From positions 868,001 to 932,000 of the forward strand of contig NZ_JACIDS010000003.1 in NCBI RefSeq assembly GCF_014196455.1: 64,000 bases of DNA, written 5' to 3'. The stretch is from Kaistia hirudinis (GTDB lineage Bacteria; Pseudomonadota; Alphaproteobacteria; Rhizobiales; Kaistiaceae). A program made the position numbers and the translations under genes. The notes under the pieces were generated by a model that was not told the origin of the DNA, made no database searches, and worked only from the letters and a program-made list of their open reading frames with translations. Shown here in pieces: positions 1-64,000 of this stretch; the first letter of the stretch is position 1, and the number at the start of each line of letters is the position of its first letter.

Positions 1-825
1 GAGCCCCGCGATCCGGGCACCGGCCTTCACGATCGAGACGGCATAGCCCGCCCGCCGGTTGCGTATGGCGAGATAGGGCAGGAAGAAGCTGCGGAGGAGT
101 TGCCCCGTTTCCTCCGATCGCCCGGCACGCAGCGCCGCGAAGAAGCGCAGCGCGAACTCGGGCGCGAAATTGTAGATCGCAGAGGAATAGGTGGTCATGC
201 CGATCGCGGCGGCCGCGCTGGCGTGCACCTCGGCGGTCGGCATGCCGCCGATGAAGATCAGCCGGTCGCCCATGCGCTGGCGCAGCGCCGTCAATAGCTC
301 GATATCGCCGACGCCGTCCTTGAGGCCGATCAGGTTCGGGCAGTCATCCGCGAGGGCGGCCAGCGTCTCGGGGGCGAGGACCGCATTGTCGCGATTATAG
401 GCGATCACCCCGATACCGACCGAACGGCAGATCGCCGTCAGGTGCCGGCGCAGCCCTTCCTGCTCGGATCTGACCAGATAGGGCGGTAGCACCAACAATC
501 CCTCGGCACCATTGGCCTCGGCGGCCTTGGCGAATTCGATCGCCATTTCCGTGCCATAGCCGACGCCGGCCAGGAGCGGCAGGTCGGCAGGCGTCTCCTG
601 TGCGGCGGCCCGCACCACGCGTCCGAATTCGCCGAGCGTGAGCGAGAAGAACTCCCCCGTACCGCCGGCCGCGAACAGGCCGGAAACGCCGCCCCGCGCC
701 TGCGCCGCGACATGGGCGCGATAGCCGTCCTCGTTGAAGGCGCCGTCAGCGCCAAAGAACGTGAGCGGAAAGGACAGCAGGCCCTGGGCGAGTGTGGTCG
801 CGAGTTCGGTGGGCGAGAAGCTCAA
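1..825 (-). CDS. kdgD: 5-dehydro-4-deoxyglucarate dehydratase, 3' end beyond window
   Basis: Member of the DapA/N-acetylneuraminate-lyase TIM-barrel family. The KdgD enzyme dehydrates and decarboxylates 5-keto-4-deoxy-D-glucarate to 2-oxoglutarate semialdehyde in hexarate and uronate catabolism, in the cytoplasm. The visible 275 residues show the family hallmarks: GLLSFPLTFF near the N-terminus, AAGGTGEFFSLT (phosphate/carboxylate loop), VIAYNRDN with the catalytic tyrosine, and GLKDGVGD with the Schiff-base lysine. Reading frame is open to the left edge, so the C-terminus is missing. I chose TTG at 825 because GGAG lies 8 nt upstream and the family usually starts close to this point; an ATG at 843 without a ribosome site is the alternative. 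The gene is divergent from the aldo/keto reductase. Confidence 0.88.
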   Translation of the reverse strand, partial: MSFSPTELATTLAQGLLSFPLTFFGADGAFNEDGYRAHVAAQARGGVSGLFAAGGTGEFFSLTLGEFGRVVRAAAQETPADLPLLAGVGYGTEMAIEFAKAAEANGAEGLLVLPPYLVRSEQEGLRRHLTAICRSVGIGVIAYNRDNAVLAPETLAALADDCPNLIGLKDGVGDIELLTALRQRMGDRLIFIGGMPTAEVHASAAAAIGMTTYSSAIYNFAPEFALRFFAALRAGRSEETGQLLRSFFLPYLAIRNRRAGYAVSIVKAGARIAGL

Positions 826-1001
826 GGCGAAGACTCCGTGCATGGGCCCGGTCGGCGCGCGGGCGGGCGATATTGGCTGTGCGGCGGCGATCGATGCGGA
901 TCGCCGGCGTGGTTCGTCGCGTGGCCGGATGGAGGGGCCTTTCGCGCACCGGACGGTAGCGGATGGTCGGCCGTCCGGTGCCATCGAGTTATGCGGTTAC
1001 A

Positions 1002-1015
1002 TTGTAATATGACAA
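1002..1015. promoter_or_regulatory. putative FadR/GntR-type operator between kdgD and aldo/keto reductase
   Basis: TTGTAATATGACAA is an imperfect 14-bp dyad (TTGT...ACAA arms, ATAT centre) inside an A/T-rich patch of the otherwise G/C-rich 280-bp divergent spacer. Arms of the type TNGT...ACNA are known for FadR/FCD GntR regulators. The cognate regulator is not evident; it could lie left of the window. It could act on both divergent genes. Confidence 0.4.
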
Positions 1016-1107
1016 CTTATGTGTCAATGCTGCCCGGGATGCGGGATCGGCCGGAGGTGACGCGCGATCCTGTCCCGTCAGGATGATCTTTGGGCGGAGA
1101 GGGATGG

Positions 1108-2142
1108 ATGGCGCAGATCGAAACGAGGCCGGTCGCGAAGGGCGGGCTGTCGGTGACGACCATGGGGCTCGGCGGTACGGGGCTCGGCAATATGTACCGC
1201 GCGGTCGATACGGATGTGGCGATCCAGACCGTGCACGCGGCCTATGCGAGCGGGATCCGCTATTTCGATACGGCGCCCGTCTATGGTTTCGGCGTCAGCG
1301 AGACGCGCCTGGGGCTGGGGATCCGCGACCTGCCGCGGTCCGAAATCGTGATCTCCTCCAAGGTGGGATATGATCTCGTACCGATTTCCCCGGACGAGAT
1401 GCAGCCCGCGCTCTGGGCGCAGCCGGGGGCGTTCCGCGCCGAGTTCGACTATTCGCGCGATGCCGCCATGCGCTCGCTCGAGGGGACCTTGGAGCGCCTC
1501 GGTACCGACTATGTCGACATGGTCTCGATCCATGATCCGGACGAAGCGATTCATTTCGGGCCCGGCGAAGATCCCTATGCAAGCAGCCGCTTTCGCGAGG
1601 CCATGGACGGGGCCTATCCCGTTCTGGACGATCTGCGCACGCAGGGCGTGATCAAGGCGATCGGCGTCGGCATCAACCAGTGGCAGATGCTGTCCGACTT
1701 CGTCGTGGCCGGCGATTTCGATTATTTCCTGCTCGCCGGACGCTACACGCTGCTGGAGCAGGAGCCGCTGGCAACGCTGTTTCCGCTCTGCGAGCAGCGC
1801 GGCACGCGGATCGTCATCGGCGGTCCCTATAATTCCGGCATTCTCGCCAGCGGCGCCGTCCCGGGTGCGACCTTCAACACGCGGCCGGCGCCCGAGGCGG
1901 TCCTCGCACGCGTCCGCCGCATCGAGGGGATCTGCGCGGCGCATGGCGTGTCGCTGGCGGCGGCGGCGCTGCAATTCCCGCTCGGCCATCCCCTCGTCGC
2001 CAGCGTCATTCCGGGCGCGCGATCGGTCGGCGAACTCCAGCAGAATCTCGCCTATCTCGGTGAGGCGATTCCGCCGGCCCTGTGGACCGATCTGAAGGCG
2101 GCCGGCCTGATCGACCCCGCCGCGCCTGTCCCTGCGGCGTAG
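1108..2142 (+). CDS. aldo/keto reductase (aldose 1-dehydrogenase-like)
   Basis: Cytoplasmic NAD(P)-dependent TIM-barrel oxidoreductase of 344 aa, of the subgroup that includes D-threo-aldose (L-fucose) 1-dehydrogenase and pyridoxal 4-dehydrogenase. The catalytic tetrad is visible: D54 and Y59 in YFDTAPVYG, K85 in ISSKVGY, H142 in SIHDPD. The subgroup oxidises sugars at C1 to lactones, so with kdgD next door a role in sugar-acid formation is plausible but is inference. Start ATG 1108 follows GGAGAGGG; a TTG at 1090 would add six residues but lacks a ribosome site. It ends 3 bp from the convergent MocR gene. Confidence 0.82.
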   Translation: MAQIETRPVAKGGLSVTTMGLGGTGLGNMYRAVDTDVAIQTVHAAYASGIRYFDTAPVYGFGVSETRLGLGIRDLPRSEIVISSKVGYDLVPISPDEMQPALWAQPGAFRAEFDYSRDAAMRSLEGTLERLGTDYVDMVSIHDPDEAIHFGPGEDPYASSRFREAMDGAYPVLDDLRTQGVIKAIGVGINQWQMLSDFVVAGDFDYFLLAGRYTLLEQEPLATLFPLCEQRGTRIVIGGPYNSGILASGAVPGATFNTRPAPEAVLARVRRIEGICAAHGVSLAAAALQFPLGHPLVASVIPGARSVGELQQNLAYLGEAIPPALWTDLKAAGLIDPAAPVPAA

Positions 2143-2145
2143 CGG

Positions 2146-3585
2146 TCAGTCGCGCTGTCGCACCGCACCGTCAATCGCGCGGCCGAGTGCCGCGAAGATC
2201 TTCTCCTCCGCCGATTGCGCGACGTTGAAGCGCAGGAACCCGCTCGCGGTCTGCGACTGGCTGAAGGCGTTGCCCGGCGCGAGCACGACGCCTTCGTCGA
2301 GGCAGCGGCGCGCCACGAGCGCCGCGTCGACGCCTTCGGGAAGCCGGCACCACAGGAACATGCCGGCCTGCGGCATCAGCCAGGGCGTGACGCCGAGCCG
2401 TTCGAGCCGCGCGGCGGTCCGCTCCATCGCGGCGGCGAGACGGGCGCGCGTCGCCTCCATGTGCTTGCGATAGCCGCCATCGGTCAGCGCCGCGTGCAGC
2501 AATTCCGCGGCGAGGCGCCCGCCGCCGAAGCTCGTGGCGAGCTTGAGATCGGCGAGGCTCTCGATCCAGTCGGGCCGCGCTGCGATATAGCCGCAGCGCA
2601 CCGAGGCCGAGAGCGTCTTCGAGAAGCTGCCGATATGGATGACGCGCGCCAGCCCGTCGAAGGCGGCGAGCCGCGGCGCCGGCGCCGTCTCGAAATCGGC
2701 GAAGATGTCGTCCTCGACGATCACCAGTTCGGACCGGTCGGCGAGTTTCAGCAGGCGATGCGCGATCACCGGCGACAGCACCGCGCCGGTCGGATTGTGG
2801 ATCGCGGAATTGGTGATGTAGAGCCGCGGCGCATGGGCGAGGAGCGCGGCGCCGAAGGCCTCGGTGTCGGGCCCGTGCGGCGTATAGGGCACGCCGACGA
2901 CCTTGACCCGGTGCGCCTTCAGCAGCGCATGGAAGTTGAAATAGCAGGGATCGTCGACGAGGACCGTGTCGCCCGGCTCGAGCAGGAAGCGGCAGATCAG
3001 GTCGATCGCCTGCGTGCCGGATTCGGTGAGCATGATCTGGTCGGGCCCGGCCTGGATGCCGTTCGCCGCGATGCGCCGGCTGAGCACGGAGCGGAGCGCC
3101 GGCAGGCCGAGCGGGCTGGCATAGTCCATGAGGACGGCCTCGTCGCCGCGTGCGAGCCCGCGCAGCGCGCGGCGCATCCCGGTCACTGGCATCCATGAGG
3201 CCGGCAGCCAGCCGCAGCCCGGCTTCAGGGTCGCGTCGTCGGCCTCCAGCGCCTGGCGCGAGATCCAGAGCGGATCGACCTCGCGCTCGACCCTCGGCCC
3301 GAGCGTCGCGAGGGAGAGCGGTGCGGCCGGGCCGGACACGTAATAGCCGGACCCCGGCCGGGCATGGATGACGCCCTCCGCCGCCAGCCGCTCATAGGCT
3401 TCGACCACGGTCGAGACGGAGACCTGCATCGTCTTGGCCTGCGCGCGAACCGAGGCGAGGCGCATGCCCGGCGACAGGCTGCGCGCGGCGATTCCGGACC
3501 GGATCGTCCCCATCACCGCCTCGATCCGCGTCCCGTGTGGCCTTGCTTTGAGTGTATCGTCCATCCGTACTGCTCGATCAGGCAT
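2146..3585 (-). CDS. MocR-family (GntR wHTH + aminotransferase domain) regulator
   Basis: 479-aa transcription factor. Residues about 18-85 form a GntR winged helix (ASVRAQAKTMQVSVSTVVEAYERL); residues about 125-475 form a class-I aminotransferase-like domain that binds PLP, with the Schiff-base lysine K323 in SFSKTLSAS and the NPTG loop (IHNPTG) at about 264. Such proteins sense amino acids or vitamin B6 forms. It is divergent from an EamA exporter across a short spacer, a common MocR arrangement, so it probably controls that gene. Start is ambiguous: ATG 3585 gives the longest protein, ATG 3564 is also possible; neither has a strong ribosome site. Confidence 0.9.
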   Translation of the reverse strand: MPDRAVRMDDTLKARPHGTRIEAVMGTIRSGIAARSLSPGMRLASVRAQAKTMQVSVSTVVEAYERLAAEGVIHARPGSGYYVSGPAAPLSLATLGPRVEREVDPLWISRQALEADDATLKPGCGWLPASWMPVTGMRRALRGLARGDEAVLMDYASPLGLPALRSVLSRRIAANGIQAGPDQIMLTESGTQAIDLICRFLLEPGDTVLVDDPCYFNFHALLKAHRVKVVGVPYTPHGPDTEAFGAALLAHAPRLYITNSAIHNPTGAVLSPVIAHRLLKLADRSELVIVEDDIFADFETAPAPRLAAFDGLARVIHIGSFSKTLSASVRCGYIAARPDWIESLADLKLATSFGGGRLAAELLHAALTDGGYRKHMEATRARLAAAMERTAARLERLGVTPWLMPQAGMFLWCRLPEGVDAALVARRCLDEGVVLAPGNAFSQSQTASGFLRFNVAQSAEEKIFAALGRAIDGAVRQRD

Positions 3586-3671
3586 AACAGTTTGACGAAA
3601 TCGTACCGGATCGCCTCTGGATCGTCGATCCGTTCGCGGCCATGACAGGCGAAACGACCCCGGAGCGTGTC

Positions 3672-4535
3672 ATGGACAAGGCGGCGAGCGGCTGGATCAG
3701 CGGCTTCATCGGAATGGTGATCTTCTCGGGCTCGCTCCCCGCCACGCGTGCCGCCGTGCTCGGCTTCGATCCGCTGTTCCTGACGGCCGCGCGCGCCGCG
3801 ATCGCCGGGCTGCTCGGCCTCGCGCTGCTGGTGCTGCTGCGTCAACGTCGGCCGTCGGGACGCGAGTTGGTGTCGCTCCTCATCGTCGCCCTCGGCGTCG
3901 TGGTCGGCTTTCCCCTGCTGACGGCGCTGGCGCTCCAGCACGTCTCCTCGGCGCATTCGCTGGTGTTTATCGGCCTGCTGCCGCTCTCGACGGCGATCTT
4001 CGGCGTGCTCCGTGCCGGCGAGCGGCCGCGGCCGGCCTTCTGGCTGATGTCGGCGCTGGGGAGCGCGCTCGTCGTCGCCTTCGCGCTGCGCGAAGGCGTG
4101 GCGGCAGCGCCCGTCGGCGATGGCTTGATGCTCACGGCGATCGTCGTCTGCGGCCTCGGCTATGCCGAAGGTGGCCGCCTTTCGCGCGCGCTCGGCGGCT
4201 GGCAGGTCATCTGCTGGGCGCTCGTGCTGGCGCTGCCGGTCATGCTGTCGCTCGCCATCCTCACGCGGCCGGTCTCCTTCGCCGGCATTGCCGGCGGCGC
4301 CTGGATGGGCCTAGCCTATGTCTCGCTGTTCAGCATGCTGATCGGTTTCATGTTCTGGTATCGCGGCCTCGCGCACGGCGGCATCGCCGCCGTGGGGCAG
4401 CTCCAATTGCTGCAGCCCTTCTTCGGGCTCGCCCTCGCCGCCGCGCTCCTCGGCGAGCGGGTCAGCCTCGCCATGCTCGTGGCGACCCTCGGCGTGGTCG
4501 GCTGCGTCGCGGGCGCGAGGAAGTTCGCGACGTGA
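3672..4535 (+). CDS. EamA/DMT-superfamily transporter
   Basis: Inner-membrane protein of 287 aa with about ten hydrophobic helices in two EamA repeats (roughly residues 8-135 and 145-285). The drug/metabolite transporter superfamily mainly exports amino acids, nucleosides or other small metabolites; the substrate cannot be read from sequence. ATG 3672 is preceded by GGAG at 6 nt, better than the upstream ATG 3642. Divergent MocR gene at 2146-3585 is the likely regulator. Confidence 0.85.
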   Translation: MDKAASGWISGFIGMVIFSGSLPATRAAVLGFDPLFLTAARAAIAGLLGLALLVLLRQRRPSGRELVSLLIVALGVVVGFPLLTALALQHVSSAHSLVFIGLLPLSTAIFGVLRAGERPRPAFWLMSALGSALVVAFALREGVAAAPVGDGLMLTAIVVCGLGYAEGGRLSRALGGWQVICWALVLALPVMLSLAILTRPVSFAGIAGGAWMGLAYVSLFSMLIGFMFWYRGLAHGGIAAVGQLQLLQPFFGLALAAALLGERVSLAMLVATLGVVGCVAGARKFAT

Positions 4536-4570
4536 AGGGCGGGCCGTTTCCCGTTGCGACCGGTGCAAAG

Positions 4571-4603
4571 AAAGGCAGCGGCGAGGGTTTCGCCGCTGCC
4601 TTT
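4571..4603. terminator. bidirectional rho-independent terminator
   Basis: Perfect 14-bp stem (AAAGGCAGCGGCGA paired with TCGCCGCTGCCTTT) around a 5-nt loop. It lies between the convergent EamA and sulfatase genes. The A-run and T-run on its two sides suit termination in both directions. Confidence 0.85.
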
Positions 4604-4635
4604 GTCTGTCATAAGCCGGCCGAAGCGTCGGGCGT

Positions 4636-6294
4636 TCAATTGCCGGTTGGCAGGCCGATCGAGAAGCCCTGATCCTTGAGCTGGTCCTGAACGCTGCGGA
4701 AGCGCTCATAGCCGGACAGGGTGATCGGGCCGGAATAGGCCTCGCTCTGAACCTTGCGCGGCGGATAGTCGACATAGGTCTTCATCAGCCGCGAAATGGC
4801 GTCATTGGCCGGAACCACGGCCCAGGTGTGCTCCGTGAAGTTGTTCATGAAGATGTCGTAGCGCTCCTGCGGGTCGGCGAGCAGGTCGAACACTTGCGGG
4901 ATGGTGGCGACGTATTTCTCCTGCCCCTTCCAGCCGAGATTCGTATCGACCGCGAGACCGCCGGTCTGGGCGCCGTCATCGCCGCGCAAGTTGAAGACGT
5001 ATTTGAAATTGTCGACCCGCACGGCGCCGGGGGTCAGCTCGTTCTCGGTGAAATAGAACCATTCGTGACGTGGGTCGGCGCCCTTGCCGAACCAGACCGG
5101 GGTGACGTCATAGCTGTCGAAGACCATGGGCTGGCCGTCGCGGTCCTTGGTCGGAAGCGGAACGCCCGCGATCGAGGCGAAGGAGGCCATCAGGTCGAGG
5201 CCGCCCATGATGTCGTCGCTCTTGGTGTTCGCCGGCACCTTGCCCGGCCAGCGCGCGAGCGACGGGACAAGGTTGCCGCCTTCGCGGACTGTGCCCTTGG
5301 TGCCGCGGAACGGCGTATAGCCGGAATCCGGATAGACGTCCTGCCAAGCGCCATTGTCGACCGTGTAGAACACCAGCGTGTTGTCCTTCAGGCCGAGCTC
5401 GTCGAGCTTCTTGAGGACGTTGCCGATGCGCGTGTCGAGCTCGACGACGGAATCGGCATATTTCGATTTGGAGATCGACTTGCCCTCGAATTCCGGCGCG
5501 GGCAGATTCGGCTGGTGGTTCTTCATGAAGTTGACGTTGATGAAGAACGGCGTGCCGGGCGACTTGGCGGCGTCCTCGAGGAATCCCTCGGCTGCCTGCT
5601 CGACATATTTGTCGAGGAAGGGAATGCCGACCACGCCCTTTTCGGGCGTGTCGACATATTCGCCGTTGACGGCAAAGTCCTGCTTCGCAGGCTCGCCCGC
5701 ATTGCCCGAGAGCGCGCCCTTGGTCACCTTCTGGAACATGGCCCTGAGCTCCGGGCTCATCTCCGGGAACCATTTCGGGTCGGCATAGGTGTAGGCGTTC
5801 AGGTGATACAGGAACGCATATTTCATCACGTCGTAGCCTTGGGCATTCGGCAGCGCATAGTCCGATTCGCCGAGGTGCCACTTGCCGGTGAAGTAGGTCT
5901 TGTAGCCGCCCTCCTTCAGCACCGAGGCGAGCGTCCATTCCGCATGCGGCAAGCCGCCGCCCTGGCCCTGAAAGGCAACAGTTGTCATGCCGGAGCGGTT
6001 CGGAATGCGGCCGGTCTGGATCGCGGCGCGGCCGGGCGTGCAGCTCGGCTGGCCATAGAAATTGGTGAAGGTCATGCCGCTGGCGGCCAGATCGTCGAGA
6101 TTGGGTGTCGGCATGCCGCGCCGCTTGCCGCCGAGATAGGGGCCGAGATCGCCCCATCCTGTATCGTCGGAGACGATCAGCAGGATGTTGGGCTTCGTCG
6201 TCGGTGCTTTATCCTCGGCATGGGCGCCACCCGCGAGCGTCAGCAACGCCGCCGCGGTGACAATTGGCAGCGATTTATGGACTTGGAGACCCAT
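4636..6294 (-). CDS. exported arylsulfatase (sulfatase, type I)
   Basis: 552-aa sulfatase of the alkaline-phosphatase superfamily that would hydrolyse sulfate esters in the periplasm. A signal peptide spans about residues 1-26 (cleavage near AHA-ED). Metal-binding DD lies at 43-44 (NILLIVSDDTGWGD) and the active-site cysteine is C85 in SCTPGRAAIQTGR, matching the CxPxR sequence converted to formylglycine. HLGE and the DNGAWQD segments carry further metal and sulfate ligands. Start ATG 6294 has GGAG 6 nt upstream. It is cotranscribed downstream of a HAD hydrolase. A formylglycine-generating enzyme is not encoded in this window. Confidence 0.92.
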   Translation of the reverse strand: MGLQVHKSLPIVTAAALLTLAGGAHAEDKAPTTKPNILLIVSDDTGWGDLGPYLGGKRRGMPTPNLDDLAASGMTFTNFYGQPSCTPGRAAIQTGRIPNRSGMTTVAFQGQGGGLPHAEWTLASVLKEGGYKTYFTGKWHLGESDYALPNAQGYDVMKYAFLYHLNAYTYADPKWFPEMSPELRAMFQKVTKGALSGNAGEPAKQDFAVNGEYVDTPEKGVVGIPFLDKYVEQAAEGFLEDAAKSPGTPFFINVNFMKNHQPNLPAPEFEGKSISKSKYADSVVELDTRIGNVLKKLDELGLKDNTLVFYTVDNGAWQDVYPDSGYTPFRGTKGTVREGGNLVPSLARWPGKVPANTKSDDIMGGLDLMASFASIAGVPLPTKDRDGQPMVFDSYDVTPVWFGKGADPRHEWFYFTENELTPGAVRVDNFKYVFNLRGDDGAQTGGLAVDTNLGWKGQEKYVATIPQVFDLLADPQERYDIFMNNFTEHTWAVVPANDAISRLMKTYVDYPPRKVQSEAYSGPITLSGYERFRSVQDQLKDQGFSIGLPTGN

Positions 6295-6339
6295 TGGCCG
6301 CTCCTTTCGTGGTGAAAGTATCGAGACCGACTGGCGGCC

Positions 6340-7326
6340 TCACTGCGCGGCTGGAAAGATCTGTTTCCAGTCGTTCTTCATGTCGATGAGCACCCACCCC
6401 TGCGCCGGGGCCATGTCCATCGCCTTGTCCAGACGACCGAAGGTGGAATCGCGGTCATAGGCATATTCGCGCTCGGCGTCCGTGTGGTGGACGATCATGC
6501 CGAGGCGCGCGCCGTCGCCGGCCGTCGTCCATTGCAGCATCTCGAGGTCGCCGTCCGAATTGCCGAAGGCCGCGATCGGACGCTGGCCGATGTGCTGGTT
6601 GATGCCGATCGGCTTGCCGGGGCCGTCATCGACGAAATTGACCTCCGGCAGGCGCATCAGCACCGGCTTGCCGTCCACCATCTCGAATTTCGTCTTGATG
6701 CTGGAGCCGACCACCTGCGCCGGTAGAACGCCATAGGCCTTATCGGTCCAGGGCCGCATGAACTCGATGCCGCCGCCCGAGACGATGTAGGTGGTGAAGC
6801 CGTTGTCGCGGAGATAGCCGAGCAGCTCCAGCATCGGCTGGTAGACGAGGTCCGTGTAGTGCTTCTTGAAGCGCGGATGCTCGGCCTTGGCCAGCCAATC
6901 CGAGACGATGCTCTGAAAATCGTCGGGCGTCATGCCGGCATGCGTCACCATCATAAGCTCGACGAGCCCCTTCTCGCCGGTGGCCGCGAGGGCCTTCATG
7001 TCGCCGTCGATCGCCGCCTTCAGCCTGGGGTTTGACTGCCATTCCGGATGATCAGGGGCGAGCGCCTTGATCCGGTCCAGCGCGAAGGCGAGCTGGGTGT
7101 ACATGGGCTGCTCGACCCACAGCGTGCCGTCATTGTCGAATACGGCGATGCGTTGCTCGGGCGGGACGAAGTCCTTGCCCTTGGCGTCGGTGACGCGCTG
7201 CACGAAGGATTGGATGGTCTGCTTGGCGGGCCCGTCGTTCCAGGAGGCCAAAGGCTCGGCGAGCCCGGCCCCCAGCGACGCCAGCAGCAGTCCCGTAATG
7301 ACCAGGACCCTTGCAAGAAAACGCAT
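6340..7326 (-). CDS. exported HAD-superfamily hydrolase
   Basis: 328-aa protein with an N-terminal signal peptide (about 1-23, ending GLAEP) and a haloacid-dehalogenase phosphatase fold. Motif I is FDNDGTLW at 63-70, with D64 as nucleophile and D66 as acid/base. Motif II is IVSGGG and motif III/IV is the GNSDGDLEML segment. It should act as a periplasmic phosphatase or phosphohydrolase. Start ATG 7326 is chosen because GAGGAGG precedes it; upstream in-frame codons would add a stretch lacking a ribosome site and blur the signal peptide. It is the first gene of the unit with the sulfatase 45 bp downstream. The pair suggests removal of sulfate and phosphate from one substrate, as inference. Confidence 0.82.
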   Translation of the reverse strand: MRFLARVLVITGLLLASLGAGLAEPLASWNDGPAKQTIQSFVQRVTDAKGKDFVPPEQRIAVFDNDGTLWVEQPMYTQLAFALDRIKALAPDHPEWQSNPRLKAAIDGDMKALAATGEKGLVELMMVTHAGMTPDDFQSIVSDWLAKAEHPRFKKHYTDLVYQPMLELLGYLRDNGFTTYIVSGGGIEFMRPWTDKAYGVLPAQVVGSSIKTKFEMVDGKPVLMRLPEVNFVDDGPGKPIGINQHIGQRPIAAFGNSDGDLEMLQWTTAGDGARLGMIVHHTDAEREYAYDRDSTFGRLDKAMDMAPAQGWVLIDMKNDWKQIFPAAQ

Positions 7327-7451
7327 GGCGACCTCCTCGCATGCGGCAGAGGCGCGAAGCATAGACCACATCGTCGTGGTCATTGTTGTTATTTTGCGTC
7401 AGCCGACGCCACGCCGGATATTTGGCTTATCCCGCGTCGCGGTTGGAGCGC

Positions 7452-8141
7452 TCAGGCTTTCGATTGGCTCAGCAGCGAGACGAGCCTCTGGCCGCCGACG
7501 ACGATGTCGCGTTCGATCGCCTTGCGGACGGCCTCGCCATCCCGCTGCGCGAGGCCGCGCAGCACCGCCAGATGCTGGTGTCCCTCGGGGTCGCGCGGCG
7601 GCGAGACCTCGTAGAGCACGCCCATGGCGGGGCCGCACTGGACCCAGAGGTTCTCGACGAACTGGAGCAGCATCGGCATCTGCGCGAGCATGCACAGATG
7701 CAGGTGGAACTGCCCGTTCATCTCGAGGGCGAGCGCCGAATCCTGGTTCTTCTCCGCCGCCGCCATGCGCTCGTGAATGGCCGCGAGCCGCTCGATATCG
7801 GCCGCGTTCACCGTGTCGACGGCGCGCAGGCCCGCCTGTCCCTCCAGCCAGAGGCGCAGGTCGCGAATCTCCAGATAGCGCTGCAGCGTCATTTCCGGAA
7901 CGAAGGCGGTGCCGCGGCTGTCAAACCGGACGATGCCCTCCGAGCCCAGGCGAAGCAGCGCCTCGCGCACCGGCGTGGCGCTGATGCCGAGCTGCTCGGC
8001 GAGGCTGCGCAGGACGAGTTTCTGCCCGGATTTGAGCCGGCTCTGGGCCAGCGCATTGCGGATCTGCCGGTAGGCGCTCTCGCTCAGGTTCTGCCTGCTC
8101 AGCGCATCGAACGGCGAAGCCGCCATCACGTCATCGTTCAT
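7452..8141 (-). CDS. GntR-family regulator (FCD type)
   Basis: 229-aa repressor-type protein. The N-terminal winged helix (residues about 15-80) includes LRSLAEQLGISATPVREALLRL; the C-terminal all-helical FCD ligand domain follows (about 88-220) with the metal-site pattern seen in FRGxFHxxL-like segments (MNGQFHLHL). It is divergent from the ThDP-enzyme operon at 8241, and a perfect dyad lies between them, so it probably represses both itself and that operon. Effector unknown. Confidence 0.88.
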   Translation of the reverse strand: MNDDVMAASPFDALSRQNLSESAYRQIRNALAQSRLKSGQKLVLRSLAEQLGISATPVREALLRLGSEGIVRFDSRGTAFVPEMTLQRYLEIRDLRLWLEGQAGLRAVDTVNAADIERLAAIHERMAAAEKNQDSALALEMNGQFHLHLCMLAQMPMLLQFVENLWVQCGPAMGVLYEVSPPRDPEGHQHLAVLRGLAQRDGEAVRKAIERDIVVGGQRLVSLLSQSKA

Positions 8142-8177
8142 CTCGATCCCCAGCCGAAACCGTCGCCGACAAGGTGC

Positions 8178-8218
8178 TTGACAACGGCTTCGAGTGCAAG
8201 CTTATTTGTTATAACAAA
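8178..8218 (+). promoter_or_regulatory. promoter and GntR operator of the ThDP-enzyme operon
   Basis: A consensus -35 TTGACA sits at 8178-8183. The A/T-rich TTATTT region about 18 nt downstream may serve as -10. Directly over it is the perfect 14-bp palindrome TTTGTTATAACAAA at 8205-8218, 23 bp before the ATG at 8241. The layout fits repression by the divergent GntR protein (7452-8141). Confidence 0.65.
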
Positions 8219-8240
8219 CAACATATAACACGAGGATCGA

Positions 8241-9977
8241 ATGGCCGGAGAGACAAAGAGCAAGCGCATCGACGAGACCGTCGTTGCCATGCGGCTGGCC
8301 GAGGCCTTCAGGCGCCACGGCGTGGATCATGTCTTCGGCCAGAGCATTCCGAGCGCCTTCCATCTCGCCGCGCCGCATGTCGGCATCCGGCAGATCGTCT
8401 ACCGGACGGAAAATGCCGGCGGCACCATGGCCGACGGCTATGCGCGGGTGACGCGGAAGGTCGGCGTGGTGACTGCGCAGAACGGTCCCGCCGCGACGCT
8501 TCTGGTGCCGCCGCTCGCCGAGGCGTTGAAGGCTTCGGTTCCCATGGTCGCGCTGGTCCAGGACGTGGCGCGCTCGCAGACCGACAAGAACGCCTTCCAG
8601 GAATTCGACCATGTCCGCCTGTTCGATTCCTGCGCGAAATGGGTCCGCCGGATCGAGGATGCGAGCCGCATCGACGACTATGTCGACATGGCCTTCGTCG
8701 CGGCGACCTCGGGCCGCCCGGGTCCTGCAGTGCTCATCGTTCCCGTGGATCTCCTGATCGAGACGGTCGGCCCCGCGCCGCTCGTCCCGCGCAAGAGCCA
8801 GTACGGCATGGCGCCGCTCGATAGGCCGACGCCCGATGCGGCGGCGATCGCGACCGCGGCGCGGCTTCTCGCCGAGGCGAAGGCGCCGCTGGTGATCGCC
8901 GGCGGCGGCGTCCACGGCTCGGATGCCAGCGCGGAACTCGCCCGACTGCAGGAGACGTTCCACCTACCGGTGGCGACCACCGTCATGGGCAAGGGCACCG
9001 TCTCGGAGCATCATCCGCTTTCGCTCGGCGTTGTCGGCTATTTCATGGGGGAGGGCGGCCGCAGCCGCGATCTCCGTCCGCTGATCGACGAGGCCGATGT
9101 CGTCCTGCTGATCGGCAACCGGACCAACCAGAACGGCACCGACAGCTGGTCGCTCTATCCGAATGCGGCGACCTTCATCCATCTCGATGTCGACCCGATG
9201 GAGATCGGCCGGAACTATGAGGCCGTGCGCCTCGTCGGCGATGCGCGGCGCGGCATACGCGCGCTCGGTGAGGCGATGGCGGGTCTCGACCTGTCGCGCC
9301 GCGTCGCCGCCCGCCCGGCCATCGAGGCGACGATCGCCGCTGCCCGCGCCGGCTGGGAGTCGCTGACCGCCCGCATCCGCACGCAGGACGCCGTCCCGAT
9401 CCGGCCGGAGCGCGTCATGGCCGTCATCGATGCCGCGTTGACGCCGGAGACGATCGTCACCACGGATGCGAGCTATTCCTCGATCTGGGCCGCGAACTAC
9501 CTGACCGCGGCGGAGGCTGGTGCGCGCTTCATCACCCCGCGCGGTCTTGCCGGCCTCGGCTGGGGGCTGCCGCTCGCCATCGGCGCCAGCCTGGCGCGGC
9601 CCGGCGCGCCGGTCATCACCATCGTCGGCGATGGCGGCTTCGGCCATGTCTGGTCGGAACTCGAAACGCTCAAGCGTCTCGACCTTCCCGTCATGACCAT
9701 CGTCCTCAACAACCAGATCCTTGGCTACCAGAAGGATTCGGAGGACGCGCTCTATGGCGAGCATACCGACGCAGTCTATTTCGCCCCGGTCGACCACGCC
9801 AAGATCGCCGAGGCCTGCGGCATCCGCGGCATCCGCGTCGAGGACGGCGCCGACTTGGCCGGCGTGCTGGCCGAGGCGCTGGCGAGCGGCAAGCCGGCGG
9901 TCATCGACGTGCTCACCGATTCCGGCGCACAGCCGCCGGTGACCGTCTATGCCGGCAAATTCGCCAGCCCGTTCTGA
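8241..9977 (+). CDS. ThDP-dependent enzyme, acetolactate-synthase-like
   Basis: 578-aa three-domain thiamine-diphosphate enzyme of the acetolactate synthase/benzoylformate decarboxylase superfamily. The catalytic glutamate is E57 in RTENAGGTMADGYA; the central domain spans about 195-330; the ThDP/Mg motif begins at GDGGFGHVW near residue 457 and ends at VLNNQ. It would cleave or join 2-oxo acids in the cytoplasm. The gene is not a biosynthetic ilvB, since no small subunit is present and it sits in a GntR-controlled operon with a zinc alcohol dehydrogenase. Substrate unknown. Confidence 0.85.
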   Translation: MAGETKSKRIDETVVAMRLAEAFRRHGVDHVFGQSIPSAFHLAAPHVGIRQIVYRTENAGGTMADGYARVTRKVGVVTAQNGPAATLLVPPLAEALKASVPMVALVQDVARSQTDKNAFQEFDHVRLFDSCAKWVRRIEDASRIDDYVDMAFVAATSGRPGPAVLIVPVDLLIETVGPAPLVPRKSQYGMAPLDRPTPDAAAIATAARLLAEAKAPLVIAGGGVHGSDASAELARLQETFHLPVATTVMGKGTVSEHHPLSLGVVGYFMGEGGRSRDLRPLIDEADVVLLIGNRTNQNGTDSWSLYPNAATFIHLDVDPMEIGRNYEAVRLVGDARRGIRALGEAMAGLDLSRRVAARPAIEATIAAARAGWESLTARIRTQDAVPIRPERVMAVIDAALTPETIVTTDASYSSIWAANYLTAAEAGARFITPRGLAGLGWGLPLAIGASLARPGAPVITIVGDGGFGHVWSELETLKRLDLPVMTIVLNNQILGYQKDSEDALYGEHTDAVYFAPVDHAKIAEACGIRGIRVEDGADLAGVLAEALASGKPAVIDVLTDSGAQPPVTVYAGKFASPF

Positions 9978-9997
9978 GCCCCGCGGAGCCGATGCGC

Positions 9998-11050
9998 ATG
10001 CTGGCGTTCCAGAAGACCGATGCGGCCTACGGACTGGCGCGGATGGAGGCCGCCGCCCCAGTCGTGGCGGCCGGCGACGATATCCTCATTGCGGTCGAGG
10101 CCGTCGGCATCTGCGGCAGCGACGTCCATGCCTATGAATGGACGGATGGCTATCAGTTCCTGGCCACGCATCTGCCGCGCACGCTCGGCCATGAAGTAAG
10201 CGGGCGTGTCGTCGACACGGGCAAGGACGTTGTCGGGTTTGCGCCAGGCGACCGTGTCGTCGTCGCGCCGGTGGTGGTCTGCGGCCATTGTTCGGCCTGT
10301 CGGATCGGCCAGCCGCAATTCTGCGCCAATCGCAGCATTGTCGGCTTCCACCGTGACGGCGCCTTTGCCGAGCGGGTCGTGGTGCCCGCCGCCAATTGCT
10401 TCCGCCTGCCGGACGGCGTCGATGCCGAACTCGGCGCGTTGATCGAGCCGCTCTGTGTCGCCGGCAATGCCGTCGATGTCGCTGCCGTGCAGTGGGGGGA
10501 TCGGGTCATCGTCATGGGCGCCGGCCCGATCGGGGTCGGCATCGCCTGGCTCGCGCGGCGCGCCGGCGCAACCAGCGTGCTGCTGATCGGCAAGGACGAC
10601 GGGGCGAGGCTCGCCGCGGCCCGGCGCCTCGGCCTCGAGCGTACGCTCGATCTCGACGAAGATGGAGACGCCAACGTGACCGCGCTGCTGGGCGGCGAGG
10701 CCGATATCGTGTTCGAGGCGACCGGCGTCCCGGAATCGATCGAAGCCGGGCTCGGCTGGCTGAGGCCGGGCGGCGTCCTCGTCGCGACCGGCATCCATGC
10801 CCGTCCCGTGCAGTTCGATCTGACGCGCTTCGTGCGGCTGAAGCAGCAGCTCCGCGCCGCCTATGATTCCTCGCCTGCGACCTTCGCCCGGATGCTGTCG
10901 ATCCTCGCCGAAAATGGCGAGGCGCTGCGCGCGATGATCACGCATCGCCTGCCGCTTGCGGCGACGCTCGAAGGCTTCGAGATCGCGGCCAGCCGGCAGG
11001 CGCTCAAGGTGATGCTGTTGGCCGATTCCGATCGCGCGGTGACGCCATGA
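9998..11050 (+). CDS. zinc-dependent alcohol/polyol dehydrogenase (MDR)
   Basis: About 350-aa medium-chain dehydrogenase of the sorbitol/threonine dehydrogenase type. Catalytic zinc ligands are C39 in GICGSDVH and H65/E66 in TLGHE. The structural zinc is bound by C95, C98, C101 and C109 (CGHCSACRIGQPQFC). The nucleotide fold starts at MGAGPIGVG. It would oxidise a secondary alcohol or polyol with NAD(P). ATG 9998 lies 9 nt after GGAG; ATG 9992 is two codons earlier but only 3 nt from it. It is the second gene after the ThDP enzyme, 20 bp downstream, and so probably shares its promoter. Confidence 0.87.
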   Translation: MLAFQKTDAAYGLARMEAAAPVVAAGDDILIAVEAVGICGSDVHAYEWTDGYQFLATHLPRTLGHEVSGRVVDTGKDVVGFAPGDRVVVAPVVVCGHCSACRIGQPQFCANRSIVGFHRDGAFAERVVVPAANCFRLPDGVDAELGALIEPLCVAGNAVDVAAVQWGDRVIVMGAGPIGVGIAWLARRAGATSVLLIGKDDGARLAAARRLGLERTLDLDEDGDANVTALLGGEADIVFEATGVPESIEAGLGWLRPGGVLVATGIHARPVQFDLTRFVRLKQQLRAAYDSSPATFARMLSILAENGEALRAMITHRLPLAATLEGFEIAASRQALKVMLLADSDRAVTP

Positions 11051-11076
11051 GCGCCGCTCTGGCTTTCGGCGTCCGC

Positions 11077-11793
11077 TCAGCCGCGCTGGCGCAGTCGCGT
11101 CGCGGCGTTGCGCAAATGCTGCTCCGCCGCCAGGCGCGCGGCATCCTTGTTGCCCTCGGCAATCGCCTTGTAGATCTCGCGATGCTCCTGCTGGACGAGG
11201 TCCGTCAGGCCGGCGCGCGAACTGTTGGCGCGCGCCTCGCGGATCAGGTGGCGAACCCGGTTCTCGAGGAAGGCGGCAAAGGAGATGAAGAACTCGTTGT
11301 TCGTCGCGGCCGAGATCTGGGCGTGGAACTGGAGGTCTTCGTCGATGCCGGTCTCGTTGCGGCGGATCGCATCCTCCATCGCGTCGAGTGCGGACTTGAT
11401 CCGCGCGAGTTCCTCGGGCGAGCGCCGTTCCGCGGCGAGGCCGGCGGCGGCGGATTCATGGGCGAGGAGAAATTCGAGCACCCGGTCCAGTTCGTCCCGG
11501 TCGCTCAAATCCGCCTCGGCGAGGCGGAACGTCGCCTCCGGCGGCTGGCCGGAGACGAAGATGCCGCGACCCTGATAGCTCTCGAGGACGCCGCCCTGCT
11601 TCAGCGCGCTGATCGCCTCGCGCACCACCGCGCGGCTGACGCCGAAGGTCGCGCACAGCGAGCTCTCCGTCGGAAGCCGCTCGCCGGGACGGAACACGCC
11701 GCGGTCGATCTCGGCGCGCAAAATATCCGCGATCTTGTTAGCGTAGCTGCGAGGAGGCGCCAAACGCCGGTTAGCCGTGTCCATACCGCTCAT
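11077..11793 (-). CDS. GntR-family regulator (FadR/FCD type)
   Basis: 238-aa repressor with an N-terminal winged helix (residues about 12-80, including LPTESSLCATFGVSRAVVREAISAL) and a C-terminal FCD domain with conserved acid and histidines (DLQFHAQI, QEHREI). Start ATG 11793 has GGAG at 6-7 nt. It is divergent from the ribose-type ABC operon. Two near-identical TTGTCxGGCAA dyads, one in its own upstream region and one before the operon ending at 18991, make it the likely regulator of both units. Confidence 0.88.
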   Translation of the reverse strand: MSGMDTANRRLAPPRSYANKIADILRAEIDRGVFRPGERLPTESSLCATFGVSRAVVREAISALKQGGVLESYQGRGIFVSGQPPEATFRLAEADLSDRDELDRVLEFLLAHESAAAGLAAERRSPEELARIKSALDAMEDAIRRNETGIDEDLQFHAQISAATNNEFFISFAAFLENRVRHLIREARANSSRAGLTDLVQQEHREIYKAIAEGNKDAARLAAEQHLRNAATRLRQRG

Positions 11794-12131
11794 CTATCGC
11801 TCCGCCAGAATCCGGGGCGCTACCACCATAGCACGTAACTAAGCGTAACGTGGGATACGAGCAAGCCGGCAATCTCATTAGTAGCTTGTCAGGCAAGCTG
11901 ATTAGTGCCATAGAGTCGTCAACAGCACGGCGGGCCTGATGCCGCCGATCGTCGTCCTAGCGGCACGACGAGCCTTGGGAGGGGCACATGCAATCGGAAC
12001 CGTGGTCGCGATCCGTCGGCGCCAGCGCCGTCCTGTCGATCCGACGCTCGTTGATCCAGGACAGATAGCCGGTCGCCCGGGCCATCCAATGTGCATTCTC
12101 CGTGAAGGCGGGAGAGTGAAGGGAGTCGTGA
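11794..12131. other. divergent intergenic region with 5' leader of ABC operon
   Basis: 338 bp between the GntR gene and the first permease. It carries the dyad at 11883-11899. A possible -35 TTGTCA at 11886 lies inside the dyad with a weak CATAGA 17 nt later. The following roughly 220 bp contain no convincing ORF. A GGGAG ribosome site precedes the permease ATG at 12132. Confidence 0.5.
11883..11899. promoter_or_regulatory. GntR operator, copy 1 of a shared pair
   Basis: AGCTTGTCAGGCAAGCT has 6-bp perfect arms around TCAGG and overlaps the presumed -35 of the ABC operon. The core differs at one central base from the dyad at 25594-25622. TTGTC.GGCAA resembles FadR-type GntR sites. Probably bound by the adjacent GntR protein. 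Confidence 0.7.
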
Positions 12132-13127
12132 ATGTCGGCTAGTCAAACCGAGCAGCGCCGGGGTGGGTTCAAGCTCACTCAGGAGAACATCGTGTTCTTC
12201 ATCGCGCTGCTGCTCTTCATCGGCTTTTCCGTCTTGCTTCCGGGCTTTTTCGATACGTCGAACCTGCTCTCCCTCGTCCAGAACGTCGCGATCCTCGGCA
12301 TTCTCGGCATCGGCATGGGCATCGTCGTCATCGGCCGCGGCATCGATCTCGCCATGGTCGCGACCATGGCGCTGTCCACCGCCTGGACCGTGGCGCTGAT
12401 CAATCGCGGCTTCGGGACGGGCGAGGCGATCGGCCTCGGGCTCGCCTTCGCCGCCGCCGTCGGCATCATCATGGGCGTGCTCGTCGCCTATGTCGAAATC
12501 CCCGCGATCTTCGCGACGCTGGCCATGTCGACCGTGATCTATGGCTTCGGTCGCCTGGCGCTGGTCGATCTCGACGTCATCTATCTGCCGGACAATGCGA
12601 TCTGGCTGCGGTCGATCTCGAACTCGTTCCTCGGCGTGCCGCTGCCCGTGATCTGGTTCTCGGTCCTGGCGATCCTCGCCTATCTGTTCCTGCGCTTCAC
12701 CAAATGGGGGCGCTACTTCTACGCGATCGGCGACAACCGCGCCGCGGCGCGCATCACCGGCATTCCCGTCCGGCCGATGACCGTCATCCAGTATCTGATC
12801 TCGTCGATCATCGCCTTCGGCGCCGGCCTCATAACCGCCTCGCTGCTCGCCTCGGTCAATATCCGCGTGGCGCAGTCGACCATGGTCTACGACGTCATCC
12901 TCGTTGTCGTCCTCGGCGGTATCGGCCTGAGCGGCGGCAAGGGCGGCGTCCGCAACATCCTGGTCGGCACGATCCTGATCGGCATCCTGCTCAATGGAAT
13001 GACGATCCTCGATATGCCTTTCACCATGCAGAACATCGTCAAGGGAACGGTTCTGCTCATCGCGATCATCGTCGACAGCCTGGCTAATCCACGCGACGAG
13101 CAGACGGCTCAGCAGGGCGACATCTGA
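12132..13127 (+). CDS. ribose-type ABC importer permease
   Basis: 331-aa inner-membrane subunit of the RbsC/BPD_transp_2 family with eight to ten hydrophobic segments. The cytoplasmic loop KWGRYFYAIGDNRAAARITGI that contacts the ATPase and the GGIGLSGGKG segment are typical. It pairs with a second permease, part of the fusion protein at 14241, to form a heterodimeric channel. It is the first gene of the operon, 25 bp before the binding protein. Confidence 0.9.
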   Translation: MSASQTEQRRGGFKLTQENIVFFIALLLFIGFSVLLPGFFDTSNLLSLVQNVAILGILGIGMGIVVIGRGIDLAMVATMALSTAWTVALINRGFGTGEAIGLGLAFAAAVGIIMGVLVAYVEIPAIFATLAMSTVIYGFGRLALVDLDVIYLPDNAIWLRSISNSFLGVPLPVIWFSVLAILAYLFLRFTKWGRYFYAIGDNRAAARITGIPVRPMTVIQYLISSIIAFGAGLITASLLASVNIRVAQSTMVYDVILVVVLGGIGLSGGKGGVRNILVGTILIGILLNGMTILDMPFTMQNIVKGTVLLIAIIVDSLANPRDEQTAQQGDI

Positions 13128-13152
13128 TCACCTGAATTCGGAGGAGGAAATC

Positions 13153-14169
13153 ATGAAGACGTTTATCGGAAGAACATTGGCTGCCCTGTTGGCGCTCGGG
13201 TCCGTCTCGACGGCCCTGGCCGAGCAGTTCGATGATGGGCTCGCCCCGTCCTATTACGACACCTTCAAGGGCAAGAAGGTCGTGTTCCTGCCGCTCGCCA
13301 TGAGCTTCGACCTGCCGCAGGTCTGGGCCAAGGCGATGGAGACGCAGGGCAAGCGCCTCGGCTACGACTTCTCGGTGCGCGATCCGAACTGGAGCAGCGA
13401 CGCGGGCGCGCAGGCGCTGACGACGCTGATCACGGAGAAGCCGGACCTCCTCGTCGTCCATAACCCGGACATGCAGGTCTATGCGCGGCTGCTGCAGCGC
13501 GCGCAGAAGGAAGGCATCCCGGTCATCCAGATCAATCTGAAGTCGGTTGCGACCACCGACGCCTATGTCGGCGTCAACTGGTACGAGGTCGGCCTGCATC
13601 AGGCGAAGATGGCCGTCGACGCCTGCAGCCCCGCCGCCGGCAAGAGCGGCAAGATCGCCATCATGCAGGGCACGCCGACCAATCCGAACAACGCCATCAC
13701 CATGACGGCGATCGAGGATACGCTGGCGCAGCATCCCGATATCAAGGTGGTCTCCAGCCAGTCGGCTGACTGGGACGCGACCAAGGCGCATGCGGTGGCC
13801 TCGACCGTCATCAAGCAGAACCCGGACCTCTGCGCCTATGTCGGCCTCTGGGAGGTCATGGATGCCGGCGTCGCCGCGGCGATCCGCGAGGCCGGCAAGA
13901 CCGGCGCCATCCAGCTGATCACCAATGGCGGTGGCCAGAAGCCGGCCTGCGACAATATCGAGAACGGCACCTTCAACGGTTATGTCAGCTATGACGCGAT
14001 CGGCCAGGCCCGCGATCTGACCGACGCCATCGCTCAGGTGCTGCAGGTCAAGGCCACGCCCGGTTCCCAGCCCTACGGCATCTACACGCCGATCAAGGAC
14101 ATCTCGCGCGAGACCATGCGCGCGAATTCCTGCTGGACCATGGAAGACGTCGCCGCCGCGCCGTTCTGA
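13153..14169 (+). CDS. periplasmic sugar-binding protein, RbsB-like
   Basis: 338-aa periplasmic binding protein of the ribose-type (Peripla_BP_4) family. A signal peptide covers about residues 1-23 (STALA-EQ). The two-lobed fold is recognisable from VVFLPLAM, DLLVVHNPD, GIPVIQINLKS and YVGLWEVMDAG. Ligand is unknown: ribose-type proteins bind pentoses, hexoses, polyols and autoinducers. GGAGGA precedes the ATG. A strong hairpin follows the stop codon. Confidence 0.9.
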   Translation: MKTFIGRTLAALLALGSVSTALAEQFDDGLAPSYYDTFKGKKVVFLPLAMSFDLPQVWAKAMETQGKRLGYDFSVRDPNWSSDAGAQALTTLITEKPDLLVVHNPDMQVYARLLQRAQKEGIPVIQINLKSVATTDAYVGVNWYEVGLHQAKMAVDACSPAAGKSGKIAIMQGTPTNPNNAITMTAIEDTLAQHPDIKVVSSQSADWDATKAHAVASTVIKQNPDLCAYVGLWEVMDAGVAAAIREAGKTGAIQLITNGGGQKPACDNIENGTFNGYVSYDAIGQARDLTDAIAQVLQVKATPGSQPYGIYTPIKDISRETMRANSCWTMEDVAAAPF

Positions 14170-14175
14170 GCCTGA

Positions 14176-14206
14176 GGCAGCTCCGCCGGCACGCGGCGGA
14201 GCTGCC
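14176..14206 (+). terminator. intercistronic hairpin after the binding-protein gene
   Basis: Perfect 13-bp stem GGCAGCTCCGCCG paired with CGGCGGAGCTGCC, loop of 5 nt, followed by CTTTCG and no real T-run. It lies inside the operon 7 bp after the binding-protein stop. It probably protects the mRNA 3' end or partly attenuates, giving more binding protein than membrane subunits. Confidence 0.6.
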
Positions 14207-14240
14207 CTTTCGTGACCACGAGATCTTGAGGCGTCGCGAC

Positions 14241-16361
14241 ATGTCGGTTTCTGAATCCTTTGCCAAATGGCGATACCGGCTCGTGCCGGATCACCTGCTC
14301 GGCGAGGTGCTCTCGAAGAACTGGATCGACAACACGATCCCGTTCCTCTTCCTCATCATCGTGGTCGTGCTGTTCCAGTCGCTGATCCCGGGCTTTCTCT
14401 CGATCGCCGGGTTCGCCGATCTGGCCCGCCAATTGGGCGAGGTCGCCTTCGTCGCGATCGGGCTCGCCATCGTCATGCTGGCCGGCGGCATCGATCTGTC
14501 CGTCGGCTCGGTCTTCGCGCTTGCCAATTTCGCGGCGCTTGCCTTCATCAACTATCTCGGCTGGCCGCTTTATCTCGCCATTCCCGCCGTCGCCGCCATC
14601 GGGGCCTTTGTCGGCCTGATCAACGGCCTGCTCGTCGGCTATCTGCGGCTCCGCGCCTTCCTGACGACGCTGGCGACGCTGATCATCGTGCGCGCCGTCG
14701 TCGACCTGCTCATCCTCGCCTATGCCCGCAAGGTGGCGATGACGATGAGCGATTCCGACGCCTGGCTGTTCCTCGGCGAAGGCGACCTCTTCGGCGTGCC
14801 GTTCAATTTCGTCCTGCTCGTCGCCGTCGCCATCATCGCCCATCTGGTACTGAGCCGCTCGCGCTATGGCTGGCACATCCTGGCGGTCGGCGGCTCGCGC
14901 CGCTCGGCCTATAATGCCGGCATCGCGGTCCGCCGCACCATCTGCATCACCTATGTCATCTCCGGCATGTTCGCCGCGATCGGCGGCCTGTTCTATGCCG
15001 CGCGGCTCGGCAGCGTCGGTCCGGACACCGGCATCGGCCTTGAAGTGACCGTGCTCACGGCGGCCGTTCTCGGCGGCGTCAGCCTCGGCGGCGGTCGCGG
15101 CTCGATCTTCAAGGCGCTGCTTGGCACCGCGATCGTGCTCCTCGTCACCAACAGCCTGATCCGCCTCAACATGCCGAGCGGCGCGACGCCGCTGGTGCTC
15201 GGTCTGCTCCTGCTGCTCGCCGTCGCGGTCGATATCCGCTGGCTCAAGAACCGCCACAAGCTGCTGTCGCGGGTCTATGTGTCGCCGACCTATTTCGAGC
15301 TGCCGCAGCGTCCGGCGACCGAAGCCGGCTCCGCTTCGCCCTATGCCGTCAACGACGCCTTCCACGGCGTCGAGGCCATCGGCCTCGGCGAGCTGGACGG
15401 CCCAGAAGACATGATCTTCGACAGCAAGGACAATCTCTATACCGGCGGCCGGCAGGGTGACATCGTCCGCTTCCTGGCGCCGGACTACCGGACGTCCGAA
15501 GTCTTCGTGCATCTCGGCGGCTTCCCGCTCGGCCTCGCCTTCGACGCGAAAGACAATCTCCACGCCTGCGTTGCCGGCATGGGCGTCTACATGGTCACGC
15601 CCGAGCGCGAGATCGTCCGCCTGTCGGATGAGACCAACCGCAGCCTCTTCTCGATCATCGACGATTCCCGCATCCGCATGGCCGATGATCTCGACATCGC
15701 GCCTGACGGCCGCGTCTTCTTCAGCGAGGCGACGGTGCGCTATGGCGTGTCCGATTGGGCCGTCGATGCGCTCGAGGGCCGCGGCAATGGCCGCATCATC
15801 GCCTATGATCCGCGCACCAAGTCGACGCGCACCGTCCTCTCCGGCCGGATCTTCCCCAATGGCATCTGCATGGTCGGCGACGGTGAATCGCTGCTCTTCG
15901 CAGAGACCTGGGCCTGCCGGATCAGCCGGTTCTGGTTTGCTGGCCCGAAGAAGGGGAAGGTCGAGACCGTCGTCGCCGATCTCCCGGGCTATCCCGACAA
16001 TCTGAACAGGGCATCCGACGGACGCTTCTGGGTCGCGCTGGCCGGCATGCGCTCGCCCGTCTTCGACATGAGCCTCACCGTGCCGTCCTTCCGCCGCCGC
16101 ATGGCGCAGCGCGTCGCCATGGATGAATGGCTCTACCCGAACCTGAACACCGGCTGCGTGGTCAAGGTGTCGCTCGACGGGACCGTGACGGAATCGCTCT
16201 GGGATCTCGGCGGCGCCTCGCATCCGCAGATCACCTCGGTGCGCGAGCACAAGGGCTATCTCTATCTCGGCGGCATCAACAACAACCGCATCGGCCGCCA
16301 CAAGCTGGCGGATGCGGATCCGTCCTGGACCAGCCAGCACGCCTATTGGGGACAGCCCTGA
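14241..16361 (+). CDS. fusion of RbsC-type permease with strictosidine-synthase/SMP-30-like beta-propeller
   Basis: 706-aa two-module protein. Residues about 1-335 form a complete RbsC-type membrane subunit (LAGGIDLSVGSV, GWHILAVGGSRRSAYNAGI, GGVSLGGGRGS). Residues about 345-706 form a soluble six-bladed propeller of the strictosidine synthase/SMP-30 lactonase group. Metal-ligand positions appear intact: glutamate in GPEDM (about 387), PNG (about 538) and PDN (about 585). Permease topology puts the ends of this family in the cytoplasm, so the propeller would meet the substrate as it enters; this is inference. ATG 14241 follows GAGG; a TTG at 14226 is less likely. Stop and next start overlap as TGATG. 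Confidence 0.85.
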   Translation: MSVSESFAKWRYRLVPDHLLGEVLSKNWIDNTIPFLFLIIVVVLFQSLIPGFLSIAGFADLARQLGEVAFVAIGLAIVMLAGGIDLSVGSVFALANFAALAFINYLGWPLYLAIPAVAAIGAFVGLINGLLVGYLRLRAFLTTLATLIIVRAVVDLLILAYARKVAMTMSDSDAWLFLGEGDLFGVPFNFVLLVAVAIIAHLVLSRSRYGWHILAVGGSRRSAYNAGIAVRRTICITYVISGMFAAIGGLFYAARLGSVGPDTGIGLEVTVLTAAVLGGVSLGGGRGSIFKALLGTAIVLLVTNSLIRLNMPSGATPLVLGLLLLLAVAVDIRWLKNRHKLLSRVYVSPTYFELPQRPATEAGSASPYAVNDAFHGVEAIGLGELDGPEDMIFDSKDNLYTGGRQGDIVRFLAPDYRTSEVFVHLGGFPLGLAFDAKDNLHACVAGMGVYMVTPEREIVRLSDETNRSLFSIIDDSRIRMADDLDIAPDGRVFFSEATVRYGVSDWAVDALEGRGNGRIIAYDPRTKSTRTVLSGRIFPNGICMVGDGESLLFAETWACRISRFWFAGPKKGKVETVVADLPGYPDNLNRASDGRFWVALAGMRSPVFDMSLTVPSFRRRMAQRVAMDEWLYPNLNTGCVVKVSLDGTVTESLWDLGGASHPQITSVREHKGYLYLGGINNNRIGRHKLADADPSWTSQHAYWGQP

Positions 16362-17451
16362 TGTCGTTCCTCAAGCGAACCTATGATTCGATCTTCGGCG
16401 CCGGCGAAGCGGCGGTGACGGTGCCCCCGCTCGACGGTGCGCTGCTGCCGAACGATGCGCTGGATCAGGCCGAACTGGTCGCGACGGCAACTGCCGCGGA
16501 CAATCTCGTTCGCGACGGCGAGCGCTGCTTCTTCAGCAGCGGCGCCGAGCTGTTCCGCCTCGATCTCATGGACGGCGCGACGCCGGCGGGTCGCTTCGAT
16601 GCGCCGATCAGTGCGCTGGCCGCCGACGGCAAGGGCCCGCTCGCCATCGGCTTGAGCGGCAAGGGGCTGGTCATCCGGGGCGGGCAGCATGAGGGCCGCC
16701 GGCTCTCCGGCTTGTCCGAGGCGGATGCGGCCTGCATCACGGCCATCGCCTTCGACGGGCCGGACAAGCTCTTCCTCGCCGTCGGCTCCAGCCGGAACCG
16801 GCCGGAGGATTGGGCGCGCGATCTGATGGAGCGCAACCATCTCGGCTCCGTCTGGCAGGTCGACCTTGCGACCGGCGCTGCCCGGCGCATCGCCGACAAG
16901 CTCGGCTGGCCGGCGGGCCTTCTGGTTCGGAGGGGCGCCGGTCTCGTCGTCTCCGAGGCCTGGCGCCATCGCCTGATCGCCCTCGACGACAAGGGCCGGC
17001 ATACGGTCCTGCTCGACAATCTCCCGGCCTATCCTTCGCGCCTCCAAGCCGGCGAGGGCGGGCTCTGGCTTTCGCTGTTCGCGCCGCGCCGCCAACTGAT
17101 CGAATTCGTGCTGCGCGAGCCGGCCTTCCGGCGGAAGATGCTCAAGGAAATCGATCCCGCCCACTGGATGGCGCCGGCCCTCTCCTCGGGCAAGAGCTTC
17201 CTCGAGCCGCTGCAGGGCGGATCGGTGAAACAGCTCGGCGTCCTGAAGCCATGGGCGCCCTCGCGCTCCTACGGGCTCCTCGTTCGCCTCAACGAGGCGT
17301 TCCTGCCGGAAGCGAGCTTTCACAGCCGCGCCGACGGGGCGCGTCACGGGATTACCAGCAGCCTCGCGATCGGCGGCCGCGTCCTCGTGACGTCGAAAGG
17401 CGGAGGCGCCGTGCTCTCGATCGCGGCGGACGACAATCGCAGGGAAGTTGC

Positions 17452-17455
<4 letters not shown>
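16361..17455 (+). CDS. strictosidine-synthase-like propeller, degenerate paralogue
   Basis: 364-aa soluble protein without signal peptide. It resembles the propeller half of the preceding gene: VVSEAW against LLFAETW, FRRKM against FRRRM, and the same order of blades. The presumed metal ligands are lost: PNG is PAG (about 184) and PDN is PSR (about 223). That suggests a non-catalytic partner or a changed activity. It lies between permease fusion and ATPase, overlapping the former by TGATG and the latter by ATGA, so cotranslation is likely. Confidence 0.75.
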
Positions 17456-18957
<1,502 letters not shown>

Positions 18958-18958
18958 C

Positions 18959-18990
18959 GGCCGCCGACTGTTGCAAGGGAAGCGGCGGCC
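18959..18990. terminator. candidate terminator between convergent operons
   Basis: GGCCGCCG (18959-18966) pairs with CGGCGGCC (18983-18990) with a 16-nt loop. It fills the gap between the ABC operon and the convergent SDR gene. There is no T-run, so efficiency is uncertain. Confidence 0.45.
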
Positions 18991-19707
18991 TCACGCCATA
19001 TAGAGGCCGCCATTCACCTGGATGGCCTCGCCGCTGATATAGGAGGCGCCGGGGCCTGCCAGGAAGACGGCGACCGATGCCACTTCCTCGACCCGGCCGA
19101 GCCGGCGCAGCGGCAGCCCCTCGATCGCCTTCTGGACCCGGTCGGGCGCAAGGCTCTGCATCATCCGCGTATCGATCAGGCCCGGCGAGATCGCATTGAC
19201 CCGGATCCGCGGCCCCAGCTCCTGCGCGAGGCTGCGCGTCAGCGCCAGCACGCCGCCCTTGGCCGAGGCATAGGGTGCATGGTCGGCGCTGCCGCGATGG
19301 CCGGCCATCGAGGCGATGTTGATGATGCTGCCGCCATCGCGGATCAGCGGCAGCACGGCCTGCAGCGTCAGATAGACCCCGTCGAGATTGATCGCGATGC
19401 CGCGCGCCCAGTCGCCCGGCTTCAGCGTCGCGAAAGGCAGGTGCTCATAGAGGCCGGCCGAGGTGATGACGGTGTCGAGCGCGCCGAAGCGCTCTGTGAG
19501 CTGGCGCGCGAGTTCCGCCGTCTCTTCGCCATTGGCGACGTCATGGCGAAAAACATGCGCCTCCGTCGGCAGCTCGGCGGCGAAGCTCTCGAGCGCCGCC
19601 GGATTGAGATCGGTGAGCGCGAGCGTCGCGCCCTCCGCGGCGAAGGCGCGCGCCACGGCGCGGCCGATCTCGCCATTGGCGCCGGTGATCAGAACATAGC
19701 TGGACAA
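18991..19707 (-). CDS. short-chain dehydrogenase/reductase
   Basis: 238-aa classical SDR, an NAD(P)-dependent cytoplasmic oxidoreductase. TGANGEIG (8-15) binds the cofactor; the catalytic residues are S133 (NIASM), Y146 and K150 (YASAK). The frame is open far upstream, but homology begins only at SSYVLITGANG. TTG 19707 with AGGAAG just upstream is the best start. Last gene of the five-enzyme operon, 29 bp after the aldehyde dehydrogenase. Substrate unknown; 3-oxoacyl reductases and sugar dehydrogenases are the closest types. Confidence 0.85.
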   Translation of the reverse strand: MSSYVLITGANGEIGRAVARAFAAEGATLALTDLNPAALESFAAELPTEAHVFRHDVANGEETAELARQLTERFGALDTVITSAGLYEHLPFATLKPGDWARGIAINLDGVYLTLQAVLPLIRDGGSIINIASMAGHRGSADHAPYASAKGGVLALTRSLAQELGPRIRVNAISPGLIDTRMMQSLAPDRVQKAIEGLPLRRLGRVEEVASVAVFLAGPGASYISGEAIQVNGGLYMA

Positions 19708-19736
19708 GGCTTCCTCCCTCGAAGGCGCTGGCTCGC

Positions 19737-21179
19737 CTAAAGGCCGGCCATGCAGAGATATTTGATTTCGCTGTAGTCTTCGATGCCGTGGCGGGATCCC
19801 TCGCGGCCGAAGCCGGATTCCTTGATGCCGCCGAAAGGCGCGACCTCGGTCGAGATCAGGCCGGTATTGATGCCGATCATCCCGCACTCCATCGCCTCGG
19901 CGACGCGCCAGATCCGGCCGATGTCGCGGCTGTAGAAATAGCCGGCGAGGCCGAATTCGGTGTCGTTCGCGAGCCGGATCGCCTCGGCCTCGTCGGCGAA
20001 GCGGAACAGAGCCGCCACCGGCCCGAAGGTCTCCTCGCGCGCCAGCGCCATCTCAGGCGTGCAGCCGGTGAGCACGGTCGGCTCGAAGAAGGTGCCGCCG
20101 AGGCTATGTCGTTGACCGCCCGAGACAATTTCGGCGCCATTCTGCACGGCGTCGGCGATGTGCTCCTCGACCTTGGCGAGCGCCGCATTGTCGATCAGCG
20201 GGCCCTGCGTCACGCCTGGCTCCGTGCCTGGCCCGACCTGCAGCCGCGCCACCGCGACCGCGAGGCGGCGGGCGAACTCGTCATAGACGCCATCCTGAAC
20301 CAGGATGCGGTTGACGCAAACGCAGGTCTGGCCGGTGTTGCGATATTTCGAGGTGATCGCCCCTTCCACCGCCGCATCGAGGTCCGCATCGTCGAACACG
20401 ATGAAGGGCGCATTGCCGCCAAGCTCCATCGAGAGCTTCTTCAGCGTGGCGGCGCTCTGCCCCATCAGCAGCTTGCCGATTTCGGTCGAGCCGGTGAAGG
20501 AGAGCTTGCGGACGACCGGGTTCGCGGTCAGCTCGCCGCCGATCTCGCGGGCGCTGCCCGTGACGACATTGATCACGCCGGCGGGGATGCCGGCGCGTTC
20601 GGCGAGACGGGCCAGCGCCAGCGCCGTCAGCGGCGTCTGCGAGGCCGGCTTGACGACCATGGTACAGCCGGCCGCCAAGGCTGCGGCGGCCTTGCGGGTG
20701 ATCATCGCCGCCGGGAAGTTCCACGGCGTGATGGCGGCGCAGACGCCGACCGGCTGGCGGATGACCAGCAGGCGGCTGTCGGCGCGATGGCTCGGGATGA
20801 TCTCGCCATAGACGCGCTTCGCCTCTTCCGCGAACCATTCGACATAGGCCGCCGCATAGGCGACCTCGCCGCGTGCCTCGGCCAGCGGCTTGCCCTGCTC
20901 GCGCGTCATGATCATGGCGAGGTCTTCGGTCGCCACGACGATCGCATCGAACCAGCGGCGCAGCGCCGTCGCCCGCTCCTTGGCCGTCCGCGCCCGCCAG
21001 GCCGGCAGAGCTCGCTCCGCGGCGGCGATCGCCTCGCGCGTCTCCGCAGCGCCGAGCTGCGGCACATGCGCGATGATCTCACCGCTCGCCGGATCGGTCA
21101 CCGCGAGCTTCGGCTCCCCGGTCCAGATGCCGTCGATCAGGCAACGGTCGCGCAAAAGGTCCGGGTCGATGAGATCCAT
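19737..21179 (-). CDS. aldehyde dehydrogenase, succinate-semialdehyde-like
   Basis: 480-aa NAD(P)-dependent aldehyde dehydrogenase. N154 lies in TPWNFP, E252 in MELGGNAPFIVF, and the nucleophilic cysteine C286 in NTGQTCVCVN. The pattern is closest to GabD-type succinate-semialdehyde and glycolaldehyde dehydrogenases. It would oxidise an aldehyde made upstream in the pathway to an acid. It starts 13 bp after the E2 stop codon and is followed by an SDR gene. Confidence 0.88.
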   Translation of the reverse strand: MDLIDPDLLRDRCLIDGIWTGEPKLAVTDPASGEIIAHVPQLGAAETREAIAAAERALPAWRARTAKERATALRRWFDAIVVATEDLAMIMTREQGKPLAEARGEVAYAAAYVEWFAEEAKRVYGEIIPSHRADSRLLVIRQPVGVCAAITPWNFPAAMITRKAAAALAAGCTMVVKPASQTPLTALALARLAERAGIPAGVINVVTGSAREIGGELTANPVVRKLSFTGSTEIGKLLMGQSAATLKKLSMELGGNAPFIVFDDADLDAAVEGAITSKYRNTGQTCVCVNRILVQDGVYDEFARRLAVAVARLQVGPGTEPGVTQGPLIDNAALAKVEEHIADAVQNGAEIVSGGQRHSLGGTFFEPTVLTGCTPEMALAREETFGPVAALFRFADEAEAIRLANDTEFGLAGYFYSRDIGRIWRVAEAMECGMIGINTGLISTEVAPFGGIKESGFGREGSRHGIEDYSEIKYLCMAGL

Positions 21180-21191
21180 GCTGAAGCTCCC

Positions 21192-22430
21192 TTAAGCGAG
21201 CAGGCGAAGCGGCTGCTCGATCAGATCCTTGAAAGCGGAGAGGTAGCGGGCGCCGATCGCGCCATCGACCGAGCGATGGTCGACGGAGAGCGTGCAATTC
21301 ATGACGGTCGCCGCGACGATCGTGTCGTCCTCGCGCACGACGGCCCGGCGCTTGCCCGCGCCGACCGCGAGGATGCAGCTCTGCGGCGGATTGATGATCG
21401 CCGCGAAGGACACGACGCCATACATGCCGAGATTGGAGACGGTGAAGCCGCCACCCTGATATTCCTCGGGCTTCAGCTTGTTGGCGCGGGCGCGTCCGGC
21501 CAGTTCCTTGATCTCGTTGGAAAGCGTGCCGAGGCTTTTCTCGTCGGCCCGGCGTAGCACCGGCGTGATCAGCCCGCCATCCGTCGCGACGGCGACGGCG
21601 ACATCGACATCGTCGAAACGGAGGATCGCATCCTCCGTCCACATCGCATTCGCCTCCGGCACGATGCGGAGCGCTTTCGCGGCCGCCTTGATGACGAGGT
21701 CGTTGACCGAGAGCTTGTAGTCATCCGCCGCGACCGCGTTGAGGTCGGCGCGGAGCGCCAGGAGACGGTCGATCTCGCATTCGACGCTCAGATAGAAATG
21801 CGGGACAGTCTGCTTCGATTCGAGCAGCCGTCTGGCGATGACCCGGCGCATGGCGCTGTGCGGCAGCCGCGTGACCCTCTGGGCGGGAGCCTCCGGGACC
21901 GGTGCCGGGCGCGGCTCGGCCGCGGGCGCTGGTGAAGCCGCCGACGCGGCGGCGCGCGCGCGCTCGACATCGATCCGCACGATCCGGCCGCGCGGGCCGC
22001 TGCCGGTGAGCGCGGCGAGGTCGATGTCACTTTCGGCGGCGAGGCGCCGGGCCAGCGGCGAGGCGAGATGCCGCGGCGGCAGTTCGTCGGCCGCCTGGGT
22101 CGCGACTGCAGGCTTCGGGGCCTCTGAGGCAGCCGGCTGAGCCGGCGGCGCGGCGGGCGTGGGCGCCGGCGCTTCGGCGAGCGATTCTCCGGGCTGGAGG
22201 AGAATGGCGATCGGCGCATTCACGGGCACGCCATTCGTTCCGGCGGGGACGAGCAGCCGTCCGAGGATCCCGGCCTCGGCGGCTTCCATTTCCATGGTCG
22301 CCTTGTCCGTTTCGATCTCGGCGATGATCTCGCCGGCCGCGACGGCATCGCCCTCGGCCTTCAGCCAGCGCGCCAGCGTGCCTTCCTCCATCCCGGCTGA
22401 AAGGGACGGCATCAGGATTTCCTTGGGCAT
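21192..22430 (-). CDS. 2-oxoacid dehydrogenase E2 (dihydrolipoamide acyltransferase)
   Basis: 412-aa E2. The lipoyl domain (1-76) carries the lipoylated lysine K43 in EIETDKATMEMEA. An Ala/Pro-rich linker follows, then a peripheral-subunit-binding domain (about 122-160, ASPLARRLAAESDIDL), another linker, and the catalytic core (about 190-412) with H385 and D389 in DHRSVDG, where most relatives have a hydrophobic residue instead of S. It transfers an acyl group to CoA. Partner E1 is the next gene upstream. No E3 (dihydrolipoamide dehydrogenase) is found here, so a shared one is needed. Confidence 0.9.
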   Translation of the reverse strand: MPKEILMPSLSAGMEEGTLARWLKAEGDAVAAGEIIAEIETDKATMEMEAAEAGILGRLLVPAGTNGVPVNAPIAILLQPGESLAEAPAPTPAAPPAQPAASEAPKPAVATQAADELPPRHLASPLARRLAAESDIDLAALTGSGPRGRIVRIDVERARAAASAASPAPAAEPRPAPVPEAPAQRVTRLPHSAMRRVIARRLLESKQTVPHFYLSVECEIDRLLALRADLNAVAADDYKLSVNDLVIKAAAKALRIVPEANAMWTEDAILRFDDVDVAVAVATDGGLITPVLRRADEKSLGTLSNEIKELAGRARANKLKPEEYQGGGFTVSNLGMYGVVSFAAIINPPQSCILAVGAGKRRAVVREDDTIVAATVMNCTLSVDHRSVDGAIGARYLSAFKDLIEQPLRLLA

Positions 22431-22451
22431 CCGACGGCTCCGGAGAGAGAA

Positions 22452-24638
22452 TTAGGGGAGGGGGCGGCCCTGGCCGGCCATGACGGTGCGCAGGCCCGCT
22501 TCGACATCGGCAGGTCCGGCGAAGGCCGCCGTCTCCAGCACCTTCGAGATGCTGGGCGAGGCCTCGCCGCCATGGACGCGCTGCACGGGCTGGTCGAGCC
22601 AGTCGAACAGGCGGCTCTGGATCTCCGCGGCGAGCCAGCCGCCATAGGAGGTGCCGATCGAACCCTGCTCGACGATCAGGACATTGCCCGTCTTGCGGAT
22701 CGAGGCCTCGATCGTCTGCCAGTCGAGGCCGGCCCGGTCGAGGCTGCGCAGATCGATGATCTCGGCATCGACGCCGAGTTCCTCGACCTTGTCGAGCACA
22801 TGCCGGACCATGCCGAGATAGGTCAGGACCGTGACGGCGCTGCCGGTGCGGAGCACCTTCGCCTTGCCGAGCGGGATGAAATAGTCGAGATCGCCCACCG
22901 GCGCCGGCCCGCGCGCATTGTAGAGATCGACATGCTCCAGCACGAGCACGGGATCCTTGCAGCGGAGCGCGCTGTTCATCAGCCCGACATAGTCGAACGG
23001 CGTCGAGGGGGCGACGATGCGCCAGCCGACCGAGGTCGCGAAAATGCCGGCGGGGTCCATCGAATGCTGCGAGCCATAGCCCGTGCCCATCGCGACCTTG
23101 GTCCTGAGCACCAGCGGCATCTCGCTGTCGCCGCCGAACATGTGCCGCGCCTTGGCGATCTGGTTGAACACCTGGTCCGCCGCGACCCACAGGAAGTCCG
23201 GATACATGAACTCGATCACGGGGATGTTTCGTCCATCCATGGCGAGGCCGCCGGCGAGGCCGGCAAAGGCGTTCTCGCTGATCGGCGTGCCGAGGACGCG
23301 GTCCGGGAAGAGGTCCTTGAGCCCGCGCGTCGCGCCATTGGTGCCGCCCTTGAGGCGGTGGACATCCTCGCCCATCACGACGATGCGGGGGTCCTGCTCC
23401 ATGCGGCGCTGCATGACGTCGGCGACGATGTCGACGAACTTCGCCTCGGGCTCGATCGCGCCGGCAAAGGTTTCGAGTTCCGCCGTGCGTACGTCCTGGA
23501 ACTCGGAGAGATCGCCGCGAATGCCGAAATCGCGGAAGGAGGGCGAGGGCCAGAGCGTCGGACGGATACGACGCTTGCCGTCGACCTCCTCGATGAGTTC
23601 GGCGGCGACGTCGTCCATCAGCGCCTTGCAACGCTGGCGCAGCGCAGCGATGGCCGCCTCGCCGAGAATCTGCCGCTCCATCAGGACGCGCGCGACACGG
23701 TCGATCGGGTCGCGCTCGCGCCAGGCGGTCTCCTCGGCCTTGCTGCGATAGCCGAAGGCGCTGCCGGGCAGCGGGCCGTTCTGATGGAAGAAGCGATAGA
23801 CATCCGCCTCGATGATCGTCGGCCCGCCGCCGGAGCGCATGACCTCCAGCGCTTCCTGCGTCGCGAGATAGACGGCGAGCGGATCCATGCCGTCCACCTT
23901 CCAGGCGGGGATCGCGAAGGCGCTGCCGCGTGCGGAAAGGCGGGTCTCGGCAGTCGATTCCTCGACGGTGGTCGACACGGCGTAGCGGTTGTTCTCGACG
24001 AAGAAGCAGAGCGGCAGTTTCCAGGCCGCCGCGAGGTTCATCGTCTCCAGCACCGAGCCGATATTGATCGCCCCGTCCCCGAAATAGGTGAAGGCGACAT
24101 CGCCGGTTCCTGCCCGGCGATGCGCGAAGGCGGCGCCGGCGGCCAGCGGTGCGCCGCCACCGACGATGGCATTGGTGCCGAGATTGCCGGCATCGGCCCA
24201 GCGCAGATGCATCGAGCCGCCACGGCCATGGCAGAAGCCGTCGGCAAGGCCGAGGATCTCGGACAGGGTCTTGTGTGAGAGGTCGCGAACCGACGCCGCC
24301 AGATCGGCCGTCGGCGAGAGGCCGTCCGGCTCGATGAAGCGCAGCGACTTGGCGAGGAACTGGTGATGCGCGCGATGCGAGCCATTGATCTGGTCGGTGG
24401 CGCGCAGCGGCAGGGCGGAGCCGACGGCACCGCCTTCCTGGCCGATCGCCGAATGGGCGGGGCCGTGCACGAGGCCCTGTCCCGCGAGCTCCAGCACCTT
24501 CTCCTCGAAGGCTCGGATGACCTGCATCGAGGTCAGGAGATTGCCGAGAAAGGCGGGATCGGCGGCGGCCCAATCGGCATCCGTCGCGATCAGCTCGCGC
24601 CAGGGCGCCGCCGGGGAGAGGTTCTTGTAGTCAGGCAT
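22452..24638 (-). CDS. 2-oxoacid dehydrogenase E1, fused alpha and beta subunits
   Basis: 728-aa ThDP enzyme joining E1-alpha (about 30-345) and E1-beta (about 385-728), which are separate proteins in most acetoin/branched-chain-type complexes. The ThDP/Mg motif starts at GDG 187-189 and ends in FFVENN, with the usual spacing. The beta half has GEDV, FMYPDFLW and EHVDLYNARG. It decarboxylates a 2-oxo acid or acetoin-like substrate and loads lipoyl groups of the E2 at 21192. ATG 24638 fits homology; codons upstream to 24692 would overlap the SDR. Confidence 0.88.
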   Translation of the reverse strand: MPDYKNLSPAAPWRELIATDADWAAADPAFLGNLLTSMQVIRAFEEKVLELAGQGLVHGPAHSAIGQEGGAVGSALPLRATDQINGSHRAHHQFLAKSLRFIEPDGLSPTADLAASVRDLSHKTLSEILGLADGFCHGRGGSMHLRWADAGNLGTNAIVGGGAPLAAGAAFAHRRAGTGDVAFTYFGDGAINIGSVLETMNLAAAWKLPLCFFVENNRYAVSTTVEESTAETRLSARGSAFAIPAWKVDGMDPLAVYLATQEALEVMRSGGGPTIIEADVYRFFHQNGPLPGSAFGYRSKAEETAWRERDPIDRVARVLMERQILGEAAIAALRQRCKALMDDVAAELIEEVDGKRRIRPTLWPSPSFRDFGIRGDLSEFQDVRTAELETFAGAIEPEAKFVDIVADVMQRRMEQDPRIVVMGEDVHRLKGGTNGATRGLKDLFPDRVLGTPISENAFAGLAGGLAMDGRNIPVIEFMYPDFLWVAADQVFNQIAKARHMFGGDSEMPLVLRTKVAMGTGYGSQHSMDPAGIFATSVGWRIVAPSTPFDYVGLMNSALRCKDPVLVLEHVDLYNARGPAPVGDLDYFIPLGKAKVLRTGSAVTVLTYLGMVRHVLDKVEELGVDAEIIDLRSLDRAGLDWQTIEASIRKTGNVLIVEQGSIGTSYGGWLAAEIQSRLFDWLDQPVQRVHGGEASPSISKVLETAAFAGPADVEAGLRTVMAGQGRPLP

Positions 24639-24660
24639 CGAAGGCGCGCTCCGCGGGGAT

Positions 24661-25428
24661 TCAGACGTAGCCGTACGCCGTCCAGCCGCCATCGATGCCG
24701 ATCGTTTGACCGGTGATGAAGGCTGCGGCGTCGGAGGCGAGGAAGATGGCGAGGTCGGCGATCTCCTCGGGCGCGGCCATGCGCTTCATCGGCGTGCGGC
24801 CGAGAAGGGCGTGCTCGTCCATGCGGCCGGCGGCGATGAGGTCGTCGACGAAGGGCGTCCGCACATAGCCGGGCGCGATCGTGTTGACGCGGATGCCGTG
24901 CTCCGCCCATTCGACGGCCAGCACGCGGCCGAGCATGTCGACGCCCGCCTTGGTGCCGCAATAGCCGGCGCGCCGCGGCGCCGCGACGGTTCCGAACATC
25001 GAGCCGAGATTGAGGATCACGCCGCGTCCGCGGGCCGCCATCCTGGCGCCGACGATGCGGGAGGTGAGGAAGGTGCCGGTCAGATTGATCGAAACCACCC
25101 GCTCCCAATCGGCGAGCGACAGCTCGAAGGTCGGCTTGTTACTGGCGATGCCGGCGCTGTTGATCAGGAGCCGGACCGGCCCGAGCGTCTGCTCCGCGGC
25201 TTCCACGGCGTTTTCGATGGCCGCTTCGTCGGCGACGGAGCCAACGAGCGCAAGGACGTCGGCGCCGCTCTCGCGGATGGAACGGGACGCGGTTTCCACG
25301 GCTGCCCGGTCGATATCGAGGAGCGCCAGCGCGTAGCCGGCGGCAGCGAAGCGTCGTGCGCAGGCGAGGCCGATGCCCGAGCCGGCGCCGGTGATCAGCG
25401 CGACGGGGCTTTGCGATGAGTCCGTCAT
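24661..25428 (-). CDS. short-chain dehydrogenase/reductase
   Basis: 255-aa classical SDR with TGAGSGIG (13-20) and the triad S143, Y156, K160 (YCGTK). It is the first enzyme gene of the operon running to 18991. Start ATG 25428 fits the family length. No ribosome site lies directly before it, but it overlaps by ATGA with the stop of a 33-codon ORF that has one, so translation may be coupled. A longer in-frame GTG start at 25557 is less likely. Confidence 0.85.
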   Translation of the reverse strand: MTDSSQSPVALITGAGSGIGLACARRFAAAGYALALLDIDRAAVETASRSIRESGADVLALVGSVADEAAIENAVEAAEQTLGPVRLLINSAGIASNKPTFELSLADWERVVSINLTGTFLTSRIVGARMAARGRGVILNLGSMFGTVAAPRRAGYCGTKAGVDMLGRVLAVEWAEHGIRVNTIAPGYVRTPFVDDLIAAGRMDEHALLGRTPMKRMAAPEEIADLAIFLASDAAAFITGQTIGIDGGWTAYGYV

Positions 25429-25526
25429 GCGACGATCGAACGCTCCGGCTGGGACGCCTTCGCCATGCCGTTCGCCGCCCGCGCGCCGTGCCCAGAGGCC
25501 GATCGCTGCCGCGCTCTCGCTCTCAT
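25425..25526 (-). CDS. possible 33-aa leader peptide, coupled to SDR
   Basis: Small ORF with ATG at 25526 and a perfect GGAGGA 7 nt upstream. The product is arginine- and alanine-rich with no recognisable domain. Its TGA overlaps the SDR ATG as ATGA. It sits between the 25594-25622 operator and the first enzyme gene. It may exist mainly to bring ribosomes to the SDR start, or it may be chance; there is no homology evidence from sequence alone. Confidence 0.45.
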   Translation of the reverse strand: MRARARQRSASGHGARAANGMAKASQPERSIVA

Positions 25527-25593
25527 CCAGATTTCCTCCGCGCTCGATTGCGCCCACATCCCCGGCGCTTCGATTGGTTGGCGGAGCCTAATC

Positions 25594-25622
25594 TTTATCA
25601 GCTTGTCTGGCAAGCTGATAAA
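25594..25622. promoter_or_regulatory. GntR operator, copy 2 of a shared pair (29-bp palindrome)
   Basis: Perfect 12-bp arms TTTATCAGCTTG and CAAGCTGATAAA around TCTGG. The inner 17 bp match the site at 11883-11899 except for one central base. A TTGCCA -35-like hexamer on the minus strand (25613-25608) lies within it, so binding would block transcription of the SDR/E1/E2/ALDH/SDR operon. Confidence 0.75.
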
Positions 25623-25772
25623 AGCCCGAATGAGCTCTGCGAAGAGGCGGGATCGTCACGGGAAGTGCCGGTTAGCCGTGACAGGATCGACGATTGACGG
25701 CGGTCATGGCGGCCCTCGAAAGGTGGGGAAAGCGGCCATGGGACCAGGGCGCTCCGGTGCGTCGAACGCCTG

Positions 25773-25790
25773 CGGTATCGCCCGATACCG
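25773..25790. promoter_or_regulatory. dyad CGGTATCG-CC-CGATACCG before the dioxygenase
   Basis: Perfect 8-bp arms with a 2-bp spacer, 111 bp before the ATG at 25902. The inner 16 bp match the dyad at 30631-30646 except for the two central bases. The half-site GGTATC also forms the dyad at 29640-29656. Probably an operator of the aromatic block. Confidence 0.55.
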
Positions 25791-25901
25791 GCCGCCCGGC
25801 TGGCACGCTCGCGGCGCCGGGTGCAAACCTTGGATCAGCGGAGGGCACAGGAGGCGCCCGCCCCCGACCCTGTGTCGGGATCCAGTTCGAGGAGGAACAC
25901 C

Positions 25902-26774
25902 ATGCGCAACGTCACCATCGAGAACGTCACGGACGTCGTCATCCAGTCACTGGGCAAGCATGAGGCGATCTCCGCGCGCCAGCGCGAGATCATGACGAGC
26001 CTCATCCATCACCTGCATGATTTCTGCCGGGAGGTGAATCTCACCCATCCGGAATTCCTCGCGGCCTGCGACTTCCTGGCCCGCGCCGGACAGACCTGCT
26101 CCGACAAGCGACAGGAGTTCATCCTCCTCGCCGACATCGTCGGCGTCGAGGTGCTGGTCGACATGCTCTCGAACCCGATCGCGGGCAGCGAGACGACGTC
26201 GACGGTGCTCGGCCCGTTCTTCCGCGACAACGCCCCGATCCTGCCGAAGGGCGCCTCGACGGTCCAGAAGGCGTTCGACACGCAGGAGACGGTCTTCGTT
26301 GAGGGCTATATCCGCGACGTCGACGGCAAGCCGATCCAGGGCGCCATCGTCGATGTGTGGGAGGACGCGCCGAACGGGCTCTATGAGAACCACGATCCCG
26401 ACCAGCCAGACTACAATCTCCGCGGCCGCTTCGAGAGCGACGAGAACGGCCACTATGCCTTCCGCGCCATCCGCCCGGTGCCCTATCCGATCCCCGGCGA
26501 CGAGACCGCGGGCGAACTGATCCGCTATATGGGCCATCATCAGATGCGGCCGGGGCATCTGCACATGATGGTGACCCGCGAAGGCTATCGCCCGCTGATC
26601 TCGCAGATATTCGACGGCGAGAGCCCCTATCTCGACGAGGACTCGGTGTTCGCGGTCAAGCAGGAGTTGATCGGCGAGTTCCGCAAGGCGCCGGCGGGCG
26701 CGGATACGGATCTCGTCCTGCGGTTCGACTTCACCCTGCCGCACGCCGCCGAGCAGCGCATGGCCGCCGAGTAA
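25902..26774 (+). CDS. intradiol ring-cleavage dioxygenase (catechol/hydroxyquinol 1,2-type)
   Basis: 290-aa non-haem Fe(III) dioxygenase that would cleave catechol or hydroxyquinol between the hydroxyls to a muconate-type product. Residues about 15-110 form the helical dimerisation region; the barrel domain follows. Fe ligands by pattern are Y161 (NGLYENHD), Y195 (PYPIP), H219 and H221 (RPGHLH). The ligand spacing resembles hydroxyquinol 1,2-dioxygenases, but the muconate cycloisomerase next door points to catechol; specificity is undecided. ATG 25902 follows GAGGAGGA; the frame is open upstream to 25821 but without homology. Confidence 0.87.
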   Translation: MRNVTIENVTDVVIQSLGKHEAISARQREIMTSLIHHLHDFCREVNLTHPEFLAACDFLARAGQTCSDKRQEFILLADIVGVEVLVDMLSNPIAGSETTSTVLGPFFRDNAPILPKGASTVQKAFDTQETVFVEGYIRDVDGKPIQGAIVDVWEDAPNGLYENHDPDQPDYNLRGRFESDENGHYAFRAIRPVPYPIPGDETAGELIRYMGHHQMRPGHLHMMVTREGYRPLISQIFDGESPYLDEDSVFAVKQELIGEFRKAPAGADTDLVLRFDFTLPHAAEQRMAAE

Positions 26775-26786
26775 GCGGCAATTCTG

Positions 26787-26820
26787 ACGCCGCGCTCCTG
26801 CCGAGGCACGGGCGCGGCGT
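26787..26820 (+). terminator. intercistronic hairpin after the dioxygenase
   Basis: ACGCCGCGC (26787-26795) pairs with GCGCGGCGT (26812-26820), loop 16 nt, followed by a weak TTGCGTTCTGT tail. It may partly terminate between the dioxygenase and the cycloisomerase. Confidence 0.45.
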
Positions 26821-26872
26821 TGCGTTCTGTATTCCGAAGCCGCTCATTCATGCGGACACACCAGGGACGACC

Positions 26873-28051
26873 ATGATGCACAAGCCGGACACAGCGGAGC
26901 TCGCCTTTCCGGTTTCCGTTGCCGAGGCGCCACGGGGGCATGAGATTGCCGCCGTCGAGACGGTCATCGTCGATTGTCCGACCACGCGGCGCCACCGCCT
27001 GTCGAATACCGAGATCAGCTTCCAGTCCTATGTGATCGTGAAGGTGATCCTCGGTGATGGCACGGTCGGCTATGGCGAGGCGGCGACGCTCGGCGGCCCG
27101 CGCTGGGCCGAGGAGAGCGTCGAGGCGATCAAGGCGAATATCGACGCCTATATCGCCCCGGCGATCCGCGGGCGGAGCGCGCTCGATTTCGAGCGCAACG
27201 CGCTGCTCATGGCCAAGGCCGCGAACCGCAACAACGCTGCCCGAGCCGGCGTCGACAGCGCCCTGTTCGATGCGGCCGGCAAGGCGCTCGGCCTGCCGGC
27301 GAGCCAGTTGCTCGGCGGCGCGGTCCGCGATCGGATCGAGGTGCTGTGGGCGCTGGCTTCGGGCGACGCCGAGCAGGAGATCGAGGAGGCGAAGGCCAAG
27401 CTTTCAGCGCGCGAGCATCGCCGCTTCAAGATCAAACTCGGCTTCCATTCGCCCGCCGACGACATGACCCGCCTGACGAAGATCGTCGAGGCGCTGCCTG
27501 GCTGCGAGATCGTCTGCGACGTCAACCAGGGCTGGACTGAGGCGACGGCGATCCGCTTCCTGCCGCGCCTCGCCGAACTTGGCGTCGTGCTGATCGAGCA
27601 GCCCTTGCGGCCGGGCCTGATCGCGGCCACGGCCCGCATCGCGGCCCGCAGCGCGATCCCGATCATGATCGACGAGGCGGCCTTCACCGGCCCGGAGATC
27701 GTCGCCAACGCGATCGGCGCCGCCGGCAGCGTCTATTCGCTGAAGCTCGTGAAGAGCGGCGGGCTGTTCAATCTGAAGCGGGCTGCGGGAATCGCGCAGG
27801 CCTGCGGGCTCGAGCTCTACGGCGGCTGCCTGCTGGAAACCGGCATCGGTGCCGCCGCGCATCTCGCCGTGCTCTCGACGCTGCCGCAGGTTGAATGGGG
27901 CTGTGAGCATTTCGGTCCCAAGATCCTCAAGGCCGACTTGACGCAGGGCGAGATCGTCTTCCGGGACTTCCACATCCATTGCCCCACCGGTCCGGGCCTC
28001 GGCGTGACCATCAACGAAGACGTCCTGCGCGCGGCGCGCCGGAAAGGCTGA
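26873..28051 (+). CDS. catB: muconate cycloisomerase (enolase superfamily)
   Basis: 392-aa MLE-family enzyme that would convert cis,cis-muconate to muconolactone. The KxK motif is K186/K188 in KIKLG; metal ligands are D216 (CDVNQGW), E242 (LIEQPL) and D267 (IDEA); the second base is K291 in SLKLVKSGG. The end PGLGV is typical. It follows the dioxygenase by about 100 bp and precedes a GST gene by 3 bp. A chloromuconate cycloisomerase is the close alternative. No catC (muconolactone isomerase) is seen in the window. Confidence 0.87.
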   Translation: MMHKPDTAELAFPVSVAEAPRGHEIAAVETVIVDCPTTRRHRLSNTEISFQSYVIVKVILGDGTVGYGEAATLGGPRWAEESVEAIKANIDAYIAPAIRGRSALDFERNALLMAKAANRNNAARAGVDSALFDAAGKALGLPASQLLGGAVRDRIEVLWALASGDAEQEIEEAKAKLSAREHRRFKIKLGFHSPADDMTRLTKIVEALPGCEIVCDVNQGWTEATAIRFLPRLAELGVVLIEQPLRPGLIAATARIAARSAIPIMIDEAAFTGPEIVANAIGAAGSVYSLKLVKSGGLFNLKRAAGIAQACGLELYGGCLLETGIGAAAHLAVLSTLPQVEWGCEHFGPKILKADLTQGEIVFRDFHIHCPTGPGLGVTINEDVLRAARRKG

Positions 28052-28054
28052 GCC

Positions 28055-28690
28055 ATGCCGCTGCTGCACTGGTCGCCGCGCTCTCCCTATGTCCGCAAGG
28101 TCATGGTCGCGCTGCACGAGAAGGGGCTGGCGGATGGCATCCGAACTATTAGGACCTATGCCGATCCGATGATCCCGCATGAAGGGCTGATGCGGCTCAA
28201 TCCGCTGTCCAAGATCCCGACGCTGGAGCTCGATGATGGCCGGGTGCTCTTCGACAGCCACGTCATCTGCCGCTGGGCCGACGAACAATCCGAGGCGGGG
28301 CCGCGCCTGTTTCCGCAGGGGCCCGGCCAGTTCGAGGCCGAGCGCGACGAGGCGCTCGGCAACGGCCTGCTCGACGTCGCGCTCGCCTGGTTGGTCGAGA
28401 CGCGCATGCGCCCCGAGGCGCAGCGTTCGGCGGAGCTGGTGAGCGTCTACCGCACGAAGCTCGTCCGCACCGCCGACTGGCTTGAGACGCATGTGCCCGA
28501 TCTGGAGCAGCGCCCGTTCGACATCGGCCATCTGACGATCGGCGTCGCGCTCGCCTATCTGGATTTCCGGTTCGCCAGCGAGGCCTGGCGCGATGGGCGC
28601 CCCACGCTCGCCCGTTGGCACGCCACGTTCAGCGCGCGGGCCTCGGTCCCGCCGACTTCGTTCCGCGACGATCCGCGGCCGGCGGGCTGA
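28055..28690 (+). CDS. glutathione S-transferase family protein
   Basis: 211-aa protein with an N-terminal thioredoxin-like GST domain (residues 1-80: SPRSPYVRKVMVALHEKGL, NPLSKIPTLELDDG, LFDSHVICRW) and a helical C-terminal domain. It may isomerise or conjugate an aromatic breakdown product, or be a general stress GST. It starts 3 bp after catB, so it is cotranscribed. It takes the place where catC is often found. Confidence 0.82.
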   Translation: MPLLHWSPRSPYVRKVMVALHEKGLADGIRTIRTYADPMIPHEGLMRLNPLSKIPTLELDDGRVLFDSHVICRWADEQSEAGPRLFPQGPGQFEAERDEALGNGLLDVALAWLVETRMRPEAQRSAELVSVYRTKLVRTADWLETHVPDLEQRPFDIGHLTIGVALAYLDFRFASEAWRDGRPTLARWHATFSARASVPPTSFRDDPRPAG

Positions 28691-28699
28691 TCGGCCGTC

Positions 28700-29587
28700 T
28701 CAGTGCTTGCGGGCGAATTTCCGCGTGATGTCCATGAAGTTCATCACCTGCGGCGCGCGGTTGTCGAGCCTCGCGTGCACCGTCAGCGCCGTGCCCGGAT
28801 TATAGCCGACATAGGGCCGGTAGATCACGCCGGGACGCTGGGTGCGGCCGACGGATTCCGGTACGACCGACAGGCCGACGCCGACCGAGACGAGGCTGAT
28901 GGCGCTCTGGAAATCCTGCGTGAGTTCCAGCCCCGCCGGCTTGAAACCTTCGCGCTCGCAGATGCCGAGCACGACATCGGCATAGCTCGGCCGCGGGCGG
29001 CGGGGATAGAGCACGAAGGTCTGGTCGGCGAGATCCGTCAGGCGCACCTCGCTCTGGCCCGAGAAGCGCGAATTGTCGGGCAGGGCGAGGATGAGGCGCT
29101 CGCGGCACAGCAATTCGCGCCGGAATTCCTCGTCCTTCAGCTCGGGCCGCGCCACGGCGATGTCGATCTCGCGGCTGACCAGAGCGTGCTGCAGTTCGGC
29201 ATTGTTCATCGCCGAGAGCGCCAGCTCGACATCCGGATAGAAGGAGCGGAACGACTTGATCAGCGTCGGCAGCAGGCCGTGCGAGGCGGAGCCGACAAAG
29301 GCGATGCGGATGCGCCCCGCGCCGCCGGAGCCGATCAGCTTGGTCTCGCGATAGGCCGCGTCGAGCCGGTCGAGGATCTGCCGGGCATGGTCCTGCAGCA
29401 CCGCGCCGGCCTGCGTCAGGCGGATCTGGCTGCGGCTGCGGTCGAAGAGCTGGACGCCGAGTTCGGCCTCCAGCGTCGCGATCTGGCGCGACAGCGGCGG
29501 CTGCGCCATGTCGAGGCGCGTCGCCGCGCGGCCGAAATGCAGTTCCTCCGCCACGGCCAGAAAATACTTGAGACGCTTGAACTCCAT
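28700..29587 (-). CDS. LysR-family regulator, CatR/CatM-like
   Basis: 295-aa LTTR with an N-terminal HTH (MEFKRLKYFLAVAEELHFGRAATRLDMAQPPLSRQI...) and the substrate-binding domain (about 90-290). The TRLDMAQPPLSRQI recognition helix and the RPYVGYNPG C-terminus are like the CatR/CatM/BenM group. It faces the enol-lactonase gene across an intergenic ATAC-N7-GTAT site and is convergent with the catB-GST unit. Likely effector is a muconate-type intermediate, by family analogy. Confidence 0.87.
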   Translation of the reverse strand: MEFKRLKYFLAVAEELHFGRAATRLDMAQPPLSRQIATLEAELGVQLFDRSRSQIRLTQAGAVLQDHARQILDRLDAAYRETKLIGSGGAGRIRIAFVGSASHGLLPTLIKSFRSFYPDVELALSAMNNAELQHALVSREIDIAVARPELKDEEFRRELLCRERLILALPDNSRFSGQSEVRLTDLADQTFVLYPRRPRPSYADVVLGICEREGFKPAGLELTQDFQSAISLVSVGVGLSVVPESVGRTQRPGVIYRPYVGYNPGTALTVHARLDNRAPQVMNFMDITRKFARKH

Positions 29588-29639
29588 CCCGTCCTCCCCG
29601 AGCGGAATGCGATCGACGACGCATCATAGCGTGTCGTGC

Positions 29640-29656
29640 GATACCTTTTGGGTATC
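29640..29656. promoter_or_regulatory. LysR (BenM/CatM-type) operator
   Basis: GATACC and GGTATC arms around TTTTG. It contains ATAC-N7-GTAT, the published BenM/CatM binding consensus. It lies between the LysR gene (start 29587) and the enol-lactonase gene (start 29734) and fits autoregulation plus activation. Confidence 0.7.
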
Positions 29657-29733
29657 AGACAACACGGCATGGCGCATTGTCTACCGTGGTTTCGCGAGGG
29701 CTTCCTTGCGGCTCCAACAGGAGAACGCACCCG

Positions 29734-30525
29734 ATGCTAATGGTTCGCTCGCAAGGCATATGCCTGCATGTGAAGGTGGATGGACCGGCCGGGGCGCCGG
29801 CGGTTCTGCTGCTGAATTCGCTCGGAACCGAGCTGCGCATGTGGGACGGGATCGCGGACGGGCTTGCCGGCGCCTTCCGGGTGATCCGCTTCGACAAGCC
29901 CGGCCATGGCCTCTCCGAGACGGCCGAGCGGCCCTATTCGATCCCGCAGCTCGCCGCGCATGCGATCGCGGTGCTGGACGCGGTCGACGTCGCGCGCGCC
30001 CATGTCGTCGGCCTCTCGATCGGCGGGCAGATCGCCATGGCGCTCGCGGAGGCGCATCCGGGCCGCGTCGACCGGCTGGTCCTCTCGAACACCGCGGCCC
30101 GTATCGGCTCGCCGCAGATGTGGTCGGACCGCATCGGCGCGCTGGAACGCGGTGGCATCGCGTCGATCGCCGATCCGATCCTGGAGCGCTGGTTCTCCGC
30201 CCGCTGGCGGCGCGAGCATCCGGAGGAACTGGCTGGATGGCGGGCGATGCTCACCCGCTGCGATCTGGCGGGATATCTCGGCTGCTGCGAGGCACTGGCT
30301 GGCGCCGATCTGTCGGCGGCCTGCCACGCGATGCGGCACGCCGTCCTCGTCATCGCCGGCAGCGAGGACGGTGCCACGCCGCCCGCCCTCGTCCAGGGCA
30401 CGGCGGCGTTGATCCAGCACGCCGGCTATGTGTGCCTTGAGGGCGCGGGCCATCTCCCCTGCATCGAGCAGCCGGAGGCGTATATCCGGCTGCTCAGGGA
30501 GTTCCTGGGCATAGCCAGCGCTTGA
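29734..30525 (+). CDS. pcaD: 3-oxoadipate enol-lactonase
   Basis: 263-aa alpha/beta hydrolase that hydrolyses beta-ketoadipate enol-lactone in the catechol/protocatechuate pathway. The nucleophile elbow is GLSIGG with S95; D212 and H240 (EGAGHLPCIEQPE) complete the triad. NSLGTELRMWD and FDKPGHGLS are characteristic of PcaD. CAGGAGAA precedes ATG 29734; an ATG six bases downstream (29740) is also possible. It stands alone, with no pcaIJF nearby, so the final pathway steps must be encoded elsewhere. Confidence 0.87.
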   Translation: MLMVRSQGICLHVKVDGPAGAPAVLLLNSLGTELRMWDGIADGLAGAFRVIRFDKPGHGLSETAERPYSIPQLAAHAIAVLDAVDVARAHVVGLSIGGQIAMALAEAHPGRVDRLVLSNTAARIGSPQMWSDRIGALERGGIASIADPILERWFSARWRREHPEELAGWRAMLTRCDLAGYLGCCEALAGADLSAACHAMRHAVLVIAGSEDGATPPALVQGTAALIQHAGYVCLEGAGHLPCIEQPEAYIRLLREFLGIASA

Positions 30526-30858
30526 ACGGCGACGTCTAGCGAAGGTTCGAGCGAGCGCCTATTCGCCGGGCGGCCGCGCGACGGCTCGCGCCTAGCCGGG
30601 CGTGCGCTGCGAGGAACCCGGCGGCTGGTGGGTATCGCAGGATACCTCCCGCGCCATTGCGAGCATCCGGGCCGCCGCCTCTTATCGAGAGGCAGGCCCG
30701 TGGGCCTCGGGAGGATCGATCGCCGTGGACGGCCCACATGGGAGCGCCGCGCTGCGGATGAGGAGGTCGGATCCATCCCGGGAATGATGCCCACGCACCT
30801 GACGGCCATCGACCGGTCCTGAACCGTCGGCCGTATTCACATGGGGGAGGAGACCCAG
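30526..30858. other. intergenic region upstream of branched-chain-type ABC operon
   Basis: 333 bp between pcaD and the ABC binding-protein gene. Several short open frames exist but have no ribosome site or family features. It contains the dyad at 30631-30646 and, near its end, GGGGAGGAGA, the ribosome site of the binding protein. No terminator was recognised after pcaD. Confidence 0.5.
30631..30646. promoter_or_regulatory. dyad GGTATC-GCAG-GATACC before ABC operon
   Basis: Perfect 6-bp arms with a 4-bp spacer, 212 bp before the binding-protein ATG. It differs from the core at 25774-25789 only at the two central bases. Shared half-sites suggest the aromatic enzymes and this importer answer to the same regulator. 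Confidence 0.5.
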
Positions 30859-32160
30859 ATGACCGATTTCGCCGCCGATGACAGCACGCCGCGGACGATG
30901 ATGATAAGCCGGCGCAGCTTTGGCCGGGCGGCGCTGGCGCTCGGCGCCGCAGCCGTGCTGCCGCGCCTGTCGCTTGCCGCGGATCGGGTAATCCGCGTCG
31001 GCTTCGTCACGCCCCAGACGGGGCCGCTCGCCGTCTTCGCCGAACCCGACGCCTTCGTGCTCGAGCAATTCCGCAAGGGTCTCGCCGACGGCATCGACAT
31101 CAACGGCGAGAAATGGGCCGTCGAGATCATCGTCAAGGACAGCCAGTCCAGCTCGAACCGCGCCGCGACCGTGGCGCAGGAGCTGATCCTGAACGAAGCG
31201 GTGCATATCCTCACCGCGACCTCGACGCCCGACACCACCAATCCGGTGGCCGATCAGGCCGAATTGAACGGCGTCCCCTGCATCACCAATGATACGCCCT
31301 GGCAGCCGCATTTCTTCGGCCGCGGCGGCGATCCGGCGAAGGGCTTCGAGTGGACCAATCACTTCTTCTGGGGCCTCGAGGATGTGATCGCCACCTTCAC
31401 CGGCATCTGGGAGAAGGTCGAGACCAACAAGGTCGTGGGCGCGCTATGGCCCAACGATCCCGACGGCAATGGCTGGGGCGATCCCAAGATGGGCTTCCCC
31501 CCGGTTCTGGCCGAGAAGGGCTACACGCTGGTCGATCCCGGCCGCTATCAGGTGATGTCGGACGATTTCACCGCCCAGATCACCGCCTTCAAGAATGCCG
31601 GCGTCGAGATCGTGACGGGCGTCGTGCCGCCGCCGGATTTCGCGACCTTCTGGACCCAGGCGGCGCAGCAGGGCTTCCACCCCAAGGTCGTCACCTTCGG
31701 CAAGGCGCTGGAATTCCCGCAGGTGATCTCCAGCCTCGGCGAGCGCGGCGATGGCCTGTCCGTCGAAGTGTGGTGGAGCCCGAACCATCCCTTCAAGTCC
31801 GGCTTCACCGGCCAGAGCTCGAAGGAACTCGCCGACGCCTATGAGGCCGCGACCGGCAAGCCCTGGACGATGCCACTCGCCTTCAAGCATTCGCTGTTCG
31901 AGGTCGTCGTCGACGCCCTGAAGCGGTCCGGCGATCCGACCAAGCCAGAAGCGATCCGCGATGCGATCCGCGCCACGAACTACGATTCCATCGTCGGCAA
32001 GGTGAACTTCACCACGGGTCCGGTGCCGGGCATTTCGAAGACGCCGCTCGTCGGCGGCCAGTGGTCGGTGGTGGACGGCAAGCCGCAACTCGCGATCGTC
32101 GAGAACGGCGCCCATCCCGAAATCCCGACCAGCGCCGCCATGCGCCCGATCGGCGGCTGA
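30859..32160 (+). CDS. ABC importer binding protein, branched-chain amino acid type, Tat-exported
   Basis: 433-aa Peripla_BP_6 (LivK-type) protein. The N-terminus has a twin-arginine signal (SRRSFGRAALALGAAAVL, RR at 18-19), so it is probably exported folded. Relatives with the motifs GFVTPQTGPLAVF and VKDSQSSSNRAATVAQELI often bind aromatic acids, amides or urea-like compounds rather than leucine. Position after the catechol genes favours an aromatic ligand, as inference. GGGGAGGAG precedes ATG 30859. First of five tightly packed genes. Confidence 0.88.
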   Translation: MTDFAADDSTPRTMMISRRSFGRAALALGAAAVLPRLSLAADRVIRVGFVTPQTGPLAVFAEPDAFVLEQFRKGLADGIDINGEKWAVEIIVKDSQSSSNRAATVAQELILNEAVHILTATSTPDTTNPVADQAELNGVPCITNDTPWQPHFFGRGGDPAKGFEWTNHFFWGLEDVIATFTGIWEKVETNKVVGALWPNDPDGNGWGDPKMGFPPVLAEKGYTLVDPGRYQVMSDDFTAQITAFKNAGVEIVTGVVPPPDFATFWTQAAQQGFHPKVVTFGKALEFPQVISSLGERGDGLSVEVWWSPNHPFKSGFTGQSSKELADAYEAATGKPWTMPLAFKHSLFEVVVDALKRSGDPTKPEAIRDAIRATNYDSIVGKVNFTTGPVPGISKTPLVGGQWSVVDGKPQLAIVENGAHPEIPTSAAMRPIGG

Positions 32161-32168
32161 CGGCGATA

Positions 32169-32190
32169 GGGGCCGCGGGCCGGCGGCCCC
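32169..32190 (+). terminator. intercistronic hairpin after the binding-protein gene
   Basis: GGGGCCGC (32169-32176) pairs with GCGGCCCC (32183-32190) with a 6-nt loop. It lies 8 bp after the stop and 25 bp before the ATPase start. No T-run follows, so mRNA stabilisation or partial attenuation is more likely than full termination. Confidence 0.5.
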
Positions 32191-32215
32191 GCCAGCGCGT
32201 GCCGGGGAGGGAACC

Positions 32216-32932
32216 ATGCTTCTCGAAGCGACCGGACTTGGAAAGAGCTACGGCGCATTGAAGGTGGTCGACGACGTTTCGATCGCCGTCGATGCGGGCG
32301 ATGCGCTCGGCATCATCGGTCCGAACGGCGCCGGCAAGTCGACGCTGTTCAACCTGATCGCCGGGTCCGTCCGCCCGAACCGCGGCACGATCCGCCTCGC
32401 CGGGCGGGACATCACGGCGCTTTCGGCTGCCGCGCGCTGCCGCGCCGGCATCGGCCGCAGCTTCCAGATCCCGCGTCCCTGGGTCGGGCTCACCGTCTAT
32501 GAGAACCTCCTGGTCGCCGCGGAATTCGGTGCCGGCGAGGCGGCAGCCATGGCCGGCAGCGACTGCCTCGCCATTCTCGACCGGCTTGGGCTCGGCCATC
32601 TCGCCGACGTGCCCGCCGGCCGCCTGCGCCTTCTGGAGCGCAAGCGCCTCGAACTCGCACGCGGCCTCGCGACCCGGCCGCGCGTCCTGCTGCTGGACGA
32701 GATCGCCGGCGGCCTGACCGATCTCGAATGCGAGAGCCTGATCGAGGCGATCCGGGGCATTCGGAAAGAGGGCGTCGCCATCATCTGGATCGAGCATGTC
32801 GTCCACGCGCTCTTCGCCGTCGTCGATCGCCTGGCGGTGATCTCGTTCGGCGCCAAGATCGCCGAAGGAGATCCCCAGGAGGTCTTCGCGAGTCGGCAGG
32901 TGCAGGAAATCTATCTCGGAGTTCCGGCATGA
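32216..32932 (+). CDS. ABC importer ATPase, LivG-type
   Basis: 238-aa ATPase with Walker A GPNGAGKST (about 36-44), Q-loop region FQIPRPW and Walker B LLLDEIAGGLTD. The signature is odd: where LivG proteins have a LAYGQQ-like stretch, this has GRLRLLERKRLELARG. The glutamate and flanking ELARGLA are kept. It energises uptake with the LivF-type partner that follows, overlapping it by ATGA. Confidence 0.88.
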   Translation: MLLEATGLGKSYGALKVVDDVSIAVDAGDALGIIGPNGAGKSTLFNLIAGSVRPNRGTIRLAGRDITALSAAARCRAGIGRSFQIPRPWVGLTVYENLLVAAEFGAGEAAAMAGSDCLAILDRLGLGHLADVPAGRLRLLERKRLELARGLATRPRVLLLDEIAGGLTDLECESLIEAIRGIRKEGVAIIWIEHVVHALFAVVDRLAVISFGAKIAEGDPQEVFASRQVQEIYLGVPA

Positions 32933-33645
32933 CGAACCTCCTCTCGGTGCGGAACCTCGACGCGTTCTACGGTGATTTCCAGGCGCTGTTCGGTGTCGAT
33001 CTCGATGTCGAGGCGGGCGAGGTCGTCGCGCTGGTCGGCGCGAACGGCGCCGGCAAGTCGACCTTCCTCGCCAGCGTCACCGGTCTTCTGCCGACCCGGC
33101 CGGGCTCGATCCTGCTGCGCGGCGCCAATATCGCCGGCGAGCCGGCCTTCCGGATCGCCCGTGCGGGCGTCGCCATGTCGCCCGAGGGGCGCCGGCTCTT
33201 CGCCTCGCTGTCGGTCGAGGAGAATCTGCGCCTCGGCGCCACGGGCGGGCGCAAGGGGCACTGGTCGCTGGAGAAGGTGCAGGCCCTGTTCCCCATCCTC
33301 AAGGAGAAGCGCCGTCAGGGCGCGAGCGAACTCTCCGGCGGTCAGCAGCAGGCCGTCGCGATCGGGCGTGCCCTCATGGCCAATCCCGACCTCCTCCTGC
33401 TGGACGAGGTCAGCCTCGGCCTCGCGCCCGTCGTTGTCCGCGACATCTATGAAAGCCTGCCTGCTATCCGCGCCGCGGGAACGGCGGTGATCGTCGTCGA
33501 GCAGGATATCGGCCGCGCGACGGAGATCTCGGACCGCCTCTACTGCCTGCAGGAGGGACGCGTGAATCTCACCGGCCGATCCCGGCAGCTGACGCGCGAC
33601 CAGATCGGTGCCGCCTATTTCGGACGCGCGAGGTCCGCCGCATGA
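32929..33645 (+). CDS. ABC importer ATPase, LivF-type
   Basis: 238-aa ATPase with Walker A GANGAGKST (about 36-44), a canonical ELSGGQQQ signature (about 137) and Walker B LLLLDEVSLGLAP. The frame is open upstream, but the start must be ATG 32929, overlapping the LivG-type stop by ATGA and opening with MTNLLSVRNLDAFYG. It forms the ATPase heterodimer; its intact signature may compensate for the degenerate one in the partner. It overlaps the permease gene by ATGA. Confidence 0.9.
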   Translation: MTNLLSVRNLDAFYGDFQALFGVDLDVEAGEVVALVGANGAGKSTFLASVTGLLPTRPGSILLRGANIAGEPAFRIARAGVAMSPEGRRLFASLSVEENLRLGATGGRKGHWSLEKVQALFPILKEKRRQGASELSGGQQQAVAIGRALMANPDLLLLDEVSLGLAPVVVRDIYESLPAIRAAGTAVIVVEQDIGRATEISDRLYCLQEGRVNLTGRSRQLTRDQIGAAYFGRARSAA

Positions 33646-34508
33646 CCGACCTGCTTAACGCCATCCTGCAGGGCGTCCTCCTCGGCGGGCTCTATGCGCT
33701 CTTCGCCGCCGGCCTCTCGCTGATGTTCGGCGTCATGCGCTTCGTCAATCTGGCGCATGGCGACTTCATCGTGGCCGCGGCGTTCGGGGCGCTGCTGCTG
33801 GTCGACATGCTCGGCCTGCCGCCGCTTCTCGCCGTGGTGATCCTCGTGCCGGCCTTCGCCGCCTTCGGCTATCTCGGCCAGCGCCTGGTGCTGAACCGCG
33901 TCATGGGCCGCGACATCATGCCGGGCATCCTGCTCACCTTCGGCTTCTCGGTCATGCTGCAGAACCTGATGCTCGAAGGCTTCAGCGCCAATTCGCGCCG
34001 GCTCAATGCGGGCTGGCTCGACACCGCTTCGCTGCCCCTCGGCCCGTTCCAGATCGGCTTCGTGCCGCTGCTCATGTTCACGACGGCGCTCCTCGTGCTG
34101 GGCGGGCTCGGCCTGTTCATGTCGCAGACCAATACCGGCCGCCTGATGCGCGCGACCTCCGACGACGCGCAGATCGTCGGGCTGATGGGCGCCGACCGGC
34201 GGCATCTCTTCGCGATCGCGACCGCGATCGCCTCGGGCGTCGTCGCGCTGGCCGGGGTGCTGATGGCGATCAAGACCAATTTCGATCCGTCCTCCGGCTC
34301 GATCCGCCTGCTCTTCGCCTTCGAGGCGGTGATCATGGGCGGGCTCGGATCGCTCTGGGGAACGCTGGCCGGCGGCATCATCCTCGGCGTCGCGCAGGGC
34401 CTCGGCGCGGCGATCGATCCGGGCTACCAGATCCTCGCCGGCCACGTCGTCTTCCTGATCATCCTCGTCCTGCGTCCGCAGGGCCTCTTTCCGAGGCAGC
34501 GCCCATGA
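33642..34508 (+). CDS. ABC importer permease, LivH-type
   Basis: 288-aa inner-membrane protein of the LivH family with about eight hydrophobic segments. GVLLGGLYALFAAGLSLMFG opens the protein and the EAVIMGGLGSLWGT block near residue 225 is the conserved loop. With the LivM-type partner it forms the channel for the branched-chain-type importer. Overlaps both neighbours by 4 bp, so strongly coupled translation. Confidence 0.92.
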   Translation: MTDLLNAILQGVLLGGLYALFAAGLSLMFGVMRFVNLAHGDFIVAAAFGALLLVDMLGLPPLLAVVILVPAFAAFGYLGQRLVLNRVMGRDIMPGILLTFGFSVMLQNLMLEGFSANSRRLNAGWLDTASLPLGPFQIGFVPLLMFTTALLVLGGLGLFMSQTNTGRLMRATSDDAQIVGLMGADRRHLFAIATAIASGVVALAGVLMAIKTNFDPSSGSIRLLFAFEAVIMGGLGSLWGTLAGGIILGVAQGLGAAIDPGYQILAGHVVFLIILVLRPQGLFPRQRP

Positions 34509-35524
34509 CCATGACCGTCGCCATGCCCGGCCGCCTGCCACGCAGCGTCATGCCGGTGCGCCTCGCCATTCTCGCTGCCGTGGTTCTGGCGATGGCGAGC
34601 GTTCCGCTCTGGGCCTCGGGCGGTTCGCAGCGGCTGCTGGTCGAGTTCATGACCTATGTCGCGCTCGCGCAGCTCTGGAACCTGATGGCGGGCTATGCCG
34701 GACTGATCTCGATCGGCCAGCAGGCCTTTGTCGGGCTCGGCGGCTATACCCTGTTCTCGCTCGCCATTCTCGCCGGCGTCCCGCCGCTCCTCGCCCTGCC
34801 GGTCGCGGGGTTCGTCGCGGCTATCGTCGCCTGGCCGACGGCCCTGGTCGCCTTCCGCCTGTCGGGACCCTATTTCGCCATCGGCACCTGGGTGATCGCG
34901 GAGGTCTACCGCCTCGGCTTCGCGCAGGTCGGGGCGCTCGGCGGCGGCTCGGGGATTTCGCTCCCGGTCGGCCTCGTCAAGACGATCTCGGCCGATCGCG
35001 GCACGCGCGACAGCATCATCTACTGGATCACGCTCGCCGCCTGCGTCGCCGTGATCGGCTGCATCTGGGCGCTGATGCGCTCGCGCCTCGGTCTCGGGCT
35101 CGCCGCGATCCGCGACGACGAGGTCGCGGCCGAGAGTGCCGGCGTCGTCACGCGTCGGCTCAAGCTGCAGGTCTATGTCATCTGCGCCGGCGTTACAGGC
35201 TTTCTCGGCGCACTGATCTTCCTGCAGAAGCTCCGGATTTCGCCAGAGGTCGCCTTCAGCGTCAATGACTGGACGGTGCTGGTGATCTTCATGGTCGTCA
35301 TCGGCGGCATTGGCAGCATCGAGGGGCCACTGATCGGCTGCCTGCTGTTCTTCGTCCTGCGCGAGCAGTTCTCGGATTGGGGCAGCTGGTACATGGTCGG
35401 CCTCGGCGCTCTGTCGGTTGCAACCATGCTGTTCGCGCGGGGCGGACTCTGGAGCCTGATCGCGCCGCGGATCGGCTTCCGCCTCTTCCCGGTCGCCCGC
35501 GCCGCACCGCGTCGTCCGTCATAG
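34505..35524 (+). CDS. ABC importer permease, LivM-type
   Basis: 339-aa inner-membrane protein of the LivM family. WNLMAGYAGLISIGQQAFVG and FMVVIGGIGSIEGP are conserved family blocks. Last gene of the five-gene importer operon; its stop is 27 bp from the convergent SorC-type regulator. No clear terminator is visible in that gap. Confidence 0.92.
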   Translation: MTMTVAMPGRLPRSVMPVRLAILAAVVLAMASVPLWASGGSQRLLVEFMTYVALAQLWNLMAGYAGLISIGQQAFVGLGGYTLFSLAILAGVPPLLALPVAGFVAAIVAWPTALVAFRLSGPYFAIGTWVIAEVYRLGFAQVGALGGGSGISLPVGLVKTISADRGTRDSIIYWITLAACVAVIGCIWALMRSRLGLGLAAIRDDEVAAESAGVVTRRLKLQVYVICAGVTGFLGALIFLQKLRISPEVAFSVNDWTVLVIFMVVIGGIGSIEGPLIGCLLFFVLREQFSDWGSWYMVGLGALSVATMLFARGGLWSLIAPRIGFRLFPVARAAPRRPS

Positions 35525-35551
35525 GAAGGCTGAGCGGCTCGGCCTGACCCG

Positions 35552-36517
35552 TCAGCTGCCGATCAGCGCCTTGGCGGCGGCCTCGTCGGTGATCAGCGTG
35601 TTGCAGCCGACGCGCTTGATCGTGGCGCGGATCGGCACTGCGCGATGCGCGCCGCCCGAAGCGAGCACGATATGCCGCGCCTTGCTCACCGACTCGAGAT
35701 CGATCGACATGACGCGGTCGTTGAGCGGATGGGCGACCGTCCGCCCTTCGGCGTCGAGGAAGTTGCACATCGTGTCGCAGACGCAGCCGGCGGCCACGAG
35801 TTCGTTCAGTTCCTCCGACGAGATCAGCGCGCGCGACAGCGACGTGGCGGAGGCGGCGATGTCGCCGGCGCTGATCACGGCGATGTCGAGGTCCTCGGCG
35901 AGGCGATAGAGCCGGTCCAGGCCGCAGCGATCGATGAGATGGCGCTTGGTCTCGACGGAATCGACCAGGAGCGGCGCCAGGAAGAGATAGCATTCGGCGC
36001 CGAGCTGGCTCGCCAGACGCCAGGAATATTCGATCGGGTTGGTCTGGTGCGCCTCGAGCACGCCGCCAAGCAGCGAGACGATCCGCACGCCCTCTTTTCG
36101 CGAAGGGCGGAAGCTCGCCAGCGAGGCGGTCAGCGTCCGGCCCCAGCCGACACCGATGGTGCAGTGATCGGTGATGGCGTCGGAGAGGAACTGTCCGAGG
36201 GCGAGCCCGACCGCCTTTGCGGTGGCTTCCGGCCCCTCGGCGGACGGCACGACGATCGCCTCATCGAGGCCGTAGGCCTTTTCGAGTTTCAGCGCCAGTT
36301 CGACGCAGTCGCCGATGCCCTCGTTGATCCAGAGCTGCACCTCGCCGCGCTTCACCGCCTCGTCGAGGATGCGGATGACGGTCGTGCGGCTGACGCCGAG
36401 CTTGTCGGCGACCTCCTTCTGCGTGAGGCCCTGATTGTAGTAGAGCCAGGCCGCGCGCAGCCGCGTCGATGCGGTTTCCGAAAGCGCCGTCTGGGTTCCG
36501 CGTCTGAGCTTTGCCAC
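35552..36517 (-). CDS. SorC/DeoR-type sugar-binding transcriptional regulator
   Basis: 321-aa protein with an N-terminal HTH (about 12-50, NQGLTQKEVADKLGVSRTTVIRIL) and a C-terminal phosphosugar-binding domain (GVGWGRT, SLLGGV, DIAVISAGD). SorC proteins usually sense phosphorylated sugars or related metabolites. The frame runs far upstream but that part shadows the hydrolase; GTG 36517 gives the family length. It is the last gene of the second 2-oxoacid dehydrogenase unit and probably regulates it, perhaps at the promoter near 40150. Confidence 0.88.
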   Translation of the reverse strand: MAKLRRGTQTALSETASTRLRAAWLYYNQGLTQKEVADKLGVSRTTVIRILDEAVKRGEVQLWINEGIGDCVELALKLEKAYGLDEAIVVPSAEGPEATAKAVGLALGQFLSDAITDHCTIGVGWGRTLTASLASFRPSRKEGVRIVSLLGGVLEAHQTNPIEYSWRLASQLGAECYLFLAPLLVDSVETKRHLIDRCGLDRLYRLAEDLDIAVISAGDIAASATSLSRALISSEELNELVAAGCVCDTMCNFLDAEGRTVAHPLNDRVMSIDLESVSKARHIVLASGGAHRAVPIRATIKRVGCNTLITDEAAAKALIGS

Positions 36518-36531
36518 GAGCGTCCCCGCTT

Positions 36532-37302
36532 TCAGGAATGGGCCGCCAGGAAGGCCTTGAGCCAGCCATTGACCGATTTGAAGTCCTCGATCTGCGGCAT
36601 GTGGCCGGCGGCGGCCACGATGTGCTGCGCGCCGCCGAAGGCCGCGAGCTTGTCGGGATCGAGCGGGTTGATCGTGTCGGCTGCGCCCCAGATCGTCAGG
36701 CGGGGAATGTCGCTCTTCCCGACCGCGGCGACCGCGTCCGCCAGATCGGTCTCGATGGCGCGCAGCGCCAGAGCCGCCGAGGCGAGCGCCGCGCGCCGGC
36801 CGGGCTTCTCCAGATGCTTCAGCACATGCGCCACCATCGGCGGATTGATGAGGCGGGGTCTGGTGACGAGCCGCTGAAGCAAGGCGAGCGCGTCGTCGGC
36901 ATCGCGCAATTGGGGGAAGAGCTCGAGGAAGTCGCCATCGACGCCTTGGCCGAGGCCGGCCGGCGCGATCAGGCTGAGCGAGCGGACGCGAGCGGGGGCG
37001 CGCGCGGCGATTTCGAGCGCGATCGCGCCGCCGAGCGAATGCCCGACCAGATGAAACGGATCCGGCCCGAGCGGATCGAGCGCGGCGATCACCGCGTCGG
37101 CGAGGCCGGCGAGGCTCGTATCGCCCGACAAGGGTTCGGCCTCGCCATGGCCCGGCAGATCGACGGCCGAGATCCGGAACGCGTCGAAGAGATCCGGCGC
37201 ATTCGCGAGCCAGGACAGGCGATCGGCGCCGAAGCCATGGATCAGGACGACATCGGGCCGGCCGTCCTTGCCGCCGAGCCGATGCAGGACCGCGCTGGTC
37301 AC
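36532..37302 (-). CDS. alpha/beta hydrolase, AcoC-like C-terminal half
   Basis: 256-aa alpha/beta hydrolase with oxyanion HGFGADRLSW, DLPGHG, nucleophile GHSLGG (S89), and AGHMPQIE with the catalytic histidine. In acetoin dehydrogenase AcoC such a domain is fused behind a lipoyl domain and serves as acyltransferase. Here the lipoyl part is the separate gene just upstream, ending 3 bp earlier. GTG 37302 has GGAG at 6 nt. An acyl-lipoamide thiolysis or CoA-transfer role is inferred. Confidence 0.8.
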   Translation of the reverse strand: MTSAVLHRLGGKDGRPDVVLIHGFGADRLSWLANAPDLFDAFRISAVDLPGHGEAEPLSGDTSLAGLADAVIAALDPLGPDPFHLVGHSLGGAIALEIAARAPARVRSLSLIAPAGLGQGVDGDFLELFPQLRDADDALALLQRLVTRPRLINPPMVAHVLKHLEKPGRRAALASAALALRAIETDLADAVAAVGKSDIPRLTIWGAADTINPLDPDKLAAFGGAQHIVAAAGHMPQIEDFKSVNGWLKAFLAAHS

Positions 37303-37305
37303 GGG

Positions 37306-37545
37306 CTACTCCGTGCTGATGATGGCGAGCGTGGCGCCGATTTCGGCGAGATCGCCTTCCGGCACCACGATCTCCTTGATCGTGCCGCTGGCGGGCGCTT
37401 CGATCTCCATGCTGAGCTTGGTGGTCGTGACGACGAGGATCTGCTCGCCTTCGGTCACGGCGTCGCCAACAGCCTTCAGCCATTCGGTCAGCTCGGCCTC
37501 GGTCGTTTCATTGCCGAGCTGTGGCATCAGCAGCGGAATGTCCAT
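37306..37545 (-). CDS. free-standing lipoyl-domain protein
   Basis: 79-aa protein that is a single biotinyl/lipoyl-attachment domain and nothing more. The modified lysine is K43 in TTTKLSMEIEAP at the hairpin tip; GD(A/L)VTEGE and PEGDLAEIGATL are typical flanks. It would carry acyl groups between the E1 at 37587 and the hydrolase at 36532. Full-length E2 proteins are over 350 aa, so this is either a split AcoC or a carrier like glycine-cleavage H protein; sequence favours the former. ATG 37545, with E1 ending 41 bp upstream. Confidence 0.87.
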   Translation of the reverse strand: MDIPLLMPQLGNETTEAELTEWLKAVGDAVTEGEQILVVTTTKLSMEIEAPASGTIKEIVVPEGDLAEIGATLAIISTE

Positions 37546-37586
37546 GGTCTTCTCCAGTGATCGATGAGAATGCGACGCGCCCCCCG

Positions 37587-40046
<2,460 letters not shown>

Positions 40047-40149
40047 GCGCGTCTCCGAAAGCCCTCTGGCTCGGCGCGCCCGCACGGCGCCGGATCAAGC
40101 CAGCAGGCGTCTTCCTGCTTCTTTTCCGGCGCAGCTAATCATCGGCTGC

Positions 40150-40161
40150 GACATATGTCAA
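40150..40161 (-). promoter_or_regulatory. candidate promoter/operator of the second E1 operon
   Basis: On the minus strand TTGACA (40161-40156) is a consensus -35 about 110 bp before ATG 40046. It overlaps the perfect 10-bp palindrome GACATATGTC (40150-40159), and ACTTTTGTACAGG lies next to it. The region is A/T-rich compared with its surroundings. A SorC site is plausible. Confidence 0.45.
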
Positions 40162-40244
40162 TTTTCCTGTACAAAAGTTCATAGGCGCCTGATGAGGCCG
40201 CGAGGCGGGTCCCTGCCTCATGCGATGCGGGCTTAACGGTCGCC

Positions 40245-41069
40245 TCAGCCCTTGACCGAGCCTTGCAGCAGGGCGGCGACGAACTGGCGCTGGAAGATCA
40301 GGAACAGGAGCACGGTCGGCGTCAGGATCAGCAGCGCGCCGGCGCAGAGCAGCGGCACGTCGGTGCCCCACTGGCCCTGGAAGGCGCCGAGCGCCCCGGC
40401 CATCGTCCGCTGCTCGGGATCCTGGACGAGCACCACCGGCAGCAGGAACTGGTTCCAGGTCCACAGGAACAGGAGGATCGACAGCGACATGATCGCGGGA
40501 CGGGCGATCGGCACCTGGATCAGCCAGAACTGCTTCCATTCCGACGCGCCGTCGACCTCGGCCGCCTCGCCGAGCTCGGACGGCACGTTCAGGAAATGCG
40601 CGCGCATCCAATAGACCGAGAAGGGCATGAACAGGCCGATCAGCGGCAGGATCAACGCCATGCGCGTATTGAGGATGCCGAGCGCCTTGACCTCGTAGTA
40701 GAGCGGGGTGATCACCGCCTCGAAGGGGAGGGTTAGGCCGAGCACGAAGACGAGATAGAGCCACTTGCCGCGGCCCTTGTCGATCCGCGACAGGCCAAAC
40801 CCCGCCATGGTCGCGATCAGCACGGACACGGGAACGACGCCGAGCACGATCAGCGAGCTCGACCACAGCAGCTTCGTCATGTTGGCGAGTTCGAACGCGC
40901 GGACGAAATTGCCCCATTGCGGGTCGGACGGCCATTGCAGCCCGGCCGGATAGGTACCCGAAGGCGCGAGCGCCGCGGAGAACATGCTGAGGAACGGCAG
41001 CAGAGTCACCGCCATCAGGGCGATGAGCATGAGGCGCGCGAGCAGGGCGTTGGTGCGGGCTTCGATCAT
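40245..41069 (-). CDS. carbohydrate ABC importer permease, MalG-type
   Basis: 274-aa inner-membrane protein with six predicted helices and the EAA loop ELGEAAEVDGASEWKQFWLI that docks the ATPase. ATG 41069 overlaps the previous permease stop by ATGA; the longer open frame upstream is a shadow of that gene. Third and last gene of the LacI-controlled importer, which has no ATPase of its own. Confidence 0.9.
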   Translation of the reverse strand: MIEARTNALLARLMLIALMAVTLLPFLSMFSAALAPSGTYPAGLQWPSDPQWGNFVRAFELANMTKLLWSSSLIVLGVVPVSVLIATMAGFGLSRIDKGRGKWLYLVFVLGLTLPFEAVITPLYYEVKALGILNTRMALILPLIGLFMPFSVYWMRAHFLNVPSELGEAAEVDGASEWKQFWLIQVPIARPAIMSLSILLFLWTWNQFLLPVVLVQDPEQRTMAGALGAFQGQWGTDVPLLCAGALLILTPTVLLFLIFQRQFVAALLQGSVKG

Positions 41070-42025
41070 CGCTTCGGCCGGGCAAACCACTGGACGGGGA
41101 GGATGCAGAGGAGGACGAGCACCATCAGCACGATCGCCAGCGCCGAGGCGAGGCCGACCTGGCGATGCGCGAAGGCGAGGCGGTAGATCTCGAGGCCGGG
41201 AACCATGGTCGAGATGCCGGGCCCGCCTGCCGTCGCGATATAGACGATGTCGAAGCTCGCCAGCGCGGCGATGACGGTGACCGTCACGCAGACGCCGATC
41301 TCCTGCCTGAGGGCGGGAATGGTGATGTAGATGAGCTCCTGCCATTTGCCGGCGCCGTCGAGTTCGGCCGCCTCATAGATGCTGGTGTCGATCTTGGCGA
41401 TGCCGGTGACGAGCAGCATGGTGCAGAGACCGAGCAGCACCCAGGCCCCGATCATGCCGACCGCGGGCAGGGCAAAGGTGAAGTCGCCGAGCCAGCCACG
41501 CGCGAGCGAGCCGAGGCCGACCGCCGTCAGCAGCTGGTTGACGAGGCCCGTGGAGGCGAACATCCAGCTCCAGGCGATGCCGGCCGCGACCAGCGGGATC
41601 ACCTGCGGCAGGAACAGCACCGTGCGGGTGACCGTGCCGAAGGTGCCGGACATGTGGCCGCGAATGACCGAGGCGACGGCAAGCCCGAGCGCGATCGGGA
41701 TCAGCGTGAAATAGAGGATCAGGTTGAATGCGTTGCCGATGATCTGGAGGAGGTCCGGATCGGTCAGCACGATGAGATAGTTCTTGAGGCCGACGAAGCG
41801 CAGGCGGCCGATGCCGTCCCAGCGTTGCAGCGAATAGTAGACGGACATGCCGAGCGGCACGAGCACGAACGCCGCATAGAAGACGAGCGCCGGCGCGATG
41901 AAGGCGATGGCGACGCGCAGCTTGCGGCGGTCGCGGTCGGTCGGCGCGCGGCGCTTGACGGCAGCTTGCTGCGGCGGGTTTTCGGCCCGCCGCGGCGCAT
42001 CCCGATCGAGCGGCCTGTCGCTCAA
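41066..42025 (-). CDS. carbohydrate ABC importer permease, MalF-type
   Basis: 319-aa inner-membrane protein. The first 30 residues are a charged cytoplasmic tail, then six helices; the EAA loop is SIYEAAELDGAGKWQELIYI. A TTG start at 42025 overlaps the binding-protein stop as TTGA. It forms the channel with the 40245 gene product. Confidence 0.88.
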   Translation of the reverse strand: MSDRPLDRDAPRRAENPPQQAAVKRRAPTDRDRRKLRVAIAFIAPALVFYAAFVLVPLGMSVYYSLQRWDGIGRLRFVGLKNYLIVLTDPDLLQIIGNAFNLILYFTLIPIALGLAVASVIRGHMSGTFGTVTRTVLFLPQVIPLVAAGIAWSWMFASTGLVNQLLTAVGLGSLARGWLGDFTFALPAVGMIGAWVLLGLCTMLLVTGIAKIDTSIYEAAELDGAGKWQELIYITIPALRQEIGVCVTVTVIAALASFDIVYIATAGGPGISTMVPGLEIYRLAFAHRQVGLASALAIVLMVLVLLCILPVQWFARPKR

Positions 42026-43320
42026 CGCGAGAGTTCCTGCTCATATTCCTTCTGCACGGCCTTCAGCAGCCCATCGGCCGTCTGACGGCCGCCGACGAGC
42101 TTCTGCAGTTCCGGCGTCCAGCCGGCCGAGAAGATCGCGCCGGTCGCATTGGCGATGAAGTCCATCGCGCCATTCTCCTTGGCGATCACGGAGCCCGCGG
42201 CGAGCGTCGCCTCGGTCACCGAGCCGGGCGCCACCGCGGGGATCGGCAGCGAGGCCGGGCCGCCGGGATTCGAGCCGCCGACCTCGACATTGATCTTGCG
42301 CGCTTCCGGATCGGTTGCCACCCAGTTCAGGAAGAAGGCAGCGCAATCTGCGTTCGCAGCCTTGGCGCCGATGCCATAGGTGAGCGGCGCGGACATGGCC
42401 GCATGCCGGCCACCCGCCTCGGCTGGCGGCATCAGGAAGAAGCCGACCTTGCCGGGCATCTGCTTGTCGAGATTGCCTGATTCCCAGTCGCCATTGAACA
42501 TGAAGAGGCCGTCGCCCTTCATGAAGCCGCTCATCATCCCGAAATAGTCGATCGCATTGGTGTCGGGCGCGAAATAGCCGGCCTTGACCCAGCCTTCGAG
42601 ATGCTCCGCCGCCTTGAGATTGGAGGGCGTATCGATGGTGGCGCCGTCCTTCTGGAAGATCCAGTCATTGACCGGCTCCGGCGGGCCATAGGCGCCCATC
42701 AGGTCCTGCAGCGGGAAGGCGAGGCCGCCATTGGTCTTGTTGAACTGGATGATCGGCGTGATGCCGGCAGCCTTCGCCTTGGCGAGGAGCGCGTCGAGCT
42801 CGGCGAGCGTCGTCGGCGGTGCCGTCATGCCGATCTTGGCGGCGAGCTCCTTGTTGTAGAACACGCCCGTCATCGAATAGTTGAGCCCCATCGCATAGAG
42901 CGAGCCGGTGCCGCGCGGGCGGCCTTCGGGTTCGACGCGGAGCTGGATCAGTTGCGAGGCCGGAAACTTGTCCCAGCCGAAATCGGCGTAGTAGCCGTCG
43001 AGGTTCTTCAGGAGCTCGTTGGCGACGAGATCGCTCATGCTCGGAAGGCGCACCAGATCGGGCGGCGCGTCGCCGGCCAGGAGGCGCGGCGTGTTCTCCA
43101 TCAGATTGGCGAACTGGTCTTCCTTGATGTCGAACTTGACGTTCGGAAACTGCTTCGAGAAGGCCTCGGCCAGCTTGCCGGGCAAGGGGAAGCCCGTCTC
43201 GAAATAGGCGTTGAGCGTGACCGGGTCTGTGCCGCAGCTCGGTGCGGCCAGCGCCGCCGTCGAGGCTGCAACCGACAGCGCCACTGCCATGCCGGCTGCT
43301 TCGAGCGATCTGATGGTCAA
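42022..43320 (-). CDS. extracellular sugar-binding protein (ABC importer, SBP_bac family)
   Basis: 432-aa MalE/UgpB-like binding protein with a signal peptide (about 1-25, ALAAPSCG). TTG start at 43320 with GGGAGGA 7 nt upstream. A LacI operator lies 41 bp upstream of the start. Next to a GH32-like glycosidase, it may bind an oligosaccharide containing fructose; that is inference. Overlaps the first permease by TTGA. Confidence 0.87.
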   Translation of the reverse strand: MTIRSLEAAGMAVALSVAASTAALAAPSCGTDPVTLNAYFETGFPLPGKLAEAFSKQFPNVKFDIKEDQFANLMENTPRLLAGDAPPDLVRLPSMSDLVANELLKNLDGYYADFGWDKFPASQLIQLRVEPEGRPRGTGSLYAMGLNYSMTGVFYNKELAAKIGMTAPPTTLAELDALLAKAKAAGITPIIQFNKTNGGLAFPLQDLMGAYGPPEPVNDWIFQKDGATIDTPSNLKAAEHLEGWVKAGYFAPDTNAIDYFGMMSGFMKGDGLFMFNGDWESGNLDKQMPGKVGFFLMPPAEAGGRHAAMSAPLTYGIGAKAANADCAAFFLNWVATDPEARKINVEVGGSNPGGPASLPIPAVAPGSVTEATLAAGSVIAKENGAMDFIANATGAIFSAGWTPELQKLVGGRQTADGLLKAVQKEYEQELSR

Positions 43321-43360
43321 GATGAAATCCTCCCTGCCGCAAATCTACATGTGGATCAGC

Positions 43361-43380
43361 GTGCTAAAAGGATTTAGCAC
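43361..43380. promoter_or_regulatory. LacI-family operator, copy 1
   Basis: GTGCTAAA and TTTAGCAC, perfect 8-bp arms around AGGA, 41 bp upstream of the binding-protein start codon. It shares an 18-bp core, including the spacer, with the site at 45553-45572. Confidence 0.75.
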
Positions 43381-43420
43381 GCAGTATGGCGGCGGGCAAG
43401 ATTGGCGCCCGCCTCCGGGT

Positions 43421-44587
43421 TCAGAGCACGCCGCGCAGCGCGTCGATGATCCTCGTCGCGCGGAGATCGCCGGGTCCGATCATCCAGTTCGTCACGAAGG
43501 CGAAGCCGAGGCGTGCATCGGGATCGGCGAAGGTCACCTGACCGCCGGCGCCGTCATGGCCGAAGCTGCGCGATGTCAGATAGCGCCGCGCCTCGGAATC
43601 GAGCTGGAAGCCCATGCCCCAGCGGGCGTGCGGCGGCGGCTCCGGGAACACGGGCGGACCTTCGGACTGGACCGCCGTCGCCAAAGCGCGCGTGGCGGGA
43701 TCGAGCAGGCGGACGCCATCCGTCTCCGTCACCGTCGCCGACCAGATGCTGGCCAGCGCATCGGCGGTCGCGATGCCTCCTGCGCCGGGGATCTCCGCGG
43801 CCTGGACCCGCGGATCGTTGAAGCCGCCTTCGGGCGTCACCAGTTCCGCCGGCAAGGCGCGGCCGAGCGTCATCGCGCGATAGGTCCAGTTGACGGGCCC
43901 ATCCAACGGCTTCGCAGCCTCCGTGGCCCAGAGGTCGCGAAGACCCGGGTCGACCTGGAGATGGGCGACGCGGCCCCGCTCGCGCGCCGGCAGCCCGATC
44001 CAGGCCGCGACTGACAACGGCGCGGCGATCGTGTCGGCAAAGTAGGCTCCGACGGACTGACCGGCGACGCGGCGAATGAGTTCGCCGGCGAGCCAGCCAT
44101 GGGTGAGCGCATGATAGGCGTGGCCCGAACCGAGCGGCCAGATCGGCGCCTGCGCGGCGAGACGGCTCACCATGGTCTGCCAGTCGAGAATGTCGTCGAG
44201 CGTCGCATCGACATCCGGCGCCGAGAGGCCGGCCTTGTGCGACAGGAGATGCTTGACCAGCACCTCGCCTTTGCCGGCAGCGGCGAATTCCGGCCAATAG
44301 CGCGCGACCGGAGCCTCATAGTCGAGGCGGCCTTCCTGGACGAGGCGGGCGGCGAGGATCGAAGCGAGGCCCTTTGTGCAGGAGAAGACGACCGAGGCGG
44401 TCGTCTCCTGCCAGGGTGCGCCCGTCCGCTCGTCGGCGATGCCGGCCCAGAGATTGACCACGCGCTCGCCCGCGACGCGGACGGCCAGCCCCGCGCCCAT
44501 CGTCGGCTGGCCGGCGAAGGCGGCCGCGAAGGCCTCGGCGACCGGCTCGAAGCCGGGCGCGAACTGTCCCTGGATTGAAATCGTCAT
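43421..44587 (-). CDS. serine hydrolase of the beta-lactamase (class C/EstB-like) family
   Basis: 388-aa cytoplasmic-looking (no signal peptide) hydrolase. S69 and K72 form SxxK in FSCTKG; Y158 lies in the second motif (AYHALTHGW); FGHDGAGG near the C-terminus replaces the KTG box. Such proteins act as carboxylesterases or deacetylases rather than lactamases. It overlaps the upstream glycosidase by ATGA, so it may de-esterify the same imported sugar. Confidence 0.85.
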   Translation of the reverse strand: MTISIQGQFAPGFEPVAEAFAAAFAGQPTMGAGLAVRVAGERVVNLWAGIADERTGAPWQETTASVVFSCTKGLASILAARLVQEGRLDYEAPVARYWPEFAAAGKGEVLVKHLLSHKAGLSAPDVDATLDDILDWQTMVSRLAAQAPIWPLGSGHAYHALTHGWLAGELIRRVAGQSVGAYFADTIAAPLSVAAWIGLPARERGRVAHLQVDPGLRDLWATEAAKPLDGPVNWTYRAMTLGRALPAELVTPEGGFNDPRVQAAEIPGAGGIATADALASIWSATVTETDGVRLLDPATRALATAVQSEGPPVFPEPPPHARWGMGFQLDSEARRYLTSRSFGHDGAGGQVTFADPDARLGFAFVTNWMIGPGDLRATRIIDALRGVL

Positions 44588-45540
44588 GCCTCGGCCTCGA
44601 TCTGCAGCGTTCCATCGCGTTCGACCAGCGGCAGCGGATCGCTGACGCCGCCGGCAAACGCGCCGTCGTCCTGGATATTGTGGAAGGCGAGCAGGACGGG
44701 TCGTCCGCTCCGATCCGCGATGATGCGTCCGCTATAGAGCGCCTCCGGCGCGATCAGGCGCGCAGCCGCGATGGGGTAGGGGCCCTCCGCCGCATCGGAA
44801 GCGACGCTCCAGATCCCACCCGTCCCGCCGCTTCGGTCACCGGCCAGCTTGGCGCTGTCGCAGGAGAATAGCAGATGCGTCCCGCCGGTGAGCGTCACAA
44901 CCTGCGGCACTTCGAGATGCGCGAAGCCGGCGCCGATGTCGCTCAGGGGCGGCTGGACCTCCCAGCTTTCGAGATCACGCGAGGTGGCGTGGCCGATGAC
45001 GCCGCGGTCGAGTTCGTCACCATGGTTGGCCCGCGCCGTCACCAGCATGTGCCAGGTCTGGCCGTCTGCCGACGGGAACACCCAGGGATCGCGCCAGGCT
45101 TCCTCCGGCCAGGAGGAAGTCCCCAGCGTCTCATACCAGCGCGGATCGGCGCTGCAGATCGGGCCGGGCGCCTTGGTCCAGTGATAGAGGTCGGGCGACG
45201 TCGCGACGCCGACGGTCTCGATATTGGGATGGGCATCCGGCGCGAGGAAGCGCGTGCCGGTATAGAACATCCGCCACAGCCCGTCCGGCCCGCGCACCAC
45301 CGAACCGGTCCAGGTCGCCGTCTCGTCGAAGGCGCCGGCGTCTCCGGCCTCGAAGATGCGGCCGTGAAAGTCCCAGTCGATGAGGTCCGACGACGTGGCA
45401 TGGCCGATCCGGGCGTTGCGATGGCGCAGGTCCGGATTGCCCAACGCGCGCGGCGCATGCAGGAAGTACATGTGGAACAGGGCGCCGTCGTCGGCCAGCC
45501 AGAAATCCCAGACCCAGTGATCGTCGAGCGAGAAGGCCAT
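44584..45540 (-). CDS. GH32/GH68-like five-bladed glycosidase
   Basis: 318-aa protein with the five-bladed beta-propeller pattern of clan GH-J/F enzymes. Candidate catalytic residues are D12 (WVWDFWL), D151 in the RDP motif (AWRDPWVF) and E210 (HLEVPQV). The RDP motif favours GH32-like (fructosidase) activity; GH43-type enzymes are the alternative. No signal peptide, so it would act on imported substrate. A LacI operator is 12 bp before ATG 45540. Confidence 0.75.
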   Translation of the reverse strand: MAFSLDDHWVWDFWLADDGALFHMYFLHAPRALGNPDLRHRNARIGHATSSDLIDWDFHGRIFEAGDAGAFDETATWTGSVVRGPDGLWRMFYTGTRFLAPDAHPNIETVGVATSPDLYHWTKAPGPICSADPRWYETLGTSSWPEEAWRDPWVFPSADGQTWHMLVTARANHGDELDRGVIGHATSRDLESWEVQPPLSDIGAGFAHLEVPQVVTLTGGTHLLFSCDSAKLAGDRSGGTGGIWSVASDAAEGPYPIAAARLIAPEALYSGRIIADRSGRPVLLAFHNIQDDGAFAGGVSDPLPLVERDGTLQIEAEA

Positions 45541-45552
45541 CAGCCACCAATA

Positions 45553-45572
45553 TTGCTAAAAGGATTTAGCAA
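45553..45572. promoter_or_regulatory. LacI-family operator, copy 2
   Basis: TTGCTAAA and TTTAGCAA, perfect 8-bp arms around AGGA. It lies 12 bp upstream of the glycosidase start and 97 bp upstream of the divergent LacI gene, a position that would block transcription of the glycosidase unit. Its core is identical to that at 43361-43380. Confidence 0.75.
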
Positions 45573-45669
45573 ATGATGGCGTGGTCGCTGGTTTGTCAAG
45601 CGCGGGCCCGCTCCGCTATGAGGGGCGGTACGCCGCCTTCGGGTTGCGGGTGCAAAGGGGTGGGTTTTC

Positions 45670-46743
45670 TTGAGCAAGAAGCGCGTCACGCTCGCCGATG
45701 TGGCCCGATTGGCCGGGCTGTCGCCGACGGCCGCGTCGATGATCCTGACGGGCCGGCCCGATACGCGCCTTTCGGCCGAGGCCCATGCCCGCGTCCATGC
45801 CGCCGCGCTGGAACTCGGTTACCGGCCCAATCTCGCGGCGCGCGCGCTGCGCACCGACAAGACGCGGACGATCGCCTTCATTTCCGACGTCGTCGCGACA
45901 ACGCGCTTCGCCAACGGCCTCATTCGCGGCACGCTGGAGGCCGCCGACGCGGCGGGCCATGTCGTGCTCGTGCTGGAGACCGGCGGGGAGCCGGCGCGTG
46001 AGGTTCAGGCGATCGAGGCGGCGCTCGACCGGCAGGTCGACGGCTTCATCTTCGCCGCGATGCGCGCGCGCGAAGTCTTCGTGCCGGCGCTTCCGGCGGC
46101 GACCCGCGTGGTGATGCTGAACGCGACCAGCCGGCATCATCCGGTCTGCATCCTTCCCGACGAGTTCGAGGCCGGCGGCGCGGCCGTGCGTCTGCTGCAC
46201 GACGCCGGCATCCGCGACGGCATCGCGCTCATCGGCCACAATCAGATGGTCGAGCAGGGCCTCTTTCGCTCCGAGACCGTGTCGCGCCGTCTTTCCGGCA
46301 TCCGGACCGAGATGGCCCGCTTCGGCCTCGACTTCGTTGCCGAGGAGAGCTGCTGGAACTGGGAAGCGCGCAATGGCTATGAGCTGGTCTGCGGGCTGCT
46401 CGAGCGCAAGGTGCCGCTGACGGCGCTGCTTTGCCTCAATGACCGACTGGCCTTCGGCGCCTATCAGGCTCTCGGCGAGGCCGGACTGCGCATCCCCGCC
46501 GACATGTCGGTGGTCTCGTTCGACAATGACGAACTCGCCGCCGACCTCCGTCCGGGGCTCACGACCTTCGCCCTGCCGCACGAAGAAATGGGCCGCGAGG
46601 CGGTGCGACTGCTGCTCGCGCCCAAGTCCGAACTCGGCGAACACCTCATCCCGATGACCGCTACGATCCGCCAGTCCATTGCGATTATCGGCGAGGGCAG
46701 GGGTCTCGTGACCGAGATGCCGAGGCCGTCGCGGTCAAACTGA
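45670..46743 (+). CDS. LacI-family transcriptional regulator
   Basis: 357-aa repressor. The HTH (residues 6-28, VTLADVARLAGLSPTAASMIL) is followed by the hinge helix (YRPNLAARALRTDKTRTIAF) and a periplasmic-binding-like sensor domain. The start is TTG 45670; SKKRVTLADVARLAG is the normal beginning of the family. It is divergent from the glycosidase/hydrolase unit and is the obvious binder of the paired TGCTAAA.AGGA sites. Confidence 0.9.
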   Translation: MSKKRVTLADVARLAGLSPTAASMILTGRPDTRLSAEAHARVHAAALELGYRPNLAARALRTDKTRTIAFISDVVATTRFANGLIRGTLEAADAAGHVVLVLETGGEPAREVQAIEAALDRQVDGFIFAAMRAREVFVPALPAATRVVMLNATSRHHPVCILPDEFEAGGAAVRLLHDAGIRDGIALIGHNQMVEQGLFRSETVSRRLSGIRTEMARFGLDFVAEESCWNWEARNGYELVCGLLERKVPLTALLCLNDRLAFGAYQALGEAGLRIPADMSVVSFDNDELAADLRPGLTTFALPHEEMGREAVRLLLAPKSELGEHLIPMTATIRQSIAIIGEGRGLVTEMPRPSRSN

Positions 46744-46762
46744 ACGTCGCGCCGCCCTCCGC

Positions 46763-48253
46763 TCATAGAGCGTCGAGGTCGTCGTAGAAGGCCTGCGCGG
46801 CGGTGTAGAGGCGGGCGAAGATCGGCATCATCCGGTCGTAGCGCGCCGTCCAGGCGGGATCGGGCATGATGTCCGGGCCGAAGCGGACCATGTGCGCGAC
46901 GGCGGCGTCGAGATTGGCCGCGCCGCCGACCACGCTGTCCATAAGGATGGCCGCGCCGACGACGCCGCATTCCAGTTCTTCCGGCACGACATAGGGCACG
47001 TCGTAGAGGCTCGCCTTGATCTTGAGCCACAGCGCCGCCTTGGCGCCGCCAGAGGCGGCAACGATCCGTTCGGGCCGCGCATGGCCGCCCTGCAGCGTGT
47101 CGAGCTTCATCCGCACGGAAAAGGCGACGCCTTCGAGCACCGCGCGGTGGAGTTCCGGCAAGCCATGCGCCGCCGAGAGACCGAAGAACTGGGCGCGCGA
47201 ATTGCGATGCGCGCCGAAGCGCTCGCCGGAGAGATAGGGCAGGAAAAACAGGCCCTTGGAACCCGCCTCGGCCCGCTCGGCCTGCGCAGCGACCTCCGCA
47301 TAGGAGAGCGCGTTCTCGTGAAAGGCACGCCTTGCCCAGCGCACGGCGTCGCCGCCCGCATCGAGCAGCGTCATGGCGCCCCAGGTGCCGTCGGCCGAGA
47401 TGACGTTGGACACTTCGGGATCCAGCACCGGCCCGTCATGCAGCAGCGTGATGATCGTGGATGTGCCCGTGACGTCGGAGCCCATGCCGGGGCGCGTGAC
47501 GCCCGAGCCGAGCAGCGCCATCGGATAATCGCCGGCACCGACCAGAACCGGCAAGCCGGAGGAAAGGCCGAGCGCGCCGGCGACATCGGGCAGCAGACCG
47601 CCGAGCACGTCGCCCGGGGCGTGGAGTTCGGGCAGAAGGCGGCGGGGCACACCCGTCAGCGCGAGCAGCTCGTCCGACCATTGCCGGGAGCGCCAGTCCA
47701 TCAGGAAGGAGAGCGAGGCTTCGGTCACGTCCTGGGCGTGACGGCCGGTCAGCTTGAAGTTGATCCAGTCCTTCGGCATCAGCAGCGCGGCCGCGCGCTC
47801 GACGGCGGACGGATCATTCTCCATCAGCCACATCAGCTTGAAGGCGGGCCAGGCGGGAGACGGAAGATTGGCGGCGAGCGGCAGGACGCGTTCGCCCGCG
47901 ACCCGCGCGGCAAAGGCCTCGACCTGCGGGATGGGGCGCTTGTCGTTCCACAGCAGCACCGCTTCGCGCGTGAGTTCGCCCTTCGCATCGACGAGAACCG
48001 AGCCATGCATCTGGCCGCAGGTGCAGATCGCGGCGACGCGGGCCGCGGCGTTGTCGACCCGCTCCAGAACATCCCGAATGCTGGCGATCGTCCCGGTCCA
48101 CCAATCCGCCGGACGCTGCTCCGACCAGCCGAATTGCGGCACGATCTGCTCATGCTCGCGATGGCTGATCGCCAGCACCTTGCCGGCGGTGTCGACCAGC
48201 GCGGCGCGCAGGCCGCCCGTTCCGACGTCGATCGCCAGATAGAGGTCGCGCAT
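46763..48253 (-). CDS. FGGY-family carbohydrate kinase, xylulokinase-like
   Basis: 496-aa sugar kinase with two actin-like domains. Features are the phosphate loop DVGTGGLRA near the N-terminus, CTCGQMHGSVLVD, GAGDYPMALLGSGV and GTSTIITLL, and the C-terminal adenosine loop ASGGAKAALWLKI. Closest to xylulokinase, but FGGY kinases also act on ribulose, fuculose and other sugars. Last gene of the importer operon (TGATG overlap with the ATPase), so it probably phosphorylates the imported sugar. Confidence 0.88.
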   Translation of the reverse strand: MRDLYLAIDVGTGGLRAALVDTAGKVLAISHREHEQIVPQFGWSEQRPADWWTGTIASIRDVLERVDNAAARVAAICTCGQMHGSVLVDAKGELTREAVLLWNDKRPIPQVEAFAARVAGERVLPLAANLPSPAWPAFKLMWLMENDPSAVERAAALLMPKDWINFKLTGRHAQDVTEASLSFLMDWRSRQWSDELLALTGVPRRLLPELHAPGDVLGGLLPDVAGALGLSSGLPVLVGAGDYPMALLGSGVTRPGMGSDVTGTSTIITLLHDGPVLDPEVSNVISADGTWGAMTLLDAGGDAVRWARRAFHENALSYAEVAAQAERAEAGSKGLFFLPYLSGERFGAHRNSRAQFFGLSAAHGLPELHRAVLEGVAFSVRMKLDTLQGGHARPERIVAASGGAKAALWLKIKASLYDVPYVVPEELECGVVGAAILMDSVVGGAANLDAAVAHMVRFGPDIMPDPAWTARYDRMMPIFARLYTAAQAFYDDLDAL

Positions 48254-49314
48254 CAGAGACGCTGCTCCGTCTGCGGATCGAAGAAATGCGCCTGCGTCAT
48301 GTCGATCGGAACCGTGCAGGGAGCGCCCGGCGTCACCGGGAAGCGCGGATCGACCTGCGCCGTGATCTTCTCGCCCGCGAGGCGACCGAGCACCAGCGTG
48401 TGGGGTCCGAGCGGCTCGACGGCTTCGGGGACGAAGCTGAGCGCCGCCTGATGTTCGGAGGCGCGCATATGCTCGGGCCGGATGCCGAAGATGACGCTGC
48501 CGCGCGCGCCGAGACGCGCCGCCTCGTCGGGCGGGAGGCTCAGGACCTGGTCGCCGACGCGCACGGCGCCGTCCGCGATCGTGGCGTTCAGGAAGTTCAT
48601 GGCCGGCGAGCCGATGAAATTGGCGACGAAGCGGTTGGCGGGGCGTTCATACAGCGTGATCGGATCGGCGGCCTGCTCGATCCGGCCGGCGCGCATGACC
48701 ACGACGCGGTCGGCCATGGTCATCGCCTCGACCTGGTCATGCGTCACATAAACCGCCGTGGTGCCGAGGCGGCGCTGCAGCAGCTTGATCTCGGTGCGCA
48801 TCTCGACGCGCAACTTGGCATCGAGGTTGGAGAGCGGCTCGTCGAACAGGAAGACCTGCGGATGGCGCACGAGGGCGCGACCGATCGCGACGCGCTGGCG
48901 CTGGCCGCCGGAAAGATTCTTGGGCTTGCGGTCGAGATAGGGATCGAGGCCGAGAAGCCTGGACGCTTCGGTGACGCGTTCGGCGATCACGGCCTTGTCG
49001 GTGCCATGCACCTTCATCGCGTAGCCGATATTCTCGCGAACGCTCATATGCGGGTAGAGCGCGTAATTCTGAAACACCATGGCGCAATCGCGCTCGCCCG
49101 GCCGGGCATGCGTGACATCGCGGCCATTGATGCGGATCGAGCCGGACGAGGCGCTTTCGAGGCCCGCGAGCATGCGCAGCGTCGTCGTCTTGCCGCAGCC
49201 CGAAGGCCCCACCAGGACCAGGAATTCGCCCTTCTCGATCGCGAGGTCGAGCGGGGGAATGACCGAGGTGGCCCCGAAGGATTTGGTGATCTGGTTCAGC
49301 TCGACATGCGACAT
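48253..49314 (-). CDS. carbohydrate ABC importer ATPase, MalK/UgpC-type
   Basis: 353-aa ATPase with Walker A GPSGCGKTT (about 37-45), signature LSGGQRQR, Walker B LFDEPLSNLDA, and the C-terminal OB-fold regulatory domain (about 240-353). The real start is ATG 49314; codons further upstream run through the hairpin. It is the only MalK-type ATPase in the window, while two other importers here lack one. Confidence 0.92.
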   Translation of the reverse strand: MSHVELNQITKSFGATSVIPPLDLAIEKGEFLVLVGPSGCGKTTTLRMLAGLESASSGSIRINGRDVTHARPGERDCAMVFQNYALYPHMSVRENIGYAMKVHGTDKAVIAERVTEASRLLGLDPYLDRKPKNLSGGQRQRVAIGRALVRHPQVFLFDEPLSNLDAKLRVEMRTEIKLLQRRLGTTAVYVTHDQVEAMTMADRVVVMRAGRIEQAADPITLYERPANRFVANFIGSPAMNFLNATIADGAVRVGDQVLSLPPDEAARLGARGSVIFGIRPEHMRASEHQAALSFVPEAVEPLGPHTLVLGRLAGEKITAQVDPRFPVTPGAPCTVPIDMTQAHFFDPQTEQRL

Positions 49315-49333
49315 GGCTGTCCATCCGGAAAAT

Positions 49334-49361
49334 GCCCTGGCCGGGTGAACCCGGCCAGGGC
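49334..49361 (-). terminator. intercistronic hairpin after the binding-protein gene
   Basis: Perfect 12-bp stem GCCCTGGCCGGG paired with CCCGGCCAGGGC, loop TGAA. It lies between the binding-protein stop (49380) and ATPase start (49314), without a T-run, and probably raises the ratio of binding protein to the downstream products. Confidence 0.65.
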
Positions 49362-49379
49362 GTGGCATGGGAGATCGGC

Positions 49380-50828
49380 TTACTTCAGCGGCGGCAGGCC
49401 CATCGCGGAGCGGTAGGCGGCCAACTGCTTGTCGCGGCCGAACTCGTCCGTGATCTTGTTCCACTCCGCAGCGATGTTATCCAGCGCCGCCTGCGGCTCC
49501 TCCTCGCCGGCGAGCGCCTTGGAAAGCTCGATCTCGAGGACTTCCGTGTAGTTGAAGAAGCCGGGAATGCGCAGGTCGAGCGCGACGTTCGGCGAGTCGA
49601 GCGAAGCCTTCTGAGCGCTCAGATAGCTCTCGGCTTCCTCCTTGGTGAAGATCGACGACCAGTTGTCGATATTGGTGTAGTGGCTGAGACGATAGGGATT
49701 GACGCCGGTATTGGCCGTCACGATCGCCTTGGCCGAGACTTCGGGGCTGGTCGCGACCTGGACGAAGGACCAGGCGGCCGCCTGGTTCTTGCTGTCGGCC
49801 GGAACGGCGAGCTGCCAGCCGCCGAAGGCGAGGAAGGGCGAGGCGACCGGCTTGTCGAACTTGTCCCAGGACTTGGTCTTGTAGTTCCAGATCTCCGTCG
49901 AACCGGGGAGCACCGCCGTGCGGACATTGCCGGCGATGGCGCTCTCGCCCTTGGTCGCGCCGAGCACGCCGGAATCGCCCCAGTCGATGTTCATGGCGAC
50001 CTTGCCGCCGGCATAGAGCGGACGCACGTCGCCCGAGCCATTGTTGAGCGCGCCCGGCGGATTGTAGGCGAGGCCGCGCTTGTAATCCTCGAGGGCCTTA
50101 AGCCAGCCGGGATTGTTGATCTGCGCGTCCATCGTCTCCGGATCGAAGAACATCGAGCCCGGATTCTTGGGATTGTTGGTGTAGCTGGCGGCGTGGCTGA
50201 AGAAATACCAGAACTGCTGGCCGCTACGCTTATAGGCCTCGGCCGTGCCATAGAGCCCCTTGGCCGGATCGGTGAAGAAGGCGGCCACGTCGTAATATTG
50301 CGGCCAGGTCGTCGGCGCGGCGAGGTCGTAGCCGTACTTCTTCTTGAAGGCTTCCTTGTTGGCGGCGTCCTCGAACAGATCGGCGCGGTAGTTCAGCAGA
50401 TGCATGTCGCCATCCATCGTCGCCGACTTGATCTCGCCGTCCCACATCATCAGCCGTTCGCGATAGACCGGATGGATGTCATCCCAGGCCGGGCCCTTCT
50501 GCATCTCGGCCGGCATAGTCGAAAGATAGGGTGCGAAGTCCGGGACCCAGGCCGGGATGAAGCCGATGACGTCGAAGTCGCCGGTCTGCTGCGACATGGC
50601 GGTCAGGAACTTCGGATAGAGCTCGCTGAACGGGAACTCGACGATGTTGACCTTGCCGCAGGTCTTCTCTTCCCAGACCTTCGCGGCATCCTTCAGCGCC
50701 GAGGCGATGAACGGGCCGTTCTGGGTCGAGACGGACAGGGTCACGCCGGAATAATCGGGCGAGCAGGCGGCATTGGCCGCGCCCGCGACCGAAAGCAGCG
50801 CGACGGCGGATAGCAGGATACTCTTCAT
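49380..50828 (-). CDS. extracellular sugar-binding protein (ABC importer)
   Basis: 482-aa SBP_bac-type protein with a signal peptide (1-20, VAGAANA-ACS). The large size and motifs such as GFIPAWVPDFAPYL, NIDWGDSGVLGA and FAFGGWQLAVPADSKNQ resemble sugar and polyol binders. It lies downstream of both permeases and upstream of the ATPase, separated from the latter by a strong hairpin. Confidence 0.87.
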   Translation of the reverse strand: MKSILLSAVALLSVAGAANAACSPDYSGVTLSVSTQNGPFIASALKDAAKVWEEKTCGKVNIVEFPFSELYPKFLTAMSQQTGDFDVIGFIPAWVPDFAPYLSTMPAEMQKGPAWDDIHPVYRERLMMWDGEIKSATMDGDMHLLNYRADLFEDAANKEAFKKKYGYDLAAPTTWPQYYDVAAFFTDPAKGLYGTAEAYKRSGQQFWYFFSHAASYTNNPKNPGSMFFDPETMDAQINNPGWLKALEDYKRGLAYNPPGALNNGSGDVRPLYAGGKVAMNIDWGDSGVLGATKGESAIAGNVRTAVLPGSTEIWNYKTKSWDKFDKPVASPFLAFGGWQLAVPADSKNQAAAWSFVQVATSPEVSAKAIVTANTGVNPYRLSHYTNIDNWSSIFTKEEAESYLSAQKASLDSPNVALDLRIPGFFNYTEVLEIELSKALAGEEEPQAALDNIAAEWNKITDEFGRDKQLAAYRSAMGLPPLK

Positions 50829-50847
50829 TCCATTCCTCCCTTGAAGA

Positions 50848-51864
50848 CTACTTTATCGAACCGGAGAGCAGGCCCGAGCGCATCATCCGGCCGAGAATGG
50901 CCGCGACGACGATCATCGGGACGATCGAGATGAGCGTGGCGACCGAGATCGCCCACCACTCGTCCCCGCGGCTGGAATTCTGGCCGGCCAGCAGGATCGG
51001 CAGCGTCTGCCACTTCGACGAGGTGAGCAGCAGCGCGAACAGGAACTCGTTCCAGATGAAGGCGAGCACGATCATCGCGGTCGCCACGAGGCCGGGCTTG
51101 GCCATGGGCAGCACGATCTGGAAGAAGATGCGCATGCGGCCGATATCATCGACCTGCGCCGCCTCCTCGACCTCGATCGGAACGGTCTGGAAGAAGTCGC
51201 GCATCAGCCAGATCGCGAAGGGCAGGCCGAAGGCGGTATAGGCGAGGACGAGGCCCGGAAAGCTGTCGAGCAGGCGTAGCCCGACCTTGTTGCTCTCCGA
51301 ATAGAGCAGGAAGATCGCGAAGGCCGAGACGATCGGCGGGAACATGCGCTGCGAGACGAACCAGAAGGTGACGTCCTGGTTGGTCATCACCGGGCCCGGC
51401 AGCGGCAGGCGGTTGGCGAGGATCGCGACCGGCAGGCCGACGACGAGGACGATGACCAGCGCATAGGGAACGCGCATCCCGTAGACAGACGTCAGCAGGA
51501 TGAAGCCGCCGATGGCGACGATGCCGAAGATGACGCCGGACAGCAGGCGGACGCGGAACTCGAACCGCACCAGCGCATAGGCCGCCATGGATCCGAGGAA
51601 GACCGAGAGCGCCGTCGCCGTGATCGACACATAGACGGAGCTCAGGATCGGGTTCAGGAAATCGCCGCGCTGGCCGGAGAAGGCGTCGCGAAACGCCTGC
51701 AGCGTCGGCTGGAAATCGATGAACGGCAGGTAGGTGGCGCCCTGGCTCACCGCGAGCGGCGGCTTGAAGGCGGTGACGAACACCCACCAGAGCGGGAACA
51801 GGCACAGGAAGAGCCAGAACAGGCTGAAGAACAGTCCGAGGGCCCGATAGCTGCGGTTTTCCAT
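50848..51864 (-). CDS. carbohydrate ABC importer permease, MalG-type
   Basis: About 338-aa inner-membrane protein with six helices and a periplasmic loop. The EAA loop reads PIEVEEAAQVDDIGRMRIFF. Start is ATG 51864 (TGATG overlap with the upstream permease) or a GTG one codon earlier. Partner of the MalF-type protein at 51864-52751. Confidence 0.88.
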   Translation of the reverse strand: MENRSYRALGLFFSLFWLFLCLFPLWWVFVTAFKPPLAVSQGATYLPFIDFQPTLQAFRDAFSGQRGDFLNPILSSVYVSITATALSVFLGSMAAYALVRFEFRVRLLSGVIFGIVAIGGFILLTSVYGMRVPYALVIVLVVGLPVAILANRLPLPGPVMTNQDVTFWFVSQRMFPPIVSAFAIFLLYSESNKVGLRLLDSFPGLVLAYTAFGLPFAIWLMRDFFQTVPIEVEEAAQVDDIGRMRIFFQIVLPMAKPGLVATAMIVLAFIWNEFLFALLLTSSKWQTLPILLAGQNSSRGDEWWAISVATLISIVPMIVVAAILGRMMRSGLLSGSIK

Positions 51865-52751
51865 CACGCATACTTCCGGGTCAGGCGTTGCGCCGCAGCG
51901 AGATAGACGGTGCCGAAGAGGATGATGACGACGAGGAAGACGAAGCTCAGCGCCGAGGTCATGCCGATGTTGAACTTCTTGAAGCCCTCATTATAGGCGT
52001 AGAGCGTCACGGTTTCGGTCGATGTACCCGGACCGCCGCCCGTCAGCACGAACACCGTGTCGATGATCTTGAACCCCTCGATCAGGCGGATGAACACGAC
52101 GGCGACGGACAGCGGCAGCAGCATCGGGAAGGTGATGTCGCGAAAGCGCCGCCAGGCCGGGATGTTGTCGACGCGCGCCGCCTCGAAGACTTCGGCCGGC
52201 AATCCCTGCAGCCCGGCCAGCATCAGCAGGACGACGAAGGGCGTCCACTGCCAGACCTCGATCGTGACGAGGACGGCGAGGGCGAGCTTGGGCTGCGTCA
52301 GGAAGGGGATGTTGGGTGCGCCGAGGAACGTGAAGAGGTCGTTCACCGGGCCGACCACCGGATGGAAGATCATGCGCGCGATCAGCGCGACGCAGACCGG
52401 CGCCAGGAACATCGGTAGCAGGAAGGTAACGCGATAGAGCGCGGCGCCCGGCACATTGTGGTGCAGCGCCAACGCCAGCGCGAAGCCGATCACATATTGC
52501 AGCGCGACCGAGGCGAAGACGATGATCGCGGTGGTCCAGACCGATCCCCAGAACCGCGCCGAAACGAGAACATCGGCGTAGTTGCTGACGCCGACGAAGC
52601 GGGGCGGCGTCGGCGGCACCAGACGCATGGTCTGGAAGCTGACCGAGAGCGCGTAGATCAGCGGAAACAGCGAGATCAGGAGGACGATCAGGAAGGCAGG
52701 CCAGAGAAAGGCATGCTTGATCCGATCCTGACTGTGAGCGGCAGCGTTCAT
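51864..52751 (-). CDS. carbohydrate ABC importer permease, MalF-type
   Basis: 295-aa inner-membrane protein with six helices and the EAA loop AEVFEAARVDNIPAWRRFRDI. First gene of the five-gene importer/kinase operon on the minus strand (ends at 46763). Its promoter region, 52752-52987, is shared with the divergent sugar-catabolic operon and contains two dyads. Confidence 0.88.
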   Translation of the reverse strand: MNAAAHSQDRIKHAFLWPAFLIVLLISLFPLIYALSVSFQTMRLVPPTPPRFVGVSNYADVLVSARFWGSVWTTAIIVFASVALQYVIGFALALALHHNVPGAALYRVTFLLPMFLAPVCVALIARMIFHPVVGPVNDLFTFLGAPNIPFLTQPKLALAVLVTIEVWQWTPFVVLLMLAGLQGLPAEVFEAARVDNIPAWRRFRDITFPMLLPLSVAVVFIRLIEGFKIIDTVFVLTGGGPGTSTETVTLYAYNEGFKKFNIGMTSALSFVFLVVIILFGTVYLAAAQRLTRKYA

Positions 52752-52809
52752 CCGGTCCCTCCTCCTCAGGCCAACTTGCCCGATCGCCGGAGAGTCTGCA
52801 ACTCTTTTT

Positions 52810-52824
52810 GGTAGCTTAACTACC
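52810..52824. promoter_or_regulatory. dyad GGTAG-CTTAA-CTACC between the two sugar operons
   Basis: 5-bp perfect arms in an A/T-rich patch 59 bp before the importer start. Location and symmetry suggest an operator for the divergent transporter and catabolic operons. The RpiR protein (56990-57868) is the nearest candidate binder. Confidence 0.45.
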
Positions 52825-52844
52825 GATTATTTTACTATTGCAAC

Positions 52845-52861
52845 GCAGCAAGGATTGCTGC
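52845..52861. promoter_or_regulatory. dyad GCAGCAA-GGA-TTGCTGC
   Basis: Perfect 7-bp arms around GGA in the divergent spacer, about 126 bp before ATG 52988. It may be a second operator, or a small hairpin in the leader mRNA of the catabolic operon. Confidence 0.4.
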
Positions 52862-52987
52862 AGGGCGTCATTCCGGCCGAATTGGCCGATAATCGGCGTG
52901 CCTCACGCCAGCGGCGTCGAGCTTCCGAACTTTTCTTATTGCATTCCATCGCCGAAAATGTAGTTTTTATACGGATTGGAGGACCCC

Positions 52988-53608
52988 ATGCTCATTTCCC
53001 CCAGCGCGCACCGCATCGATCCGGCCAGCGGCGCCCTGTCGAACGCGACCGGGCGCTACGAGAAGCGGCTCGCCGAGCTCGACGGCATCTATGCCGACGC
53101 CGAGGCCTTTGCCGCGGCCGTCGCCACGGGCGGCGCGCGCGTCGTCTATCATGTCCATGAAGTTCGCCCGCAGGCCGCCCATGGCGATCTGATCTTCGGC
53201 ACCACCTTCATGGAGCCGGGCCGGATCGGCGACGAGTATTTCGTTACGCGCGGCCACATCCACGCCCGCGCCAATCGCCCCGAGACCTATTACGGCGAAT
53301 CGGGCGAGGGCCTGATGCTGATGGAATCGCCGCAGGGCGAAACGCAAATCCTCGCCATCGCGCCGAAGGTGCTCGTCTATGTGCCGCCGCTGTGGATCCA
53401 CCGTTCGGTGAATACGGGCGCCGCGCCGCTGGTGATGAGCTTCTGCTACCCCGCCGATTCCGGACAGGACTACGACGTCATTGCCCGCTCGGGCGGCATG
53501 GCGACGCGCGTCGTCGCCGACGGCACCGGCTGGAAGGCCGTGCCGAATGCCGCTTACCGGCCGCGCAGCCAGGCCGAGATCGAAACCATCCTCGCCACGC
53601 AGGACTAG
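52988..53608 (+). CDS. cupin-type glucose-6-phosphate isomerase-like protein
   Basis: 206-aa cupin of the archaeal-type phosphoglucose isomerase family (GPI, PF06560-like). Metal ligands are H90, H92, E99 (RGHIHARANRPETYYGESGEG) and H138 (PPLWIHRSVN). It interconverts an aldose and ketose phosphate in characterised members; cupin relatives also isomerise modified hexoses. GGAGGA precedes ATG 52988. First of six genes on the plus strand, divergent from the importer and kinase operon. Confidence 0.85.
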   Translation: MLISPSAHRIDPASGALSNATGRYEKRLAELDGIYADAEAFAAAVATGGARVVYHVHEVRPQAAHGDLIFGTTFMEPGRIGDEYFVTRGHIHARANRPETYYGESGEGLMLMESPQGETQILAIAPKVLVYVPPLWIHRSVNTGAAPLVMSFCYPADSGQDYDVIARSGGMATRVVADGTGWKAVPNAAYRPRSQAEIETILATQD

Positions 53609-53617
53609 CCGCACGAC

Positions 53618-54265
53618 ATGTCCATCTTCGATGAGCTTTCCACGCACGCGATCGTCCCGGTGATCGCGCTCGACGATGCGGCCGCCGCCCTGCCGCTCGC
53701 CGATGCCCTGATCGAGGGCGGGTTGCCGGTCGCCGAGATCACCTTTCGCACCGGCGCGGCGCGCGCCACGATCGAGGCGATCGCCAAGGCGCGGCCCGAG
53801 CTTCTCGTTGGCGCGGGGACCGTTTTGGACGAGGCGCAGGTCGATGCCGCGCTGGATGCCGGCGCCCGCTTCGCCCTCTCGCCGGGGCTCGATACCGCCG
53901 TGCTGGCGCATGCGGCCGCCTGCGGCCTGCCCTTCGCGCCGGGCATCATGACGCCTACCGACCTGCAGGCCGCGCTGCGGGCCGGCTGCCGCATGGTCAA
54001 GTTCTTCCCGGCAATGCCGGCCGGCGGGCCGAACATGCTGAAGAATATCGCCGCGCCCTATGCCCATACCGGCATCCGCTTCAATCCGACCGGCGGCGTC
54101 ACGCTCGACAATCTCGGCGACTGGCTGGCGCTCAAGGAGGTCGCGGCGGTGGGCGGCACCTGGATCGCCACCCGCGCCGACATCGCCGCAGGCAATTTCG
54201 CCAAGATCGCCGCCAATGCGCGTGCGGCGGTCGCCCGCGTCGCGGAACTGAGGGCCAAGCCGTGA
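53618..54265 (+). CDS. eda: 2-dehydro-3-deoxy-phosphogluconate (KDPG) aldolase family
   Basis: 215-aa class-I aldolase. The Schiff-base lysine is K128 in MVKFFPA, and E40 in AEITFRT is the general acid/base position. The enzyme cleaves a 2-keto-3-deoxy-6-phospho sugar acid to pyruvate and a phosphorylated aldehyde. KDPGal aldolase is the close alternative. No phosphogluconate dehydratase is encoded nearby, so the substrate source is open. It starts 9 bp after the cupin gene and overlaps the next by GTGA. Confidence 0.9.
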   Translation: MSIFDELSTHAIVPVIALDDAAAALPLADALIEGGLPVAEITFRTGAARATIEAIAKARPELLVGAGTVLDEAQVDAALDAGARFALSPGLDTAVLAHAAACGLPFAPGIMTPTDLQAALRAGCRMVKFFPAMPAGGPNMLKNIAAPYAHTGIRFNPTGGVTLDNLGDWLALKEVAAVGGTWIATRADIAAGNFAKIAANARAAVARVAELRAKP

Positions 54266-55227
54266 CCGGAGCCGTGACCTACGCGCCCGCCACGCGGCCG
54301 ACCTTCTATTTCATCGGCGTCACCACGGCGAAATCCTCGATCATGCGGGTGTTCCCCGAGTGGGCTGGTCATCTCGGCCTCGGCGATGTCGAGATCAAGG
54401 GGATCGATTTCGTGCCGCATGACCGGCCCGAGCGCTATCGCGAGGCCGTCGCCTTCATCAAGGCGGATCCGCTGTCGCGTGGCGCGCTGGTGACGACGCA
54501 CAAGCTCGACCTGTTCGACGCCTGCCGCGATCTCTTCGACGAGATCGACACCCACGCGCGGCTGATGGCCGAGACGAGCTGCCTTTCGAAGCGCGGCGAC
54601 CGCCTGATCTGCCATGCCAAGGACCCGATCTCCTCGGGCCTGTCCATCGACGGCTTCCTGCCGCCCGGCCATTTCGCGCAGACGGGCGCGGAACTCTTCT
54701 CCATGGGCGCGGGCGGATCGACCATCGCCATCACTTGGCATCTGATGCAGGCGAAGCGCGGCGCCGACCGCCCCTCGCGTATCATCGTCTCCAACCGCTC
54801 GCAGCCGCGGCTCGACCATATCCGCGCGATCCACGACGAGCTCGGCACGGATATCCCGGTCGAATACCGGCTCGCACCGGAGGCCGGCGACAATGACACC
54901 ATCCTCGCCGCGCTGAAGCCCGGCAGCCTCGTTGTCAACGCGACCGGTCTCGGCAAGGACGCGCCGGGCTCGCCGCTGACCGACGCCGCATCCTTCCCCG
55001 AGCGCGCCGTCGTGTGGGAGCTGAACTATCGCGGCGACCTCATCTTCCTCGGCCAGGCCCGCGCCCAGCAGGCGGTGAAAGGGCTGCAGGTCAAGGATGG
55101 CTGGACCTATTTCATCCATGGCTGGACGCAGGTGATCGCCGAAGTCTTCGATATCGCCATCCCGACCTCCGGACCCGCCTTCGACGAGATCGCGGCGATC
55201 GCCGCGCGCGTGACCGGGAGGGGCTGA
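54262..55227 (+). CDS. shikimate-dehydrogenase-like protein
   Basis: 321-aa protein with the two-domain fold of shikimate/quinate dehydrogenases. The catalytic lysine position is K81 in VTTHKLDLFD; the Rossmann loop is GAGGSTIAITWHL; NATGLGKDAPGSPL matches the family. It is longer than typical AroE (about 270 aa) and has no aromatic-biosynthesis neighbours, so it is unlikely to be the housekeeping enzyme. It may reduce or oxidise a sugar-derived ring or linear polyol. GTG start overlaps eda by GTGA. Confidence 0.78.
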   Translation: MTGAVTYAPATRPTFYFIGVTTAKSSIMRVFPEWAGHLGLGDVEIKGIDFVPHDRPERYREAVAFIKADPLSRGALVTTHKLDLFDACRDLFDEIDTHARLMAETSCLSKRGDRLICHAKDPISSGLSIDGFLPPGHFAQTGAELFSMGAGGSTIAITWHLMQAKRGADRPSRIIVSNRSQPRLDHIRAIHDELGTDIPVEYRLAPEAGDNDTILAALKPGSLVVNATGLGKDAPGSPLTDAASFPERAVVWELNYRGDLIFLGQARAQQAVKGLQVKDGWTYFIHGWTQVIAEVFDIAIPTSGPAFDEIAAIAARVTGRG

Positions 55228-56162
55228 TGCGGCGCATCCTGATCACGCCGCGCTCGCTCTCGCAGGGCGGCCATCCGGCGCTCCGCTCGCTCGAGACGGC
55301 CGGCTTCGAACTCGTCATGCCGGCGCCGGGCGCCATTCCCGACGAGGCGACGCTGATCGCCGCCTTGCCGGGCTGCGTCGGCTGGCTTGCCGGCGTCGAG
55401 CCGGTCAGCGAACGGGTGATCGATGCGGCCGACCGGCTGCGCGTCATCAGCCGCAATGGCACGGGCGTCGACAATCTGCCGCTCGACGTCCTGGAAGCGC
55501 GCGGCATCGAGCTTCGCCGCGCCGTCGGCACCAATGCGCGCGGCGTCGCCGAACTCGCGCTGACGCTGACGCTGGCGGGCCTCCGCCAGATCGTCTGGAC
55601 GCATGAAGGCATGCGCCGGGGCGCGTGGCCGCGCCGCCTCGGGCGCGAGATCGCGGATGCGCGTGTCGGCGTGATCGGCCTCGGGGCGATCGGTGCCACC
55701 TTCGCGCAACTTTGCCTCGATCTTGGCGCGCGCGTCGTCGGCTATGACCCCTTTGCCAATGCCGATCGCATCGTCCATCCGAATTTCAGTCGCACCGGCC
55801 TCGATGAGGCGATCGGCGGCGTGGACGCCATCAGCCTGCATGCCCCGCTGCCGGAGGACGGCCGTCCCCTGCTGACGGCGGAGCGCATCGCGGGCCTGAC
55901 GCGCGGCTGCGTCGTGGTCAATACGGCCCGCGCCGGGCTCGTCGATGCCGATGCCATGCTGGCGGCGCTGGAGCGCGGACAGGTCGGCACCTATGCGACC
56001 GACGTGTTCGAGGCTGAGCCGCCGGAAGCGGAGCCGCTCTTCGCCCATCCGCGCGTCGTGCTCACCAGCCATATCGGCGGCTTTACGGACGCCTCGGTCG
56101 AGCGCTCGACGGTGCGGGCGGTGGAGAACCTTCTGGAGGCGCTGGCGGTTCATGCGCATTGA
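55227..56162 (+). CDS. D-isomer-specific 2-hydroxyacid dehydrogenase
   Basis: 311-aa NAD-dependent enzyme like 3-phosphoglycerate or glyoxylate/hydroxypyruvate reductase. Nucleotide loop is GLGAIG (151-156); catalytic residues are R235 (NTARAGLVD), the glutamate in DVFEAEPPE and H282 (TSHIGG). ATG 55227 overlaps the preceding stop by TGATG with GGGAGGGG upstream. Could process the pyruvate-family or hydroxyacid product of the pathway. Confidence 0.87.
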   Translation: MRRILITPRSLSQGGHPALRSLETAGFELVMPAPGAIPDEATLIAALPGCVGWLAGVEPVSERVIDAADRLRVISRNGTGVDNLPLDVLEARGIELRRAVGTNARGVAELALTLTLAGLRQIVWTHEGMRRGAWPRRLGREIADARVGVIGLGAIGATFAQLCLDLGARVVGYDPFANADRIVHPNFSRTGLDEAIGGVDAISLHAPLPEDGRPLLTAERIAGLTRGCVVVNTARAGLVDADAMLAALERGQVGTYATDVFEAEPPEAEPLFAHPRVVLTSHIGGFTDASVERSTVRAVENLLEALAVHAH

Positions 56163-57033
56163 GCGCTTCGCAGGGCTGCCCGAGCCGGGACGGCCGGGCC
56201 TCTCCTGGCTCGGTCAGGCCGGCTTCTGGATCGAGACGGGCGACCATCGGATCCTGATCGATCCCTATCTCTCCGACAGCCTCGCGCTCAAATATGCCGG
56301 CAAGCTGAACGACCATCGCCGGATGATGCCGCCGCCGATCCGTCCGGAGGACTTGCCTGAACCCGATCTCGTGCTCGTCACCCATGCCCATGGCGATCAT
56401 ATGGATGCCGGCACGCTCGCCCCGCTCGCCGCACGCTTTCCGAAGCTTCGTTTCGTCGTTCCGGCCGCGAAGCGCGACCTGGCGCGCGAGCGGATCGGCG
56501 CCGCGGCCGAACTCGTCGCCGTCGATGCGGGCGAGACGCTGGAGCCGCTGCCCGGCCTTACAATCCGCGTCTTCGCCGCGGCGCACGAGACGCTGGAGCG
56601 CGATGCGTCCGGCCGACATCTCTTTCTCGGCTACGGGATCCGGTCGCCACGGTTCTGCGTCTATCACTCCGGAGACACCGTTCCGTATCCGGGTCTCGAT
56701 GAGGCGGTGCGCGACTTCGCGCCGGACGTTGTGCTCCTCCCCGTCAATGGGCGCGACGCGCACCGCCTCGCCAACGGCATTCCCGGCAATCTGACGCTTC
56801 ACGAAGCCATCACACTGGCGCGCAAAGCGGATTCGCCCTACCTCGTGCCGCACCATTTCGGTATGTTCGCGTTCAATACGCTGGACGAGGCGGACATCGA
56901 CGCCGCCGCTCTCTCGGCGCTGCGGCCTGTCATCCTCAAGCCCAAGGTGGGTGAAACCTTGAGCTTCGATGCGGCGGAAGGCGGGACCCATGGATCAGAT
57001 CGCGACGACCGAACTCGACGACAATCTCCTTGA
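56152..57033 (+). CDS. metallo-beta-lactamase-fold hydrolase, UlaG-like
   Basis: 293-aa cytoplasmic MBL-fold protein with HAHGDH (H78, H80, D82, H83) and further metal ligands in YHSGDT and PHHFG. The early SWLGQAGFWIET and DPYLSDSL are like UlaG, the L-ascorbate-6-phosphate lactonase, so hydrolysis of a phospho-lactone is suggested. It overlaps the previous gene by 11 bp and the RpiR gene by 44 bp. Confidence 0.8.
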   Translation: MRIERFAGLPEPGRPGLSWLGQAGFWIETGDHRILIDPYLSDSLALKYAGKLNDHRRMMPPPIRPEDLPEPDLVLVTHAHGDHMDAGTLAPLAARFPKLRFVVPAAKRDLARERIGAAAELVAVDAGETLEPLPGLTIRVFAAAHETLERDASGRHLFLGYGIRSPRFCVYHSGDTVPYPGLDEAVRDFAPDVVLLPVNGRDAHRLANGIPGNLTLHEAITLARKADSPYLVPHHFGMFAFNTLDEADIDAAALSALRPVILKPKVGETLSFDAAEGGTHGSDRDDRTRRQSP

Positions 57034-57868
57034 GGTCATCAATCGCAGCCTGCCGACGCTGCGCAAATCCGATCGCCGCGTGGCCGAGGCGGTCCTCGCC
57101 GACCCCAATGCTTCCGTCGACATGACGCTGGCGCAACTTGCCAAGGCCGCCGGCGTCAGCGAGCCGACCGTGCTGCGCTTTGCGAGCGCGATCGGCTGCG
57201 ACGGCTTCCGCGACATGCGCATCAAGCTGGCGCGCTCGCTGGTCTTCGCCCGCACCACCTCGCATTCGGCCATCTCGACCGAGGACGAGCTGACGTCGAT
57301 CATCGGCAAGATCTTCGATTTCAACCTCGCCAATCTCAATTGGGTCCGCAGCCGCCTCGATCCCGTCGCGATCGGCGAAGGCGTCGCCGCGATGGTGAAG
57401 GCGAGCCGGATCGAGTTCTTCGGGCTCGGCGCCTCGGCCATCGTCGCCCTCGATGCCCAGCAGAAATTTCCCCTCTTCGGCGTGCCCTGCGGCGCCCATA
57501 GCGACGGCCACCAGATGTTCATGGTGGCCTCGCTGCTGCAGAAGGGCGATGTCGCGGTCGGCATCTCCAATCGCGGCCAGACGCGCGAGGTCATCCAGGC
57601 GCTGCGCTTTGCCCGCGAGAAGGGCGCGACGACCATCGGCATCACCGGCTGCGAGAGCCCGATGCTGCGCTATTGCGACATCCGCATCGTCGCCGAGACG
57701 CTGGAAAACACCGATCTCTACACCCCGACGATCTCGCGGCTCTCCGCCATGGTGGTGATCGATATCCTGTCGACGGCCGTCAGCCTGGCGCGCGGCGAGG
57801 GTCATCGCGAGCGCGTCGCCGACATGAAGCGCCACCTCGCCGAGGTGCGCATGAGCGGCCACTACTGA
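56990..57868 (+). CDS. RpiR/HexR-family transcriptional regulator
   Basis: 292-aa regulator with an N-terminal HTH-6 domain (about 10-85, MTLAQLAKAAGVSEPTVLRFASAIGCDGFRD) and a SIS phosphosugar-binding domain (about 110-255, FFGLGASAIVALD, ISNRGQTREVI). HexR relatives sense KDPG and control Entner-Doudoroff genes, which fits the KDPG aldolase in the same operon. ATG 56990 lies inside the MBL gene. Last gene of the operon. Confidence 0.88.
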   Translation: MDQIATTELDDNLLEVINRSLPTLRKSDRRVAEAVLADPNASVDMTLAQLAKAAGVSEPTVLRFASAIGCDGFRDMRIKLARSLVFARTTSHSAISTEDELTSIIGKIFDFNLANLNWVRSRLDPVAIGEGVAAMVKASRIEFFGLGASAIVALDAQQKFPLFGVPCGAHSDGHQMFMVASLLQKGDVAVGISNRGQTREVIQALRFAREKGATTIGITGCESPMLRYCDIRIVAETLENTDLYTPTISRLSAMVVIDILSTAVSLARGEGHRERVADMKRHLAEVRMSGHY

Positions 57869-57879
57869 TCCAGCTTCAC

Positions 57880-57900
57880 CGTTCCCTCGAAACGGGAACG
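57880..57900 (+). terminator. candidate terminator of the catabolic operon
   Basis: CGTTCCC and GGGAACG arms with a 7-nt loop, 12 bp after the RpiR stop. There is no T-run, so it may be weak. Confidence 0.4.
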
Positions 57901-58100
57901 CTGCATGCAAGTCGGCTCCCCACCGGCGCACCGTCAGGCCGACAATCCGCTCTCGCGCTCTCGCGTTCTCCAGGAAAGCCCTCGCCGTTCCATGAATGGA
58001 GCGGCCGCGCGCCCTGAAGACAAAATTATCTTTGTGAAATCAGTGGTTTGTAACTGATATGCGGCGCCCGGATACGCCGAAGAGTTGTAGATGCATGCCG

Positions 58101-58140
58101 TGCAAATCCATTTGCAAATCCATTTGCAAATGGATTTGCA
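58101..58140. promoter_or_regulatory. LacI-family operator array
   Basis: TGCAAATCCATT occurs twice in tandem (from 58101 and 58113). The last 28 bp (58113-58140) form a perfect palindrome whose half is TGCAAATCCATTTG. It ends 20 bp before the LacI ATG at 58160 and probably mediates autorepression of the whole operon. Confidence 0.75.
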
Positions 58141-58159
58141 GAGCGCTATCGGTAGAAGC

Positions 58160-59164
58160 ATGAGCACGATTTCAAAGGTTGCCGAGCGAGCTGGGGTGTC
58201 ACGGACGACGGTGTCGCACGTGCTCAATCACGCGGATCGCGTCTCCAAGCCGCTGCGCGACAAGGTCATGGCTGCCGTCGAGGAACTGGGCTATGCGCCA
58301 AACCCGCAGGCGCGGTCGCTGCGCACCGGGCGCACGAACCTCATTGCCGTCCTGATCCCTGATATTCTCAACCCGTTCTATGTGAAGCTCGTCCAGGTCA
58401 TCCAGACCGAGCTCGAGAAGGCCGGGCTGGAGACCATGATCTTCAACACCGACGTGCCGGGCGGGCGGTCGGTCGAACATGGCCGGGAATATCTGCGCCA
58501 GATCAGCCCGAAGCGTTTCGACGGCATCCTGATCGCCGATTTCGCCGTGCACCGGATGCATGAGGATCTCGAGCGACTGACCATTCCTGCCGTGTTCATC
58601 GGCCAGTTGCCGAGCCAGGTCATCGACAGCGTCGGGATCGATGATGCCGGCGGCGCCTATCTCATGGGGAAGTATCTGGCCGAGGCGGGGCATCGCCGCG
58701 TGGCGCAGATCACCGGTCCTTCCTTCTTCGATCAGGCCGTCATCCGCCGCACCGCCTTCGACGAAGGCTTCGGCCAGCATGGCGGCATCGTCGACACGAC
58801 GCTTCACTATGAAGGCAGCTATCTCACGCCTTCGGGCTATGAGGGCGTCGAATGGCTGCTGCGCGAGCATGGCGGCAACCTCCCCGACGCGATCTTCTTT
58901 TCCAGCTCGCTGATGGCCCAGGGCGGGCTCGCCGCGCTCTATGACCACAAGCTGAGGATCCCCGACGACATCGCCGTCGCCTCCTTCGGCGGGTGGGAGC
59001 ATTTCGACTATTTCCGCCCCCGCGTGACCCGCGTCGGCAACGACCCCGCGCTGCTCGCGACGCGCTCCGTCGCCATGCTGCTCGACCGGGTCGAGGGCCG
59101 CGTCGACGGCACGCCGCGCAACGAGATCCTGCCCTGCATCCTCCGGCAATTCGATACCGCCTGA
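58160..59164 (+). CDS. LacI-family transcriptional regulator
   Basis: 334-aa repressor. HTH STISKVAERAGVSRTTVSHVLN (residues 2-23), hinge NPQARSLRTGRTNLIAVLIPD, then the sensor domain. The frame extends through the operator to 58091, but that part is encoded by the palindrome and ATG 58160 is the normal family start. First gene of an operon with a sugar importer and a GH172 enzyme. Confidence 0.9.
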   Translation: MSTISKVAERAGVSRTTVSHVLNHADRVSKPLRDKVMAAVEELGYAPNPQARSLRTGRTNLIAVLIPDILNPFYVKLVQVIQTELEKAGLETMIFNTDVPGGRSVEHGREYLRQISPKRFDGILIADFAVHRMHEDLERLTIPAVFIGQLPSQVIDSVGIDDAGGAYLMGKYLAEAGHRRVAQITGPSFFDQAVIRRTAFDEGFGQHGGIVDTTLHYEGSYLTPSGYEGVEWLLREHGGNLPDAIFFSSSLMAQGGLAALYDHKLRIPDDIAVASFGGWEHFDYFRPRVTRVGNDPALLATRSVAMLLDRVEGRVDGTPRNEILPCILRQFDTA

Positions 59165-59263
59165 TGCAGGCGGAATGCGGCGGGCGATGCGCCCGCCACC
59201 CAGTAGGCAAACCAAGAAACCAAGCAAGAAACGCAAGCAATCAACAACGCTTCCGAGGAAAAC

Positions 59264-60607
59264 ATGAGTGATACCCATCTCCGCCCGCAGGGCTGGTCCC
59301 GGCGTTCGATCCTGAAGGCCGGCGTCGGCCTGGGTGCAGCCGGACTCACCGGCTTCTCGCTGGGTTCGAGCGCCTTCGCTGCAGACGGCAGCCTCAACTT
59401 CATGCAGTTCATCGGACCGAATGGCCCGTCGAAGACGCAGTCCGAGTGGATCGTTCATCTGGTCGACGCGTGGAACAGCGCCAACGACGCCAAGATCACG
59501 CTCGATTACGTGCCGGACAGCGAATATATCGGCGGCACGAAGCTGGCGACGTCCTTCGCGTCCGGCCAGGGCCCGGACGTCTTCCTGATCTCGCCCGGTG
59601 ATTTCCTGCGTTATTATAATGGCGGCGTGCTGACGGATCTGTCGCCCCATATCGACGCTGCCGCCCAGGCCGATTTCCCCGAGACCGTGATCGCCAACCG
59701 CAAGGTCGACGGCAAGATCTACGGCGTCCCGATGGAAGTCGAGCCGATGGCCTTCTACTATTCGGTCAAGGCGTTCGAGGATGCCGGTCTCAACGAGAAC
59801 GACGTTCCGAAGACCTGGGACGAATTGCTGGAGGTCGGCAAGAAGCTGACCACGGCGGATCGCTATGGCCTCCTGTTCGAGACGCAGCCCGGCTATTACC
59901 AGAACTTCACCTGGTATCCGTTCATGTGGCAGGGCGGCGGCGAGTTCCAGCAGGCCGACGGCAAGAGCGCCTTCGACAGCCCGGCAACCGTGGCGGCGCT
60001 GAAGTTGTGGCAGGATGCCGTTGCGTCGGGCGCGGCGCCGCGCCAGGCGCTGGGCGGTGGCGGCAGCGACATCGCGGCCAACCTCGCCTCCGGCTATTGT
60101 GCCATCCAGAACATGGGCATCTGGGGCATTTCCGACCTCGCCAACAACGCCCCCGATTTCAAATATGGCGTCTTCCGCCTGCCTGTCCCCGCGGGCGGGA
60201 AATATGTAACGGTCGGCGGCGGCTGGGCCTTCGTCGCCAACGCCAAGGGCAAGAATCCCGAGGCGGCCGCGAAGTTCATCGCCTGGGCGCTCGCGTCCAT
60301 GTCGAAGGAATCGATCGACCGCGTCGTCGACTGGTGCACGGTCGCCAAATCGGACATGCCGCCACGCAATTCGGCGCTCAAGGCCGGCGCCGCGGCGTTC
60401 GACAAGGGCATGCTCGGCGTCTTCACGCGCGAGATCCATCCCGGCACGCGGGCCGAGCCGCGCCTGCCGCCGGAGGTCTACAAGATGATCTCCGACGCGA
60501 TCCAGGGCACCATGTTGGGCGGCACGGATCCGCAGCAGGCCGCGGCGACGGCCAGCCAGCAGATCGACGCCTTCCTGGCGAGCTACAAGGGCGCGCCGCT
60601 GCTGTGA
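59264..60607 (+). CDS. extracellular sugar-binding protein, Tat-exported
   Basis: 447-aa SBP_bac-type binding protein. It carries a twin-arginine signal, SRRSILKAGVGLGAAGLTGF (RR at 13-14), with cleavage near SAFA-AD. Central motifs (YYSVKAFEDAGLNENDVPKTWDELL, GGGWAFVANAKGKNPEAA) are typical of oligosaccharide binders. The permease gene overlaps its stop as GTGA. Confidence 0.88.
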   Translation: MSDTHLRPQGWSRRSILKAGVGLGAAGLTGFSLGSSAFAADGSLNFMQFIGPNGPSKTQSEWIVHLVDAWNSANDAKITLDYVPDSEYIGGTKLATSFASGQGPDVFLISPGDFLRYYNGGVLTDLSPHIDAAAQADFPETVIANRKVDGKIYGVPMEVEPMAFYYSVKAFEDAGLNENDVPKTWDELLEVGKKLTTADRYGLLFETQPGYYQNFTWYPFMWQGGGEFQQADGKSAFDSPATVAALKLWQDAVASGAAPRQALGGGGSDIAANLASGYCAIQNMGIWGISDLANNAPDFKYGVFRLPVPAGGKYVTVGGGWAFVANAKGKNPEAAAKFIAWALASMSKESIDRVVDWCTVAKSDMPPRNSALKAGAAAFDKGMLGVFTREIHPGTRAEPRLPPEVYKMISDAIQGTMLGGTDPQQAAATASQQIDAFLASYKGAPLL

Positions 60608-61548
60608 CGGCCCATCTGAACGGAGATCGCAAGGCGGCCAAGCGCGCCGCCTTGCGACAGCTTCCGACGGAGCGGCGCGAGGCGGTTGCCGGCATCCTGT
60701 TCGTCCTGCCGGACGCGCTGGGACTGCTGATCTTCATCGGCCTGCCGATGCTGCTGGCGATCGGCATGAGCGCCTTCGAGGTCGACGGCTTCGGCGGCTT
60801 CCGTTTCGTCGGGCTCGGCAATTATGCGCGCATGGTGGCCGATCCGCTGTTCTGGTCGGCGCTGCGGGTGACGCTGACCTTCGCCCTGATGGCGGTGCCG
60901 CTGCTCTACGTCATCGGCCTGATGCTGGCGCTGCTCGTCCAGAAGACATCGCGCTTCAACACCGCGATGCGCTTCCTGTTCTTCGCGCCGCAGGTCGTCA
61001 GCCTCGTCGTCGTCGCGCTCGTCTGGCAACTGATGTCGGTCGAGAAGATCGGCGTGCTGCCACGCCTGATTGCCGGCCTCGGTCTCGGCTCCGTGTCCTT
61101 CCTCGGCAATCCGCATGTCGCGCTGTTCACCGTGGTGCTGGCCTTCGTCTGGTTCCTGATGGGGTTCTACATGCTGATCTTCATCGGCGGCCTGCAGGAC
61201 ATCCCGAAGGAGTATTACGAGGCCGCTCGCATCGATGGCGCGAACCGCGCGCAAAGCTTCTGGCACATCACGCTGCCATTGCTGCGGCCGACCAGCTTCT
61301 TCGTGCTCGTCGTCTCGTCGGTCGCGGCAGTCTCGGGCCAGCAGGCCTTCGACCTCGTCTATGTGATGACGCGCGGCGGGCCGGCGAACGCGACGCTGCT
61401 GCTGATCACCTACATCTATCAGCAGGCCTTCCAATATGGCGCGTTCGGATACGCCTCGGCCATGGCGACGCTGCTCGTGCTGATGCTCATGGCGATCACG
61501 CTCGCCTTCTTCTGGGCAACACGCGGCGGGAGGTTCCAGTATGACTAA
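60604..61548 (+). CDS. carbohydrate ABC importer permease, MalF-type
   Basis: 314-aa inner-membrane protein. A basic cytoplasmic tail of about 25 residues is followed by six helices; the EAA loop is EYYEAARIDGANRAQSFWHI. GTG 60604 overlaps the binding-protein stop as GTGA; the longer upstream frame is a shadow. It overlaps the next permease by 8 bp. Confidence 0.88.
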   Translation: MTAHLNGDRKAAKRAALRQLPTERREAVAGILFVLPDALGLLIFIGLPMLLAIGMSAFEVDGFGGFRFVGLGNYARMVADPLFWSALRVTLTFALMAVPLLYVIGLMLALLVQKTSRFNTAMRFLFFAPQVVSLVVVALVWQLMSVEKIGVLPRLIAGLGLGSVSFLGNPHVALFTVVLAFVWFLMGFYMLIFIGGLQDIPKEYYEAARIDGANRAQSFWHITLPLLRPTSFFVLVVSSVAAVSGQQAFDLVYVMTRGGPANATLLLITYIYQQAFQYGAFGYASAMATLLVLMLMAITLAFFWATRGGRFQYD

Positions 61549-62386
61549 GGCGCCCGCGCCCCCCGTCTATGACGGCCAGCAGCGCATCGTCCGCCTCATC
61601 CTGATGGTGATCACGGCCATACTCGGCGTGATGGCGATCTATCCGCTGCTCTACATGCTCTCGATCTCGTTCAAGCCGCCGCCGGAGGTCTTCCGCTCCA
61701 ACGTGCTCCCGGCGCAGCCGACGCTCGCGAACTTCTTCTACGTGCTGACCGAGGTGCCGTTCTGGCACTATCTGGCCAACACCTTCATCGTCTCGTCGGT
61801 CGTCACGGTGGTCGCGCTCTTCTTCCACACCATGGCGGGTTATGCGCTGGCGCGGCTGCGCTTTCCGGGGCGCGAGGCGGTGTTCCTCGCGATGCTCTCC
61901 ACCTTCCTGGTCTCGCTGCCGGTCATCATCGTGCCCCTCTTCGCCATGGTGCGGATGATGGGCATGGTGAACAGCTGGGCGGGGCTCATCATCCCCTCGA
62001 TCTTCGACGCCTTCGGCATCTTCCTGCTGCGGCAATATTATCTGTCGCTGCCGCGGGAGCTGGAGGAGGCGGCGCTGATCGACGGCGCCGGCTACTGGCG
62101 GATCTACTGGAGCATCATCCTGCCGCTCAGCCGCCCGATCGTCTCGACGCTGGCGATCCTCTTCTTCCTCGCCAACTGGAACAGCTTCCTCTGGCCGCTC
62201 ACCGTCGCGCCCCAGTCCGATCTCTGGGTCGTTCAGGTCGCGATCGCCAATTTCAAGAGCCAGTATTCATCCGCCTGGAACTATACGATGGCGGCCTCCG
62301 TCATCGTCGCCATCCCCATGCTCGTCATCTTCGTGATCTTCCAGCGACAGATCATGGATTCGATCAAGACGACGGGCCTCAAGTAA
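61541..62386 (+). CDS. carbohydrate ABC importer permease, MalG-type
   Basis: 281-aa inner-membrane protein with six helices and the EAA loop ELEEAALIDGAGYWRIYWSI. With the 60604 product it forms the channel. No ATPase follows; a 15-bp tandem duplication covers its stop codon. Confidence 0.9.
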   Translation: MTKAPAPPVYDGQQRIVRLILMVITAILGVMAIYPLLYMLSISFKPPPEVFRSNVLPAQPTLANFFYVLTEVPFWHYLANTFIVSSVVTVVALFFHTMAGYALARLRFPGREAVFLAMLSTFLVSLPVIIVPLFAMVRMMGMVNSWAGLIIPSIFDAFGIFLLRQYYLSLPRELEEAALIDGAGYWRIYWSIILPLSRPIVSTLAILFFLANWNSFLWPLTVAPQSDLWVVQVAIANFKSQYSSAWNYTMAASVIVAIPMLVIFVIFQRQIMDSIKTTGLK

Positions 62387-62406
62387 ATCCGCCTCAAGTA
62401 AATCCG
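62377..62406 (+). repeat. 15-bp exact tandem duplication over a stop codon
   Basis: CCTCAAGTAAATCCG occurs twice head to tail (62377-62391, 62392-62406). The first copy contains the TAA stop of the permease and the second lies just after it. This looks like a replication-slippage duplication with no effect on the protein. Confidence 0.85.
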
Positions 62407-62428
62407 GCCCATAACAACGGATCCTCAT

Positions 62429-63559
62429 ATGACAACCTCGTTCAACGGCCTCGGCGTCGGCCTGCATAATCTCTACCGCCTGTCTCCCGCCAAGACGCGG
62501 TCCATCTCCGCCGAGAACATGACGGGCGAGAAGGGTCGCGGCGGCATGGCGACCGAAGGCACGGGCGCCATCCATGCGCGCGGCCTCGGACCCGATGGCG
62601 GCGTGCTCGGCTGGAAGGTCTCGCCTTCGATCCGCATCGAGCCCGGCGAGACGCGCGTGCTCGCCGATATTCGCGGCATGGGCGCGATCCAGCAGATCTG
62701 GATGACGTCGGCGTATCTGCGCTGGCGCGAACTGATCCTGCGCATCTGGTGGGACGATCAGGAGCAGCCCTCGGTCGAATGTCCGCTGGGCGACTTCTTC
62801 TGCTCGGGCTGGAACCAGTATGCGCAGGTGTCCTCGCTCGCCGTCTGCGTCAATCCCGGCCGGGCCTTCAACTGCTATTGGGAAATGCCCTTCCGCAAGG
62901 CCGCGCGCATCGAGATCGAGAACCGCGATCCGGAGAATTTCGGCATCCTCTTCTACCAGATCAACTATACGCTGACCGACGTGCCGGAGGACGCGGCCTA
63001 TTTCCATGCGCAGTTCCGCCGCACCAATCCGCTGCCCTTCAAGGAAGACTATACGATCGTCGACGGCATCAGCGGCCGCGGCCACTATGTCGGCACCTAC
63101 ATGGCCTGGGGCGTCAACAATTCCGGCTGGTGGGGCGAGGGCGAGATCAAGTTCTTCATGGACGGCGACACCACCTTCCCGACCATCTGCGGCACCGGCA
63201 CCGAGGACTATTTCTGCGGCGCCTATAATTTCGACGGCGGCGTCGTCGACGACACGATGGACAGCCGCTATCGCGAATTCACCACGCCCTATTCGGGTCT
63301 GCCGCAGGTTCTGCGGCCGGATGGCGTCTATCGCAGCCAGCAGCGCTTCGGCATGTATCGCTGGCACCTGAACGACCCGATCCGCTTCGAGAGCGATCTT
63401 CGCGTCACCATCCAGGCGCTCGGCTGGCGAACCGAGAAGAAGGACCCGCGCTATCTGCCGCTGCAGGACGATATCGCCTCGGTCGCCTTCTGGTACCAGA
63501 CCCTCCCCACGGCGCCCTTCCCGCCGCTCCCGGACCGCGACTATCTGGAAGTCGCGTAG
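62429..63559 (+). CDS. DUF2961 / GH172-family glycoside hydrolase
   Basis: 376-aa cytoplasmic protein of the DUF2961 family, now GH172, whose characterised members include an alpha-D-fructofuranosidase acting on difructose anhydride I and arabinofuranosidases. Acidic residues in the expected blocks are E237/E239 (WWGEGEIKFF) and E259 (GTGTEDYF). No signal peptide is visible. As the last gene after a sugar importer, it probably hydrolyses the imported oligosaccharide. Specificity (fructose or arabinose furanosides) cannot be decided. Confidence 0.85.
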   Translation: MTTSFNGLGVGLHNLYRLSPAKTRSISAENMTGEKGRGGMATEGTGAIHARGLGPDGGVLGWKVSPSIRIEPGETRVLADIRGMGAIQQIWMTSAYLRWRELILRIWWDDQEQPSVECPLGDFFCSGWNQYAQVSSLAVCVNPGRAFNCYWEMPFRKAARIEIENRDPENFGILFYQINYTLTDVPEDAAYFHAQFRRTNPLPFKEDYTIVDGISGRGHYVGTYMAWGVNNSGWWGEGEIKFFMDGDTTFPTICGTGTEDYFCGAYNFDGGVVDDTMDSRYREFTTPYSGLPQVLRPDGVYRSQQRFGMYRWHLNDPIRFESDLRVTIQALGWRTEKKDPRYLPLQDDIASVAFWYQTLPTAPFPPLPDRDYLEVA

Positions 63560-63582
63560 CGAGGTACGCGCGAGACCACGCA

Positions 63583-63610
63583 AGGCGGCGGAAGCGATCT
63601 CCCGCCGCCT
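63583..63610. terminator. terminator-like hairpin between convergent genes
   Basis: AGGCGGCGG (63583-63591) pairs with CCGCCGCCT (63602-63610), loop 10 nt. It lies between the GH172 gene and the convergent dehydratase and could serve both. Confidence 0.6.
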
Positions 63611-63634
63611 GTTCGGTGTGGTCCAGCGCAGCGC

Positions 63635-64000
63635 CTATTCGATCACCTCGAACGAGGCGAGATGCTTGTCGGAGAGGGTGATGCCGAGGCCGGGGACGTC
63701 GTCGCTGAGGTTGATGAAGCCGCGCTCGGGCAAGGGGTCGCCTTCGAAGAGATAATAGAACAGCTCGTTGCCGACCTCGACCTCGTTGACCGGGAAGAAC
63801 TCGGAGATCGGGCAGTTCAGATTGGCCATGGTCAGGTGGTAATTGTGCATCTGGCCGGCATGCGGGATCACAGGCACCTGATAGGCCTCGGCGAGCATGT
63901 TGATCTTCTGTGCCGCCGTGATGCCGCCGACGCGGTTGGTGTCGTATTGGATGACGCTCACCGCCTCGGCATCGAGCAATTGCTTGAAGCCGAACAGCGT
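63635..64000 (-). CDS. enolase-superfamily sugar-acid dehydratase, 5' part beyond window
   Basis: The last 121 residues of a mandelate-racemase-type protein. [13 protein letters not shown] carries an Asp of the His-Asp dyad and [10 protein letters not shown] the His. [16 protein letters not shown] and [10 protein letters not shown] form the C-terminal cap. Relatives dehydrate six- or five-carbon sugar acids such as fuconate, rhamnonate and galactonate; which one cannot be said from this fragment. The frame is open to the right edge. Confidence 0.82.

Follow-up and report, generated by a model that had tools for sequence, protein, structure and literature searches.

A conserved locus built around a shikimate-dehydrogenase-fold protein, with a possible role in the breakdown of an acyclic polyol or ketose

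Introduction

Which compound is broken down by a locus in which a complete ABC importer and an FGGY kinase face an operon of sugar-phosphate enzymes? This question is raised by one part of the window, the stretch of 64,000 nucleotides from Kaistia hirudinis analyzed here. An earlier note, made from the letters alone, had proposed an undescribed route of import, phosphorylation, isomerization, oxidation to a phospho-lactone, lactone opening and aldol cleavage to pyruvate. We followed it up with profile searches, structure comparison and a survey of related loci.

Results

All eleven genes of the two units were intact open reading frames, and searches against Pfam and NCBIfam placed each in the family that the earlier note had named. 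The reverse strand carries an FGGY sugar/polyol kinase of 496 amino acids (46763–48253; PF00370 and PF02782), an importer ATPase of the MalK/UgpC class (48253–49314; UgpC-type NF008653, 480.4 bits, over the cut-off), a solute-binding protein (SBP, 49380–50828; PF01547) and two permeases (50848–51867 and 51864–52751; both PF00528). The kinase is xylulokinase-like: its best NCBIfam match was XylB at 330.1 bits, below the xylulokinase cut-off of 380.25, and its best PDB match was the E. coli xylulose kinase 2itm. The forward strand carries a cupin-type phosphoglucose-isomerase family protein (52976–53608; PF06560; PDB cupin PGIs 1j3p and 1x7n), a KDPG-type class I aldolase (53618–54265; PF01081; TIGR01182, 225 bits, over the cut-off), an NAD(P) oxidoreductase with the shikimate dehydrogenase fold, here called AroEL, whose family has no Pfam model (54262–55227), a D-2-hydroxyacid dehydrogenase nearest to 3-phosphoglycerate dehydrogenases (D2HDH, 55227–56162; PF02826 and PF00389), a UlaG-like metallo-beta-lactamase-fold hydrolase that is a probable lactonase (56152–57033; PF12706 and PF13483) and an RpiR-family regulator (56990–57868). 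What had been called a six-enzyme operon is five enzymes and one regulator. The regulator was rightly placed in the RpiR family and is HexR-like, with a PRK11302 score (243.8 bits) under the curated HexR cut-off of 296. The starts at 49314 (ATPase), 55227 (D2HDH) and 56152 (hydrolase) are the most likely ones, because the longer listed frames run into their neighbors. The isomerase frame opens with TTG (52976), and an ATG lies in frame at 52988. The divergent units are separated by a shared region of 224 bp, in which a motif search found two operator-like sites, GGTAGCTTAACTACC (52810–52824) and, immediately 5' of the isomerase gene, TGTAGTTTTTATACG (52959–52973).

In data with one genome per species, relatives of the window's AroEL were encoded by at least 279 stretches. 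Co-occurrence was counted in 80 separately fetched loci (L002–L081, the window's own locus L001 being set aside), and a neighbor was called when a tblastn hit with an E-value up to 1e-15 covered 40% or more of the query and lay no farther than 4.5 kb away; the kinase was accepted anywhere in the locus. The neighborhood survey that the earlier note had suggested returned the same genes: the isomerase lay near AroEL in 76/80 loci, the hydrolase in 74, D2HDH in 61 and the aldolase in 51, while an FGGY-class kinase was present in 65. The hydrolase, the isomerase and the kinase were missing from the fetched stretch in 6, 4 and 15 of the 80, several loci being short contigs; these gaps count against our best explanation. 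The set occurs in alpha- and betaproteobacteria from soil, plants and the sea. Because these neighbors recur in 80 loci and the two units share one 224-bp region, the association goes beyond chance. Co-conservation and the common control region likewise bear out the view that importer/kinase and enzyme operon form one functional unit. That they are mere separate neighbors would fit a changing importer type, which is that of the window in 16/80 loci and ribose-type in 44/80, and is very improbable given the kinase in 65/80 loci and the single control region with operator-like sites.

Other genes occurred in subsets of the loci: HAD genes in 33/80 and GldA-like genes in 38/80, and a DkgA-like aldo-keto reductase in 7/80, every one with the window-type importer. 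In L022 a mannitol-dehydrogenase family gene adjoins the kinase, and the diverged clusters L091 and L092 carry two epimerase-like genes. The flank scan covered 94 of the 205 different ORFs in the flanks that bore no label, with Pfam matches listed for 25 of 103 families. No recurrent dehydratase was found among the 14 Pfam families with at least two of the 94 ORFs, and no hydroxypyruvate isomerase or glycerate kinase among the listed families matching at least two of them.

The label "shikimate-dehydrogenase-like" held for AroEL as to fold and not as to family. AroEL matched no Pfam family at E 1e-3, and NCBIfam shikimate dehydrogenase (SDH) models gave low scores (41.3 bits where the cut-off is 413; for TIGR00507, 23.5 where it is 200.2). 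The latter score, far under the curated cut-off, speaks against a true AroE, for which the genome's single match over the cut-off lies at C3:35381–36160. The predicted structure was a confident model with the SDH fold; its best Foldseek matches were SDHs (probability 1.00, TM 0.71), and another match was 5-ketofructose reductase, which has the same fold and acts on a sugar. Shikimate dehydrogenases depend on a Lys and an Asp for catalysis, and this pair (Lys81 and Asp121 in AroEL) was kept in 93/94 rows, the exception being L086. AroEL thus resembles the SDH family, including 5-ketofructose reductase, in fold and Lys/Asp pair, but differs in having no Pfam match, about 16–22% identity to the structural matches and other substrate-end motifs. 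Going by the model, it belongs to the SDH fold superfamily, and it is probably not the shikimate dehydrogenase that databases call it. Its predicted role is the oxidation of a sugar phosphate at C1.

The isomerase scored 178.4 bits against 20.7 for PF06560 and keeps the metal-ligand motif GHxH..E..H, as a member of that family. In the P. furiosus PGI, His158 and Tyr152 are the proton-transfer residues (PMC6627849). The Tyr is retained, whereas the His158 position is Gln in 83/85 rows and His in L091 and L092, so that the enzyme may differ from a plain PGI, a point against our best explanation. The Gln was rejected as a marker of linkage to AroEL, since it occurs in S. meliloti pgiA2, whose locus has no AroEL, and L091 and L092 combine AroEL with His.

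KDPG aldolases use a catalytic Lys, Glu and Arg and a PTGG motif, which were taken with their known roles in E. coli numbering. Nine active-site positions of the cluster aldolase were invariant in 58/58 rows, and the tenth was Thr in 56 rows and Ser in the other 2. Judged by these residues, it has the ordinary active site of KDPG aldolase (Eda). The hydrolase conserves HxHxDH and further metal-site motifs, and reached 25.6 bits against a cut-off of 306 for curated L-ascorbate-6-P lactonase (UlaG), so only the superfamily is shared.

D2HDH is closest to phosphoglycerate dehydrogenases, whose substrate is a phosphorylated D-2-hydroxyacid. A GlcD-like FAD enzyme lay nearby in 13/19 loci without D2HDH, compared with 4/61 loci with it. 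This replacement was seen in two lineages of a tree built without L086, and two changes suffice for the GlcD-only state. Fisher tests (1.4e-7 and 1.7e-11) take no account of relatedness and were given no weight. Neither enzyme was nearby in 6/80 loci, which counts against our best explanation. Aldolase and D2HDH occurred together in 51 of the 80 loci, D2HDH only in 10, aldolase only in none and neither in 19. L073 retains a partial aldolase match, and a KDPG aldolase over the cut-off was encoded elsewhere in 8/8 tested genomes whose locus has D2HDH without the aldolase. Most likely, D2HDH supplies the aldolase with its 2-oxo acid substrate. The step order of the earlier note remains the best, although it gave no step to D2HDH, which is as conserved as the rest.

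The palindrome TGTAGTnnnACTACA, with up to two mismatches, stood within 400 bp 5' of the isomerase in 55/87 loci. These positions account for 77 of the 121 sites that 1.75 Mb contained, versus 23 sites in one shuffle. Other sites lie before SDRa, rSBP (the ribose-type binding protein), RpiR and DeoC genes. The window's own two sites are weaker, each with three mismatches to TGTAGTNNNACTACA, and this also counts against our explanation. Across the window's own genome the motif did not stand out and delimited no regulon, a further point against: allowing up to two mismatches, it matched 27 places and the reversed control 195.

The window SBP was nearest to the PDB chains 5iai and 4rya ("Sorbitol"), at just 50 and 41 bits; its AlphaFold model was poor (pLDDT 58, Foldseek TM about 0.3) and was not used as evidence. 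The rSBP of 44/80 loci is closely related to PDB 4ry9 (393 bits), which was reportedly solved with D-talitol, a full hexitol. SDRa of the rhizobial versions was closest to polyol and galactitol dehydrogenases.

Discussion

In agreement with the earlier note, the locus is not the ordinary Entner-Doudoroff route: phosphogluconate dehydratase and glucose-6-phosphate dehydrogenase are absent from it, and the genome carries edd (C6:175799–177601), two zwf genes (C6:177677 and C3:806229) and further eda copies at other places. Edd was found in 28/28 genomes tested and Eda over the cut-off in 27. The proposed route would resemble zwf–pgl–edd–eda in going from sugar 6-phosphate through a lactone and its opening to a KDPG-type aldol cut, and the window locus has a HexR-like regulator; it lacks Zwf and Edd, however: its dehydrogenase would be of the SDH fold, and a second oxidation would take the place of dehydration. 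Rhizobial and rhodobacterial polyol loci of the smo/mtlK/xylB type share the polyol-type ABC importer and FGGY kinase, as well as the HAD phosphatase and SDR dehydrogenases of kin loci. In S. meliloti, such loci end in fructose or xylulose phosphate (PMC10433430), whereas five further enzymes follow in the window's system. The pSymB pgiA2 locus of S. meliloti encodes a cupin isomerase that shares 54% identity and the Gln, a ribose-type importer 62–64% identical to that of L087, and operator-like sites at -199 and -43. In the stretches around pgiA2, which is presumably SMb20857, no match to AroEL, aldolase, D2HDH or hydrolase was found. The earlier view that the set is not a described pathway agrees with an open-access literature search, which found no paper on it; given that coverage, this is not proof of absence. 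The hamamelose pathway was considered as a known match and set aside, the same literature having yielded no supporting paper.

We put at about even the chance that the locus is a regulon for the breakdown of a hexose-sized acyclic polyol or ketose, working through AroEL and D2HDH. The substrate, each reaction with its place in the route and the sensing by the regulator are inferred from the sequence data as follows. The ABC system, polyol-type importers differing among loci, would import the substrate, and the FGGY kinase would give a ketose 6-phosphate or a phosphate later converted to one. The cupin isomerase would turn this into an aldose 6-phosphate. AroEL, taking over the job of glucose-6-phosphate dehydrogenase, would yield a phospho-lactone for the UlaG-like hydrolase to open. 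D2HDH, or the FAD enzyme in its place, would then oxidize C2, and the aldolase would split the 2-oxo acid into a C3 keto acid and glyceraldehyde 3-phosphate (G3P). The RpiR protein would sense a phosphorylated intermediate and control both divergent operons via sites like TGTAGTnnnACTACA.

With two oxidations and no dehydratase, pyruvate would result only from a sugar already deoxygenated at C3, and a normal hexose would give hydroxypyruvate. A 3-deoxyhexulose would balance the chemistry and a hexitol would suit the transporters. That the substrate is a 3-deoxyhexulose such as 3-deoxyfructose, or its polyol, is a tentative suggestion; 3-deoxyfructose-6-P would pass through 3-deoxyglucose-6-P, 3-deoxy-6-phosphogluconolactone and 3-deoxy-6-phosphogluconate to KDPG, and thence to pyruvate and G3P. 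Besides the mass balance, by which two oxidations without dehydration lead from a 3-deoxyhexose, not a hexose, to pyruvate and glyceraldehyde, it agrees with the KDPG-aldolase site kept in all 58 rows, with the HexR-like regulator, HexR being a sensor of KDPG, and with the DkgA-like reductases of seven loci, enzymes of a kind that reduces dicarbonyls. The housekeeping KDPG aldolase of the eight D2HDH-only genomes and the remnant in L073 look as if that aldolase sufficed, although it would be present anyway, since edd occurs in all 28 tested genomes. The kinship of rSBP to 4ry9 argues against a 3-deoxy substrate, for which the two epimerase-like genes of L091 and L092 would make no sense, and bacterial growth on 3-deoxyfructose was not found described in the open-access literature searched. 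The rival reading, with an ordinary hexitol (D-altritol/D-talitol or allitol) or hexulose (D-psicose or D-tagatose) cleaved as 2-oxo-aldonate 6-phosphate to hydroxypyruvate and G3P, draws on that same kinship, on SDRa, which is preceded by operator-like sites and nearest polyol and galactitol dehydrogenases, on the weakly polyol-like window SBP and on the mannitol-dehydrogenase family gene of L022. It is similarly tentative: the aldolase site is ordinary, release of hydroxypyruvate is not known from KDPG aldolases, and the recurrent flank families listed lack a hydroxypyruvate isomerase or glycerate kinase; the known routes for D-altritol, psicose and tagatose require just an epimerase.

It is unlikely that AroEL and D2HDH act as an oxidation/reduction pair that alters stereochemistry and feeds 6-phosphogluconate or fructose-6-P to the housekeeping pathway. 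Edd and Eda are nearly always present in the tested genomes, the cluster aldolase is frequently missing and D2HDH resembles reductases as well as dehydrogenases, but its FAD-dependent substitute is of the glycolate/D-lactate dehydrogenase type and could hardly reduce sugar acids, and the aldolase never occurs without D2HDH. A five-carbon version, in which a pentitol or pentulose gives glycolaldehyde phosphate for removal by the HAD phosphatase and the GldA-like enzyme, is less probable still: the kinase is nearest xylulokinase and HAD and GldA-like genes are frequent, yet the isomerase and the aldolase belong to families that handle six-carbon 6-phosphates, the binding proteins include near relatives of 4ry9 and the window's operon has no HAD gene.

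For the hexose-size regulon, a more specific and speculative form is a dedicated 3-deoxyhexose pathway (3-deoxyfructose, 3-deoxyglucosone) that reaches KDPG without a dehydratase, with AroEL as a new kind of sugar-6-phosphate dehydrogenase. 3-Deoxyglucosone, a glycation product of glucose, and 3-deoxyfructose, its reduction product, are main glycation by-products of glucose, and if the sugar is indeed 3-deoxygenated, a biological sink for glycation products would be named. A real function for AroEL would correct the "shikimate dehydrogenase" label on deposited proteins and give a well-studied fold a sugar-phosphate role, and, once defined, would assign a pathway to soil, root and marine bacteria.

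Organization of the Divergent Gene Cluster

The window occupies C3:868001-932000 (contig NZ_JACIDS010000003.1) of the 5.26-Mb genome. An earlier note had placed an importer and kinase divergently from an enzyme operon, and the ORF and profile search of the window bore this out: eleven intact genes form two divergent units. The minus-strand unit (46763-52751) encodes a kinase, an ABC ATPase, a binding protein and two permeases. The plus-strand unit (52976-57868) encodes an isomerase, an aldolase, the shikimate dehydrogenase-like AroEL, the D-2-hydroxyacid dehydrogenase D2HDH, a hydrolase and an RpiR regulator; several neighboring genes abut or overlap, as expected for a single operon. Adjoining the operon (58091-63559) are a LacI regulator, a DUF2961 protein, from a family that includes GH172-kind glycosidases, and a sugar ABC importer, for which the SBP and permease were checked. 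Just past the kinase, a beta-lactamase-family protein, a GH32-like protein and a LacI regulator (43421-46743) are possibly a separate glycoside locus.

Conservation of the Cluster and Its Operator-Like Motif

AroEL was used as query against 84,980 species genomes, and the best 80 of at least 279 relative-encoding stretches were retained. Within 4.5 kb of AroEL, the cupin isomerase was present in 76/80 loci, the hydrolase in 74, D2HDH in 61, the regulator in 56 and the aldolase in 51, and an FGGY-class kinase, counted anywhere in the fetched stretch, in 65/80. For the 66 loci with at least 8 kb on both sides, the numbers were 64, 65, 53, 50, 44 and 59, respectively. The loci came from Rhizobiales, Rhodobacterales, Acetobacteraceae, Inquilinus, Burkholderiaceae and Rhodocyclaceae. 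AroEL is scarce, occurring in 6/289 genomes of the class (own genome counted) and 5/398 of the phylum, two of these five being weak partial matches.

The exact dyad GTAGT-N3-ACTAC was found upstream of the isomerase in 21/87 regions; in 20 shuffles, no dyad occurred in more than 3 regions. With up to two mismatches, the motif TGTAGTNNNACTACA was present inside 400 bp in 55/87 loci, and 77 of its 121 sites in 1.75 Mb fell in isomerase upstream regions, while one shuffle gave 23 sites in total. The remaining sites included those upstream of RpiR (8), the SDR dehydrogenase SDRa (7), the ribose-type solute-binding protein (4) and DeoC (3), and in the aldolase/kinase gap (4). The 224-bp divergent gap of the window holds two candidate sites with three mismatches apiece; at this level the whole window gave 7 matches (shuffles: mean 1.85, maximum 5). 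The recurrence of the motif suggests that the two divergent units form one regulon, against which stands the lack of motif enrichment across the whole own genome.

AroEL Is Very Likely an Oxidoreductase

The Pfam search of AroEL returned zero matches. The best Foldseek matches to its AlphaFold model (pLDDT 93) were shikimate dehydrogenases and the 5-ketofructose reductase 7cok, a sugar enzyme with this fold. The catalytic-type Lys and Asp of shikimate dehydrogenases are conserved as Lys81 and Asp121 in 93/94 rows, the exception being the distant L086, and Lys120 and Arg257 are conserved along with them. The biosynthetic AroE is encoded elsewhere in the genome. Given this fold, the kept and added residues and the separate AroE, AroEL very likely functions as an oxidoreductase that acts on a non-shikimate, probably anionic, substrate; the neighbor genes suggest an aldose phosphate. 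A 2021 study (PMC7954740) reports 5-ketofructose reduction for one shikimate dehydrogenase-like protein but none for another, so that label by itself says little. A second shikimate dehydrogenase-type gene lies by the diverged cluster L091 (L091:1755-2561; TIGR00507 138 bits, under the cut-off of 200).

A Proposed Tail of Two Oxidations and an Aldol Cleavage

The nearest relatives of D2HDH are phosphoglycerate dehydrogenases. A GlcD-like FAD protein was nearby in 13/19 loci without D2HDH, compared with 4/61 with it. In the AroEL tree of 93 rows, the GlcD-only state appeared twice (Burkholderiaceae and Paracoccus L003), and D2HDH presence changed at least six times. The GlcD-like protein scored 253.6 bits against the glycolate-oxidase model, far under the cut-off of 567.9, and was therefore assigned no further than D-2-hydroxyacid dehydrogenase. 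Such FAD enzymes work in the oxidizing direction. Since one stands in place of D2HDH, the step would oxidize a D-2-hydroxyacid, yielding a 2-oxo acid.

All 51 loci with the aldolase also had D2HDH and none lacked it, as if the aldolase acts on the D2HDH product. The aldolase retains the KDPG-aldolase active site, though it is no more than 41-45% identical to four KDPG aldolases encoded outside the locus, in the own genome and three others. Nine full-flank loci have D2HDH and no aldolase. The gap at the aldolase position was 18-86 bp in six (L008, L027, L036, L044, L055 and L079) and 273-311 bp in L010, L011 and L073, the last of which also gave a partial match to the aldolase; these three remnant-sized gaps are probable cases of gene decay. 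A KDPG aldolase over the cut-off was found in 8/8 tested genomes of the nine, but also in 27/28 among all tested. Eight of the 80 loci carry an additional DeoC aldolase and a second XylB-like kinase (e.g., L088:15645-17943), the latter being the sole FGGY kinase found in L002 and L005.

The ordinary Entner-Doudoroff route comprises one oxidation and one dehydration before cleavage into pyruvate and G3P, whereas the window set has two dehydrogenases and no dehydratase. The outline in the earlier note, ending in pyruvate, was right in kind and one oxidation short. A 3-deoxyhexose (C6H12O5) would be converted by two oxidations, with the lactone hydrolyzed, into C6H10O6, exactly KDPG, giving pyruvate and G3P. 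None of the enzymes would then need new chemistry, and the ordinary active site of the aldolase speaks for this route, but an uncommon sugar is required, and we consider this reading rather doubtful. From an ordinary hexitol or hexulose, two oxidations of the hexose would yield a 2-oxo-aldonate, cut into hydroxypyruvate and G3P. This is favored by the 4ry9 kinship of the ribose-type binding protein and by epimerase-like genes in the diverged clusters L091/L092; it would demand an unusual aldolase reaction and is likewise unlikely.

The Isomerase and S. meliloti pgiA2

The isomerase keeps the metal ligands of cupin PGI, and Gln occupies the His158 position in 83/85 rows. His158 is a proton-transfer residue of P. 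furiosus PGI (PMC6627849), so the isomerase is perhaps other than an ordinary PGI. The isomerase of S. meliloti pgiA2, a gene named in PMC10433430 and taken here as SMb20857, is likewise Gln-type, and at its locus the importer is related and the operator-like sites are similar; unlike the AroEL regulon, the pgiA2 stretches examined gave no match to AroEL, aldolase, D2HDH or hydrolase. In the S. meliloti pSymB cupin isomerase locus (L107:8989-14624, and L108), the isomerase match is preceded by operator-like sites at distances of 199 and 43 bases, and the locus looks like a reduced relative of the AroEL regulon. According to PMC10433430, mutation of the separate gene pgi left no measurable phosphoglucose-isomerase activity, and pgiA2 was therefore no substitute for pgi in that study.

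Importers and Substrate Class

The window-type importer was found in 16/80 loci and the ribose-type in 44/80, two loci having both. The rhizobial versions carry extra SDR dehydrogenases, a GldA-like enzyme and a HAD phosphatase. Their binding protein is closely related to PDB 4ry9 (393 bits), a structure which we take to contain D-talitol, and SDRa is nearest to 3awd (putative polyol dehydrogenase) and 2wdz (galactitol dehydrogenase). The window binding protein has only a distant likeness to polyol binders. In the diverged L091 cluster, the hydrolase is fused to a low-molecular-weight phosphotyrosine-phosphatase-like domain (L091:14464-15807), and GlpK, GatD-like, epimerase-like and inositol-monophosphatase-like genes are also present. 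The relatives of the binding protein and SDRa point to a sugar alcohol or ketose as substrate class, without singling out one compound. Judged from sequence comparison, the gene set, undescribed in the open-access literature searched, is a real, conserved catabolic regulon.
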